Positions 1-33,707 of a stretch of 33,707 nucleotides of DNA are shown one piece after another (positions within the stretch are counted from its first letter, which is position 1; every line of letters starts with the position of its first letter). The position numbers and the translations under genes are program-made. The DNA is taken from the IMG/VR virus record IMGVR_UViG_3300045454_000107, positions 1 to 33,707 of that record, one strand, 5' to 3'. The notes under the pieces are model-generated. The model ran no database searches and had not been told where the DNA came from. It was given only the letters and a program-made list of their open reading frames with translations. The DNA is from a virus.

Positions 1-1152
1 TCACATTGCGTGCGACGGAACTGGGTTTTGTTCGGATTGCGTGCGACATTCGGCGGCGTTTTGCTCGGATTGCGTGTGACATTGGGCGGCGTTTTGCTCG
101 GATTGCGTGCGACATTGGGCGGCAGTTTTACGGGCGAGGATGAGGTCGCCCAGGGCGGATTCGACACTGCGGCGGGCGCTGCAGTGTTTGGCGTAGGCAA
201 GGAAGGACTTGACGCGCTGGCGCACGTAGTCGAGGTCGATGTGGCCGTCGTGGTAGTCGGCGGCCATGTGCTTGAAGGCCAGGCGCGCGCGCTTGATGTT
301 GCGCTTGCGCGGCAGGATGTGGGTGGGCCAGATGCGGTAGCCGCAAAAGTCGATGCCGCGCTGCCAGGGATGGATGCCGGTCTTGGGGTTGAGCGTCAGG
401 GCCAGGCCATTGACGGCTGCACCGAGATCGCGCAGGGCGCGCTGTGCGCTGGCTTTGTCGGGCAGGATGGCGACAAAGTCGTCCATGTAGCGGGCGTAGA
501 AGCGCAGACCGAGTTCGTCTTTGGCGATGTGGTCGAGCCGGTTGAGCACGATGTTGGCGGCGAGCTGACTGGTGAGCGCACCGACGGGCAGGCCGACTCC
601 GCCTTCGTGGCCGTAGCCGCCGATGACGGCGCGCCAGAGCCAGAGCACGTCGCGGTCGGCGATGGTGCGCTCGATTTCTGCCATAAGGACGTCGTGCCGG
701 ATGCTGGCGAAGTATTTGCTGATATCGGCCTTGAGGACGTAGGCGCGCTCGCCCCAGGCGCGCTTGGCAACGCGCATGAAGTGTTGCACACGCGCCACAG
801 CCGCTTGCGTGCCTTTGCCGCTGCGGCAGGCGTAGGTGTCGGCGATGAAGCCGGCCTCGAACAGGGGTTCGACGCGGCGCACCAGGGCGTGGTGCAGCAC
901 GCGGTCGGCAAAGGGCGGGGCTTGAATCTGGCGCCGCTTGGGCTCGAAGACGACGAAGGCGCGCGCGGCGCCGGGCTGCCAACTGCGCCAAACGAGGTGG
1001 TTGTGCAGGTTGATGAGGTTTTCTTCGAGGTTGAGGGCGTAGCGCATGACGTCGGGGCTGTAGCGCTTGCCCATGCGCGCAGCGCGGTAGGCGGCGTGCA
1101 GGTTTTCGAAGGCGATGAGATCAGGCCAAAGGCCGTTGTGGGTGCGGGGCAT
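1..1152 (-). CDS. DGR reverse transcriptase
   Basis: Group II intron-like reverse transcriptase of a diversity-generating retroelement. It copies the TR RNA into cDNA with errors opposite adenines. The 383-aa product shows RT motif A as KADISKYFASI (around residues 141-151), the DGR-type motif B GLPVGALTSQ (about 187-196), with SQ where most RTs have SP, and the catalytic YMDDF (222-226). The ATG lies 3 nt after the stop of the small upstream ORF, so translation is probably coupled. TR and Avd lie just upstream on the same strand. The fold seems to end near residue 345. The last ~38 residues are three 11-residue repeats (AAQCRTQSEQN type) encoded by 33-bp tandem repeats, and look appended. 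The stop codon is at positions 1-3, so the gene is complete. Family assignment is secure; activity is inferred. Confidence 0.95.
   Translation of the reverse strand: MPRTHNGLWPDLIAFENLHAAYRAARMGKRYSPDVMRYALNLEENLINLHNHLVWRSWQPGAARAFVVFEPKRRQIQAPPFADRVLHHALVRRVEPLFEAGFIADTYACRSGKGTQAAVARVQHFMRVAKRAWGERAYVLKADISKYFASIRHDVLMAEIERTIADRDVLWLWRAVIGGYGHEGGVGLPVGALTSQLAANIVLNRLDHIAKDELGLRFYARYMDDFVAILPDKASAQRALRDLGAAVNGLALTLNPKTGIHPWQRGIDFCGYRIWPTHILPRKRNIKRARLAFKHMAADYHDGHIDLDYVRQRVKSFLAYAKHCSARRSVESALGDLILARKTAAQCRTQSEQNAAQCHTQSEQNAAECRTQSEQNPVPSHAM
25..123. repeat. 33-bp tandem repeat, three copies
   Basis: Three head-to-tail 33-bp copies (25-57, 58-90, 91-123), with a degenerate partial copy to the left (about 4-20). 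They lie in the 3' end of the RT gene and are in frame (11 codons), giving the repeated 11-residue tail. Each unit carries one copy of the dispersed motif (minus-strand positions 30-49, 63-82 and 96-115). Confidence 0.9.
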
Positions 1153-1155
1153 GGG

Positions 1156-1341
1156 TCAGGCGTCGAATAGGTGCGGCACCGCTTTCTTCAGCAGTCGCTC
1201 GCGGCATTCTTGTTCCACCTCGTCCTTGAGCAGCCGGGTCATGTGCTGCAGACCCTTGTGCAGCACCTCGGTCTGCACCGAAACCGGCACGGGCGGGTCA
1301 GAGTCCATGTCTACAGCCAACGTGCACCGACCGTCCAGCAT
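1156..1341 (-). CDS. small ORF between TR and RT, possible DGR accessory protein
   Basis: The frame ends 3 nt before the RT start (TGA CCC ATG), a spacing typical of coupled genes. From the ATG at 1341 it gives 61 aa, with an acidic N-terminal part (LAVDMDSDPPVPV) and a helical basic C-terminus (LLKDEVEQECRERLLKK). The frame stays open upstream to about 1590, through the TR. The residues just before the ATG (GLGQWLRDTAD) also look protein-like, so a non-ATG start such as a TTG further up is possible. There is no clear Shine-Dalgarno sequence before the ATG. I do not recognise a family. In the Bordetella phage DGR the TR-to-RT spacer RNA is needed for cDNA priming, so this stretch could act as RNA as well as, or instead of, a protein. 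Confidence 0.45.
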   Translation of the reverse strand: MLDGRCTLAVDMDSDPPVPVSVQTEVLHKGLQHMTRLLKDEVEQECRERLLKKAVPHLFDA

Positions 1342-1454
1342 GTCGGCTGTATCGCGCAGCCACTGGCCCAGACCGGCAAGGGTCGGGAGCAAGGCCCCAA
1401 AGGATGCGCGCTGGACGCGCGCCCGGTGGGCGACGCGCCTGCTGGCGTGGGTCG

Positions 1455-1561
1455 TTTGCGAGGCGGCCGCCGATGTTCGTGTTCGCATTCGACGCGGCGT
1501 TGTTGAGGTTGAGATAGAACAGACCGGCGTTCGCGCCGTTGCCCCAATTGCCGCCGTTATA
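1455..1561 (-). other. DGR template repeat (TR)
   Basis: This 107-bp segment aligns without gaps to the VR at 2554-2660 (offset 1099). There are 96 identities and 11 differences. All differences fall on T in the + strand, that is A in the coding-sense TR (1474, 1476, 1482, 1488, 1501, 1510, 1531, 1540, 1548, 1549, 1558). The TR has 27 such adenines and none of its other 80 positions differ. Homology ends sharply at 1454 and 1562. Read in the VR frame, it specifies an Asn-rich peptide with AAC/AAT codons at the variable sites. It lies between Avd and RT, the usual TR position. Confidence 0.97.
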
Positions 1562-1598
1562 AGCCTTGCCCCTTTGTTTGATTGCAACAAGGTCTAAT

Positions 1599-1958
1599 TC
1601 ATGCGCTTGCCCCTTCGTGCTTTATCCAGGCACCGACCATGGCGCCGATTTCGTTGATGTGGCGCATCCAGACGCCCAACCGATGGCTGTTGATGTAAGC
1701 GGCGCGGTGCGCCTTGCGCACCAGGCCGCGCAGCAATTCGATTTCCACGTCAAGGTCAAACAGGGCAGCCGCTTTCTGGCGCCGTTTCCAGGCGACGATG
1801 GTCAGGCGCAGCAGCCGGTTCATTGCGGCGCGCAGGTCGGCGCAAAGCAGATGGCGCTCCAGGCGTGGAAATTGGTGCAGCACGGTATGGGTGTAGGCAT
1901 CGAGCTCTTCGAGCTTGGTCAGCAAGGCCAAATACGGGGCGGGCTGCGCCACACTCAA
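1599..1958 (-). CDS. avd: Avd-like DGR accessory protein (four-helix bundle)
   Basis: A 119-aa, largely helical and basic protein of the Avd / four-helix-bundle (S23-related) type. Avd binds the DGR reverse transcriptase and the TR RNA and is needed for mutagenic retrohoming in the Bordetella phage system. Helices rich in Leu, Arg and His are visible (LALLTKLEELDAYTHTVLHQ, DLRAAMNRLLRLTIVAWKRR and the stretch around residues 66-84), ending in HRLGVWMRHINEIGAMVGAW. The furthest start is TTG at 1958, overlapping the TGA of the upstream gene by 4 bp (TTGA). A GTG at 1952 is the alternative. Position between target and TR supports the call; family membership is judged from size, composition and context. 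Confidence 0.85.
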   Translation of the reverse strand: MSVAQPAPYLALLTKLEELDAYTHTVLHQFPRLERHLLCADLRAAMNRLLRLTIVAWKRRQKAAALFDLDVEIELLRGLVRKAHRAAYINSHRLGVWMRHINEIGAMVGAWIKHEGASA

Positions 1959-2413
1959 GCCGCCTGCTCGATGGCGCGCAGATCGGCCGCGTCGGGCGCG
2001 CTCGAGTTGGCCCAGTCGCGCACGGCGTTGATGTAGGTGGCCATGGCCTTGCGCTCGGCGGCGGGGCCGTCGCGCAGCAGATTGAGCTGGCGGTGGATTG
2101 GATAGCGCGCCTGGATGGCGGCGGCAGCCAGGCGGTTGACCTCGGCCAGGCGCTCGGCGGCAGCAGCGGCCTCGACGGCGGTGGCATCGGGCTCGAGATC
2201 GAGTTCGCCGAGCAGGGTGCAGGCGGCAAGGTCGCAGGCCGGGATGTCTTGCGCCACGCCGGGGATGCGCGCCGAAATGAACAGCCCGTCGGCGCGGTAG
2301 TCGGCGGGCACGGCCCAGACGCAGACGGTGGATGCGACTGCGAGTGTGGGCAGGGCGATGGCGTGCTCTGCGCCCTGGTGGCTCAAGTGCAGGGTGCGGT
2401 TTTCAATGTGCAT
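1955..2413 (-). CDS. probable tail fibre assembly / chaperone protein
   Basis: A 152-aa protein encoded between the DGR target fibre and Avd. In Mu-like phages this slot usually holds a fibre assembly chaperone. The N-terminal third is beta-rich (IENRTLHLSHQGAEHAIALP). The C-terminal half is helical and Ala-rich, with YPIHRQLNLLRDG and YINAVRDWANSS, reminiscent of tail-fibre-assembly proteins that end in W-x-x-x-R segments. AGGAG lies 7 nt before the ATG. It overlaps avd by 4 bp. Function comes mainly from context. Confidence 0.6.
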   Translation of the reverse strand: MHIENRTLHLSHQGAEHAIALPTLAVASTVCVWAVPADYRADGLFISARIPGVAQDIPACDLAACTLLGELDLEPDATAVEAAAAAERLAEVNRLAAAAIQARYPIHRQLNLLRDGPAAERKAMATYINAVRDWANSSAPDAADLRAIEQAA

Positions 2414-2493
2414 GGAAAGGCTCCTGGGGGTTGGGGTTGATGATGGGGTGCGGCACGCGCATCAAGCCGCGCGGCTGCATGCGCGCCGGGGCC

Positions 2494-2510
2494 GCCCCGC
2501 TCGGCGGGGC
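2494..2510 (-). repeat. GC hairpin 3' of the VR
   Basis: Perfect 7-bp inverted repeat (GCCCCGC / GCGGGGC) with a 3-nt loop. It can be extended outward by three pairs if one G-T wobble is allowed. It lies 43 bp downstream of the VR in coding sense, in the 133-bp gap before the fibre-assembly gene. In studied DGRs a short hairpin or cruciform just 3' of the VR promotes target recognition. This one is a little further away and could instead be a weak terminator, although there is no T-tract. Confidence 0.55.
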
Positions 2511-2519
2511 AGCCCAACA

Positions 2520-2545
2520 GCCACATGACGCAGGCCACATGACGC
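2520..2545 (-). repeat. direct repeat GCCACATGACGC x2 next to the VR
   Basis: Two identical 12-bp copies (2520-2531 and 2534-2545) with a 14-bp period, between the end of the VR and the hairpin at 2494-2510. The second copy reaches into the 3-bp stretch before the target stop codon. Function unknown. Confidence 0.8.
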
Positions 2546-2546
2546 C

Positions 2547-5114
2547 TTACACCTTTGCGAGGCGGCCGCCGACGGTCGTGCTCGCAGTCGACGCGGCGTC
2601 GTTGAGGTAGAGATAGAACAGACCGGCGTGCGCGCCGTCGCCCCAACCGCCGCCGTGATACGCGACGCAGTTGGGCGCTTGCCAATAGTGGTCGCCAAAG
2701 CTGCCCTGGCCGGATGCAGCCACGGCGTCGGGCACAAAGACTGCGCCCAGGTTGACTAGCCCGGCGCTGTCGCTGGCCATAGTGAGCGGTGCGCCGCTGG
2801 CCGGGGCGGTGCGGCTGCTGGTCTGGTAGCTGCGCTGGCCGTCGGTGCCCCAGATGCGGTAGCGCGAGCTGGCATCGGTCTGCAAGCCGTCGAGCATCTG
2901 CCAGACGTTGCCCCAGAGGCCAACGATGCCGCGCCAGGTGGCCTGCGCCACGGTGGCGTGGTCGACGTTGAGTGCGCTTGAGCCCGCCACATGGCCTTGA
3001 CCGATGAGAGCCTGGCTGTCGGAGCCGCCCAGCTCGATCAGGGCCAGCATCTGGATGGCGCCGAGCTGGTACACGTCCCAGAGCGCAAAGCCGGTCACGC
3101 CGCCGGTGTTGCGCGCGTTGGCGCGCGCCTGCATGGTCGGGAAGTCGATCGACACCAGCGGCGCAACACCACCCACCGAGCCCAGGCGTGTTCCGCCGTC
3201 GTTGGTGCCCTGGAACTTGCCGACCCAGAATTGCGCAATCTGCGCCCCGGCGTGCATGAAGGCCGGGTGGACGGCAAAGTTGGCCGCCGGCTGGTCGGAG
3301 ATGAGCCAAAAACGCCGCCCGGCGTGCGGCCCGCTGGGCACGGTGCCGGTGCGAAAGAAAAAGCGCGGCACGCGCACCATGGCCTGGCCGTCGATGGTCT
3401 GGTCGACGATGCCGGCATAGACCGGGTGGTTGGCGAAGGTGGCGGTGGTGGTGCTGAGGTTGTTGAAGTGCTCGTCGACGCGCTGCCAGGCCCCGGCCCC
3501 GCCGCCGGTGGCGGTTTGCACGATGCCAATGATGTGCGCGAACTGCTGGCGCGTGGTGAAGGCCACATCCGCCGACCATTCGGATGCCCCCAGGCTGGTG
3601 CCGGTGTGGCGCACGCGCAACACGTACTGCGTTTGCCCGGCCAGCAGCACACCGGCGGGCAGGGTGAGGCTGGTGCGAGCGGCTGCGCTGGCGCCCGAAT
3701 CCCACAGCGGCGCGGCCCAGGTGCCGCTGCTCAAGCGCAATTGCCATTGGCTGGAGGCATGGGCGTCGGCGCCGCCGGTGGTGGCGAAGGCGGCGGTCTG
3801 GAAGGTGGGCTGCTCGGGCACATCCGTCTGCCCCGGCGTGGGCGCAATGACAGCCGGGGTGTTGACAAAGGCGTAGCTGGCGCGGGTGGTGAAGCTGCTG
3901 CTGGCCGACCAGTCAGAGACCAGGCCGGCGGCGTCGGTGACGCGCGCACGCACGTGGAAGGTGGTATTGACCGGCAGCACCCCGGCTGGCACCGAGAAGG
4001 TGAGCGCGGCGCGCGGCCCGCTGTCGTGCAGCACGGTGGCGAAGGTGGCGTTGGTGCTGATCTGGAACTGGGTCGAGGCAAAGGCGTTGCCCGCCGGGCT
4101 GGCAAAGCCCGCCACCGACAGGGTGGGCGTCTCCACCACGTTGGTGGCACCGTTGGCGGGCGCGTTGATGACAGGCGCAGCCGGGCGCATGGCGGGGTTG
4201 ACGAAGCCGGCCTGCCCGGTGGCGCTGCCCAGGGCCACGAGGTGGCGGATGGTCATGGCTTCGCCCGCGACTTCCAGGCGCAAAAAGCCGTCGCCGCGCA
4301 TGGGCACGAGGTACTCGAAGTCGGCAAAGCCTTCGGGGATGCCGGTGGTGCCGCCGCCCGAGCGGCGCACCGACCACGGGCGCTCACTCCAGGCGGGGGT
4401 GTGCTCATCGCGGAAGAACAGCCGCACTTCGCCGGCATTGAGGCTGCGCCGGATGACGACGGCGCGCGGGGTGTGGTCGTCGCCCAGGTTGAGGGCGCGC
4501 GAGACCCATTGGTCGCCCACGACGGCGTTGACGCCGCCTTCGGCGCGCGCCACCAGCGTCGAGCCGCTGAGGGTGGCGCCTGCGCCCCAATGGCGCGCCA
4601 AGTTGGCCGACAGGCGCAGCCGGGTGGCGGAGTGGATGGCGGTGACGCGCACCAGGGCGGTGGCGCCGGCGTCGGACAGCAGATAGTCTTCGCCCACGCG
4701 CACGTCGGCGGTGCTGGCAACGTCGAGCGAGTCGTCGCCCATGATGCCGCCGGTGACGGCGACACCCGGGTGGTTTTGCAACTGGTAGCCAGCGGCAAAA
4801 AGCTCGAAGGCGATGCGCCGGTTGCGGTACAGCCAGTCCAGGTTCACGGCTTGCTGCACCGAGGCGGGTGAGGCCAAGCCCGAGAGTGTGCCCGAGATGC
4901 CGCCGATCTGGGTGATGATGGCGTTGATGGTCTGACCCAGGTCTGGCCGACCGGCGCGCGCGGCGGCCAGTTCGGCGGCGCTGGCGGCTGAGCGCTGGTC
5001 GAGGGCGCTGAAGTTGGCGTCGATCTCGGCGTAGCGCACGTTCCACAGGGCCGGGATGGCCTCGGGCTCGTTGTTCGGGATCGGGGTGATGGGGTGGTGC
5101 GGCAGGGTGCTCAT
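2547..5114 (-). CDS. DGR target: tail fibre with C-type-lectin-like variable C-terminus
   Basis: An 855-aa fibre, probably at the tail tip, acting as receptor-binding protein. The ATG has AAGGAG 8 nt upstream. Visible regions: N-terminal fibre part (1-~110), middle beta-rich part (~110-330), two fibronectin/Ig-like repeats (about 335-430 and 435-530, each ending in DWSAS/EWSAD then FTTR), and a C-terminal domain from ~540 with the FGE/C-type-lectin-like signature GIVGLWGNVWQMLDG. The last ~38 codons contain the VR (YHGGGWGDGAHAGLFYLYL). Compared with the TR, ten residues have changed, nine of them from AAC/AAT codons. The protein reaches its TAA 5 bp after the VR. The collar-type gene is immediately upstream and the assembly gene downstream. 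Confidence 0.95.
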   Translation of the reverse strand: MSTLPHHPITPIPNNEPEAIPALWNVRYAEIDANFSALDQRSAASAAELAAARAGRPDLGQTINAIITQIGGISGTLSGLASPASVQQAVNLDWLYRNRRIAFELFAAGYQLQNHPGVAVTGGIMGDDSLDVASTADVRVGEDYLLSDAGATALVRVTAIHSATRLRLSANLARHWGAGATLSGSTLVARAEGGVNAVVGDQWVSRALNLGDDHTPRAVVIRRSLNAGEVRLFFRDEHTPAWSERPWSVRRSGGGTTGIPEGFADFEYLVPMRGDGFLRLEVAGEAMTIRHLVALGSATGQAGFVNPAMRPAAPVINAPANGATNVVETPTLSVAGFASPAGNAFASTQFQISTNATFATVLHDSGPRAALTFSVPAGVLPVNTTFHVRARVTDAAGLVSDWSASSSFTTRASYAFVNTPAVIAPTPGQTDVPEQPTFQTAAFATTGGADAHASSQWQLRLSSGTWAAPLWDSGASAAARTSLTLPAGVLLAGQTQYVLRVRHTGTSLGASEWSADVAFTTRQQFAHIIGIVQTATGGGAGAWQRVDEHFNNLSTTTATFANHPVYAGIVDQTIDGQAMVRVPRFFFRTGTVPSGPHAGRRFWLISDQPAANFAVHPAFMHAGAQIAQFWVGKFQGTNDGGTRLGSVGGVAPLVSIDFPTMQARANARNTGGVTGFALWDVYQLGAIQMLALIELGGSDSQALIGQGHVAGSSALNVDHATVAQATWRGIVGLWGNVWQMLDGLQTDASSRYRIWGTDGQRSYQTSSRTAPASGAPLTMASDSAGLVNLGAVFVPDAVAASGQGSFGDHYWQAPNCVAYHGGGWGDGAHAGLFYLYLNDAASTASTTVGGRLAKV
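2554..2660 (-). other. DGR variable repeat (VR)
   Basis: Copy of the TR at the extreme 3' end of the fibre gene. Changes by codon, TR to VR: AAC to CAC (His), AAT to GGT (Gly), AAC to GAC (Asp), AAC to CAC (His), AAC to TAC (Tyr), AAC to GAC (Asp), AAT to ACT (Thr), AAC to AGC (Ser), AAC to ACC (Thr), ATC to GTC (Val). The 3' end (coding sense) is the GC-only block CGGCGGCCGCC (2561-2571), followed by TCGCAAA. It is identical in TR and VR and is the likely initiation site for mutagenic homing. Confidence 0.97.
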
Positions 5115-5126
5115 GGGTGGGACTCC

Positions 5127-5537
5127 TTAAAAGCGGGGCATGATGCGGACTTCGTAGACTTCGCCGGCGTCGACGACCTTGGGTGCCATGGTGCGCCAGG
5201 CGACCAGGCCGCCGTCGGCGTCGATCAGGCCAGCCTCAGAAAACGCCATGCCCGGCGGGGCGCTGGCGGCGTTGAGTTCGGCAATGGACAGCGCCTCGGT
5301 GGGCGCGGGGCGCGACTGGCTGACGATGGGCACACGCACACGCTCGGCGTAGAGCGCGCTGCGGTTGGCTGGGGCGGGCCGGGCGCTGGAGCCGACATGG
5401 CCGCCGTCGCCGAAGGCCATGTGGGTGATGCGCGGCAGCGCGCGGCCACCGGCGCAGTGTTCGGCCAGGCGCTCGCGCCAGTAGTCGGTGACCACGGCTT
5501 CGGCGCGCAACAGAGTGGGTGGGCTGGGTGTACTCAT
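5127..5537 (-). CDS. tail-collar fibre protein (DUF3751-like)
   Basis: A 136-aa protein resembling the N-terminal tail-collar domain (DUF3751) that attaches fibres to the baseplate. Family-like features are HMAFGDGGHVG near residue 39, the following Tyr/Glu-rich strand (SALYAERVRVPIVSQ), and AFSEAGLIDADGGLVAWRTM. Here it is a free-standing gene rather than the head of the long fibre, which begins 12 bp after its stop. It overlaps tail gene I by 4 bp (ATGA). The fibre may be assembled from this adaptor plus the diversified distal protein; that is inference. Confidence 0.75.
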   Translation of the reverse strand: MSTPSPPTLLRAEAVVTDYWRERLAEHCAGGRALPRITHMAFGDGGHVGSSARPAPANRSALYAERVRVPIVSQSRPAPTEALSIAELNAASAPPGMAFSEAGLIDADGGLVAWRTMAPKVVDAGEVYEVRIMPRF

Positions 5538-6697
5538 GGCTGGATGCGGGTGATGCTGAGGGTGGGGGTGCGCGCGCCGCCGACGCGCCAGTGCGGCGAC
5601 AGGCGCAGGTGTACGGGTGCGGCCGGGTGGGTGACGGCACCGAGCGGCCAGCGGCCATCGAGGCGCGGGCACTCGTGCAGGGTTTGCGCCGCCAGGCGCA
5701 GGCCGCCGGGGCGCAGGCGTTGCCCGGCGCGCAGGCGCGCGCTGCTCAAGCGCCAGCGGCCATCGAGGCGGCGCGGGCGCTTGAACAGCGTGGTGGGCGG
5801 GGTGACGGCGGGGGCAAGCTGCAGCGGCAGGCGTTCGGGCCGCCAGGCGCTGGCTTGCGCCAGCGGCAGTTGCGCGCGCACGCCGTGGCCGACGCGGGTG
5901 CCGTGCAAGCGGGCGCCGGGGCGTGCGCCGTGCAAGCGCCCGAGCGCAAAGCCGAAGGGCTGCGGCAGGCGCAGGGCGGCACCGTCAGTGCCCAAGCGCC
6001 AGAGCGCATCGGGGTAGGTCGACAGGCTGCGGTTGCCCCAAGGGTGCAGGCGGCTGCTGTGCAGCGTGGCGCGCACGGCGGCGCTGGCCGCCAGCAGGTG
6101 CGGCGCGTGCAGCGCCAGCCAGAGCTGCCAGATCGGGTGGCGCGACAGCGGCGTCCACTCGCGCACCAGGGCTTGCATGAGCGGCAGTTGGCCGGACTCG
6201 AGCGCGTCGGCCAGGTTGATGCGGGCCACGAACTGCGCCCAGTGCTCGATCTGCGGGATGTAGGTCTGGCGGTCGAGCGCGCGCAGGCGCACCGCGCTGG
6301 ATAAGCGCCAGCGCGCATCGAGCCGCTGCGGCAGCAAGGCGGCGTAGATGCGGCGCTGGTCGGCTTGCTCGATGATCTCGACCGCCAGCCCGTGCTGGCG
6401 CAGCACCTCGCGCAGCGCCCAGGGTGTGCCTTTTTTTTGCTGCCAGGGGATGGCGCGCTTGATGAGCGCACGCTGCGCGGCGGCGTCGCGCGCCAGCGCC
6501 CAGCCCTCGAGTGCGCCCAGGTGGAACTGCTGCGCCAACGCGGGCAGCCAGCGCGCGTCGACCTGGTCGACGAGGTAGACCAGCAGTTGGTCGACCGGCA
6601 GCGCCGACAGGCGCGGCACCAGACTGGTCAGCGGCCCCAGGCGCGCGTCGAGCGCGAGCACGTCGGGGGCGGCGGGGTCGGGCAGCCAGTCAGCCAT
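5534..6697 (-). CDS. phage tail protein I (baseplate, Mu gp48-like)
   Basis: A 387-aa baseplate protein of the P2 gpI family. The N-terminal ~200 residues carry the family pattern (VDQLLVYLVDQVDARWLPAL, then RALIKRAIPWQQKKGTPWAL). The protein is about twice the usual length. The extra C-terminal half contains spaced copies of a short motif (RLDARWRLSS near 125, then RLDGRWRLSS and RLDGRWPLGA near the end), suggesting a repetitive beta structure. It overlaps J by 8 bp and the collar gene by 4 bp. Confidence 0.85.
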   Translation of the reverse strand: MADWLPDPAAPDVLALDARLGPLTSLVPRLSALPVDQLLVYLVDQVDARWLPALAQQFHLGALEGWALARDAAAQRALIKRAIPWQQKKGTPWALREVLRQHGLAVEIIEQADQRRIYAALLPQRLDARWRLSSAVRLRALDRQTYIPQIEHWAQFVARINLADALESGQLPLMQALVREWTPLSRHPIWQLWLALHAPHLLAASAAVRATLHSSRLHPWGNRSLSTYPDALWRLGTDGAALRLPQPFGFALGRLHGARPGARLHGTRVGHGVRAQLPLAQASAWRPERLPLQLAPAVTPPTTLFKRPRRLDGRWRLSSARLRAGQRLRPGGLRLAAQTLHECPRLDGRWPLGAVTHPAAPVHLRLSPHWRVGGARTPTLSITRIQP

Positions 6698-7508
6698 CGC
6701 TCACTCCGGCCATGCGCAGGCTGCGCTGCGTCACGTGCGCCCAGGCGTGCGCGGGGGTGGCTGTGTCCGCATTCGGCGCGACAAGCTCCACGCGGTACAC
6801 GCCGGGCACCGAGAGCGCGGCGATGATCTGCGAGCGCACCACGTCGCGCCCAAGTGCGCTGGCCAGCTCGGTGCAGTAGCGCTCCAGCGCCGCCTGCGCC
6901 AGCGCCAAGGTGGCGGCGGCGTCGGCTCTGCGCCACAGCGTCAGCTCGGCCTCGATGCGCTGCGGCATATCGAGCGGCGCGCGCACTTCGACCTGGTCGC
7001 ACAGCGGGCGCACGTCTTCGGCGCTGGCGGCGGCGAGCACGGCATCGAGCAGCTCGGCGCTGGGCAGGCCGGTGTCGGCCAGCGGATGGATGCGCACCCA
7101 GCCAGGCGCGGGCGAATCGACAGCAGCGTCGATGATGTGTACCGACGCCGACAGCGCGGCGTGGCGGTAGCCCAGACGCGGCCCGGCGGTGCTGAAGGCT
7201 TCGGGTGCCAGGCGGATGCGCTCGCGCAGGCGCTCGTCGCCCTCGCCCTCCAGCCGCGCGACGCCGACCAGCTCGCCCAGGTAGTCGAGCATGGGCGCGC
7301 GCGCGTAGGCCACGAGGTTTTGCCGCGCCACGTCGTTGATCAGGCCGCGCAGCAGGGTTTCGCGGTAGGCGATGAGGTCGACGAACAGGCGCTCGACCTG
7401 CGCCGGGTAGAGCGTCTTGCCGCTGGCGGCCTCGAAGGCGCGCACCAGCTCGGCGCTGATGGCCTGCGGGTCGTCCTCGAGCAGACGCAGCGGCGCGGCT
7501 GCGCTCAT
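6690..7508 (-). CDS. baseplate protein J (Mu gp47-like)
   Basis: A 272-aa baseplate wedge protein of the gpJ family. It starts at the ATG that overlaps the W stop (ATGA at 7505-7508). The sequence has the family order: a helical N-terminus (LYPAQVERLFVDLIAYRETL), DYLGELVGVARLEGEGDERL, then a beta-rich centre (VRIHPLADTGLPS) and a C-terminal helix pair. It is followed by gene I with an 8-bp overlap, as in P2 and Mu. A dispersed 20-bp motif lies in its 3' part (6765-6784). Confidence 0.9.
   Translation of the reverse strand: MSAAAPLRLLEDDPQAISAELVRAFEAASGKTLYPAQVERLFVDLIAYRETLLRGLINDVARQNLVAYARAPMLDYLGELVGVARLEGEGDERLRERIRLAPEAFSTAGPRLGYRHAALSASVHIIDAAVDSPAPGWVRIHPLADTGLPSAELLDAVLAAASAEDVRPLCDQVEVRAPLDMPQRIEAELTLWRRADAAATLALAQAALERYCTELASALGRDVVRSQIIAALSVPGVYRVELVAPNADTATPAHAWAHVTQRSLRMAGVSDG
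6765..6784 (-). repeat. dispersed 20-bp motif, copy in gene J
   Basis: Matches the minus-strand consensus TTGTCGCAYNNAATSCGNGC with two mismatches. It is read in gene J as the segment around ELVAPNADT. Confidence 0.6.
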
Positions 7509-7855
7509 GGCAGCACCTCGGCGCTGGCTTCGATGCCGTCGGCGGTGCGGAAGATGACTTCGATGCGCAGTTGCGCCTCGGCCGCGAGCGTGACCAGCAC
7601 GCGCACCACGCTCACGCGCGGCTCCCAGCGCCGGATGGCCTCCACGGTTTCGCGCACCAGGTGTGGGCGCGCGCGGTTGATCGGGTGGTCGAGGTAGCGC
7701 GCCACGTCGCTGCCGAACTCGGGCCGCAGCGGCACGCTGCCGCGCGGGGTGCGCAGGATGGTGGCGATGGCCTGGCGCAGATCGTCCAGGCCGGTGGCAT
7801 AGCCGTCGCCGCCGAGGGCGACTTGCCAGTGGTGTTGACGCGGCCAGGTGCTCAT
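7505..7855 (-). CDS. baseplate protein W (gp25-like, Mu gp46)
   Basis: A 116-aa baseplate protein of the gpW / T4 gp25 lysozyme-like family. The pattern GLDDLRQAIATILRTPRGSV, then PLRPEFGSDVARYLDHP, is typical. It is the first gene of a late block: a conserved promoter-like element lies 33 bp upstream, and a palindrome (7859-7873) occupies the place of a Shine-Dalgarno sequence. The ATG at 7855 is chosen because the longer open frame would run through that promoter. Confidence 0.92.
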   Translation of the reverse strand: MSTWPRQHHWQVALGGDGYATGLDDLRQAIATILRTPRGSVPLRPEFGSDVARYLDHPINRARPHLVRETVEAIRRWEPRVSVVRVLVTLAAEAQLRIEVIFRTADGIEASAEVLP

Positions 7856-7858
7856 GGC

Positions 7859-7873
7859 GGCCCATTCTGGGCC
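7859..7873. promoter_or_regulatory. leader palindrome before gene W
   Basis: GGCCCA TTC TGGGCC: 6-bp arms and a 3-nt centre, beginning 4 nt upstream of the ATG. There is no purine-rich ribosome binding site. Palindromes of different sequence occupy the same place before the endolysin and protease genes. Confidence 0.6.
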
Positions 7874-7888
7874 GTGGCGGCGCGGCTG

Positions 7889-7915
7889 TGAATTAAAGGC
7901 GTTTAGCCCGTGGCA
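7889..7915 (-). promoter_or_regulatory. late promoter element (W-J-I-fibre block)
   Basis: One of three related 27-bp elements (others at 20496 and 29891). On the minus strand it contains GGGCTAAACGCCTTTAATTCA. The TTTAAT part can serve as a -10, and the GC-flanked TAAACG part lies where Mor/C-type activators bind. It overlaps the TAA of the PAAR gene and ends 33 nt before the W start. It would also drive the fibre and DGR genes downstream. Confidence 0.7.
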
Positions 7916-8205
7916 TCGTCTGCGAACACGTCGGCGCTGCCGCTGGCGCAGGCGCTGCCGCAAGCCACCGCGTCGCCCACGCGCGCCAGCGCCTGGCCGT
8001 TGACGTAGACCGTGGGCGAGCCACCTGCTTGCACCGATCCGTGGCACTCGGGTATGGCTGGGCAGCAGTGTACCTCCCAGGCGTCGCCGACGCGGTGCGC
8101 ACCGCGCCCGTTGATGCGCACATCGGTGCTGGCCTGGGCGTTGGGGCGCGGCGGCCAGCAGCCGTGGCCGCTGCAGAGGTCGCGGTGGCGGTGCGCGGCT
8201 GGCAT
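7903..8205 (-). CDS. PAAR-repeat spike tip protein
   Basis: A 100-aa PAAR-domain protein expected to cap the gpV spike as a sharp tip. It shows the PAAR-like pattern of short Gly/Pro/His turns, STDVRINGRGAHRVGD and later YVNGQALARVGDAVACGS. His and Cys residues (HRHRDLCSGHGC; CCPAIPECHGS) could coordinate a metal ion. It follows V directly (3 nt between stop and start). Its stop codon lies inside the next late promoter element. Confidence 0.85.
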   Translation of the reverse strand: MPAAHRHRDLCSGHGCWPPRPNAQASTDVRINGRGAHRVGDAWEVHCCPAIPECHGSVQAGGSPTVYVNGQALARVGDAVACGSACASGSADVFADDATG

Positions 8206-8208
8206 GGG

Positions 8209-8643
8209 CTAGTTGAGGTCGATGCGTGCGCCTTGCAGGCGCAGGCGGCCGGCGGCGCGGATGGTGACGTCGCCGACGCAGTCCACCTCCAGGTGCGCGC
8301 GCGTGCGGTCGTAGCGGATGCGGGTGCCGTCGGCAAAGCGCAGCTCGGTCTGATCCGGCCCCTGCACGCGCGCCGCGTCGCGCGCGCTGTAGAGCGCGCC
8401 CAGCACCACGCCGTCTTCCAGGCGCGCATCGAGCAGGCAGGCGACGTGCTCGCCCAGGTCGGGCAGGTGGTGGTACTGGTCGCGGTGCGTCTTGGCTTGC
8501 AGCACCGGCAGCCAGTGGCTCTCCAGGCCGTCGAGGTCGGGGAAGCGCACGCGCACACGGCAGCGCTGCAGGTCGAGCGCGACCACAAAGCCCAGGCGCA
8601 GCGCTGCGCCCTCGGTCGGCTGGCGGGGCAAGCTCAGGCTCAT
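8209..8643 (-). CDS. baseplate spike protein V (Mu gp45-like)
   Basis: A 144-aa central spike protein of the gpV family. The ATG at 8643 overlaps the D stop (ATGA). The N-terminal OB-fold is visible (RLGFVVALDLQRCRVRVRFP), then GEHVACLLDARLEDGVVLGA, then a repetitive C-terminal beta-helix (RYDRTRAHLEVDCVGDVTIR). It is followed by the PAAR tip gene. Short but within the family range. Confidence 0.9.
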   Translation of the reverse strand: MSLSLPRQPTEGAALRLGFVVALDLQRCRVRVRFPDLDGLESHWLPVLQAKTHRDQYHHLPDLGEHVACLLDARLEDGVVLGALYSARDAARVQGPDQTELRFADGTRIRYDRTRAHLEVDCVGDVTIRAAGRLRLQGARIDLN

Positions 8644-9674
8644 GGCGTGCCGCTGGCGCGCCAGCGCGCCAGGGTCAGGTGGGTCTGGTAGCCGCCAGCG
8701 TCGAGCGTGTGCCGCGCTTGGGTGGCCACGTAGCGCCCGTCCAGGCGCGCCAGGCCGGCCAGGTCGAAGGCGGCACCGGCGCACAGGCGCGCGTCGCCCA
8801 TGAGGCTTAGCTCGAGCTGGGCGCGTTCGGCCTCGTGGCGCTCTTGCATGGCCTGGGCGCGCGCCTGCGCCTGGGCGGCGCTGCGCGCGCGCAGCACGGC
8901 GCGGTCGCGGTCGGCGGCGCGCGGCGCGGCGGCGTCGTGTACCTGGGCGCCGTCGCTGCGCTGCGTCAGCAGCTCGGCGCTGGCCGGGTCGTGGTAGCTG
9001 ACCTCGCTGGCCTGCGGCACGTCGGCGGCGCGCTCGCTCCAGCTCCACGCCGTCAGGTCGGATGGGCGCAGCAGGCGCAGCGGCTCGGCCTGGGCCAGTG
9101 TGCGCAGGCGCGCCACCGCCAGCACGCGGTTGTTGTCGGTGAGCTTGAGGGTGTAGCCGTAGTCGTGCAGCAGGCGCGCCAGGAAGCTCCAGTCGCTCTC
9201 CTGGTGCTGGGTGACGCGGTCGAGCGCCAGCGCCGCCACATCGCCACGGCGCTGCAGCCCCAAGCGCTGCGCTACCTGGTCGACGATGGCGGCCAGCGTC
9301 AGGCCCTCGTAGGCATGGTTGGCGCGCGTGCGCAGCGCCTTGCTCAGGCCCACCGCCAGCGCGCGGATGCGCAGGCGCAGCGGCGGCGCGTCGGCTTGCA
9401 CGCTGTCGACCTCGAAGCGCCCGAGCGTGTGCCAGGGCGTGTGGGTGTAGCCCAGCGCGGCTTCGATTTCCAGCCCGTGCTCGGGGTACCAGTGCGCCAG
9501 CCAGCGCGAGGCGCTGCCGTCGTGCTCGGCCAGCTCGAGGTCGAGGCTGTCGGATTCGGCGTCCAACCGGTCGATGTACTCCAGCCGCGCCAGGTAGGGC
9601 GCGAGATCGGCGCTGATGTCGCGCCCGTGGTAGACGATGCGCACGCGCGCCGCCAAGGCGCTGGGGCGGTTCAT
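8640..9674 (-). CDS. tail protein D (late control D / hub protein)
   Basis: A 344-aa baseplate hub protein of the P2 gpD family, related to T4 gp27. The N-terminal ~200 residues carry the pattern (ISADLAPYLARLEYIDRLD; DSLDLELAEHDG; VTQHQESDWSFLARLLHDYG). The C-terminal third has a charged Ala/Arg/Gln helix. The ATG overlaps the X stop. The order U-X-D-V is that of P2-like tails. Confidence 0.92.
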   Translation of the reverse strand: MNRPSALAARVRIVYHGRDISADLAPYLARLEYIDRLDAESDSLDLELAEHDGSASRWLAHWYPEHGLEIEAALGYTHTPWHTLGRFEVDSVQADAPPLRLRIRALAVGLSKALRTRANHAYEGLTLAAIVDQVAQRLGLQRRGDVAALALDRVTQHQESDWSFLARLLHDYGYTLKLTDNNRVLAVARLRTLAQAEPLRLLRPSDLTAWSWSERAADVPQASEVSYHDPASAELLTQRSDGAQVHDAAAPRAADRDRAVLRARSAAQAQARAQAMQERHEAERAQLELSLMGDARLCAGAAFDLAGLARLDGRYVATQARHTLDAGGYQTHLTLARWRASGTP

Positions 9675-9901
9675 GCGCGCCTCCAGGGCGGCAGCGCGGC
9701 CGGGTTGGGCGCGGCGGCGGGCGCGGCCTCGATCAGCGGCACGCGCAGCACCTGGCCCGAGGGCAGCAGCGCGCTGGCGGCCAGGTGCGGGTTGGCGTCG
9801 AGCAGGCGCGCGATCTGGCGCACGTCGCGGTAGTAGTGCCAGGCGATGCTGTCCCAGCGCTCGCCAGCGCGCGTGATGTGCTCCAGATGCTGGCCGCTCA
9901 T
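9671..9901 (-). CDS. tail protein X (LysM-like)
   Basis: A 76-aa P2 gpX-type protein with a LysM-like fold: RAGERWDSIAWHYYRD, then IARLLDANPHLAASALLPSG. It probably joins the tail tube to the baseplate hub. Overlaps of 4 bp with U (upstream) and D (downstream) fix the start at 9901. Confidence 0.9.
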   Translation of the reverse strand: MSGQHLEHITRAGERWDSIAWHYYRDVRQIARLLDANPHLAASALLPSGQVLRVPLIEAAPAAAPNPAALPPWRRA

Positions 9902-10815
9902 GCTGTGCTCCCGGCGTCGTCCAGGCGCGCGCTGGCTTGCGCGGCCAGCAGCGCCAGCGGCGCGGCGGCGGCTTCGGTGTGCGCCTGCGCCCCTTGCGCC
10001 AGCGCCAGCGCCTGCGGCAGGCGCGCGCCCAGGTCGGCGGCTTGCGCGCCTTGCAGACGCTGCGCGGCAGCGTGCAACGCCTGCTGTGCCGCGCCCAGGC
10101 TGCGCGCCACCTGCGCCGCCGCCTCCAGCCCACCAGGCCGGGGCAGCGCGGGCAGCACGGCGGTGGGTAGGGCGGCAGCGGCGGCGTTGAGCCTTTGTGC
10201 CTGCTGGGGCACTTGCGCCAGCGCCGCCAGCGGGTTGCGCTGCGCCAGCGCGGCGAGCGAGCGCAGGCCGCTGGCGGCTTGCGCTACGCGCGCCCCGGCC
10301 GCCAGCGCCGCGCTGACCTGGCGCGCCAGCGCGCTCAAGGGGCTGGCGGGCGCGGCCGGGGTGTCGGCGCGCGCCGCTACGGGGATGCGCAAGCCCTGCG
10401 CGATCACGCCCGGCGGGTTGGGCTGCGCCGGGTCGCCGATGTATTCGCGCAAGGTGGCATCGGCCTCGAGCGCGATCAGCACGCCGGCGCCGTCGGTCTG
10501 GGTGGTGACGGCTTGCAGCTCGGCGACCACAAAGGTGCCCCGGTACTCGCCGCTGCCCAGCACAAAGGCCACCGGTTCGGCGGCCTCGAGCAGGCGCTTG
10601 AGGCGCGCCAGCTCCTCGGCCGGCTGGCACCACTGCGCGTGCAGCAGCACGCGCAGGCGCACCTCGGTCGGGCCAAAGCCGGTGTGCTGCAGCAGCGCCT
10701 TGTGCCCGATCAGGGCTTGCTCGGCGTAGCTGGCGCTCCAGCTCATGTCCAGGCCCGAGAGCCAGGTCACGATTTCGAGCTCGGTCTGGCCCAGGACAGC
10801 GTAGAGGTTGGCCAT
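9898..10815 (-). CDS. tail protein U (P2 gpU-like)
   Basis: A 305-aa protein. The first ~130 residues match the gpU family (MANLYAVLGQTELEI; SYAEQALIGHKALLQHTGFG; FVLGSGEYRGTFVVAELQ), a tail terminator/completion protein. The second half is an Ala-rich, low-complexity helical extension not usual for the family; the long open frame on the same strand upstream of 10815 is a shadow of the tape measure gene. It starts 5 bp after the tape measure stop. Confidence 0.85.
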   Translation of the reverse strand: MANLYAVLGQTELEIVTWLSGLDMSWSASYAEQALIGHKALLQHTGFGPTEVRLRVLLHAQWCQPAEELARLKRLLEAAEPVAFVLGSGEYRGTFVVAELQAVTTQTDGAGVLIALEADATLREYIGDPAQPNPPGVIAQGLRIPVAARADTPAAPASPLSALARQVSAALAAGARVAQAASGLRSLAALAQRNPLAALAQVPQQAQRLNAAAAALPTAVLPALPRPGGLEAAAQVARSLGAAQQALHAAAQRLQGAQAADLGARLPQALALAQGAQAHTEAAAAPLALLAAQASARLDDAGSTA

Positions 10816-10820
10816 GCTGG

Positions 10821-13457
10821 CTACTGGATCGCACGCCGGGCGGCGTCGGCTTGATAGCGGCGCATGTAGCGCTCGAACTCGGCCTGGCTCAAGTGCAGCG
10901 CCTGCTGCACCTGCTCGCGCACCGCGCCGGGCTCGGCGCTTGTCGCATGGATTGTGAGCACGGGCGCGTAGTGCAGCGCCATGCCGGCGGCCGCACCGGG
11001 GGTGGGGGCGGCGCTGGCGGGCGCGGCGCTGGCTGGCTGCGGCAGTGGCAGAAGCTGGGGCTGCATGGCCGGCAGATGCTGCGGCGCGGGCTGCACGAGC
11101 GGCGCGGGCTGCGGCAGCAGCAGCGGAGTCGGCTGCGCCGCGCTCATGCCGAAGGTGGCCGCAGCGGCCAGCCCGGCGGCGGCTTGCGCCACGCCGTTGG
11201 CGCTGGCGTACATGCCCTGCGCCAGCCCCTGCCCCAGGTGCGCGCCCAGGGCGGCAAACACGCGCGAGGGCGAGCGGATGCCGAGCAAGTTGCGCAGCCC
11301 CGCCACCGCGCTCTGGCCCAGGCTGCGCACCGCCTCCACGGCAGCGCCGATGCGCTGGCGTATGCCCTGCGCCAGGCCGTCGACCAGGGCGGTGCCCAGG
11401 GACAGCATTTGGGCGGGCAGACCCTGCAGCCAGACCCAGGCCTGGGCAAAGCCGCTGCGCAGCGCGCTCCAGACGCCGCCCACCGTCGATGCAATGCGAC
11501 CCCAGACAACCGACAGGGTCGAGGCAATGCCGCCCCAGAGGCTGGCAAACAGCGGCCCGAGCCGATCCCAGTGGCGCCAGATCAGGTAGGCGCCGCCCGC
11601 GATGACCGTCACCGCCAGGCCGATCGGGTTGAGCATCAGCGCCCGCCCCAGCCACAGCAGCGCCTTGCCCGCCGCCAGCAGCGCGCCCTTGAGGGCGCCG
11701 CCGAGCAGCCGCGCCAGCACCCAGACGCCCTGCGCCAGCAGCTTGAGCGGCATAAAAACCGCCATCCACAGGCCTTTGCCAAACGCGGCCGCCAGCGGCA
11801 ACACCGCCTTGAAAGCCGCGCCCAGGCCAGACAGGGCGCGCAGCGCCGGCGCAAACGCGCCAATCTGCCACAAGCCTTTGAGCCACAGCCAACGCCCGCC
11901 CACCATCAGCAGCGCCGTGCGCAAGGCGTTCAGGGGCGAAAGAATCAGGAAGCTCACCGCCCAGCCCGCACCCAGCACCGCCAGCTTGCCTGCGGTGAGC
12001 GCCAGCCCCAGGGCCACCACGCCCTGAATCAGGGCCGGATGCGCCTGCGCCCAGGCGGCCAGCGTGCGCGCAAACGGTGCCACGGTCTCCATGATCGACA
12101 CCAGCGGCGGCAGCAGGGCCTCGCCGATGGAGACGCCGATGTCGCGCGCCAGCACGCCAAAGCGCTTCATCTGCTCGCTGCTGGCCTCCATGCGCCGGGC
12201 AAAGTCCTGCGACACCAAGTCCGACCCGGCGGCGTCGAGCGCACCGGCGCGGATGCTCTGGAACTCGTCCATGTTTTGCAGCGCCGGGCGGATGAAGCTC
12301 ATGACCTGCATGTCCTGGAACAGATTGCCCAGGCCGTAGGCTTGCGTCAGCGCCTGGATGCCGGCCAGGTCGCCCGCGCGCGTGGCGGCGTCGAACTGCC
12401 GCAGCGCACCCGCGCCGCCCACTTGCTGCATGTAGCGCCGGATCAGCTCCAGCGTGCCCATCAGCGGCGACATGCCCTGGGCGCGCAGATCGATCAGGCT
12501 GCCCTTGAGGTCGATGCCGGCGCGCTCGAAGTTGCGCAGCGTCTCGGGCGCGGTGATGCGCGCCAGAAAATTGCGCAGGTTGTTGGCGGCCTCGTCCGAT
12601 GACCCGGCCCCCATGCGCGCAATTTGCAAGGCTGCACCCAGCTCAGCCACCGCCTCCTTGCCCGTCACGCCCAGCCCCTGCATCATGGGGGCCAGGTTGG
12701 GCATCCACCTGGCCATTTCGCGCATCTCAAACTGGCCCCGCTTGCCAGCGTAGGTCAGCATGTTGAACGCCGCCCCGGCCTCCTGCGCACCCAGCCCGAG
12801 ATTGCTGCGCAAGACCACGAACACGTTGGACAAGTCCTCGACGCTGGCGCGCGTGGCCGTGGCCGTCTCGGCCAGTATGGGTGCAAAGCGCTCCAGCTCG
12901 GCCACCGAGGTCACGCCGGCAGCCACCAGCACCTGCAGCCCAGCGCCGATGTCGGTTGCGTGCTGGTTGTAGCGCAGCGCGGTAGCGCGCAGCGTCTGGC
13001 CCAGTTTTTGCTGCTCCTGCCGGGTCAGATCGCCGGTGATGGCGATGTCGTTCGTCAAGTCCTCCAGCGCTGTTGCCAGGTGCACCGACGCGATCACCGG
13101 CGCGGCTACCGCCACGGCGGCGCCGAAGGTCTCTTGCATGGCCCCCAAGCGCTCTTCGCGCGCCGCCTTGAGCTCGGCACCGCGCTCGATCGATCGGTTC
13201 AGGGCTTCGGTCTTGCTGCGCACCTGCTCCAGCGTGCGCCCGAGTGCGTCGTAGCGCTGGCGCAACTGGCCCAGCGGTTGCAGCGGGTCGGCCATGGCAC
13301 GCGCCATGGCGGCACCGAGCTGCTCGTGCCGCGTCTGCATGCGCCCGGCCACCGCGCCCAGGTCGGTCACGGCTCGCTGGGCGCCACCCAGCGCCACGCG
13401 AAACGACGCCGCCAGGGCCGCCCCGATGACGATCTGCAAACCCAAGTTAGAGCTCAT
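10821..13457 (-). CDS. tail tape measure protein
   Basis: An 878-aa TP901-type tape measure protein that sets tail length and is released on injection. The start at 13457 is set by GGAGG 8 nt upstream; a start 7 codons earlier would lie before this site. The family core is around residues 90-330 (VHLATALEDLTNDIAITGDL; VAAGVTSVAELERFAPI). A hydrophobic middle (about 470-640) contains several potential membrane segments. The C-terminal part is Pro/Ala/Gln-rich and ends in a helical tail (QAEFERYMRRYQADAARRAI). A dispersed motif lies at 10940. Confidence 0.92.
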   Translation of the reverse strand: MSSNLGLQIVIGAALAASFRVALGGAQRAVTDLGAVAGRMQTRHEQLGAAMARAMADPLQPLGQLRQRYDALGRTLEQVRSKTEALNRSIERGAELKAAREERLGAMQETFGAAVAVAAPVIASVHLATALEDLTNDIAITGDLTRQEQQKLGQTLRATALRYNQHATDIGAGLQVLVAAGVTSVAELERFAPILAETATATRASVEDLSNVFVVLRSNLGLGAQEAGAAFNMLTYAGKRGQFEMREMARWMPNLAPMMQGLGVTGKEAVAELGAALQIARMGAGSSDEAANNLRNFLARITAPETLRNFERAGIDLKGSLIDLRAQGMSPLMGTLELIRRYMQQVGGAGALRQFDAATRAGDLAGIQALTQAYGLGNLFQDMQVMSFIRPALQNMDEFQSIRAGALDAAGSDLVSQDFARRMEASSEQMKRFGVLARDIGVSIGEALLPPLVSIMETVAPFARTLAAWAQAHPALIQGVVALGLALTAGKLAVLGAGWAVSFLILSPLNALRTALLMVGGRWLWLKGLWQIGAFAPALRALSGLGAAFKAVLPLAAAFGKGLWMAVFMPLKLLAQGVWVLARLLGGALKGALLAAGKALLWLGRALMLNPIGLAVTVIAGGAYLIWRHWDRLGPLFASLWGGIASTLSVVWGRIASTVGGVWSALRSGFAQAWVWLQGLPAQMLSLGTALVDGLAQGIRQRIGAAVEAVRSLGQSAVAGLRNLLGIRSPSRVFAALGAHLGQGLAQGMYASANGVAQAAAGLAAAATFGMSAAQPTPLLLPQPAPLVQPAPQHLPAMQPQLLPLPQPASAAPASAAPTPGAAAGMALHYAPVLTIHATSAEPGAVREQVQQALHLSQAEFERYMRRYQADAARRAIQ
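10940..10959 (+). repeat. dispersed 20-bp motif, copy in tape measure gene
   Basis: TTGTCGCATGGATTGTGAGC, two mismatches to the consensus; the weakest of the set. Orientation is opposite to the RT copies. Confidence 0.45.
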
Positions 13458-13471
13458 GCTACTATCCTCCA

Positions 13472-13702
13472 ATGACATCCCAGCAACGCGCCGAAGCCAT
13501 CGCCAAGGGCCTGGTGTGGCTGTTTGCCCTGAGCCTGTTCGTCTGGCTCTGGGTCGAGGGCGGCTCTTTTTTGGCGGCGCTGCTGATGACCTTTGTCAGC
13601 GTCATGGTGTTGTTGCTGCTGCTCGGGCCGTTGCTGGCGGTGCTCGCCTTGCTTCTCGGCTGGCTGGCCGACCTCATCTGGCCGCCGCGCCCTCGGCCTT
13701 GA
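13472..13702 (+). CDS. antiparallel small membrane protein
   Basis: A 76-aa protein encoded against the tail operon, in the gap between GpE and the tape measure gene. It has two hydrophobic segments (about 14-27 and 33-64), a short charged N-terminus and a Pro/Arg tail (WPPRPRP). Codons have strong GC3 (mostly CTG, GTG, GCC, GGC), which favours this strand over the Ser/Arg-rich antisense frame. Its end overlaps the GpE gene tail to tail. No Shine-Dalgarno sequence is visible; the TCCTCC before the ATG is the complement of the tape measure ribosome site. Family not recognised. It could be a superinfection-exclusion or lysis accessory protein, but that is only a guess. Confidence 0.55.
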   Translation: MTSQQRAEAIAKGLVWLFALSLFVWLWVEGGSFLAALLMTFVSVMVLLLLLGPLLAVLALLLGWLADLIWPPRPRP

Positions 13703-13850
13703 TCTGCTCGGCCGCCAGGCGGCACCAGCGCACGAAGTCGTCCAGCGCCAGCGCGTCGATCTCCGACGGCTGAAAGCGAAACCAGCGCGCCAGCACGCCC
13801 GCGCCGCGCCAGAGCTCAGCCGGCGCGATCCAGGCTGAGCCGAAAGGCAT
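13674..13850 (-). CDS. GpE-like tail assembly protein (likely frameshift partner)
   Basis: A 58-aa frame from ATG 13850. The core is LARWFRFQPSEIDALALDDF, the W-F-x-P-S-E-I/L-D pattern of P2 GpE. It overlaps the tail chaperone gene (13816-14067) and lies in its +1/-2 frame. In P2 and Mu the corresponding second frame is made as a fusion by programmed frameshifting; Mu is reported to use -2. The frame is open upstream to at least 13910. AAGG 9 nt before ATG 13850 also allows independent initiation. Confidence 0.7.
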   Translation of the reverse strand: MPFGSAWIAPAELWRGAGVLARWFRFQPSEIDALALDDFVRWCRLAAEQIKAEGAAAR

Positions 13851-14067
13851 CTTGCAGCGCCTTGTAGTCGGCCAGGTCGAGTTCGAGCAAGTCTTCGGGC
13901 ACCAGCCCACCCAGGCGCGCCAGCAGCGCGATTTCCTGTTCGTCCTGGCGCTCGCTGGCGCGCGCCGCCTCTTTCAGGTCGGCAACCTTGGCGCGGCGCA
14001 GCGCGATGCGCTCCAGCGTTTTGCCGCTGGCGAGCTTGATGGGGTATGCGAGTACGATTTCGGTCAT
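13816..14067 (-). CDS. tail assembly chaperone (Mu gp41-like)
   Basis: An 83-aa protein of the Phage_TAC (Mu gp41 / P2 E) type: YPIKLASGKTLERIALRRAK, then LLARLGGLVPEDLLELDLAD. It binds the tape measure protein before tube assembly. AAGGAG lies 8 nt before the ATG at 14067, which overlaps the DUF2513 stop (ATGA). Its stop is near GCC GGC TGA GC, where a +1 or -2 slip would enter the GpE frame. Confidence 0.85.
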   Translation of the reverse strand: MTEIVLAYPIKLASGKTLERIALRRAKVADLKEAARASERQDEQEIALLARLGGLVPEDLLELDLADYKALQDAFRLSLDRAG

Positions 14068-14423
14068 TGCAGTAGCTCCTTGATCAGGCCGGATGCGGCC
14101 AGTTTGACGGCTTCGACGCTCAGGCTCAGCCCGGCATCGCGCACGCGCGCCTTGACGCGGTTCCACAGCGTCGCCTGGCGCATGGCGTCGAGCAGCTCAT
14201 GCCCGGCAAAGGTCAGGCGCTGCGCCAGGCACAGCGTCTGAGCCCCCAGCGCGCGCACGCACTGCGCCTTGAGCAGGCCCGCCTCGGCCAGCACCTCGAC
14301 GTGGTACGACACCACCTGAGGCGCCCAGCCGGGCACGTCGCCGGGGGCCAGCCGCCCGTCCTGCTCGGGCAGGTCTTCCAGCGCCGTCAGGATGGCGCGC
14401 ACGCATTCCCAGTCCAGGCGCAC
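14064..14423 (-). CDS. DUF2513 family protein
   Basis: A 119-aa protein starting with GTG at 14423, 2 bp after the tube stop. The DUF2513 pattern is clear: MRLDWECVRAILTALEDLPE, then VVSYHVEVLAEAGLLKAQ (a winged-helix-like part), RLTFAGHELLDAMRQATLWN, and a C-terminal helix ending in GLIKELLQ. Function unknown. Members are found in phages and elsewhere. Its place between tube and chaperone genes is odd and suggests either insertion or a role during tail assembly. Confidence 0.8.
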   Translation of the reverse strand: MRLDWECVRAILTALEDLPEQDGRLAPGDVPGWAPQVVSYHVEVLAEAGLLKAQCVRALGAQTLCLAQRLTFAGHELLDAMRQATLWNRVKARVRDAGLSLSVEAVKLAASGLIKELLQ

Positions 14424-14425
14424 GC

Positions 14426-14947
14426 TCAGCCCCCGATGTGCGTGCGGTAGGTCGCCAGCACGTCCTGCCCGGCGGCCTTGTAGATGTTGGCCAGGGCGTC
14501 GATTTCCATGATGTCCTCGCCGCCCACGGTCAGCTTCATGTAGGTGGCGGTGAACTCGCTTTCCAGCTCGACGTTCTCGTGCTGCTTGTAGCCGCCGCCG
14601 GGTAGGCTTTTGAAGGTCACGGTCAGCAGCGCCACCAGCGGCAGCTCCTGGCTGCGCCCGGCGCTGGAATACACCTCGACGCTGGCGCGCAGTTGCAGTT
14701 GCACGCTGGCAAAGGGGTTGGCGGTTTTTTTCAGCGCCTCGGGGTAGAGGCTGGACCACTTGATCTTGCCCTCCAGCTTTTCGAAGCCGGCATAGGCCTC
14801 GATGCTGCCCACCATGCCCAGCGCCTTGTGCTCGGCCATTTTGGCCTTGAGCACCGGCAGCTCGACTTCTTCGGCGCGCCCGAGCATGGAGCCGCCGTCG
14901 AGGTAGACGTTGGCGTTGGTCAGGCGGTGGATGTTGATTTTGCTCAT
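14426..14947 (-). CDS. major tail tube protein (P2 FII-like)
   Basis: A 173-aa tube protein. Typical features are MSKINIHRLTNANVYLDGGS, the basic/acidic helix VLKAKMAEHKALGMVG, and a C-terminal ATYMKLTVGGEDIMEIDALA with IYKAAGQDVLATYRTHIG. In P2-like tails it follows the sheath; here a ~265-bp stretch with an antiparallel gene separates the two. Confidence 0.92.
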   Translation of the reverse strand: MSKINIHRLTNANVYLDGGSMLGRAEEVELPVLKAKMAEHKALGMVGSIEAYAGFEKLEGKIKWSSLYPEALKKTANPFASVQLQLRASVEVYSSAGRSQELPLVALLTVTFKSLPGGGYKQHENVELESEFTATYMKLTVGGEDIMEIDALANIYKAAGQDVLATYRTHIGG

Positions 14948-14978
14948 AATGTTGACCTCTCATTCGTGGGAATTGCAC

Positions 14979-15206
14979 ATGCACGGTCTTTCCTTGATGG
15001 TGGACTCTCCGCTTGAAGTAGCCATGGACGCATCAGGACAGTTAAGGGTTTCCTGCTACCAGTCGGTGGCCGGGCAGACTGAGGCCCTGCGTCTTGAGCT
15101 GCTTCTGACACCAACAGCGGCAGCAGCGCTACTCCACGCACTTCGTCACCTTGAAACACAGGGAATAGACCTGACAGCAGGCGCCAGGCCAGCCACTCGG
15201 CAATAG
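14979..15206 (+). CDS. antiparallel small protein between sheath and tube
   Basis: A 75-aa frame on the plus strand in the only gap of the sheath-tube pair. The C-terminal part (SVAGQTEALRLELLLTPTAA then LLHALRHLETQGIDLT) looks like a small conserved phage protein, with a beta strand and an amphipathic helix. Base composition is visibly less GC-rich than the neighbours, which fits acquisition. The ribosome site is weak (GGGA). Internal starts at 14997 and 15024 are possible. The opposite frame, beginning MIRTIAEWLAWRL, is also open and cannot be excluded. Confidence 0.5.
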   Translation: MHGLSLMVDSPLEVAMDASGQLRVSCYQSVAGQTEALRLELLLTPTAAAALLHALRHLETQGIDLTAGARPATRQ

Positions 15207-15212
15207 TCCGAA

Positions 15213-16649
15213 TCATTGGCCGCTCCCCAAGCCGCGCAGCAGGTTGATGTCGATGAAGCTCTCGAAGGTGATGCGCTCGGCCGGGGTCGGCGGCATGAAG
15301 GTCAGATCCAGCGTCAGGTGCCCGGCGGCGAGCTGCACCGGCGGGTTCTTGGCTGGGTCGAAGGTGCAGGAGCCGTCGATCAGCGCGCCGCGCCCGACCA
15401 GCACGCGGATGAAGGCGTCCACGCTGCCGCGCACGGCGTCGATGAGCGCGTCGCTGATGGGCTGATCGAGGAACTGCAGCATGGCGTGCTCGACCGACTC
15501 GTGCAGCATGTCGGCGGTGCGCCGGATGTTGATGAAGTTGCGCGGATGCGACATCGAGGGCCAGGCCGCCGAGCGGTTGCCCCAGGTGCGCATGCCGGTG
15601 CCAAAGCTGTTGAAGAGCGTGACGATGCCGTTTTCGTTCAACAAGTTCGCCTCGGACTGCGGGTCGTTGATGCGCGCCGTGATGGCGCGCTCGACGCCGG
15701 TGATGCCCATGATCTCGGCGTTCGAGGGGCTCCACCAGTAGCCGTTTTCGGCGTCGCGGCGGCAGATCACGCCCGCCAGGCGCTGGCTGAAGGGCTCCAG
15801 GCGCTCGCTCTCGGTGGCCGAGTCGAACACGCGCAGGTGCGGGTAGCACAGCACGGCGCGCTCGCTCGAGGTGTTGAAGTTGATCGCACCCAGCGGCCCA
15901 CGCCCCTGCACCGCCTGCTGCACCGTCACGCCGACGGGCGCGTCCAGCAGCGCCAGCGCGCGCAGCCGGTGCGCCATGACGATGAGCGCACTCGAGACCG
16001 ACTGCAGCGTGTGGTAGACCGGCGCCAGCAGCAGCTTGGCGTTGAAGCCAAAGCGGCTGTGGGTGTCGTCCAGCGCCTGAATGCCGGTGCGCTGCCCGCC
16101 CGCCGTCACGGTGCCGATGACCTCGGCCGTGGTCGGCAGGGTGGGGTTCAGGCGCTGGTAGCTCACGCGCAGCGTGGCCCCGGCGGCGATGGTACCGCTG
16201 GGCACGCGCTCGATCTCGCCGCGCTCGGCGTCGAGCGTGTAGTGCGTGCCCGGCGCGAAAGTGGTCAGGCCGTCGGCCGACTGCACCACCACCGCGCTCA
16301 CGTAGGGGTGCGCCAGGCGCGCGCGCTGGGTGATGGTTGAGAGCGTCACGCTCTCGTTCGTCACCTGGCTGCGGTGCGTGGCCGGGTCGAGCACGTTGAC
16401 CACGATCACCGTGCCTGCGCCCTGGTCGAAGATGGCGTCGAGCGCCTGCGGGATGGTGAACCCAGCGGCCACGGCGGCGTCGCCAAAGCGCGCCGCGTCG
16501 CGCGCCGACAGCACGATGGTGGGCTCGTTCACCGGCCCGCTCGGGGCGGTGCCGATCAGGCCCACCACGGCGGTCTTGACCTGGCGGATGGGGCGCGGGC
16601 CGCGCATGACCTCGATGGTCTCGACCCCGTGTAAAAAGTTGGCTGCCAT
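15213..16649 (-). CDS. tail sheath protein
   Basis: A 478-aa contractile sheath protein. AAGGAG lies 9 nt before the ATG. The N-terminus (RQVKTAVVGLIGTAPSGPVN) and the C-terminal domain (YWWSPSNAEIMGITGVERAI; RTWGNRSAAWPSM; FINIRRTADMLHESVEHAML) are typical of the phage sheath family. The last ~100 residues form the conserved C-terminal handshake domain. It is flanked by gp38 upstream and, beyond the antiparallel gene, the tube protein. Confidence 0.95.
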   Translation of the reverse strand: MAANFLHGVETIEVMRGPRPIRQVKTAVVGLIGTAPSGPVNEPTIVLSARDAARFGDAAVAAGFTIPQALDAIFDQGAGTVIVVNVLDPATHRSQVTNESVTLSTITQRARLAHPYVSAVVVQSADGLTTFAPGTHYTLDAERGEIERVPSGTIAAGATLRVSYQRLNPTLPTTAEVIGTVTAGGQRTGIQALDDTHSRFGFNAKLLLAPVYHTLQSVSSALIVMAHRLRALALLDAPVGVTVQQAVQGRGPLGAINFNTSSERAVLCYPHLRVFDSATESERLEPFSQRLAGVICRRDAENGYWWSPSNAEIMGITGVERAITARINDPQSEANLLNENGIVTLFNSFGTGMRTWGNRSAAWPSMSHPRNFINIRRTADMLHESVEHAMLQFLDQPISDALIDAVRGSVDAFIRVLVGRGALIDGSCTFDPAKNPPVQLAAGHLTLDLTFMPPTPAERITFESFIDINLLRGLGSGQ

Positions 16650-16655
16650 GGCGGT

Positions 16656-16868
16656 TTACTCCTTGCGCGCGGCGGTTTTCTTGGGGGTGGGGGCGGCCTC
16701 GGGATCGGGCTCGGCCACCGGCTGCAGGTAGCCTTGCGCCCGCAGCGCATCGACCACGTCGGAGCTGGGCAGCTCCACGGTCTGGTTGGGCCACAGCAGC
16801 AGCTCGGTGCCGTCGGCCAGGGTCAGGCCCGATGCCGGGCCGTGGTAGGTGTAGCGCGTCAGCGGCAT
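16656..16868 (-). CDS. small Mu gp38-like protein (DUF2635-like)
   Basis: A 70-aa protein directly before the sheath gene. The core is a beta-rich segment (TRYTYHGPASGLTLADGTEL then LPSSDVVDALRAQGYL), followed by a Pro/Lys tail (TPKKTAARKE). Size and position match the small DUF2635-type protein of Mu-like phages. AAGGAG lies 7 nt before the ATG. Role unknown. Confidence 0.7.
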   Translation of the reverse strand: MPLTRYTYHGPASGLTLADGTELLLWPNQTVELPSSDVVDALRAQGYLQPVAEPDPEAAPTPKKTAARKE

Positions 16869-16884
16869 GAAAATCTCCTTGGGG

Positions 16885-17355
16885 TTACAGGTTCGACGCC
16901 AGGCTCACCTGGCGCAGCAGCGGCAGGCTGGCCGGCGCGGCCTCTTGCACGGTCAGGCTGGTGCAGGCAAACACCAGCTCGTAAATCCAGACGCCGTCTT
17001 GCTGCGAGACGTAGCGCTCGCTGGCCAGGCGCAGCGGCTGGGTGCAGTGCGGCAGCTCCTGCCCGAGCAGGGCGGCGCGCGCTGCGTCCACCAGCGCCAG
17101 CGCGCCAAAGCCGTCGTTGAGGGTGCGCGCCACCACCGAGACGCCGATCTCGAACTCGCGCTCTTGCGCCACCGCGCCCACGTCCAGCGGCGCGCTGTAG
17201 CGGCTGCCCCGGTAGTCGAGCAGCAGCGCGGCGCGCGGGTGCTTGAGCACCCATTGGCGCGGCTGATCGGGGTAGAGCGCGACCTCGAACTCGGGCAGGC
17301 GCTCGCGCAGGGTCTGCGCCGCCGCGTCCAGCCAGGCACGCGTGCTGGCGCTCAT
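16885..17355 (-). CDS. Mu gp37-like protein (DUF1834)
   Basis: A 156-aa protein between gp36 and the sheath, where Mu has gp37. Typical parts are AWLDAAAQTLRERLPEFEVA, then HPRAALLLDYRGSRY and YELVFACTSLTVQE. It is probably a tail completion protein. The ATG at 17355 overlaps the gp36 stop (ATGA) and is preferred over an in-frame GTG 2 codons upstream. Confidence 0.8.
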   Translation of the reverse strand: MSASTRAWLDAAAQTLRERLPEFEVALYPDQPRQWVLKHPRAALLLDYRGSRYSAPLDVGAVAQEREFEIGVSVVARTLNDGFGALALVDAARAALLGQELPHCTQPLRLASERYVSQQDGVWIYELVFACTSLTVQEAAPASLPLLRQVSLASNL

Positions 17356-17759
17356 GGCCACACCGCCTGGGCGTCACGCCCAAACACTGGCGCACTGCCC
17401 GCACGCGCTGCCGCCAGACTGGGCCGGGGCGCTTGCGCAGCGGGCACGCCGAGCGTGAGCTTGCCGCTGGCCAGGTGTTCGAGCAGGCGGCGCGCGTCAT
17501 CGTAGCGCTGGCGCACCTCTTCGCTGGCGGCGTGGCGCCAGAGGCGGTAGCGCGCCATGTCGCAGGCGAGGTTGCGCAGCAGCGCCGGCACAGCAGGAAG
17601 CGGCAGCGGGTAGCGCGCCGCCAGGTAGGCCGAGACTTCGGCGCTGGCATCATCGAGCGCGCGCTCCAGCGTGGCCGCGTAGGGCATGTCCACGGTGAGC
17701 TGGCTGAGCTCGTGGGGCCCGAGTGCGGCCTCCAGGTCGGCGATGCTGGCGTAGCGCAT
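17352..17759 (-). CDS. Mu gp36-like protein (DUF1320)
   Basis: A 135-aa head-tail connector protein. The DUF1320 pattern MRYASIADLEAALGPHELSQ, then SAYLAARYPLPLPAVPALLR and LACDMARYRLW, is clear. It probably sits in the neck as an adaptor. The C-terminal ~30 residues are Ala/Pro-rich. The ribosome site is weak. Confidence 0.88.
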   Translation of the reverse strand: MRYASIADLEAALGPHELSQLTVDMPYAATLERALDDASAEVSAYLAARYPLPLPAVPALLRNLACDMARYRLWRHAASEEVRQRYDDARRLLEHLASGKLTLGVPAAQAPRPSLAAARAGSAPVFGRDAQAVWP

Positions 17760-17781
17760 GGCTTTGGGCTTTAGGCGTGCT

Positions 17782-17988
17782 TTAGGCGGGCTCGATGGCG
17801 GCCAGCGCCTGCAGCGGCGCGGCCACGGCGGCGGGCAGCGCCAGCGTGTCGCCAGCGGCGTAGATCTGGCCGTCGTGCAGCAGCGGCAGCAGCACGCGCC
17901 ACTGCTGCACTTCGGCGGCGGGGGCCTCGGTCTGTACTTCGGCGGTGGCAGCGGCGGCGGCAGCGGCGGTGGAGCGGGTGCGGCTCAT
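17782..17988 (-). CDS. small phage protein after major capsid
   Basis: A 68-aa protein with a long Ala/Thr N-terminus and a short beta-rich core (RVLLPLLHDGQIYAAGDTLA, then a C-terminal helix). This resembles small proteins (Mu gp35 position) found between capsid and gp36 genes. AGGA lies 7 nt before the ATG. Role unknown. Confidence 0.65.
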   Translation of the reverse strand: MSRTRSTAAAAAAATAEVQTEAPAAEVQQWRVLLPLLHDGQIYAAGDTLALPAAVAAPLQALAAIEPA

Positions 17989-18000
17989 GGCGCTGTCCTA

Positions 18001-18945
18001 TCAAGCCACGGCGTTGGCAAACAGGTAGCCCGCGCCCGGCGCGCTGATGACCTCGCGCACGCTCTCGCCCACGCGCACGCGCACGCCGCCGCGCAGGCCG
18101 GCCTTTTGCTCTTCCATCTCACCGGCAATGCGGCTGCCCCACTGGGCGGTGAAGCCATAGACCGGCTGGCCGGTGCTGGCGGCGTCGTCGCTGATGTACA
18201 GCAGCGCGGCGTGGTTGCCCCAGACGCGCTGGATTTGCGGCGGCTGGCCACGGCGTGCGGTGTTGACAAAGCCCGAGCCCACCAGCACGTTGGGCACCTC
18301 GATCAGGTCGGCCAGTTGCGCGCGCGTGATGGCACCGCCGGTCTGCGCGCTGGCGTTGGCGGCCTGGATCAGGCGCGGGTGCTGGCGCATGCGCGTCCAG
18401 GTGCGCTGCCCGAGCACGATGGTGTTGGGGCGCACCAGCGGCACGTCGAGCGCTTGCAAGAGCGCGTCGAGCGGGTTGCTGTTGGCAAAGTCGCTCCATT
18501 GGCTGGTGCCCGAGAGTGTGAGTGTGTGCCCGGCGGCGTAGCTGGCGGCGCTGAAAACCCGATTGGCCACGCGCACCTCGCGATCCAGCATCACCAGCCC
18601 GGCCAGCAACTGCGTCGAGCGCGCCAGCGGGCTGAGTGTGCCGGGGGCGCCCATGCTTTCGTAGGCGCTGATTTCGTCATTGGGCACCAGGTCGTCCAGG
18701 CCCCAATCGACGCACTCGTCGTTGATCAGGCGCCCGCCGAACTCGACCATGGTCGGCTCGGAGCGGCGGCCCACCAGCGTGGGCGGCACGGTGAAGGCGT
18801 CGGCCAGTTGGTATTCGGTGTAGGCAAAGCGCTTGGCCGTGGGCACGCGCGGCAGCACGCGGTCGGCGATCAGGTCGATGTCGCGGTTGCGGTAGCCAAT
18901 CGCAATCGCGGTCAGCTCCGGGTTGAGGGGGTAGGCGGTGCTCAT
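18001..18945 (-). CDS. major capsid protein
   Basis: A 314-aa capsid subunit with the phage-capsid pattern: AIAIGYRNRDIDLIADRVLP, RSEPTMVEFGGRLINDECVD, NTIVLGQRTWTRMRQHPRLI, and GEMEEQKAGLRGGVRVRVGE. It is encoded in the order protease/scaffold, decoration, capsid, as expected for Mu-like heads. AGGAG lies 10 nt before the ATG. I judge it a HK97-fold capsid by context; it is not obviously close to Mu gpT. Confidence 0.88.
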   Translation of the reverse strand: MSTAYPLNPELTAIAIGYRNRDIDLIADRVLPRVPTAKRFAYTEYQLADAFTVPPTLVGRRSEPTMVEFGGRLINDECVDWGLDDLVPNDEISAYESMGAPGTLSPLARSTQLLAGLVMLDREVRVANRVFSAASYAAGHTLTLSGTSQWSDFANSNPLDALLQALDVPLVRPNTIVLGQRTWTRMRQHPRLIQAANASAQTGGAITRAQLADLIEVPNVLVGSGFVNTARRGQPPQIQRVWGNHAALLYISDDAASTGQPVYGFTAQWGSRIAGEMEEQKAGLRGGVRVRVGESVREVISAPGAGYLFANAVA

Positions 18946-18966
18946 GGGTGCAAGGCTCCTGGTGGT

Positions 18967-19323
18967 TTAGAACACGCTGTGCGCGATCACGCAGCGGATG
19001 CGGTCGCCGGCAGCGGCAGCGGCGTCGAGCGCCACGCCGATGACGCGGTTGCCCGCAGCGGCGGTCACGGCGCGCCCTTGCGCGTCGGCGGTCAGCGGCG
19101 CACCGTGCGCGACGGCAGCGCCGGCGGTGACGTCGGCAATACCGGCCACCACGACGTCGATGCGCTGCCCGGCGGCGACCTGAATCTGGTCGCTGATGCC
19201 GATGCTGGCCGCCGTGGCGCTGGTGGCCAGCGCGGCCGTGTCGGCGGCGCTGAGCACGACGATGCGCGACGGCTCAAGCGCGGCTGCGGCGACGAAGTTT
19301 TTCATCAAAATGGGGTTGGACAT
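18967..19323 (-). CDS. capsid decoration / cement protein
   Basis: A 118-aa protein rich in Ala, Val and Thr, encoded between scaffold and capsid genes. The C-terminal part (DAQGRAVTAAAGNRVIGVAL then AGDRIRCVIAHSVF) is the typical end of DUF2190-type decoration proteins. GGAG lies 9 nt before the ATG. It is expected to trimerise on the outside of the head. Confidence 0.75.
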   Translation of the reverse strand: MSNPILMKNFVAAAALEPSRIVVLSAADTAALATSATAASIGISDQIQVAAGQRIDVVVAGIADVTAGAAVAHGAPLTADAQGRAVTAAAGNRVIGVALDAAAAAGDRIRCVIAHSVF

Positions 19324-19355
19324 GGGTCTTTTCTCCGGTGGGGTGTTTGGGGTTT

Positions 19356-19375
19356 GCTCGGATTGCGTGCGACAA
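19356..19375 (-). repeat. dispersed 20-bp motif, intergenic copy
   Basis: Perfect match to the consensus, 12 bp beyond the protease stop, in the 64-bp gap before the decoration gene. The 18-bp core plus flank is nearly identical to the copies in the RT tail (GCTCGGATTGCGTGCGACA). Confidence 0.75.
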
Positions 19376-19387
19376 AGGGCAGCCGTT

Positions 19388-20464
19388 TCAGGCCGCCTGG
19401 CCCATCACGTGCGCCACGGCGGCGGCAAAGCTCACGCGCTCGCCGGCGCGCTCGCGCTCGTCTTGCCAGGCTTGGGCGGCGCGTGCGACGGCGCTCGGGT
19501 CGGCACTGGATGCGGCAGCGGCAGCGGTGCTGTTGCTGGCGCTGGGCGCAGCGCTGGGGGCGGCGGCGGCCCATTGGGCAAAGCCGGCCGGGTCTTTGCT
19601 GGCGTAGGCGCGCGCCCACACCAGCATGGCCGGGGGCACCTTGCCTGCGCTCATGGCGGCCTGTACGGCGGCTTCGGCAGCGGCGGCGGCTTGCTCCTTG
19701 GCCACTTGCGCGAGCTGGGCTTGCAGCGCCGCTTGCGCGGCTTGCGCGGCCTGGGCGCTGGCTTCAGATTCGCTCAGGCGCTGCTGCAGCGCTTGCGCAG
19801 CGGCGAGCAGCTCGGCGGCGCTGCTCAGGCCCGGCTGGCCGAGCAAGGCGCGCAGGCGCTCCAGGGCATCGGCCTCCAGGCTCATGGCGGCCTGGGCGCT
19901 GGCGGGTTTGGATTCGGGGGCGGTGGGGGTGGCAGACATGGCGGGTGTGCTCTCCGGTTGGCGTTGGCTGGCAGCGGCTTGCAAGGCCGCCAGGTTGGGG
20001 GTGTGGGTCAGGGCGGCGCCGTCGAGCGCCACCACGCGCGCGTCGGCCGTCAGGTAGCGGAACACCGGCGAGAGGTAGCGGTAGGCGCGGGCGGCGAGCA
20101 GCTCGGCGGCTTGCGCCGTCCAGCGCACGCGGCCCCAGATGCCGTCGGTGCGCGCTTCCAGCGCCTCGATCCAGCCCGCCACCGGCACCGGCCCGGCCTT
20201 GCTGGCGGCGTCGAGCGTCTGGTGTTCGTAGTCCAGCGGCAAGTCGCCGCCGTGGGCGGCAAAGGCGGCCAGCACGGCGTCGGCGTCGAGCGTGTAGGGG
20301 CCGCGCCCGTCGCGCCCGGCAAAAGTGCCGGCCGGCAGCAGGTGTACCCATTGTGGTGCGTCCGATCCTTCGGCCTGCGCCGCCAGCGGCAGCGCCAGGG
20401 CGCGGCTGCACGCGGCAGCCTCGGCCGGGGCGGGTTGGGTGGGGGCAAGCGGTGCGGCAGGCAT
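19388..20464 (-). CDS. prohead protease I with nested scaffold Z
   Basis: A 358-aa Mu gpI-like protein. The N-terminal ~165 residues are the protease (WVHLLPAGTFAGRDGRGPYT; GDLPLDYEHQTLDA; AYRYLSPVFRYLTAD, with conserved His and Ser candidates). The C-terminal half is a charged Ala/Gln coiled coil typical of scaffold. An internal ATG at 19939 (residue 176, MSATPTAPESKP) preceded by GGAGAG could initiate the scaffold Z alone, as in Mu. The gene is first after a late promoter element (20496-20522), and a palindrome sits right before its ATG. Confidence 0.9.
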   Translation of the reverse strand: MPAAPLAPTQPAPAEAAACSRALALPLAAQAEGSDAPQWVHLLPAGTFAGRDGRGPYTLDADAVLAAFAAHGGDLPLDYEHQTLDAASKAGPVPVAGWIEALEARTDGIWGRVRWTAQAAELLAARAYRYLSPVFRYLTADARVVALDGAALTHTPNLAALQAAASQRQPESTPAMSATPTAPESKPASAQAAMSLEADALERLRALLGQPGLSSAAELLAAAQALQQRLSESEASAQAAQAAQAALQAQLAQVAKEQAAAAAEAAVQAAMSAGKVPPAMLVWARAYASKDPAGFAQWAAAAPSAAPSASNSTAAAAASSADPSAVARAAQAWQDERERAGERVSFAAAVAHVMGQAA

Positions 20465-20465
20465 G

Positions 20466-20480
20466 GGGGCATCATGCCCC
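20466..20480. promoter_or_regulatory. leader palindrome before protease gene
   Basis: GGGGCAT C ATGCCCC: 7-bp arms with a single-base centre, 1 nt from the ATG at 20464. It would hide the only purine-rich stretch (AGGGG) in a hairpin. Confidence 0.6.
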
Positions 20481-20495
20481 TGGGCGGCCCCAACC

Positions 20496-20522
20496 TGAAT
20501 TAAAGCCGTTTAGCCTGTAGCC
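20496..20522 (-). promoter_or_regulatory. late promoter element (protease-head-tail block)
   Basis: Second of three related elements. On the minus strand it contains AGGCTAAACGGCTTTAATTCA. Its end is 31 nt from the start of the protease gene. Mu has its PI promoter in the corresponding place. Confidence 0.75.
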
Positions 20523-20647
20523 GCAATGCCGCTCAAACGCGCCAGAACCCCGTTGCCAGCGTTTGCCAGGGCCTGGGACATACCAAGGGTGCGGCTGGGG
20601 CCAAAAATCGATTGTGGGGCGTTTTGGGCGGCTGAGGGTATTGGCAC

Positions 20648-21469
20648 TCAGTCCGCATCCGGGTCGAATGTGTCTTCAACGTGGTAGTCGATGATGGTGT
20701 AGACCTTCGGCACGCCGCGCACGGTTTGCACCCGCACGTCCACGATGTAGGCCAGCTCGTGCCACTGGCGCGCAAAACGCGCGTCGCCAGCCAGCATGGC
20801 TTTCTTGACGGCGTTGTTCTCGAAGATGACTTTCACTGGCTGGGTGCTGATGCTCTCGATCACCGCGCGGTCGCCGGTGTTGGCGTTGTCGGCAAACTTG
20901 GTTTGGCTCCAGAACATGACGCGCTTGCGCTGCACGTGATCGTCCGGCTCGTTGAGCGCTTCCAATTGGCGACGGATGCCGTTTTGCGCCGCGCTGGCCT
21001 GCTCGGAGCTGATGATGAACTGGTTCACGACCCTGCCGCCTTGCGCGACGGTGAAGTTCATCTGCGCTGCGCCGTCCTTGGCGACCGGTTCGAGGATATT
21101 GCTCCACTGTCGCAGGTCACTCTTGCTCAAGTCCTTGGGCGGGTGCGTCAGCTTGCCGTTGAGCCACTCAATCACCCACTGAGCGTGCTTGACCCATTCC
21201 AGCAAGGAGCCGCCCTGCCAAAGCAGCGGCACCACGGGCATGAATTGCGCCACCAGTTCGACGACAATCGAGCCTGAGCGCACGTCCTTGATGTACAGCT
21301 CGGCACCCACCTGCTGCTGCGCTTGGGTCTCGTTCTCGATGAAGCGCTCGAACTGCTGGCCAACGCCGAGCAGCGCCAGCGTCAGGTCTGTCAGAACGAC
21401 CGGCTTTTGGTTGTTGATCGTGATTTCGAGCCGGTTGCCGAAGTCCAGATCGAGCAGTGCATGGGGCAT
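20648..21469 (-). CDS. accessory protein of unknown function
   Basis: A 273-aa protein inserted between gpG and the late protease promoter. It has less biased codons and lower GC than its neighbours. There is a beta-rich N-terminus (LEITINNQKPVVLTDLTLAL), then a strand with YIKDVRSGSIVVELV and a hydrophobic segment (AQFMPVVPLLWQGGSLLEWV, perhaps membrane-associated). A second half of strands and helices follows (RQWHELAYIVDVRVQTV; YTIIDYHVEDTF). Not a Mu structural gene that I recognise. Its start is 5 bp from the start of a divergent gene (21475). It is most likely a cargo (moron) gene; function unknown. Confidence 0.75.
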   Translation of the reverse strand: MPHALLDLDFGNRLEITINNQKPVVLTDLTLALLGVGQQFERFIENETQAQQQVGAELYIKDVRSGSIVVELVAQFMPVVPLLWQGGSLLEWVKHAQWVIEWLNGKLTHPPKDLSKSDLRQWSNILEPVAKDGAAQMNFTVAQGGRVVNQFIISSEQASAAQNGIRRQLEALNEPDDHVQRKRVMFWSQTKFADNANTGDRAVIESISTQPVKVIFENNAVKKAMLAGDARFARQWHELAYIVDVRVQTVRGVPKVYTIIDYHVEDTFDPDAD

Positions 21470-21474
21470 GATGT

Positions 21475-21807
21475 ATGAAGCCTAACACGATAATCAACCG
21501 CGGGCGCGAGTGGCTCAAGGTGCGCTCGCCCGACATGGTGGGCGCGGCGCAGTGGCGCGTGCTGCGCGCTGCGCGCACGGTGCCGGTGGCCATTTTGCAC
21601 ACCGAGTGGCTGCGCGCCTACCACCAGCGCGAAGTGGCGCTGCTGCCGGGCGACGCGCTCGATGCCGAGTTCGAGGAAAGCATCGCCTACGATGCCGACG
21701 GCAACGAGCTGAGCCGCCGCCTGGCCGTCATTCGGGTGCACGGCATCAAGTCGCCCCCGCGCCAGATGCCGCTGCCCAGCGGCGCGCCCGGCGCGCTCGA
21801 GCCCTGA
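21475..21807 (+). CDS. antiparallel accessory protein
   Basis: A 110-aa protein on the plus strand, divergent from the 20648-21469 gene and convergent with gpG. Only 5 bp separate the two divergent start codons, so each promoter must lie inside the other gene. Strong GC3 supports the frame. It has a basic N-terminus (NTIINRGREWLKVRSPDMVG), an acidic middle (LDAEFEESIAYDADGNEL), then RLAVIRVHGIKSPPRQMPLP. No family recognised. Confidence 0.65.
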   Translation: MKPNTIINRGREWLKVRSPDMVGAAQWRVLRAARTVPVAILHTEWLRAYHQREVALLPGDALDAEFEESIAYDADGNELSRRLAVIRVHGIKSPPRQMPLPSGAPGALEP

Positions 21808-21821
21808 GCCTGGGCGCCGCC

Positions 21822-22271
21822 TCACAGCGCCCCTTCGATCAGCTCGCGCAGCACGTCCAGCACCGCTTCGCGGTCGCCCTGGCCCAGGGTGCGGGCCACC
21901 GGGTCGGCCAGCAACAGTCCGCGCCGGGGCATGTGCCGGGTGCCGAACTCGTGGTAGGCGGCGTAGGGCTGGCCAAAGCCGACTTCGGCAAAGTCGCGGC
22001 CCGCGCGCGAGGTCAGGCTGCCTTGCAGGTCGCCGTGTTCGTAGAGTATCGCGCCCTTGCGCTTCTTGCGCTGCAGCGTCTGGTCTTTGAGCGCCTCCCA
22101 GGGTGAGTTGTTGGGGTCGCGCCGGCGCTCGAAGCGCTGCTCCACGCGCGCCTCCAGCTCGGTGGCAATGCCGCGCATGGCGGGCCCAAGGTCGCGCACG
22201 CGGCGCTCCAGGCGCTCCAGCGCGGCGCGCAGCTCGCGCTCTTCGAGGCGGATGGTGATCGGGGCGGGCAT
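21822..22271 (-). CDS. virion morphogenesis protein (Mu gpG-like)
   Basis: A 149-aa protein of the Phage_tail_S / gpG family: RGIATELEARVEQRFERRRD, then the hallmark WEALKDQTLQRKKRKGAILY and EHGDLQGSLTSRAGRDFAEV, ending in YAAYHEFGTRHMPRRGLLLA. It acts in head-tail joining. The longer open frame to 22385 would begin in the structured intergenic region, so the ATG at 22271 is preferred. The ribosome site is weak. Confidence 0.9.
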   Translation of the reverse strand: MPAPITIRLEERELRAALERLERRVRDLGPAMRGIATELEARVEQRFERRRDPNNSPWEALKDQTLQRKKRKGAILYEHGDLQGSLTSRAGRDFAEVGFGQPYAAYHEFGTRHMPRRGLLLADPVARTLGQGDREAVLDVLRELIEGAL

Positions 22272-22466
22272 GGCTGGGGGCTTGCTTTGAGGGTTGGCCT
22301 GGGTTAGACTGCGGTCAAGGACTGGCGGCAAAATCTCCTGGCAGATGCTGAAGGTGCGCCGGACACCGAAGGTTGGTGGGGACATTTACCCACCGGGGTC
22401 GCAAAACCCTAGCAGCGGGACTTGGAGTCCGCTGCGCCAGTCCCACGGGGCCGATCCGGCGCGGCC
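22272..22466 (-). other. F-G intergenic region with three hairpins
   Basis: A 195-bp gap with no convincing gene. It holds three consecutive inverted repeats: 22375-22380/22389-22394 (GGTGGG/CCCACC, 8-nt loop), 22396-22399/22406-22409 (GGGT/ACCC, 6-nt loop) and 22412-22422/22426-22435 (a 10-bp stem with one bulged base and 3-nt loop). It could be a terminator/processing region or a structured leader for gpG. Confidence 0.5.
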
Positions 22467-23747
22467 TCACCCACCTTCTTTCTTGAGCAAACGGCGAACT
22501 TCCGAGTCGCGTATCGCGTCCTTTTGGTGCAGGCGTCGGAAACTCGTCACCCACAAACCGGCACCGGTTCGCGTGACCTTGACCACCAGCACATGCCCGC
22601 CGCCAGCGCTGCCCGAGGGCAGCACGCGCAGGTAGATCATGCTCCTGCCCTCTTGCGCCTTGTGCGTGTAGTGGCTGATCACGCCCTGGGCCTGGGCGTA
22701 GTCGGCGGGGGTGAGCTCCGGATGCCCGGCCTTTTGCTTGGCCAAGGTGTCACCGCTCAGGCTTGCCACGCGCACTTGGGCGCGCGCGCCCAGCGCCTGC
22801 GCATCGGCATCGGGCAGCCGCACCAGCGGCCAGGCGCTGCCGTCGGGCGCGGCGTACCATTGCGCAAACAGACTGGATGCCGCCATCGATTCCAGCATGG
22901 TCGAGGCAATCGGTGCCTCCCATTGGTTGGCCTTGCGCGCCAGCACGTCAATGTGCCCCTGCCAGCGCACATGCGCCTGCCCGACGTTGTAGCCAAAGCC
23001 GGGGTCTACGTTGGCGGGCACCAGGCGTGTGCTGCCGCTGCGGCTATCCACCCAGCGCTCCAGCGCTTCGTCGGGGGCGGTTTTGATGAGGTCGTCGCGG
23101 CGCTCGTACTCGCCCCGGCGCATGGGCACGGCGCGGCAGCGGCAGCGCCAGCCGTTGGGCGGGTAGTGCGTGTGCCAGAATGGGTCGTCCACCGGCAGCG
23201 TGACGTTGTGCCAGGGGCGGTGGCTTTTGCGCACGCGCTCGTCGGCGCGCGTGACGTAGCGCAAATAGGGGTGCGTGGCCTTGGCGGCCTGGATGCGCTC
23301 CCAGCGCCCGGCGGCGTAGGCCATGCGCGTGTTCACGTCGTAGATAAGCTGCAGCCGCGCCGGGTTGAAGGTGGTGCGCACCAGGCGCCCGTCGGGTGTG
23401 GGCACCTCGCGCTCGCCCCACCAGCCGGCCTCGCCCAGCAGTTGGCGCGCGTTCTTGGTCCAGTCGCGCCGCGTCAGGTCGCCGCCCACGCTGGCCTTGA
23501 TGCCCTCGTGCAGGCTTTGCAGCAAGTCGGCGCGCGCCAGGCGGCTTACCGTAAAGGCGCGCGCGTGCTCCTCGTGCCAGAGCTCGCGCCAGTCGTAGGT
23601 AAGGCGCACACGGTCGCGCCCGCGCAGGTAGCGCTGCGCCTCTTCGGGCGGCAGGCGAAAGGCGCGCGCAAAGGCGCTGGGCGTGCCAGCGTCGGGCGGC
23701 GCAAACAGCGGCACCGGGCCGGGGTCAGACTCCAGACGCACCGGCAT
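22467..23747 (-). CDS. MuF head morphogenesis protein with C-terminal PBECR-type nuclease domain
   Basis: A 426-aa minor head protein. The MuF domain spans about 60-235: YDVNTRMAYAAGRWERIQAA, then HPYLRYVTRADERVRKSHRP and the metal-binding-like GWRCRCRAVP (199-207). The tail (about 315-426) resembles the phage Barnase-EndoU-ColicinE5/D-RelE-like (PBECR) nuclease domains fused to MuF proteins: LSGDTLAKQKAGHPELTPAD, then SMIYLRVLPSG and LVVKVTRTGAGLWVTSFRRL. Such domains are thought to be injected toxins or tRNA nucleases. GGAG lies 8 nt before the ATG. The MuF part is secure; the nuclease family is judged by pattern. Confidence 0.88.
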   Translation of the reverse strand: MPVRLESDPGPVPLFAPPDAGTPSAFARAFRLPPEEAQRYLRGRDRVRLTYDWRELWHEEHARAFTVSRLARADLLQSLHEGIKASVGGDLTRRDWTKNARQLLGEAGWWGEREVPTPDGRLVRTTFNPARLQLIYDVNTRMAYAAGRWERIQAAKATHPYLRYVTRADERVRKSHRPWHNVTLPVDDPFWHTHYPPNGWRCRCRAVPMRRGEYERRDDLIKTAPDEALERWVDSRSGSTRLVPANVDPGFGYNVGQAHVRWQGHIDVLARKANQWEAPIASTMLESMAASSLFAQWYAAPDGSAWPLVRLPDADAQALGARAQVRVASLSGDTLAKQKAGHPELTPADYAQAQGVISHYTHKAQEGRSMIYLRVLPSGSAGGGHVLVVKVTRTGAGLWVTSFRRLHQKDAIRDSEVRRLLKKEGG

Positions 23748-23774
23748 GGCCTAGCTCCGGCGTGCGCTGCGCCC

Positions 23775-23804
23775 GACCATTTTGCCGGCGTCAGCAAAAT
23801 GGTC
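23775..23804. repeat. 11-bp perfect inverted repeat between portal and F
   Basis: GACCATTTTGC ... GCAAAATGGTC with an 8-nt loop, overlapping the portal stop codon. AT-rich arms stand out in this sequence. Candidate terminator or attenuator, without a T-tract. Confidence 0.7.
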
Positions 23805-25398
23805 AGGCATCGTCGTCACCCTCAGTCGCGGCTTCCAGCCCGTGCGTGCCGCCGATGCGTGCGCTGTAGGCGGCGCGCGCCAGCGCTTCGGTAAGCTGCG
23901 CCTCGTCGGGCTGCGCCAGCGTGGGCGCGAGCGCGTCGAGCAGCTCGGCGGCGCTCCAGCCCTCGCGCTCGGCGCGTGCAAAGAGCTGCTCCAGCGGCGC
24001 CAGCACCGGCCCCATCTGCTGGTGCCAGCCGGCCATGGCCTCGTCGATCAGGGCATCGATGGCGTCGGGCGCGGCGCTCGGCTCGGCGGCGTGCGCCACC
24101 TGCCCATGCACGCCCCTTGTCGCACCCAATGCGGGCACGGCAGGGGCCAGCCGCCGCTGCGCCGCCAGGTTGGTGGCTTGGGCTGGCGGCGTGAGCAGCG
24201 GCTCGTCGCCATCGGGCTCGGGGATGCCCCATTTCTGCCGCGCCCAGCCCTGCGGCACCGGCAGCCCCAGCGCCACCAGGCGCGCCACCTGCAGCGACAG
24301 GCCGTCGAGGTCGTCGGGCTCCACCATTTCGAAGCGCAGGCGCGGCAGCGGCGCGGCCTCGCCCAGGTTCAGGCGCACCAGCGGTGCGGCCAGGTCGCGC
24401 GTGAGCGTCGCGGCCAGGGCGCGTGCGTCGGCAGCCAGTAGCTCCTTGCGCACGTCGTCGTGCACGCGCGCCTGCGCCAGGCTGCCCGTGGCGCCCTGGT
24501 CGGTGGTCAGGGTCTGGCCCAGCACCGCCTTGCTCACCGCGCGGTCGAGGTATTCGATCAGCTTTTGGTACAGGTCGGCACTCGCAGTCTTGCCCGCCGC
24601 CTCCACCAGCTCGAGCATCATGGACTGCGGGATCACCGCCGCCGCATCCGCACCCAGGCCCAGCACGGCTTCTTTGAGCACGTCCACGTCTTGCGGCGTG
24701 GCGGCCGGGTCGTACTTGCCGATGCGAATCGGTTGCCCGTACAGCTCGGCAAAGCGCGCCCAGTCGCGCAGCGCGTAGGCTTTCACCACCCAGGCCCACA
24801 GCACCGCGCGCGCCACGCCCTGCTGCAAGGGCAGTCCCGCGCCGCCCAGCGCATGCACCACAAAGCGCGCTGCGGGCAGCGGCTCGCCGGCAAACGGCTG
24901 CTCGGCGCTGAGCAGGCGCAGCTCGGGCGCTCCCTCGCGCGTCCAGGCAAACCAGTGCGCCGGGCGCGGCAGCAGCGCGCGCGGCCGCCACGGCTGGCGG
25001 CGCGTGTCCCACACCAGCTCGGCCACGGCGTAGCCCTTGGCCACCGCGCCCATCAGGTGCATGGCGACCTCATTCATGGGCAGCTCGGCCAGCACCGCGC
25101 GCACCAGCTCGGCCGCCTCGTGCGCGGCGGGCGTGTCGTCGGCGGCATCCACCAGCAGCGGCAGGGCGGAGACCGCCATGCAGCGGCTTTGCAGCACGGC
25201 GCGGTAGTGCAGGTCTTTTTCGGCGATTTCGTCGGCGGCGAGCAAAAAGTCGCGCCCGTCGCCCTGCGCGGCGCGGCGCAAAATGCTTGCCACCCGCGTG
25301 GGTGTGAGGCTGGCCAGTGCGCGCCAGTGCGCGTGGCTGCGCGGCCCGCCGCGCGTGGGCGTGGCGATCTCGGTGTTCAGGTCGGCGGCGCGTACCAT
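23803..25398 (-). CDS. portal protein (Mu gp29-like, DUF935)
   Basis: A 531-aa portal forming the DNA channel at the head vertex. The DUF935 pattern is clear: DEIAEKDLHYRAVLQSRCMA, then AKGYAVAELVWDTRRQPW, VVKAYALRDWARFAELYGQP, and VLGQTLTTDQGATGSLAQAR. It follows the collagen-like gene by 4 bp. The C-terminal ~120 residues are variable. A dispersed motif copy lies at 24117. Confidence 0.93.
   Translation of the reverse strand: MVRAADLNTEIATPTRGGPRSHAHWRALASLTPTRVASILRRAAQGDGRDFLLAADEIAEKDLHYRAVLQSRCMAVSALPLLVDAADDTPAAHEAAELVRAVLAELPMNEVAMHLMGAVAKGYAVAELVWDTRRQPWRPRALLPRPAHWFAWTREGAPELRLLSAEQPFAGEPLPAARFVVHALGGAGLPLQQGVARAVLWAWVVKAYALRDWARFAELYGQPIRIGKYDPAATPQDVDVLKEAVLGLGADAAAVIPQSMMLELVEAAGKTASADLYQKLIEYLDRAVSKAVLGQTLTTDQGATGSLAQARVHDDVRKELLAADARALAATLTRDLAAPLVRLNLGEAAPLPRLRFEMVEPDDLDGLSLQVARLVALGLPVPQGWARQKWGIPEPDGDEPLLTPPAQATNLAAQRRLAPAVPALGATRGVHGQVAHAAEPSAAPDAIDALIDEAMAGWHQQMGPVLAPLEQLFARAEREGWSAAELLDALAPTLAQPDEAQLTEALARAAYSARIGGTHGLEAATEGDDDA
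24117..24136 (+). repeat. dispersed 20-bp motif, copy in portal gene
   Basis: TTGTCGCACCCAATGCGGGC matches the consensus exactly. Plus orientation. It is read as LGATRG in the portal. Confidence 0.75.
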
Positions 25399-25402
25399 GG
25401 GC

Positions 25403-26179
25403 TTAAGCCTCGATCAGGTAGATGGCGGGGATGTTGCCCGCGCCCGCCGTCAGCCCGGCCGGGGCGTTGGCGGGCAGGGTCGAGCCGCTGCCAGCGGCAA
25501 ACAGGTGCGAGATCAGCGCGTTGCCGCCCACCTGGCGACCAAGCCCGCTGGCGATGCTGTTGGTCTGCAGCGCGCGCAGCGTAGCGCCCGCCGATGCGAT
25601 CAGACAGGCCCAGTACAGCACGCCGGGCTGCAGTTCGAAGTTGGTGCCAAAATTGCCCGTCTGGTCGCCCACCGCAATGGACAGCGCCGCCGTTTGCGCC
25701 AGCAGCGCGCCCGGCTCGTCGCTGCCGTCGGCAGCGCTGCGGTTGGCGTACAGGCCCAGGCGCAGATCGCCCGCTGCCGCTACCGTGACCGATGCGCGCA
25801 GCGCACTGAGCAGCACCGGGCGCGGTGCCTGCAGCGGCACAAAATACAAGCGCTCTGCGGTCAGCACCAGCGTGCCCAGCGGCTGCGCGCTGGCATCGCC
25901 CACGATACGCGGCGTCGCCAGGCGGCGCGGCCAGGGCCGCCCGGCTGGGCCAGGCAAACCTTCCGGCCCCTCCGGCCCCATCAAACCTTCCGGCCCCGCT
26001 GGCCCGGTTGGCCCCGGCGGCCCCGGCAGACCCGGCAGACCCGGCAGACCCGGCGGCCCCGCTGGCCCAGCCGGCCCCGGCAGGCCCGGCTGTTGCGCGC
26101 GCACCACAGGCGCGCTGGCGTGTACCTGCACCAGCACCTGCGGCGAGCGCACCTGCAGCACGCGCAGCGGCTCAGTCAT
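25403..26179 (-). CDS. collagen-like repeat protein
   Basis: A 258-aa protein. After a short N-terminus ([20 protein letters not shown]) comes a run of about 16 Gly-X-Y triplets (about residues 32-82: [19 protein letters not shown] and onward), then a compact beta-rich C-terminal domain (~85-258; [35 protein letters not shown]). This layout is typical of trimeric fibres: a collagen-like shaft and a trimerising head. It lies between terminase and portal, which is unusual for a fibre; it could decorate the head. GGAGG lies 9 nt before the ATG; the gene overlaps its upstream neighbour by 8 bp. Confidence 0.8.
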
Positions 26180-26525
26180 GGGTCACGTCCTCCAGCACGG
26201 TCAGCGTGCCGACCTCATACGTCACGCGCACCGCGCCCGCGTGCGTGACTTCGAGCGCGAAGCGGTAGCTGCCCGGCGCCAGCGTCTCGGTGGCGGTATG
26301 CTCCACGTGCATATCGATGCGCCCGCGCGCCGCGTCCAGGCTCAGGCGCGCGTCGGCGGTGCTGGCGCTGAGCACCAGCGCGCCCGCGCTATCGCGCAGG
26401 TGCAGCCGCGCGCTGGCCCCGTGCAAGGCGATGGGCTGCCCGGCTTCGTCCTGCAGCGCCCAAGCGCGCCGCCAGGTGTCGCCCCGGTACAGGCGGGTGG
26501 CGCTCAGCTCATCTGCGCGTACCAT
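26172..26525 (-). CDS. small Ig-like phage protein
   Basis: A 117-aa protein that reads as a single beta-sandwich: [20 protein letters not shown], then [20 protein letters not shown] and [20 protein letters not shown]. It resembles N-terminal domains of baseplate/fibre (BppU-like) proteins. It overlaps the terminase 3' end and the collagen-like gene. It is probably a partner of that fibre; this is inference from position. Confidence 0.6.
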
Positions 26526-27841
26526 CCGGCACCCTCCTCGGCTTCAGAGCCCGCCCAGCGTCGGCGCGCCAGCGGCAGATAGTCGTAAGCGCAGGCCGGC
26601 CCGGCGGCGGCGGCGCAGCACAGCGCCAGCGCCCAGAAGCGGTCGGCGTGGCTGCCGTCTTGGCGCTCGGCCACCAGGCGCGGCGCACCGGTGGGGCCAG
26701 CCACACGCTGCACCGAGTGCAGGTCGGCGCGCAAGTCGGCGCGGCCCAGCGGCAGGCGCAGGCGCTTGTCTTCCATGCGCTCCTTGAGCGCCGTGGCCAT
26801 GTCGAGCTTGCGCGGGCCGCTGAAGATCACGCCCTCCACGCGGTAGCTGCCGTGGCGCCGCTGCGCTTCTTGCACCGGCATCTCGCCCAGGCCGGTTTGG
26901 TCGAGCGCGGCGCGCAGTACGCGGTAGTCACGCATCACGCGGTCGAGTGTGGCCAGTTGCTCGCCAAAGCTGGTGGCGCGCAGCTCGATCAGCTCGCGCA
27001 GCCAGAGCACGTCGCCCACCAGCTCGGCCACCGCGATCACCGTCAGGTCGCCGCGCGCGGCAAAGTCCATGCCCACATACACCGGCCCGCCCTGGTACAC
27101 GCCCGGCGCGTCGGCGTCTTCGCAGCCGTCGATCAGCTCGTAGGGCAGCCAACTGGTGGCCCCATCGACGAACTGGCACTCGAACTCCTGCGCCCAGGCG
27201 GTCGGGTCGGCCATGGCGCGTTTGAGCTCGGCGATGTTGCGCGGCAGCCCGTCGGCCACCGCGTCGTGGATCGTCACCACGTGGCGGCTAAACAGGCTCT
27301 CGGGCTGCGTCATCAGCTCGTAGAACTTGTCGCCGCGCCCGTTGGGGGTGCTGATCACCCGCAGCTTCAGGTCGGGCCGCGACACCACTGGCAGCAGCGC
27401 CGTCCAGATCGCGCGGTTGTCTTGGTGGTGGGCGAACTCATCCAGTATCAAGTTGTCGCTCATGCCGCGTGCCGTGCTGGCCTTGGCCGCCACGGCGCGG
27501 ATGTAGCTGCCGCGCTGGCCCACGCGCACCACGTGCGCCAGGCTGTCCACGTCCAGCGGCTCGTCCAGCGCCTCGAAAGCTGCGCCAATCGCCCGCAGGT
27601 GCAACTTGACGCCGTTGTCCATGGCATCGAGCGCGCGCGCCTGGCTCACCGACAGGATCGTCCAGCGGCTCACGCGCCCCTCGGCCTCGGCCTCGAGCAC
27701 GTCGAGCACCGCCTCCAGCGTGGTGGTAAAGGTCTTGCCGGTCTGGCGGCTCCACATGCCGACCTTGAAGCGCGCGCGGTCGGCCAGGTAGCGGCGCTGG
27801 TAGGGGTAGAGGATGGGCCCAGCCGCAGGTTTAGCCGCCAT
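26504..27841 (-). CDS. terminase large subunit (Mu gp28-like)
   Basis: A 445-aa packaging motor and nuclease. Walker A is WSRQTGKT (30-37), Walker B LILDEFAHH (131-139) with the catalytic Glu. The coupling motif follows near 163 (VISTPNGRG). The RNase H-like nuclease begins at YVGMDFAARGDLT (Asp near 259). It starts at the ATG overlapping the gp27 end by 11 bp, the normal small-large terminase order of Mu-like phages. Confidence 0.95.
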   Translation of the reverse strand: MAAKPAAGPILYPYQRRYLADRARFKVGMWSRQTGKTFTTTLEAVLDVLEAEAEGRVSRWTILSVSQARALDAMDNGVKLHLRAIGAAFEALDEPLDVDSLAHVVRVGQRGSYIRAVAAKASTARGMSDNLILDEFAHHQDNRAIWTALLPVVSRPDLKLRVISTPNGRGDKFYELMTQPESLFSRHVVTIHDAVADGLPRNIAELKRAMADPTAWAQEFECQFVDGATSWLPYELIDGCEDADAPGVYQGGPVYVGMDFAARGDLTVIAVAELVGDVLWLRELIELRATSFGEQLATLDRVMRDYRVLRAALDQTGLGEMPVQEAQRRHGSYRVEGVIFSGPRKLDMATALKERMEDKRLRLPLGRADLRADLHSVQRVAGPTGAPRLVAERQDGSHADRFWALALCCAAAAGPACAYDYLPLARRRWAGSEAEEGAGWYAQMS

Positions 27842-28358
27842 ACAAGGCCTCCCGCACCGCCTTCAAAGTCTCGGCATCCAGCCGTTTGCCCGCATTCGAT
27901 GCGACACGCTCCACCTCGTCCAGGCGCGTTTTGACCTCGTCGGCCCAGCGTTTTTGGCCGATGCTGGCGCGGCTGGCTTCGGCAATCGCGCGCGCGGCCT
28001 GGCTCAGAATCTTGACCTGGTCGGCGGGTTCGGCGTCTTGCGCTTCGGTCACGCGCGTCATGGCCTCGAACAGGCTGCTCTGCACCATGCGCAGCACGGC
28101 GGCAGAGTGCTCGTCGGCTTCGTCGGGCGCGGCTTGCGCGATCAGGCGCGCGGCCTCGGTGCTGGCGCGTATCCTTGCCATCACCACCTGCATGCGCTGG
28201 TCGTAGCGGTGGACGGCGGCGTGGCTGATCTCGTAGCCTTGCTCCTTGAGCCAGCTCGAGAGCGCCACATAGCCGCCGTGGGTCTTGTCCAGCAGCAGCC
28301 GCTCGAGCTGCGCCTTGAGCTCAAGCGGCAGGGCGTCGATTTTGGGGCGGCGTGGCAT
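27831..28358 (-). CDS. Mu gp27-like protein, terminase small subunit (DUF3486)
   Basis: A 175-aa DUF3486 protein. It begins MPRRPKIDALPLELKAQLER, then has GGYVALSSWLKEQGYEISHA and the HTH-like continuation AVHRYDQRMQVVMARI. The C-terminal half is helical. It lies directly upstream of the large terminase. A dispersed motif copy is at 27888. Confidence 0.9.
   Translation of the reverse strand: MPRRPKIDALPLELKAQLERLLLDKTHGGYVALSSWLKEQGYEISHAAVHRYDQRMQVVMARIRASTEAARLIAQAAPDEADEHSAAVLRMVQSSLFEAMTRVTEAQDAEPADQVKILSQAARAIAEASRASIGQKRWADEVKTRLDEVERVASNAGKRLDAETLKAVREALYGG
27888..27907 (-). repeat. dispersed 20-bp motif, copy in gp27 gene
   Basis: Matches the consensus except the first base. Read as ERVASNAGKR in the protein. 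Confidence 0.7.
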
Positions 28359-28377
28359 TACGCCTCCCGCCGGGCCG

Positions 28378-28406
28378 CCCCAAGGGGAGCGTGCGCCCCC
28401 TTGGGG
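28378..28406. repeat. REP-like GC hairpin between gp26 and gp27
   Basis: CCCCAAGGGG / CCCCTTGGGG: perfect 10-bp arms with a 9-nt loop, in a ~95-bp gap. From memory, similar elements are frequent between genes of Comamonadaceae genomes, so this looks like a host interspersed repeat or terminator that entered the prophage. Confidence 0.7.
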
Positions 28407-28452
28407 GGAAGCGAACGAATGTGAGCGTGGGAACTTTGCATGGCCTGCCGCC

Positions 28453-28779
28453 TCACCACTGCGGCGGCCGAAACACGCCCACCGGCGCAGCGGCGCGGTA
28501 CTCCACCACGTCCTCGCCCAGGGCGGCGAGCTGCGCCCACCAGATCGGCGCGTTGCGGTTGAGCGCGATCAGGCCGCGTTTTTCCAGGCTGTCGAGCTCG
28601 GCGCGGATCATGTCGGCGGTCACGCGCAGCAGGCTGTCGCGCGCGGCGTTGAGCAGCAGGTGCTCGTCGGCCCCGTAGGGGCGCGCATGCCACAGGGCCA
28701 CCAGCAGCGTCCAGCGCGTCACCTCGCGCTCGGCGCGCGGCAGGTTGATGGCCGCCGCAATGCGGTCGCGTTCATTCAT
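28453..28779 (-). CDS. Mu gp26-like small protein
   Basis: A 108-aa protein resembling the winged-helix-like family in the Mu gp26 position (VpaChn25_0724-type): RWTLLVALWHARPYGADEHL, then LLRVTADMIRAELDSLEKRG and WWAQLAALGEDVVEYRAAAP with a final RPP. The ATG at 28779 follows GGTGAG and overlaps the upstream stop. Function unknown. Confidence 0.7.
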   Translation of the reverse strand: MNERDRIAAAINLPRAEREVTRWTLLVALWHARPYGADEHLLLNAARDSLLRVTADMIRAELDSLEKRGLIALNRNAPIWWAQLAALGEDVVEYRAAAPVGVFRPPQW

Positions 28780-29065
28780 TTTTCTCACCCCGCAGCATCA
28801 GTTCGTAGAGTCGATCCAGCTTGACGTTGATCACCGTGTATTCGCGGATCGCGTCGTCGCGCCGCTGGTAGTGCACCGGCAGGTCGGACATGAGGCGTTC
28901 GAAGCGGTTTTCCAGGTCTTCGATGCGCTGCAGCCTGGTGTCGATCTCGGCCACCATGCGCGCGGCGAACCATTTCAAAAGCGCAAACACCCCGCCCAGC
29001 ACCACGCCGACGATGGTCAGCACGTACTCGATGGGCAGCGCGCCAAACAGGTAGGGGCCGTTCAC
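28772..29065 (-). CDS. small membrane protein (DUF2730-like, Mu gp25 position)
   Basis: A 97-aa protein that begins with GTG at 29065, overlapping the holin TGA (GTGA). It has one N-terminal membrane segment (IEYVLTIVGVVLGGVFALLK) and then a charged coiled coil (EIDTRLQRIEDLENRFERLM). It matches the size and layout of DUF2730 proteins in Mu-like phages. A spanin-like or holin-accessory role is possible but unproven. Confidence 0.7.
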   Translation of the reverse strand: MNGPYLFGALPIEYVLTIVGVVLGGVFALLKWFAARMVAEIDTRLQRIEDLENRFERLMSDLPVHYQRRDDAIREYTVINVKLDRLYELMLRGEKNE

Positions 29066-29481
29066 TTCGTCACCCCTTTGATCTTCTCCGCGCTCCTGTA
29101 CGCGCCCAGGCCCAGCATGCCAAACAAGAGCGTCAGCAGCGTATCGAGCTCCAGCGTCGGCGGCGGCTGCCAGCCCCACAGGTTCGCGCCCGCCCAGGTC
29201 AGCAGCGGCTGCGCGATGATCTGGTAGCCCAGCCCGCCAGCGCAAATCCAGCCCACCGCCGGGCGCCAGCCGCCCCTAAACAGGTCGGGTGCGCCAGCTT
29301 CGGTCTTGTTCACCTCGAGCTGCCCCAGCGCCAGGCGCATCTGCGCGTCCAGCTCGGCCAGCTCGCCGCGCTGCGCCAGCTCCATGGCGCGCAGCTTGGC
29401 ATCGGCCGCCGCCTGCGGGTCGGGGATCAGCTTGTCGATGATGCCGGTCACCGCCGGGATGAGTGCGCCCCAGAGCATCAC
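29062..29481 (-). CDS. holin of the 3TM family
   Basis: A 139-aa protein resembling GTA_holin_3TM members: N-terminal hydrophobic helix (LWGALIPAVTGIIDKLIPDP), a charged coiled segment (LRAMELAQRGELAELDAQMR), the hallmark DLFRGGWRPAVGWICAGGLG, and a final hydrophobic hairpin (LLTLLFGMLGLGAYRSAEKI). It overlaps the endolysin by 4 bp. It would form inner-membrane lesions that release the endolysin. Confidence 0.85.
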   Translation of the reverse strand: MMLWGALIPAVTGIIDKLIPDPQAAADAKLRAMELAQRGELAELDAQMRLALGQLEVNKTEAGAPDLFRGGWRPAVGWICAGGLGYQIIAQPLLTWAGANLWGWQPPPTLELDTLLTLLFGMLGLGAYRSAEKIKGVTK

Positions 29482-29858
29482 GCGTACTCCCAGATCACGC
29501 GCTCGGGCAAGCCCGGCCCGCCCAAGCCCAGGTGCAAGAAGCTGCTGGCAATGCCGATGCGGGTAAAGCCATGCTCCAGCGCCAGCCGCACCAGCTCGAA
29601 GCGCTCGGCGCCGCTGGCGCAGGCAATGTCGGCCGCCATGCCCAGCGTGTGTTCACCGGGCGCGCGGCTGCGCTTGCCCGCCTCGACCGGGTGCGTCGGG
29701 TGGCGGTAGCCGCTGGTCACGCGCATCGGCCGCCCATAGGCCGTGCGCAGCGCTTGCAGGCGCGCCAGAAAGGCCGGCTGCATGGCGCACTGGCCGGTGT
29801 GGCGGCAGGCGAACTCGGCGCGCTTGAAGTTGGGGTAGGGTGTCCAGTCGGTGATCAT
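29478..29858 (-). CDS. endolysin, peptidase M15A type
   Basis: A 126-aa D-Ala-D-Ala carboxypeptidase-like lysin. Zinc ligands fit the family: RVTSGYRHPTHPV, GEHTLGMAADIAC (H-x6-D), and HLGLG near the C-terminus. The ATG at 29858 is chosen because the longer frame (29894) would overlap the late promoter element. It is the first gene of a late block with holin next, like Mu lys. A palindrome (29862-29874) stands before the start instead of a ribosome site. Confidence 0.9.
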   Translation of the reverse strand: MITDWTPYPNFKRAEFACRHTGQCAMQPAFLARLQALRTAYGRPMRVTSGYRHPTHPVEAGKRSRAPGEHTLGMAADIACASGAERFELVRLALEHGFTRIGIASSFLHLGLGGPGLPERVIWEYA

Positions 29859-29861
29859 GCA

Positions 29862-29874
29862 CGCCAGTCTGGCG
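29862..29874. promoter_or_regulatory. leader palindrome before endolysin
   Basis: CGCCAG T CTGGCG: 6-bp arms with a single-base centre, 3 nt from the ATG. It occupies the same place as the palindromes before genes W and I. Confidence 0.6.
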
Positions 29875-29890
29875 CAGCCTGGCCCACGGC

Positions 29891-29917
29891 TCAATTAAAG
29901 CCGTTTAGGCTACAGCC
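29891..29917 (-). promoter_or_regulatory. late promoter element (lysis block)
   Basis: Third copy of the related elements: on the minus strand it contains GCCTAAACGGCTTTAATTGA. It ends 32 nt before the endolysin start, in the gap after the Mor gene. It corresponds to Mu Plys. Confidence 0.75.
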
Positions 29918-29926
29918 CCCGTGCGG

Positions 29927-30274
29927 CTAGTCCAGCGCCAGCACGCCCTGGCGGCTGCGCGTCTCTTGCGCGCGCTGCGCCGCGATGATGCGATACACGT
30001 ACTGCGGCGTAATGCCGTAGGCGCGCGCCAGCTCGCGCTGGTTGCGGCCATTGAAGTCGCGCCAGATCTGCACGTCGCGGCTGTGCGCCGCCAGGCGTAT
30101 ATCCTTGGGGATGTACAGGTACTCGCCGCCGCAGTCTTCCAGCACCAGGCGCAGCGCTTCGTAGGCCGCCTGCTCGGCGGCCTCGCCCTCCAGCCCAAGC
30201 ACGTCGCGCAGGCTGCGCGTGAGTGCGTCCAGGATGATCTGCGCCCCTTCGGGCAGCTCCTCAGGGCGCAGCAT
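29927..30274 (-). CDS. Mor-family transcription activator
   Basis: A 115-aa activator of the Mor/C family. It has the N-terminal dimerisation helices, the strand GGEYLYIPKDIRLAAHSRDV, then IWRDFNGRNQRELARAYGIT and PQYVYRIIAAQRAQETRSRQ (helix-turn-helix). Only one Mor/C-like protein is visible here, so it may activate all late promoters itself, the role C has in Mu. It overlaps the preceding gene. Confidence 0.92.
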   Translation of the reverse strand: MLRPEELPEGAQIILDALTRSLRDVLGLEGEAAEQAAYEALRLVLEDCGGEYLYIPKDIRLAAHSRDVQIWRDFNGRNQRELARAYGITPQYVYRIIAAQRAQETRSRQGVLALD

Positions 30275-30497
30275 GGCTGGCCTCCCGTTTGCTCCCGAGC
30301 CGGTACTCGAAGCGCTCGCGCCCGACTCTACGGCACGCCACCGGCACGCCGTTGACGCGCAGCTCGGCCACGCATGAGTTCACCGCACACACCCCCGCGC
30401 CGACGATGATGTCGCGCGTGCCGTGCCAGCGCCCATCGGATAGCAGCCGCAGCACCCGTTGCAGGTGCTGCGAATGGTCAAGCCTTGCAGCTCGCAT
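30261..30497 (-). CDS. small winged-helix protein
   Basis: A 78-aa protein. The pattern LQRVLRLLSDGRWHGTRDII, then ELRVNGVPVACRRVGRERFE fits a winged-helix DNA-binding domain of the type found before Mor genes in Mu-like phages. GAGGTGG lies upstream of the ATG. Target unknown. Confidence 0.65.
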   Translation of the reverse strand: MRAARLDHSQHLQRVLRLLSDGRWHGTRDIIVGAGVCAVNSCVAELRVNGVPVACRRVGRERFEYRLGSKREASHAAP

Positions 30498-30578
30498 AGT
30501 CCACCTCAGATTTCAGCGCCGCGCCCGGCCAGGCAGCAGCGGTGTACCCTCGTCCATCGTCGCAATCGGCAAAACCCA

Positions 30579-30953
30579 TTATCTTACAAACCTGTTGCGC
30601 GCCTGTTGCAGCAGCTCGCGCACGCGCGCACGCTGCTCCGGGCTCGGCGCTGGCGGCGCCAGCAGCGGCAGCGGCGGCAGCGGCTCCAGGTGCTCGAACC
30701 ACTGCGCCGGCGCGGGCCAGCGCTGCGCGCGCGCCGCCAAGGCGCGAAACGCCTGCCTGATGCGCTCTGCGTCGCGCTGCGCCTGCCAGCGCGGATTGCG
30801 CTGCAGCAGCGCATCGGCCCAGGCCAGGCTCACGCCCTCGATCGTGTCGGCGCTTGGCGCACCCTCCAGGCGCAGCACCAGCAGGCGCTGCAAGCCCTCG
30901 GCCACCAGCGCCAGCAGCCAGGGCGGGGCACCATCGCTCCCGGCGTGGCTCAT
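30579..30953 (-). CDS. conserved early-region protein, function unknown
   Basis: A 124-aa helical protein. The ATG at 30953 overlaps the upstream stop (ATGA). It has an N-terminal hydrophobic stretch (PWLLALVAEGLQRLLVLRLE), a middle helix with ERIRQAFRALAARAQRWPAP, and a Pro-rich linker (LPPLPLLAPPAPSP) before a basic end. The segment around ...RWPAPAQWFEHL is typical of small Mu-like early proteins, but no function is known to me. Confidence 0.55.
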   Translation of the reverse strand: MSHAGSDGAPPWLLALVAEGLQRLLVLRLEGAPSADTIEGVSLAWADALLQRNPRWQAQRDAERIRQAFRALAARAQRWPAPAQWFEHLEPLPPLPLLAPPAPSPEQRARVRELLQQARNRFVR

Positions 30954-31459
30954 GCTTGGCTCCCGGCATCGTCGGCAGCCTGCAGCGCGCTGCGCTTCAT
31001 GGCTTCGAGCCGCTGCACCGCGTCCAGCGTGGCCGAAGGCGCAGCCGCGCGCCTGGGTGCGCTCATCCGCTCGGGCGGCACCGGCACCACGCTCGCCGCA
31101 TCTGCCAGCGGCAAGCCCTCCAGCACCCGGCGCAGGTAGTTGTGCCCGCTCAAGGGCCGCGCCTCGCGCTCGCTGAGCGCCTGGCGCTTGTTGCGCAGGT
31201 GCTCCACCGTCAGGCTCAGGGCCGCGCCCAGACGCGCCGCGTCGCCCTCCAGCGCCAGCGCCTCGCGCGCCAGGCGCAAGGCGCGCTCCCAGCTCAAAGC
31301 CCGCTGCGGCGCCCGGAACAGCCCCAGGTAGGCCACCAAAGGGCGGCCCGTTGTCGCATCCAATCCGTGCAGCAGCGCGTACAGCTCGCGCGCGCCGTCG
31401 GCCTCGGCCCAGGCTTGCAGGTCGGCTTCGGCGTGGCAGCAGGGGCAGCGCAGCCTCAT
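30950..31459 (-). CDS. zinc-finger-like early-region protein
   Basis: A 169-aa protein. The N-terminus MRLRCPCCHAEADLQAWAEA has a Cys-x2-Cys knuckle that suggests a short zinc ribbon. Helical regions follow (RELYALLHGLDATTGRPLVA; EHLRNKRQALSEREARPLSG), with HNYLRRVLEGLP. It has a 4-bp overlap with GemA upstream and the next gene downstream. A replication or regulation role is a guess from position. A dispersed motif lies at 31351. Confidence 0.55.
   Translation of the reverse strand: MRLRCPCCHAEADLQAWAEADGARELYALLHGLDATTGRPLVAYLGLFRAPQRALSWERALRLAREALALEGDAARLGAALSLTVEHLRNKRQALSEREARPLSGHNYLRRVLEGLPLADAASVVPVPPERMSAPRRAAAPSATLDAVQRLEAMKRSALQAADDAGSQA
31351..31370 (+). repeat. dispersed 20-bp motif, copy in early gene
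   Basis: TTGTCGCATCCAATCCGTGC matches the consensus exactly, plus orientation. Read as GLDATTGRP. Confidence 0.75.
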
Positions 31460-31965
31460 GCCTCATCCTCCGCCGCACTCCGCGCCTTGGCCCGCTGCGC
31501 CTGGCGCTGCGCCAGCCAGCGCCGCAGCCCGGCAATCAGCGCCGTGGCTTGCAAGCGTGTGACGAAGCGCACATCGTCCACCGCGCAGGTGCGGCGCACA
31601 AAGCCGCGCAGCGCCTCGTCGTCCAGGCCGCCAAACCAGCCCATGGCCAGCGCCAGGCGCTCGACCTCGGCCACCTGCTGCGGCGTCGGGCGCATCCAGC
31701 CGGTGCCGGATTTCGGCGGCGGTGCCGGTATGCCGATCTGCGCCCCCCGGCGTTTCAGCTCCCAGCACCAGCCGATGAGCTGCCCGTCGCTGTAGTCGCG
31801 CAGGCTCGCCTTGCCGGCAAACGCCATCTGCGCCGCACGCCGCGTCTCCTCGTCCATGCCGAGCTGCAGCGCCGCCTTGTGCGCCAGCCCCAGCAGCAGG
31901 CGGCGGCGGTCGCGCGGCTCGGTGCGCGGCGCGCTCGCGCGTTTGGGTAGATCGCTGGCTTGCAT
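31456..31965 (-). CDS. gemA: GemA-like regulatory protein (Mu gp16, DUF1018)
   Basis: A 169-aa protein of the gp16 family, which in Mu modulates host DNA topology and gene expression. Family parts: RRLLLGLAHKAALQLGMDEE, then AAQMAFAGKASLRDYSDGQL and the helix CWELKRRGAQIG. The C-terminal half (QVAEVERLALAMGWFGGLDD; FVRRTCAVDDVRFVTRLQAT) is also typical. The start at 31965 is set by AAGGAG 8 nt upstream; an in-frame ATG 14 codons earlier lacks one. Confidence 0.88.
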   Translation of the reverse strand: MQASDLPKRASAPRTEPRDRRRLLLGLAHKAALQLGMDEETRRAAQMAFAGKASLRDYSDGQLIGWCWELKRRGAQIGIPAPPPKSGTGWMRPTPQQVAEVERLALAMGWFGGLDDEALRGFVRRTCAVDDVRFVTRLQATALIAGLRRWLAQRQAQRAKARSAAEDEA

Positions 31966-32043
31966 GGCAGGGCTCCTTGCTCGGGTGCATCGGTGCATCC
32001 GCCCCATACCCCGCAGCGCAGGGCATGGAGCTGAGGCACAGGC

Positions 32044-32604
32044 TTACTTCTCAGGCCCGATGCGCACCGCCAAGCTGTTGCGCACGCGCAACAGCGCGCG
32101 GTAGGCCGGTGCCCACGGGTCGTCGCCATCCGAGCTCATTTGCACCAGCTTCTCGCTCGGCTTGTAGCTCACGCTCTGCTCCACCAGGTCGGCAAAGCGC
32201 TCGCCGAGGAGCTGCTGCATCTTCGCGGCGTCGGCCAGGCTCACCGAGCTGGAGCGCACCGCGCTCACCCGGCAGACCTTGGGCACCACCAGGCTATGCC
32301 CCTCCAGCGCCGCGCCCAGCTCGGCCTTGAGCGGCTTGAGCTGCGCCTCCAGCTCGTCGATGCGCCGCACCAGGCCCCAGGCCACCAGCGCCTTTTGCAC
32401 CAGCGCTGCATCAGCCGCGCTGCGCTGCGCGCCCTCGTGCGCCTCGATGTACACGCCCAGCTCGGCCATCTCTTGCGCCGCCAGGCCCTCGTTGGCTGTC
32501 TGCAAGGCGTCAACCGGCGCTGCGTCCGGCTCCACCAGTTCCACCGCCAGCGGCTGCTCCGCCAGTTGCGCCCTCGCGCCCTTTGCTTTTGCCACACTAC
32601 CCAT
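32044..32604 (-). CDS. coiled-coil early protein in the Gam position
   Basis: A 186-aa protein. AGGAG lies 7 nt before the ATG at 32604. After an acidic N-terminal part it has a long helix (LVRRIDELEAQLKPLKAELG), then a beta segment (SVSLADAAKMQQLLGERFAD) and DPWAPAYRALLRVRNSLAVR. Mu Gam, a DNA-end-binding host-nuclease inhibitor, has a similar long helix followed by a small domain, but I cannot match its motifs. Treat as unknown with a Gam-like position. Confidence 0.5.
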   Translation of the reverse strand: MGSVAKAKGARAQLAEQPLAVELVEPDAAPVDALQTANEGLAAQEMAELGVYIEAHEGAQRSAADAALVQKALVAWGLVRRIDELEAQLKPLKAELGAALEGHSLVVPKVCRVSAVRSSSVSLADAAKMQQLLGERFADLVEQSVSYKPSEKLVQMSSDGDDPWAPAYRALLRVRNSLAVRIGPEK

Positions 32605-32684
32605 GTTCACACTCCTGATTCGACCAAGCACCCCGGCCAGGGCGCACAGCGTCAAAAACCCTCGATCAAAACCCAATCAAGAAC

Positions 32685-32927
32685 TCAACCCAGCTCCGCC
32701 ACGCGGCAGCCCGCGCAGTCGTCCCTGGGGCAGTCAAAACACAGCGCGCCCAGGCTTTGCAGCCGTTGCGCCTGCGCCGTGCGCTGCACCAGCGCCAGCA
32801 GCGCTTGGTGGCGCTCGATCAGCTCGCTGCTCGGGCGCTCCAGCTCGTACTTGCCCGCGCGCAAGCGGCTCGCCTCCGCCTTGCTGCAGCCCAGCACGGC
32901 GGCAATGTCGGCCAGCGGCAGCTCCAC
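32685..32927 (-). CDS. small HTH protein with C-terminal Cys cluster
   Basis: An 80-aa protein starting with GTG at 32927, with AGGAG 6 nt upstream. HTH-like segment LPLADIAAVLGCSKAEASRL, then a helix (LIERHQALLALVQRTAQAQR). The end CFDCPRDDCAGC has four Cys that could bind a metal. It starts 3 bp after MuB. It probably binds DNA; its target is unknown. Confidence 0.7.
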   Translation of the reverse strand: MELPLADIAAVLGCSKAEASRLRAGKYELERPSSELIERHQALLALVQRTAQAQRLQSLGALCFDCPRDDCAGCRVAELG

Positions 32928-32930
32928 CGC

Positions 32931-33707
32931 TCACTCCTGCGCCGCCGCGTGGCGGTTGGCCATCCACTTAGCCGCCAGCTCCAGCACGGCGGGTGTGAGC
33001 GCCTGCATCTGGTTCGTCTCCAAAATGCGCCGGCACTCCCCGGCCAGCTCCACCGCCTCGCGGAAGTTGCCCTTGCGGCAGCCGTGCCAGAAGGCGGTCA
33101 CCAGGTCTTTGTCGGCCAGGTCGCCAAAGGCCGGGCGCAGCACGTGCGCGTAGGTCTCGGCGCGGTCGAGGTGGCGCGCACTCACGCGCTTGGCCCCGAT
33201 GCGGCTGCCCAACTGCAACAGCAGCGGGCGCGTGCGCGCATCGACGAACTTGTGGCTGTACAACTCGGTGCCGATCAGCAGCACCGCCACCGCGCACTCG
33301 TCGGCCAGGTAGCGCAGCGCCTCAAGCACGCGCCAGCCCAGCTTGTTGGCCTCGTCCACCACCAGCAGCACGCGCGGCGCCGCTTCGCCCCGGCGCAACA
33401 GGCGCTCGACGCTGCCCGGCCCCTCCTGCCCCAGCAGCGCCGCCACCGAGGCCAGCATCTGGTGGCGGCTCATGCCGTCCCAGGCCGCCAGGCGCAGCGC
33501 GCCCATCTGCTCGGCCACCGCGCGCCCGGCCATGCTCTTGCCGGTGCCCGCTGGCCCGGTGATCTCGCCCAGCGGGTTGTCGCCGCTGAGCACCAGCTCA
33601 GCCAGCGCCAGCGCTTCCTTCACCACCCGCGTCTCGCGTATCTCGCGCTGCACGCGCCGCGCCGCCGGCGCCGTCTGGCGCGTCTCCACCTTGGAGTCGG
33701 TTTTCAT
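32931..33707 (-). CDS. MuB-like AAA+ ATPase, transposition target activator
   Basis: A 258-aa protein. In Mu, B binds target DNA in an ATP-dependent way, delivers it to the transposase A and gives target immunity. Walker A GPAGTGKS (51-58), Walker B RVLLVVDEANKL (about 112-123), then a sensor-type segment (DECAVAVLLIGTELYSHKFV), followed by the lid (RVSARHLDRAETYAHVLRPA) and a helical C-terminus. The ATG is at the last base of the window. The transposase gene is expected just outside. The length is at the short end for the family (Mu B about 312 aa). Confidence 0.9.
   Translation of the reverse strand: MKTDSKVETRQTAPAARRVQREIRETRVVKEALALAELVLSGDNPLGEITGPAGTGKSMAGRAVAEQMGALRLAAWDGMSRHQMLASVAALLGQEGPGSVERLLRRGEAAPRVLLVVDEANKLGWRVLEALRYLADECAVAVLLIGTELYSHKFVDARTRPLLLQLGSRIGAKRVSARHLDRAETYAHVLRPAFGDLADKDLVTAFWHGCRKGNFREAVELAGECRRILETNQMQALTPAVLELAAKWMANRHAAAQE

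What the first reader, a model, noticed from the sequence alone, without database searches (positions are those of the whole stretch)
1..5114. Complete diversity-generating retroelement at the fibre end of a Mu-like prophage
The order is fibre with C-terminal VR, assembly-like protein, Avd, TR, small ORF, RT. All are on one strand and mostly overlapping or closely spaced. TR (1455-1561) and VR (2554-2660) are 107 bp; 11 differences, all at TR adenines (coding sense) out of 27, and zero at the other 80 positions. This is the sign of adenine-directed mutagenesis, so the element has been active since the last homing event. DGRs are known; one driven as part of the late operon of a BcepMu/Mu-type phage with this order is, as far as I know, little described.
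Basis: partly seen in the sequence, partly recalled or inferred. Interest (0 to 1): 0.92.

Follow-up and report, generated by a model that had tools for sequence, protein, structure and literature searches.

The report
Fibre-mutating retroelement in a Mu-like phage
A Mu-like bacterial virus carries the known reverse-transcriptase system that keeps rewriting the tip of its tail fibre. The system is of a known kind, but here half of the folded RNA that should serve as the enzyme's docking site has been replaced by a small protein-coding frame, while the fibre still shows a clean trace of rewriting.

Summary
TR (1455-1561) and VR (2554-2660) differ at 11 of 107 positions, all at TR adenines (chance about 4e-8). 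RT, Avd, fibre and target hairpin are all present, and the RT is closest to the BPP-1 DGR RT. The fibre tip is predicted to have the C-type-lectin fold of DGR variable proteins. The phage is Mu-like (Mu portal, F, I protease, GemA, MuB).

The novelty claim does not hold. DGRs in Mu-like phages are published (YPCBV-1, Hankyphage, Mushu) and deposited (BalMu-1). Ten of 29 related Mu-like records carry this RT near one end.

Two features are unusual in the material examined. First, over 100 related loci carry a strongly covarying, roughly 140-nt spacer RNA between TR and RT. The window keeps only its 5' half (1381-1451); an orphan 78-aa ORF with coding signature, stopping just before the RT ATG, occupies the rest. 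Second, the RT's repetitive C-terminal tail (25-129) is encoded by the repeated end-site array that marks the right end of related Mu-like prophages.

So this is an ordinary Avd-type DGR with an unusual template RNA. Whether that RNA works, is compensated, or marks recent inactivation needs an experiment.

The parts
1..1152 (-). DGR reverse transcriptase, 383 aa, YMDD and GALTSQ motifs
   Evidence: PF00078 E 5.9e-20; phrog_1423 reverse transcriptase E 2.2e-126; best solved relative is the reverse transcriptase of 8ub7-8ube (read as BPP-1 bRT from general knowledge) at E 4.5e-51, against about 1e-20 for group II RTs
25..129 (-). 33-bp tandem repeat (3.2 copies) encoding the RT tail (AAxCxTQSEQN)x3; inferred right-end transposase-site array of the phage (site GTCGCACGCAATCCGAG); a fourth, degenerate copy abuts the record edge
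   Evidence: homologous arrays follow or overlap the RT end in L007, L082, L228, L229, L230; in Gulbenkiania the array marks the end of a prophage that interrupts an mltB-like gene
1156..1392 (-). small ORF, 78 aa from TTG 1392 (50 aa if from ATG 1308); stop codon 3 nt before the RT ATG; orphan
   Evidence: codon-position GC 0.75/0.39/0.78; no relative found in viral contigs, phages, 399 Burkholderiales genomes; only an E 0.5 plasmid match
1381..1451 (-). 5' half (model positions 1-66) of the conserved DGR spacer RNA; 3' half with the long hairpin absent
   Evidence: R1 38.7 bits, R2 29.0 bits
1455..1561 (-). template repeat TR, 27 adenines
1599..1952 (-). Avd accessory variability determinant, 117 aa
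   Evidence: PF22296 bAvd E 3.1e-24; phrog_3206; NF033474 98.8 bits, cutoff 80
1955..2413 (-). 152-aa protein, tail-fibre-assembly-like by eye; no family match
2494..2510 (-). hairpin 43 bp after VR (GCCCCGC-CGA-GCGGGGC, extendable to 12 bp), position of the BPP-1 target hairpin/cruciform
   Evidence: hairpins at 34-44 bp in most relatives; requirement in BPP-1 from PMC3240598
2554..2660 (-). variable repeat VR, last codons of the fibre gene
2547..5114 (-). tail fibre, 855 aa; Ig-like middle, C-terminal C-type-lectin/FGE-type domain carrying VR
   Evidence: phrog_5302 tail protein E 1.4e-32; PF25788; AF2 model pLDDT 87, pTM 0.90; Foldseek best TaqVP 5vf4 E 3.6e-13, also Mtd and TvpA
5127..5540 (-). 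phage tail-collar fibre, N-terminal type
   Evidence: PF12571 E 1.8e-5
5534..6697 (-). tail protein I (Tail_P2_I); upstream in the same late run
   Evidence: PF09684 E 4.3e-17
19388..33707 (-). Mu-type genes: I protease 19388-20464, F 22467-23747, Mu portal 23803-25398, terminase 26504-27841, GemA 31456-31965, MuB-like 32931-33707

Best explanation
It is an Avd-type diversity-generating retroelement, the last module of the late gene run of a Mu-like transposable phage. RT and Avd copy the template RNA (TR plus flank) into cDNA with random bases opposite adenines. The cDNA replaces VR at the 3' end of the fibre gene, aided by the hairpin after VR, and so changes up to 14 residues on the lectin-fold tip that should bind the host. 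Shown here: the parts, the adenine-only difference pattern, the fold prediction and the Mu-like setting. Inferred from BPP-1: the enzymology and the effect on host range. The element departs from its relatives in one part. The 3' half of the conserved spacer RNA, whose BPP-1 counterpart recruits RT-Avd and primes cDNA synthesis, is replaced by a short ORF coupled to RT. I think it most likely that the element worked until recently or still works with the retained 5' half. The second part is open.
For: 11/11 differences at TR adenines, 0/80 elsewhere (P 4e-8). 98 distinct TR/VR pairs of relatives found by the same scan: 1185 changes at 2478 adenines, 45 at 8636 other positions (the scan favours such pairs). 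RT nearest to the DGR RT in PDB, RT dN/dS about 0.19 against relatives. Avd above curated cut-off. VR fold matches TaqVP, Mtd and TvpA. Target hairpin position kept with changed stem sequence. Mu-type portal, F, I, GemA, MuB. Ten of 29 Mu-like records with related terminases carry this RT within about 2 kb of one end.
Against: No reads or near-identical strains were available, so present activity is not shown. Half of the spacer RNA is missing, and relatives keep it with strong covariation. The window RT has 11 unique changes at otherwise invariant positions, against 0-7 in relatives, though it has no close sister in the set.
Confidence: 0.93

Rival explanations
1. The DGR is recently dead: an ORF-bearing segment replaced the 3' half of the spacer RNA, and the clean TR/VR pattern is a young fossil of past activity.
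For: Spacer helices that are kept with compensatory changes in over 100 loci are gone. Spacer positions invariant in close relatives are also altered in the retained half (GCCAGAAG to GCCAGCAG, TTGTCC to TTGCTCC). RT has 11 unique changes.
Against: No drift at 80 non-A positions between TR and VR. RT, Avd and target hairpin look intact. L098 also lacks the last 50 spacer positions and still has a 15:1 A-biased TR/VR pair.
Confidence: 0.3
2. The spacer anomaly is an assembly chimera in a metagenomic or trimmed record, not a real sequence.
For: The record is an IMG/VR entry of 33,707 bp trimmed exactly at gene edges. The segment has no relative in any collection searched.
Against: Avd and RT on either side are about equally distant from the same relatives (75% to L002 each). 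The ORF stops 3 nt before the RT ATG and has the codon-position composition of a gene, which a chance join would not give.
Confidence: 0.07
3. The RT belongs to another class (group II intron, retron or defence RT) and the repeats are unrelated duplications.
For: NCBIfam's best sub-cutoff hit is the group II RT model (122 bits against a cut-off of 300).
Against: The DGR RT is far closer in PDB (4.5e-51 against about 1e-20); Avd is present; TR/VR is adenine-only; the RT is 65-75% identical to RTs of loci with the same kind of TR/VR.
Confidence: 0.01

Closest known systems
Bordetella phage BPP-1 DGR (mtd-avd-TR-brt)
   Same: Order target-VR, avd, TR, spacer, RT; adenine-only changes; C-type-lectin variable domain; hairpin after VR; RT homologous (39.8% identity)
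   Different: BPP-1 has a site-specific tRNA attachment site, not Mu-type ends, and a full spacer RNA (RF03022). The window has a Mu-like phage, an extra 152-aa gene, half a spacer RNA and an ORF in its place
Mu-like phages with DGR: Chromohalobacter phage YPCBV-1, Bacillus phage BalMu-1, Hankyphage, Faecalibacterium phage Mushu
   Same: Mu-like phage with DGR; in YPCBV-1 and BalMu-1 the tail gene with VR, Avd position, TR and RT lie at the right end in the same order. PMC9769972, PMC6199706, PMC5883640
   Different: Full spacer RNA in BalMu-1 and YPCBV-1; RT 39-42% identical to the window's; different target proteins
Gulbenkiania mobilis DSM 18507 Mu-like prophage (L082/L003)
   Same: RT 72%, terminase 87%, DGR at the right end, RT C-terminus running into the end-site array
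   Different: Full spacer RNA; second VR target in the early region about 30 kb away; no tail repeats in RT
Thermus aquaticus variable protein TaqVP
   Same: Closest solved fold to the fibre tip (5vf4)
   Different: Thermus protein rather than the tip of an 855-aa phage tail fibre; only 17-20% sequence identity

Membership tests
Diversity-generating retroelement (Avd type, BPP-1-like) | TR/VR pair differing essentially only at TR adenines | tested here: met
   11 of 11
Diversity-generating retroelement (Avd type, BPP-1-like) | RT of the DGR lineage | tested here: met
   Best PDB match is the DGR RT of 8ub7-8ube; phrog_1423; YMDD and GALTSQ motifs. No tree with outgroup RTs was built
Diversity-generating retroelement (Avd type, BPP-1-like) | Avd accessory protein | tested here: met
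   NF033474 above cutoff, PF22296
Diversity-generating retroelement (Avd type, BPP-1-like) | VR in a C-type-lectin-fold variable domain | tested here: met
   Foldseek TaqVP 3.6e-13, Mtd, TvpA on a model of pLDDT 87
Diversity-generating retroelement (Avd type, BPP-1-like) | Hairpin/cruciform downstream of VR | tested here: met
   2494-2510, +43 bp; the loop is CGA rather than the GRNA tetraloop of PMC3240598
Diversity-generating retroelement (Avd type, BPP-1-like) | Structured spacer RNA between TR and RT | tested here: not met
   Only the 5' half is present. This feature is conserved in the family and needed in BPP-1, but it is not what defines membership; the other defining features are met
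Diversity-generating retroelement (Avd type, BPP-1-like) | Mutagenic retrohoming in cells | not testable with these tools
   Needs reads or a reporter assay
Mu-like transposable phage | Mu-type head, portal and early proteins | tested here: met
   PF06074, PF04233, PF10123, PF06252; phrog_296 DNA transposition protein
Mu-like transposable phage | MuA-type transposase and phage ends with short target duplication | tested here: inconclusive
   MuA lies outside this trimmed record. In the related Gulbenkiania prophage a MuA-size ORF, both end arrays and a GCGGT (or GCGG) duplication in an mltB-like gene are read
Rfam RT-14 (RF02921) / Phage_DGR (RF03022) RNA | Match above gathering score | tested here: not met
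   None in the window; BalMu-1 and L071 hit RT-14, BPP-1 hits Phage_DGR

The most novel reading that the evidence does not exclude
The DGR still works although the 3' half of its template-spacer RNA is gone, because the small protein encoded in its place, co-transcribed with TR and coupled to RT, has taken over the role of the lost RNA half in assembling RT, Avd and template.
Probability: 0.12. Interest if true: 0.75.

Novelty: new variant of a known kind. Interest (0 to 1): 0.42.

Why it matters
The DGR itself is a further example of phages using targeted hypermutation of a receptor-binding tip, here in a Mu-like phage group where this module repeatedly sits just inside the right end. The altered spacer is the useful part. 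It is a natural deletion of a structured RNA otherwise kept with compensatory changes across phyla, next to a TR/VR pair with no sign of decay. Testing this cassette would show how much of the spacer RNA is truly needed for adenine mutagenesis and retrohoming, and whether a protein can replace RNA in that complex. The overlap of RT with the phage end array shows how tightly the module is packed against the transposition signals.

Tried and rejected
Other RT class: rejected (and the TR/VR pattern). Small ORF as a conserved DGR accessory gene: rejected; close relatives have a non-coding spacer RNA there, with single-base indels that break every frame. Small ORF as a member of a known family: no Pfam, PHROG or NCBIfam hit and no homologue in viral contigs, phages or 399 Burkholderiales genomes; the plasmid match at E 0.5 is chance level. 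A displaced 3' half of the spacer elsewhere in the window: none found. Unusual RNA stability of the replaced segment: none (z -0.73). A second VR in the window: none. Strain variants of the same phage to test VR polymorphism: no exact match to the ORF segment in IMG/VR. A single hit to the end-site 17-mer (L148) lies in unrelated sequence. High TR DNA identity to Faecalibacterium phage FP_Lagaffe (83% over 88 bp) despite 35% RT identity was not pursued; it probably reflects the shared asparagine-rich lectin code.
Full report
What was claimed and what is there. Recomputing the alignment gives 107-bp TR and VR with 11 differences, all at the 27 TR adenines and none at the other 80 positions; similarity ends sharply at both sides. 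If differences fell at random, the chance of all 11 landing on adenines is 4.2e-8. In the fibre frame the 11 changes alter ten residues (N to H, G, D, H, Y, D, T, S, T and I to V). Eleven of the TR codons are AAC/AAT, none of the adenine changes can make a stop, and the possible repertoire is about 1e14 proteins.

The parts. RT: RVT_1, PHROG 1423; the nearest solved structure is the reverse transcriptase of entries 8ub7-8ube at 4.5e-51, with group II RTs at about 1e-20. I identify those entries as BPP-1 bRT from general knowledge; the tool prints only 'Reverse transcriptase'. Avd: Pfam bAvd, PHROG Avd, NCBIfam Avd above its curated cut-off. Fibre: an 855-aa tail protein with an Ig-like middle. 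A model of its last 316 residues (pLDDT 87, pTM 0.90) matches the DGR variable proteins TaqVP, Mtd and TvpA. After VR comes a GC-rich hairpin (2494-2510) at a distance similar to relatives, whose stem sequences differ but still pair. BPP-1 needs such a hairpin for efficient homing (PMC3240598).

The setting. The record is a 33,707-bp IMG/VR entry cut exactly at gene edges on both sides (RT stop at bases 1-3; ATG of a MuB-like gene at 33707). Its genes are Mu-like: Mu portal, protein F, I protease, GemA, a MuB-like transposition ATPase, sheath, tape measure, baseplate J and tail protein I. MuA is not in the record. Closest RTs (65-75% identity) are in beta-proteobacterial prophages and metagenomic phages.

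Not rare. The DGR order is that of BPP-1. BalMu-1 and YPCBV-1 have it at the right end, and Hankyphage and Mushu are published Mu-like DGR phages (PMC6199706, PMC5883640, PMC9769972). Of 29 records with related terminases, 10 carry this RT, each within about 2 kb of a record end. A scan of related loci found 98 distinct TR/VR pairs with 1185 changes at 2478 adenines and 45 at 8636 other positions; the scan favours such pairs, so this is consistency, not an independent estimate.

The unusual part: the spacer RNA. In BPP-1 the sequence between TR and RT folds, recruits RT-Avd and supplies the priming adenine (PMC12875486). Twelve close relatives have a conserved 140-nt spacer there. A covariance model built from them found the same RNA in the expected place in most related DGRs, including BalMu-1. 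On 60 distinct sequences 93.7% of pair cells are standard pairs (64.9% when shuffled, at most 51.5% when slid), and 30 of 33 pairs show changes on both sides. The alignment was fitted to the model, which leans towards the structure, but the slid controls are far lower. A second model recovers it in further loci that were not used to build it, over 100 loci in all, not all independent. Rfam knows relatives: RT-14 for BalMu-1 and L071, Phage_DGR for BPP-1. In the window only the first 66 model positions remain (1381-1451), also with filters off; the last two thirds of the helices are missing and not found elsewhere. The TR-to-RT distance is 302 bp, against about 150-190 in most relatives. The extra sequence is an ORF of 78 aa (1156-1392) with strong codon-position signature (GC 0.75/0.39/0.78) that stops three bases before the RT start codon. 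No homologue was found. One other locus, L098, lacks the last 50 positions and still has a clean TR/VR, so loss of the 3' hairpin may be tolerated.

Working or dead? For working: TR and VR have not drifted apart at 80 non-A positions; RT is under purifying selection relative to its relatives (dN/dS about 0.19); Avd has no unusual changes. Against: two otherwise invariant spacer motifs are altered, and the RT carries more unique changes than any relative, though it also has no close sister. These data cannot decide.

The RT tail. The window RT ends in three copies of an 11-residue repeat encoded by 33-bp tandem repeats (25-129). They contain GTCGCACGCAATCCGAG. Related phages have the same kind of site in outward-facing arrays directly at or after the RT end (L007, L082, L228-L230). 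In Gulbenkiania mobilis the arrays lie at both ends of a roughly 38.7-kb prophage that splits an mltB-like gene, with a GCGGT (or GCGG) duplication; the best matches in that genome all lie inside the prophage. By analogy with Mu these are transposase end sites. So the window's left edge is the phage's right end, and in this phage the RT frame runs through the array. The identification as transposase sites is inferred.

Verdict. A real DGR of the known Avd type in a Mu-like phage, a recurrent arrangement; a variant because of its halved spacer RNA.

Noticed in passing
Gulbenkiania mobilis genome, contig 5 around 133611-134798 (in L140), minus strand: The Mu-like prophage related to the window has a second lectin-type target gene next to the MuB region, with a VR matching the right-end TR with 13 adenine changes and no others in the 103-bp core, about 30 kb from the TR. 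The window has no such gene.
   Followed up: partly
L012, L086, L087, L088 (Pseudothauera, Pigmentiphaga, Burkholderia), about 3800-8074: Two DGR cassettes in tandem: TR1 with RT1, then a second Avd, TR2 and RT2, each with its own spacer RNA hit. TR2 has no VR nearby; in three genomes its VR (10-15 adenine changes, 1-3 others) lies on a different contig, in a gene resembling the second Gulbenkiania target.
   Followed up: partly
window 19357-19373 (-); weaker 24119 (+), 31353 (+): Exact internal copy of the 17-bp right-end site in an intergenic gap; six matches with up to 3 mismatches in the window against 0.27 expected. The related Gulbenkiania prophage also has internal copies. Possibly dispersed transposase or repressor sites.
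   Followed up: partly
L134 5834-5977 and L071 6833-6977: Rfam RT-14 RNA (RF02921) coincides with the DGR spacer between TR and RT in BalMu-1 and L071, so RT-14 appears to be a DGR template-spacer RNA.
   Followed up: yes
L015: One TR with two VRs, about 0.8 kb upstream of the TR and about 6 kb downstream, past the RT.
   Followed up: no
L222-L227, downstream of RT: A gene that reads by eye like the window's 152-aa protein (1955-2413) lies after RT in these Mu-like relatives, but between fibre and Avd in the window; it moves as a module.
   Followed up: no
window 1470-1555 versus Faecalibacterium phage FP_Lagaffe: TR DNA is 83% identical over 88 bp although the RT is only 35% identical.
   Followed up: no

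Follow-up and report, generated by a model that had tools for sequence, protein, structure and literature searches.

Bacterial cassette genes have been described in phages before. Qi et al. (2023; PMC9892861) screened 10,705 genomes of phages and, according to the available text of that paper, identified integrons and CALINs, each having two or more attC sites. Integron cassettes have also been associated with defence against phages. The available text of a review of antiphage cassettes in Vibrio (PMC12409362) gives at least 16 antiphage cassettes out of 179 in V. cholerae, and 9 of 57 tested in V. parahaemolyticus. The Vibrio cassettes are described there as single-gene and mostly of uncharacterised function, with some being phage-protective. 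The gene analysed here is likewise single, and the same text of the review contains no mention of its family.

The locus lies in a linear IMG/VR record of 33,707 nucleotides (IMGVR_UViG_3300045454_000107), referred to below in its entirety as the window. The phage is Mu-like, with a transposition protein and Mu-type head genes, gpG and protease. A scan of ten further proteins from the window produced matches to a DNA transposition protein, both terminases, the portal, and the minor and major head proteins.

The two reading frames and their setting

An earlier note on this DNA described a divergent pair of accessory genes inside the head gene cluster, with 5 bp between their start codons. Both reading frames are present at the positions described, and both have real homologues (phrog_9226, E = 3e-48, and NF053583, E = 3e-10, respectively). 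They lie between the Mu-like genes G and I, which bears out the location within the head cluster. The features are as follows:

20648–21469, minus strand: open reading frame of 273 residues, phrog_9226 family, an accessory gene most likely derived from an integron cassette
21475–21807, plus strand: open reading frame of 110 residues, C-terminal domain of a LAPAL/PDC-S42 family protein
21822–22385, minus strand: gpG-like virion morphogenesis gene (Pfam Phage_tail_S, 1e-23; phrog_26), upstream border of the insertion site
19388–20464, minus strand: Mu-like I protease gene (Pfam Mu-like_Pro, 5e-58), downstream border of the insertion site

The start codons are at 21467–21469 (minus) and 21475–21477 (plus), with 21470–21474 between them. 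Six divergent pairs among the mechanically called reading frames of at least 100 residues in the window have starts no more than 20 bp apart, and by itself the 5-bp spacing is unremarkable. The head operon and the 273-residue gene are both on the minus strand, and the 110-residue frame alone is opposed to them. The 273-residue gene is lower in GC than its neighbours, as had been noted (0.611, against 0.753 for the protease, 0.697 for gpG and 0.709 for the 110-residue frame). An Rfam search of the window found no family.

Some other features of the window are worth recording. There is a second GC dip (0.608) at 14501–15000, beside a frame of 616 residues without a PHROG match, and at 11501–12000, inside the tape-measure region, the AT skew peaks sharply (0.429) where the GC skew is negative. 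A reading frame at 25403–26179, between the large terminase and the portal, has collagen-like and tail-fibre PHROG matches over about 50 residues. This is an odd position for a tail gene, and the similarity could be one of low complexity.

The interval between G and I was compared in related loci. In the nearest relative, L123 (60% for gpG, 63% for gpF, 53% for the portal and 44% for the protease), it is 215 bp long and contains no gene. Among ten more distant loci, a gpG-like gene is directly before the protease in three (L087, L088 and L090), the gpG-like match is elsewhere in five, and none is shown in two. Five other stretches, all from one order, were also inspected: in L125 and L126 other reading frames separate the gpG match from the protease, and L124, L127 and L128 have no protease match in range. 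Because the interval is empty in some relatives and occupied by other frames in L125 and L126, these comparisons indicate that it can take up accessory genes. The empty interval of the nearest relative, and the fact that both protein families occur mostly as scattered single genes, agree with the earlier description of the two frames as accessory cargo.

The 273-residue protein and its relatives

The 273-residue protein has a full-length match to the phrog_9226 profile (E = 3.2e-48, residues 13–262 on positions 13–254 of 261), and neither Pfam nor PADLOC gave a match. When IMG/VR was scanned with the 273-residue or the 110-residue protein as a single sequence, no relatives were found. Alignment-based scans for the 273-residue family identified 28 loci in IMG/VR and 43 in bacterial genomes. 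Identity to the window protein is 22 to 42% among the phage members and 48 to 74% for its closest relatives, which are in bacterial genomes. The close relatives have almost no neighbouring genes in common.

Two of the viral members may be mentioned here. Bordetella phage PHB09 has a family member near a BrnT gene. L034, a viral contig in which the portal gene is of Mu type, has an N-terminally shortened relative (5833–6378, 42% over 130 residues) that lies on the other strand from the portal.

A tree was constructed from 37 representatives, these being the window gene and 36 others chosen from the 71 loci of the two scans. The window gene falls inside a clade of 16 rows (support 100/100), where it is sister to L040 (99/92). 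The clade includes all eight rows labelled as cassettes, a label based on a reading of the core sites, and the ten viral rows fall apart from it. Since the window gene is nested in a cassette-bearing clade with the viral rows apart, the comparison of sequences suggests that the cassette pool, rather than the phage members of the phrog_9226 family, is its most likely source. A scan of IMG/VR with the 16-row clade found one further viral contig, L180, with a relative 50% identical; no attC was found in it by the covariance model described below.

Many of the close relatives have the signature expected of cassettes. A relaxed core, defined by a pattern that was set after viewing the data, is present within 40 nt upstream of the gene in 14 of 24 close relatives, against 7.9% of 6531 windows drawn at random from these loci. 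A relaxed R'' box is found near the stop codon in 16 of 27, against 8.4% of the 6531. The strict motif GTTRRRY occurs within 60 nt in only three of 24 relatives, because many of their cores end in GG.

A covariance model was built from 11 attC sites, L060 being left out after the first alignment. It gave 40 matches at E ≤ 0.1 in 39 sources, a number that includes the 11 training sites and some opposite-strand echoes. L040, the sister of the window gene, has matches on both sides of its gene (5906–5984 and 6815–6927), and L053, L054 and L057 are attC arrays. No clear cassette border was found in the close relatives L041, L043, L044, L047 and L058. The arrays in L053 and L054 (Comamonas and Pseudoxanthomonas) have many attC sites and contain closely related cassettes of 272 residues, with differing array neighbours.

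The 110-residue reading frame

The 110-residue frame matches positions 209–290 of the 292 in NF053583 (LAPAL_fam), with a score of 39.9 bits that covers the model only in part and does not reach the curated cut-off of 60. Its match to the PADLOC candidate PDC-S42 is again not full-length, being limited to positions 208–299 of 302 (E = 3e-6). It thus resembles NF053583, PDC-S42 and phrog_3243 over the last 80 or so of about 292 positions, but differs from them in that the N-terminal two thirds, some 200 residues of a LAPAL-type protein of about 290, are missing. The N-terminal part of the NF053583 model is found nowhere in the window. The nearest relatives are in L037 and L038, at 56–57% identity. 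In these two loci and in L169 and L171 the corresponding segment forms the C-terminal end of a longer frame, and L037, L038 and L169 encode full-length proteins of about 290 residues. The frame in the window is open as far as the natural C-terminus of the family.

In one order, 27 of 399 genomes were matched by the LAPAL family. Neither a fixed partner for the whole family nor the setting between Mu genes G and I was found in the 14 stretches read from that order. Short reading frames that match only the C-terminal domain also occur in L163, L164 and L165, the last of which starts at a contig end. A LAPAL-family gene is located at 5503–6300 of L003, Vibrio phage Va_90-11-286_p16, near a Phd/YefM-RelE pair. 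The available text of Qi et al. (PMC9892861) describes this phage as having captured a chromosomal integron with that pair. The LAPAL family may therefore also travel as cassettes. No paper on the LAPAL or PDC-S42 proteins came up in a literature search.

The junction at the cassette core

The sequence between the two frames contains the following:

21480–21486, minus strand (read from 21486 to 21480): cassette 5' core (simple) site GTTAGGC, 10 nt before the ATG of the 273-residue gene
21486–21807, plus strand: stretch homologous to the LAPAL-type genes of L037, L038, L169 and L171, from DNA and codon alignments

The core agrees with GTTRRRY, a strict match to which is expected by chance in about 1.1% of 25-position stretches of the window, and the sister gene in L040 has an identical core at an identical distance of 10 nt from its ATG. 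The expected crossover point is between 21486 and 21485. The homology of the 110-residue frame to LAPAL-type genes begins right after the core, in both DNA and codon alignments (T-I-I-N-R-G-R-E in the window, against T-I-T-N-N-G-T-E in L171 and T-I-T-N-S-G-V-E in L038). The ATG and first codons of the frame (MKP) are cassette leader DNA read in antisense. The two starts are thus 5 bp apart because the leader supplies the start codon of the 110-residue frame at the junction, and the apparent divergent pair looks like a recombination scar.

The earlier note had treated the pair as a unit, that is, as a divergent two-gene cargo module with overlapping promoters, for example for defence or exclusion, acquired and expressed together in the lysogen. 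Both families are indeed accessory and mostly found as cargo, and that of the 110-residue frame is a PADLOC candidate. However, the frame is a C-terminal fragment that lacks two thirds of the family profile, its start lies within the cassette leader, and the spacing is accounted for by the recombination junction. No sigma-70-like promoter was found in 20300–22500. The pair was also looked for elsewhere, and in the loci examined no blastp match to the 110-residue protein was found near any relative of the 273-residue gene, so that the two do not co-occur. We consider a two-gene module to be very improbable.

The downstream side

No intact attC was found in the window by the covariance model, the best match (13.1 bits, E = 0.67) being elsewhere. 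Two short sequences downstream of the 273-residue gene were considered:

20488–20508, minus strand (read from 20508 to 20488): possible attC right-half remnant, CGGCTTTAATTCAGG then GTTGGGG, from its attC consensus score
20601–20612, minus strand: ATCGATTTTTGG, with 11 of 12 positions common to the G–I interval of L123

The right-half motif CGGCTTTAATTCAGGTTGGGG (20508–20488) scores 13 against the attC consensus. This score was reached by three of 3000 shuffles, by five of 6078 tiles of other loci, and by two of 738 tiles of the window, where the tiles overlap and the motif's own place is counted. The motif was missed by the covariance model, and an attC left half did not score above shuffles (328 of 500). 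The sequence ATCGATTTTTGG may be native phage DNA. Its occurrence in L123 would make DNA inside the supposed attC native, and so counts against a retained attC. Because there is no intact attC downstream of the reading frame, the 273-residue gene is classed as cassette-derived and not as a working cassette.

Origin of the arrangement

On the basis of these observations, we hypothesise that the arrangement arose by capture from the cassette pool, insertion into an older accessory gene, and a later deletion. We regard this explanation as a whole as probable. Before the insertion, an older plus-strand gene of LAPAL/PDC-S42 type would have been present between head genes G and I, and a cassette with the 273-residue gene would have been inserted within it, at a GTT-type site. 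A later deletion would then have taken the N-terminal two thirds of the older gene together with most or all of the cassette attC, and the loss of attC would have fixed the 273-residue gene in the phage. Two pieces would be left: an intact 273-residue gene, which could be co-transcribed with the head genes, and, cut off from the rest of the older gene, its C-terminal domain, for which a chance ATG in the leader of the cassette serves as the start of the 110-residue frame. The family membership, the nesting in the cassette clade, the 5' core and the start of the LAPAL-type homology at that core are observed, and both the action of an integrase in the insertion and the subsequent deletion are steps that we infer.

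The insertion need not have required an integrase. Ordinary illegitimate or homologous recombination from a cassette-carrying chromosome, without an integrase at the phage step and with the LAPAL fragment either co-transferred or joined elsewhere, would be compatible with a window that has no intact attC, and the available text of Qi et al. (PMC9892861) also raises illegitimate recombination at GTTRRRY-like motifs. Against this, the LAPAL-type homology starts exactly at the expected crossover point, and we consider this alternative possible but rather doubtful.

Possible remote kinship and predicted folds

Comparison of deep alignments of the 273-residue and LAPAL families using hhalign gave a collinear match with a score of 40.9 (P = 5.5e-5, probability 66%). 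As controls, none of 40 column shuffles scored above 20.3, and reversed profiles gave scores of 16.5 and 12.9. When the alignments were shallow, the profile comparison gave no link. The sequence profiles thus suggest that the two families are remote homologues, with a link that depends on alignment depth.

The predicted models for the 273-residue protein (mean pLDDT 82) and for L038 (68) both end in three strands, a helix and two strands. The best structural match of the L038 model, among the 50 listed, is Rim1 SSB (Z = 8.1, rmsd 2.7, 81 aligned), and its matches are mainly what we take to be OB-fold proteins. The 273-residue model, itself a prediction, has an OB-type match with Z = 6.2 (rmsd 3.6, 77 aligned). 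VIA matched residues 9–151 of this model mostly to ferredoxin-like folds and residues 175–273 in part to OB folds, all with Z below 6.3 and graded middling by the tool. Foldseek against the PDB gave no match to the 273-residue model at E ≤ 0.001, and sequence searches against solved structures gave nothing significant. The 110-residue frame is predicted from the models to be the OB-fold domain of a LAPAL-type protein.

Both models also match a viral DUF6575 model (A0A8S5QA00, BFVD). DUF6575 (PF20215) was considered as the family of the 273-residue protein and rejected on sequence grounds, there being no Pfam match and an hhalign probability of 0.7%. Against four DUF6575 sequences, the 273-residue family scored 20.7 and the LAPAL family 21.0, compared with 19.9 and 19.2 for the best of 30 shuffles, with a probability of 0.7% in each case. 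DUF6575 is thus a structural-model match common to both families, but kinship is not confirmed by the sequence profiles, which score barely above shuffles. It is among the domains of experimentally validated E. coli defence systems, according to the available text of Vassallo et al. (2022; PMC9519451). The phrog_9226 and LAPAL/PDC-S42 families, perhaps with DUF6575, are a candidate accessory superfamily with a C-terminal OB fold, and such a link would make a shared defence role directly testable.

Possible functions

The 110-residue OB fragment is probably a relic. It might instead be a functional stand-alone OB-fold protein under selection, perhaps a partner or antidote of the 273-residue protein. 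Its frame is open to the natural C-terminus of the family, the 273-residue and LAPAL families look remotely homologous, and C-terminal-only matches also occur in L163, L164 and L165. However, these short matches may themselves be relics or cuts at contig ends, and reading frames stay open by chance in GC-rich DNA; a selected function is in our view unlikely. More speculatively, an integrase could have put a defence cassette into a resident gene of the same remote superfamily in a transposable phage, with the OB domain kept as partner, antidote or trigger. If true, the domain and the incoming protein would be a new two-part system made by cassette insertion, but we give this very little credence.

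For the cargo itself, a role in defence or exclusion is plausible on indirect grounds, namely the PADLOC candidate label of the family of the 110-residue fragment, the integron cassette pool and the members found in prophages. We tentatively propose, with slightly more doubt than confidence, that the 273-residue protein is intracellular, with an α/β N-terminal part and a C-terminal OB fold as modelled, and that it has a defence role in limiting superinfecting phages. The neighbours of its relatives include single matches to Drt5, HerA, a CAP12 TIR domain and pPIWI-associated nucleases, for which no enrichment is claimed. The 74 neighbours in this set, at most three per locus, came from 26 close-relative loci, leaving aside a single neighbour each of L041 and L051 and all those of more distant loci.

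Comparison with known systems

A literature search on integrons together with transposable phages, prophages or morons gave, among the matches listed, no title on a lone cassette gene in such a phage. The locus would preserve legible traces of the transfer of a gene out of the pool of integron cassettes to a transposable phage, and such a phage is a vehicle able to insert in host genomes at many sites. The arrangement also provides a caution, that tightly spaced divergent reading frames in phages can be recombination scars.

The phages in the available text of Qi et al. (PMC9892861) resemble the window in having bacterial cassette genes in a phage genome. They contain integrases, arrays or a minimum of two predicted attC sites, whereas the cassette-derived gene of the window stands alone, has no intact attC, and is located in a Mu-like head operon and inside another accessory gene. 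A gene of this kind would presumably escape a screen of that type. Integron cassettes in phages are already known, but the arrangement seen here, a lone cassette-derived gene within a head operon, appears to be a new variation on this theme.
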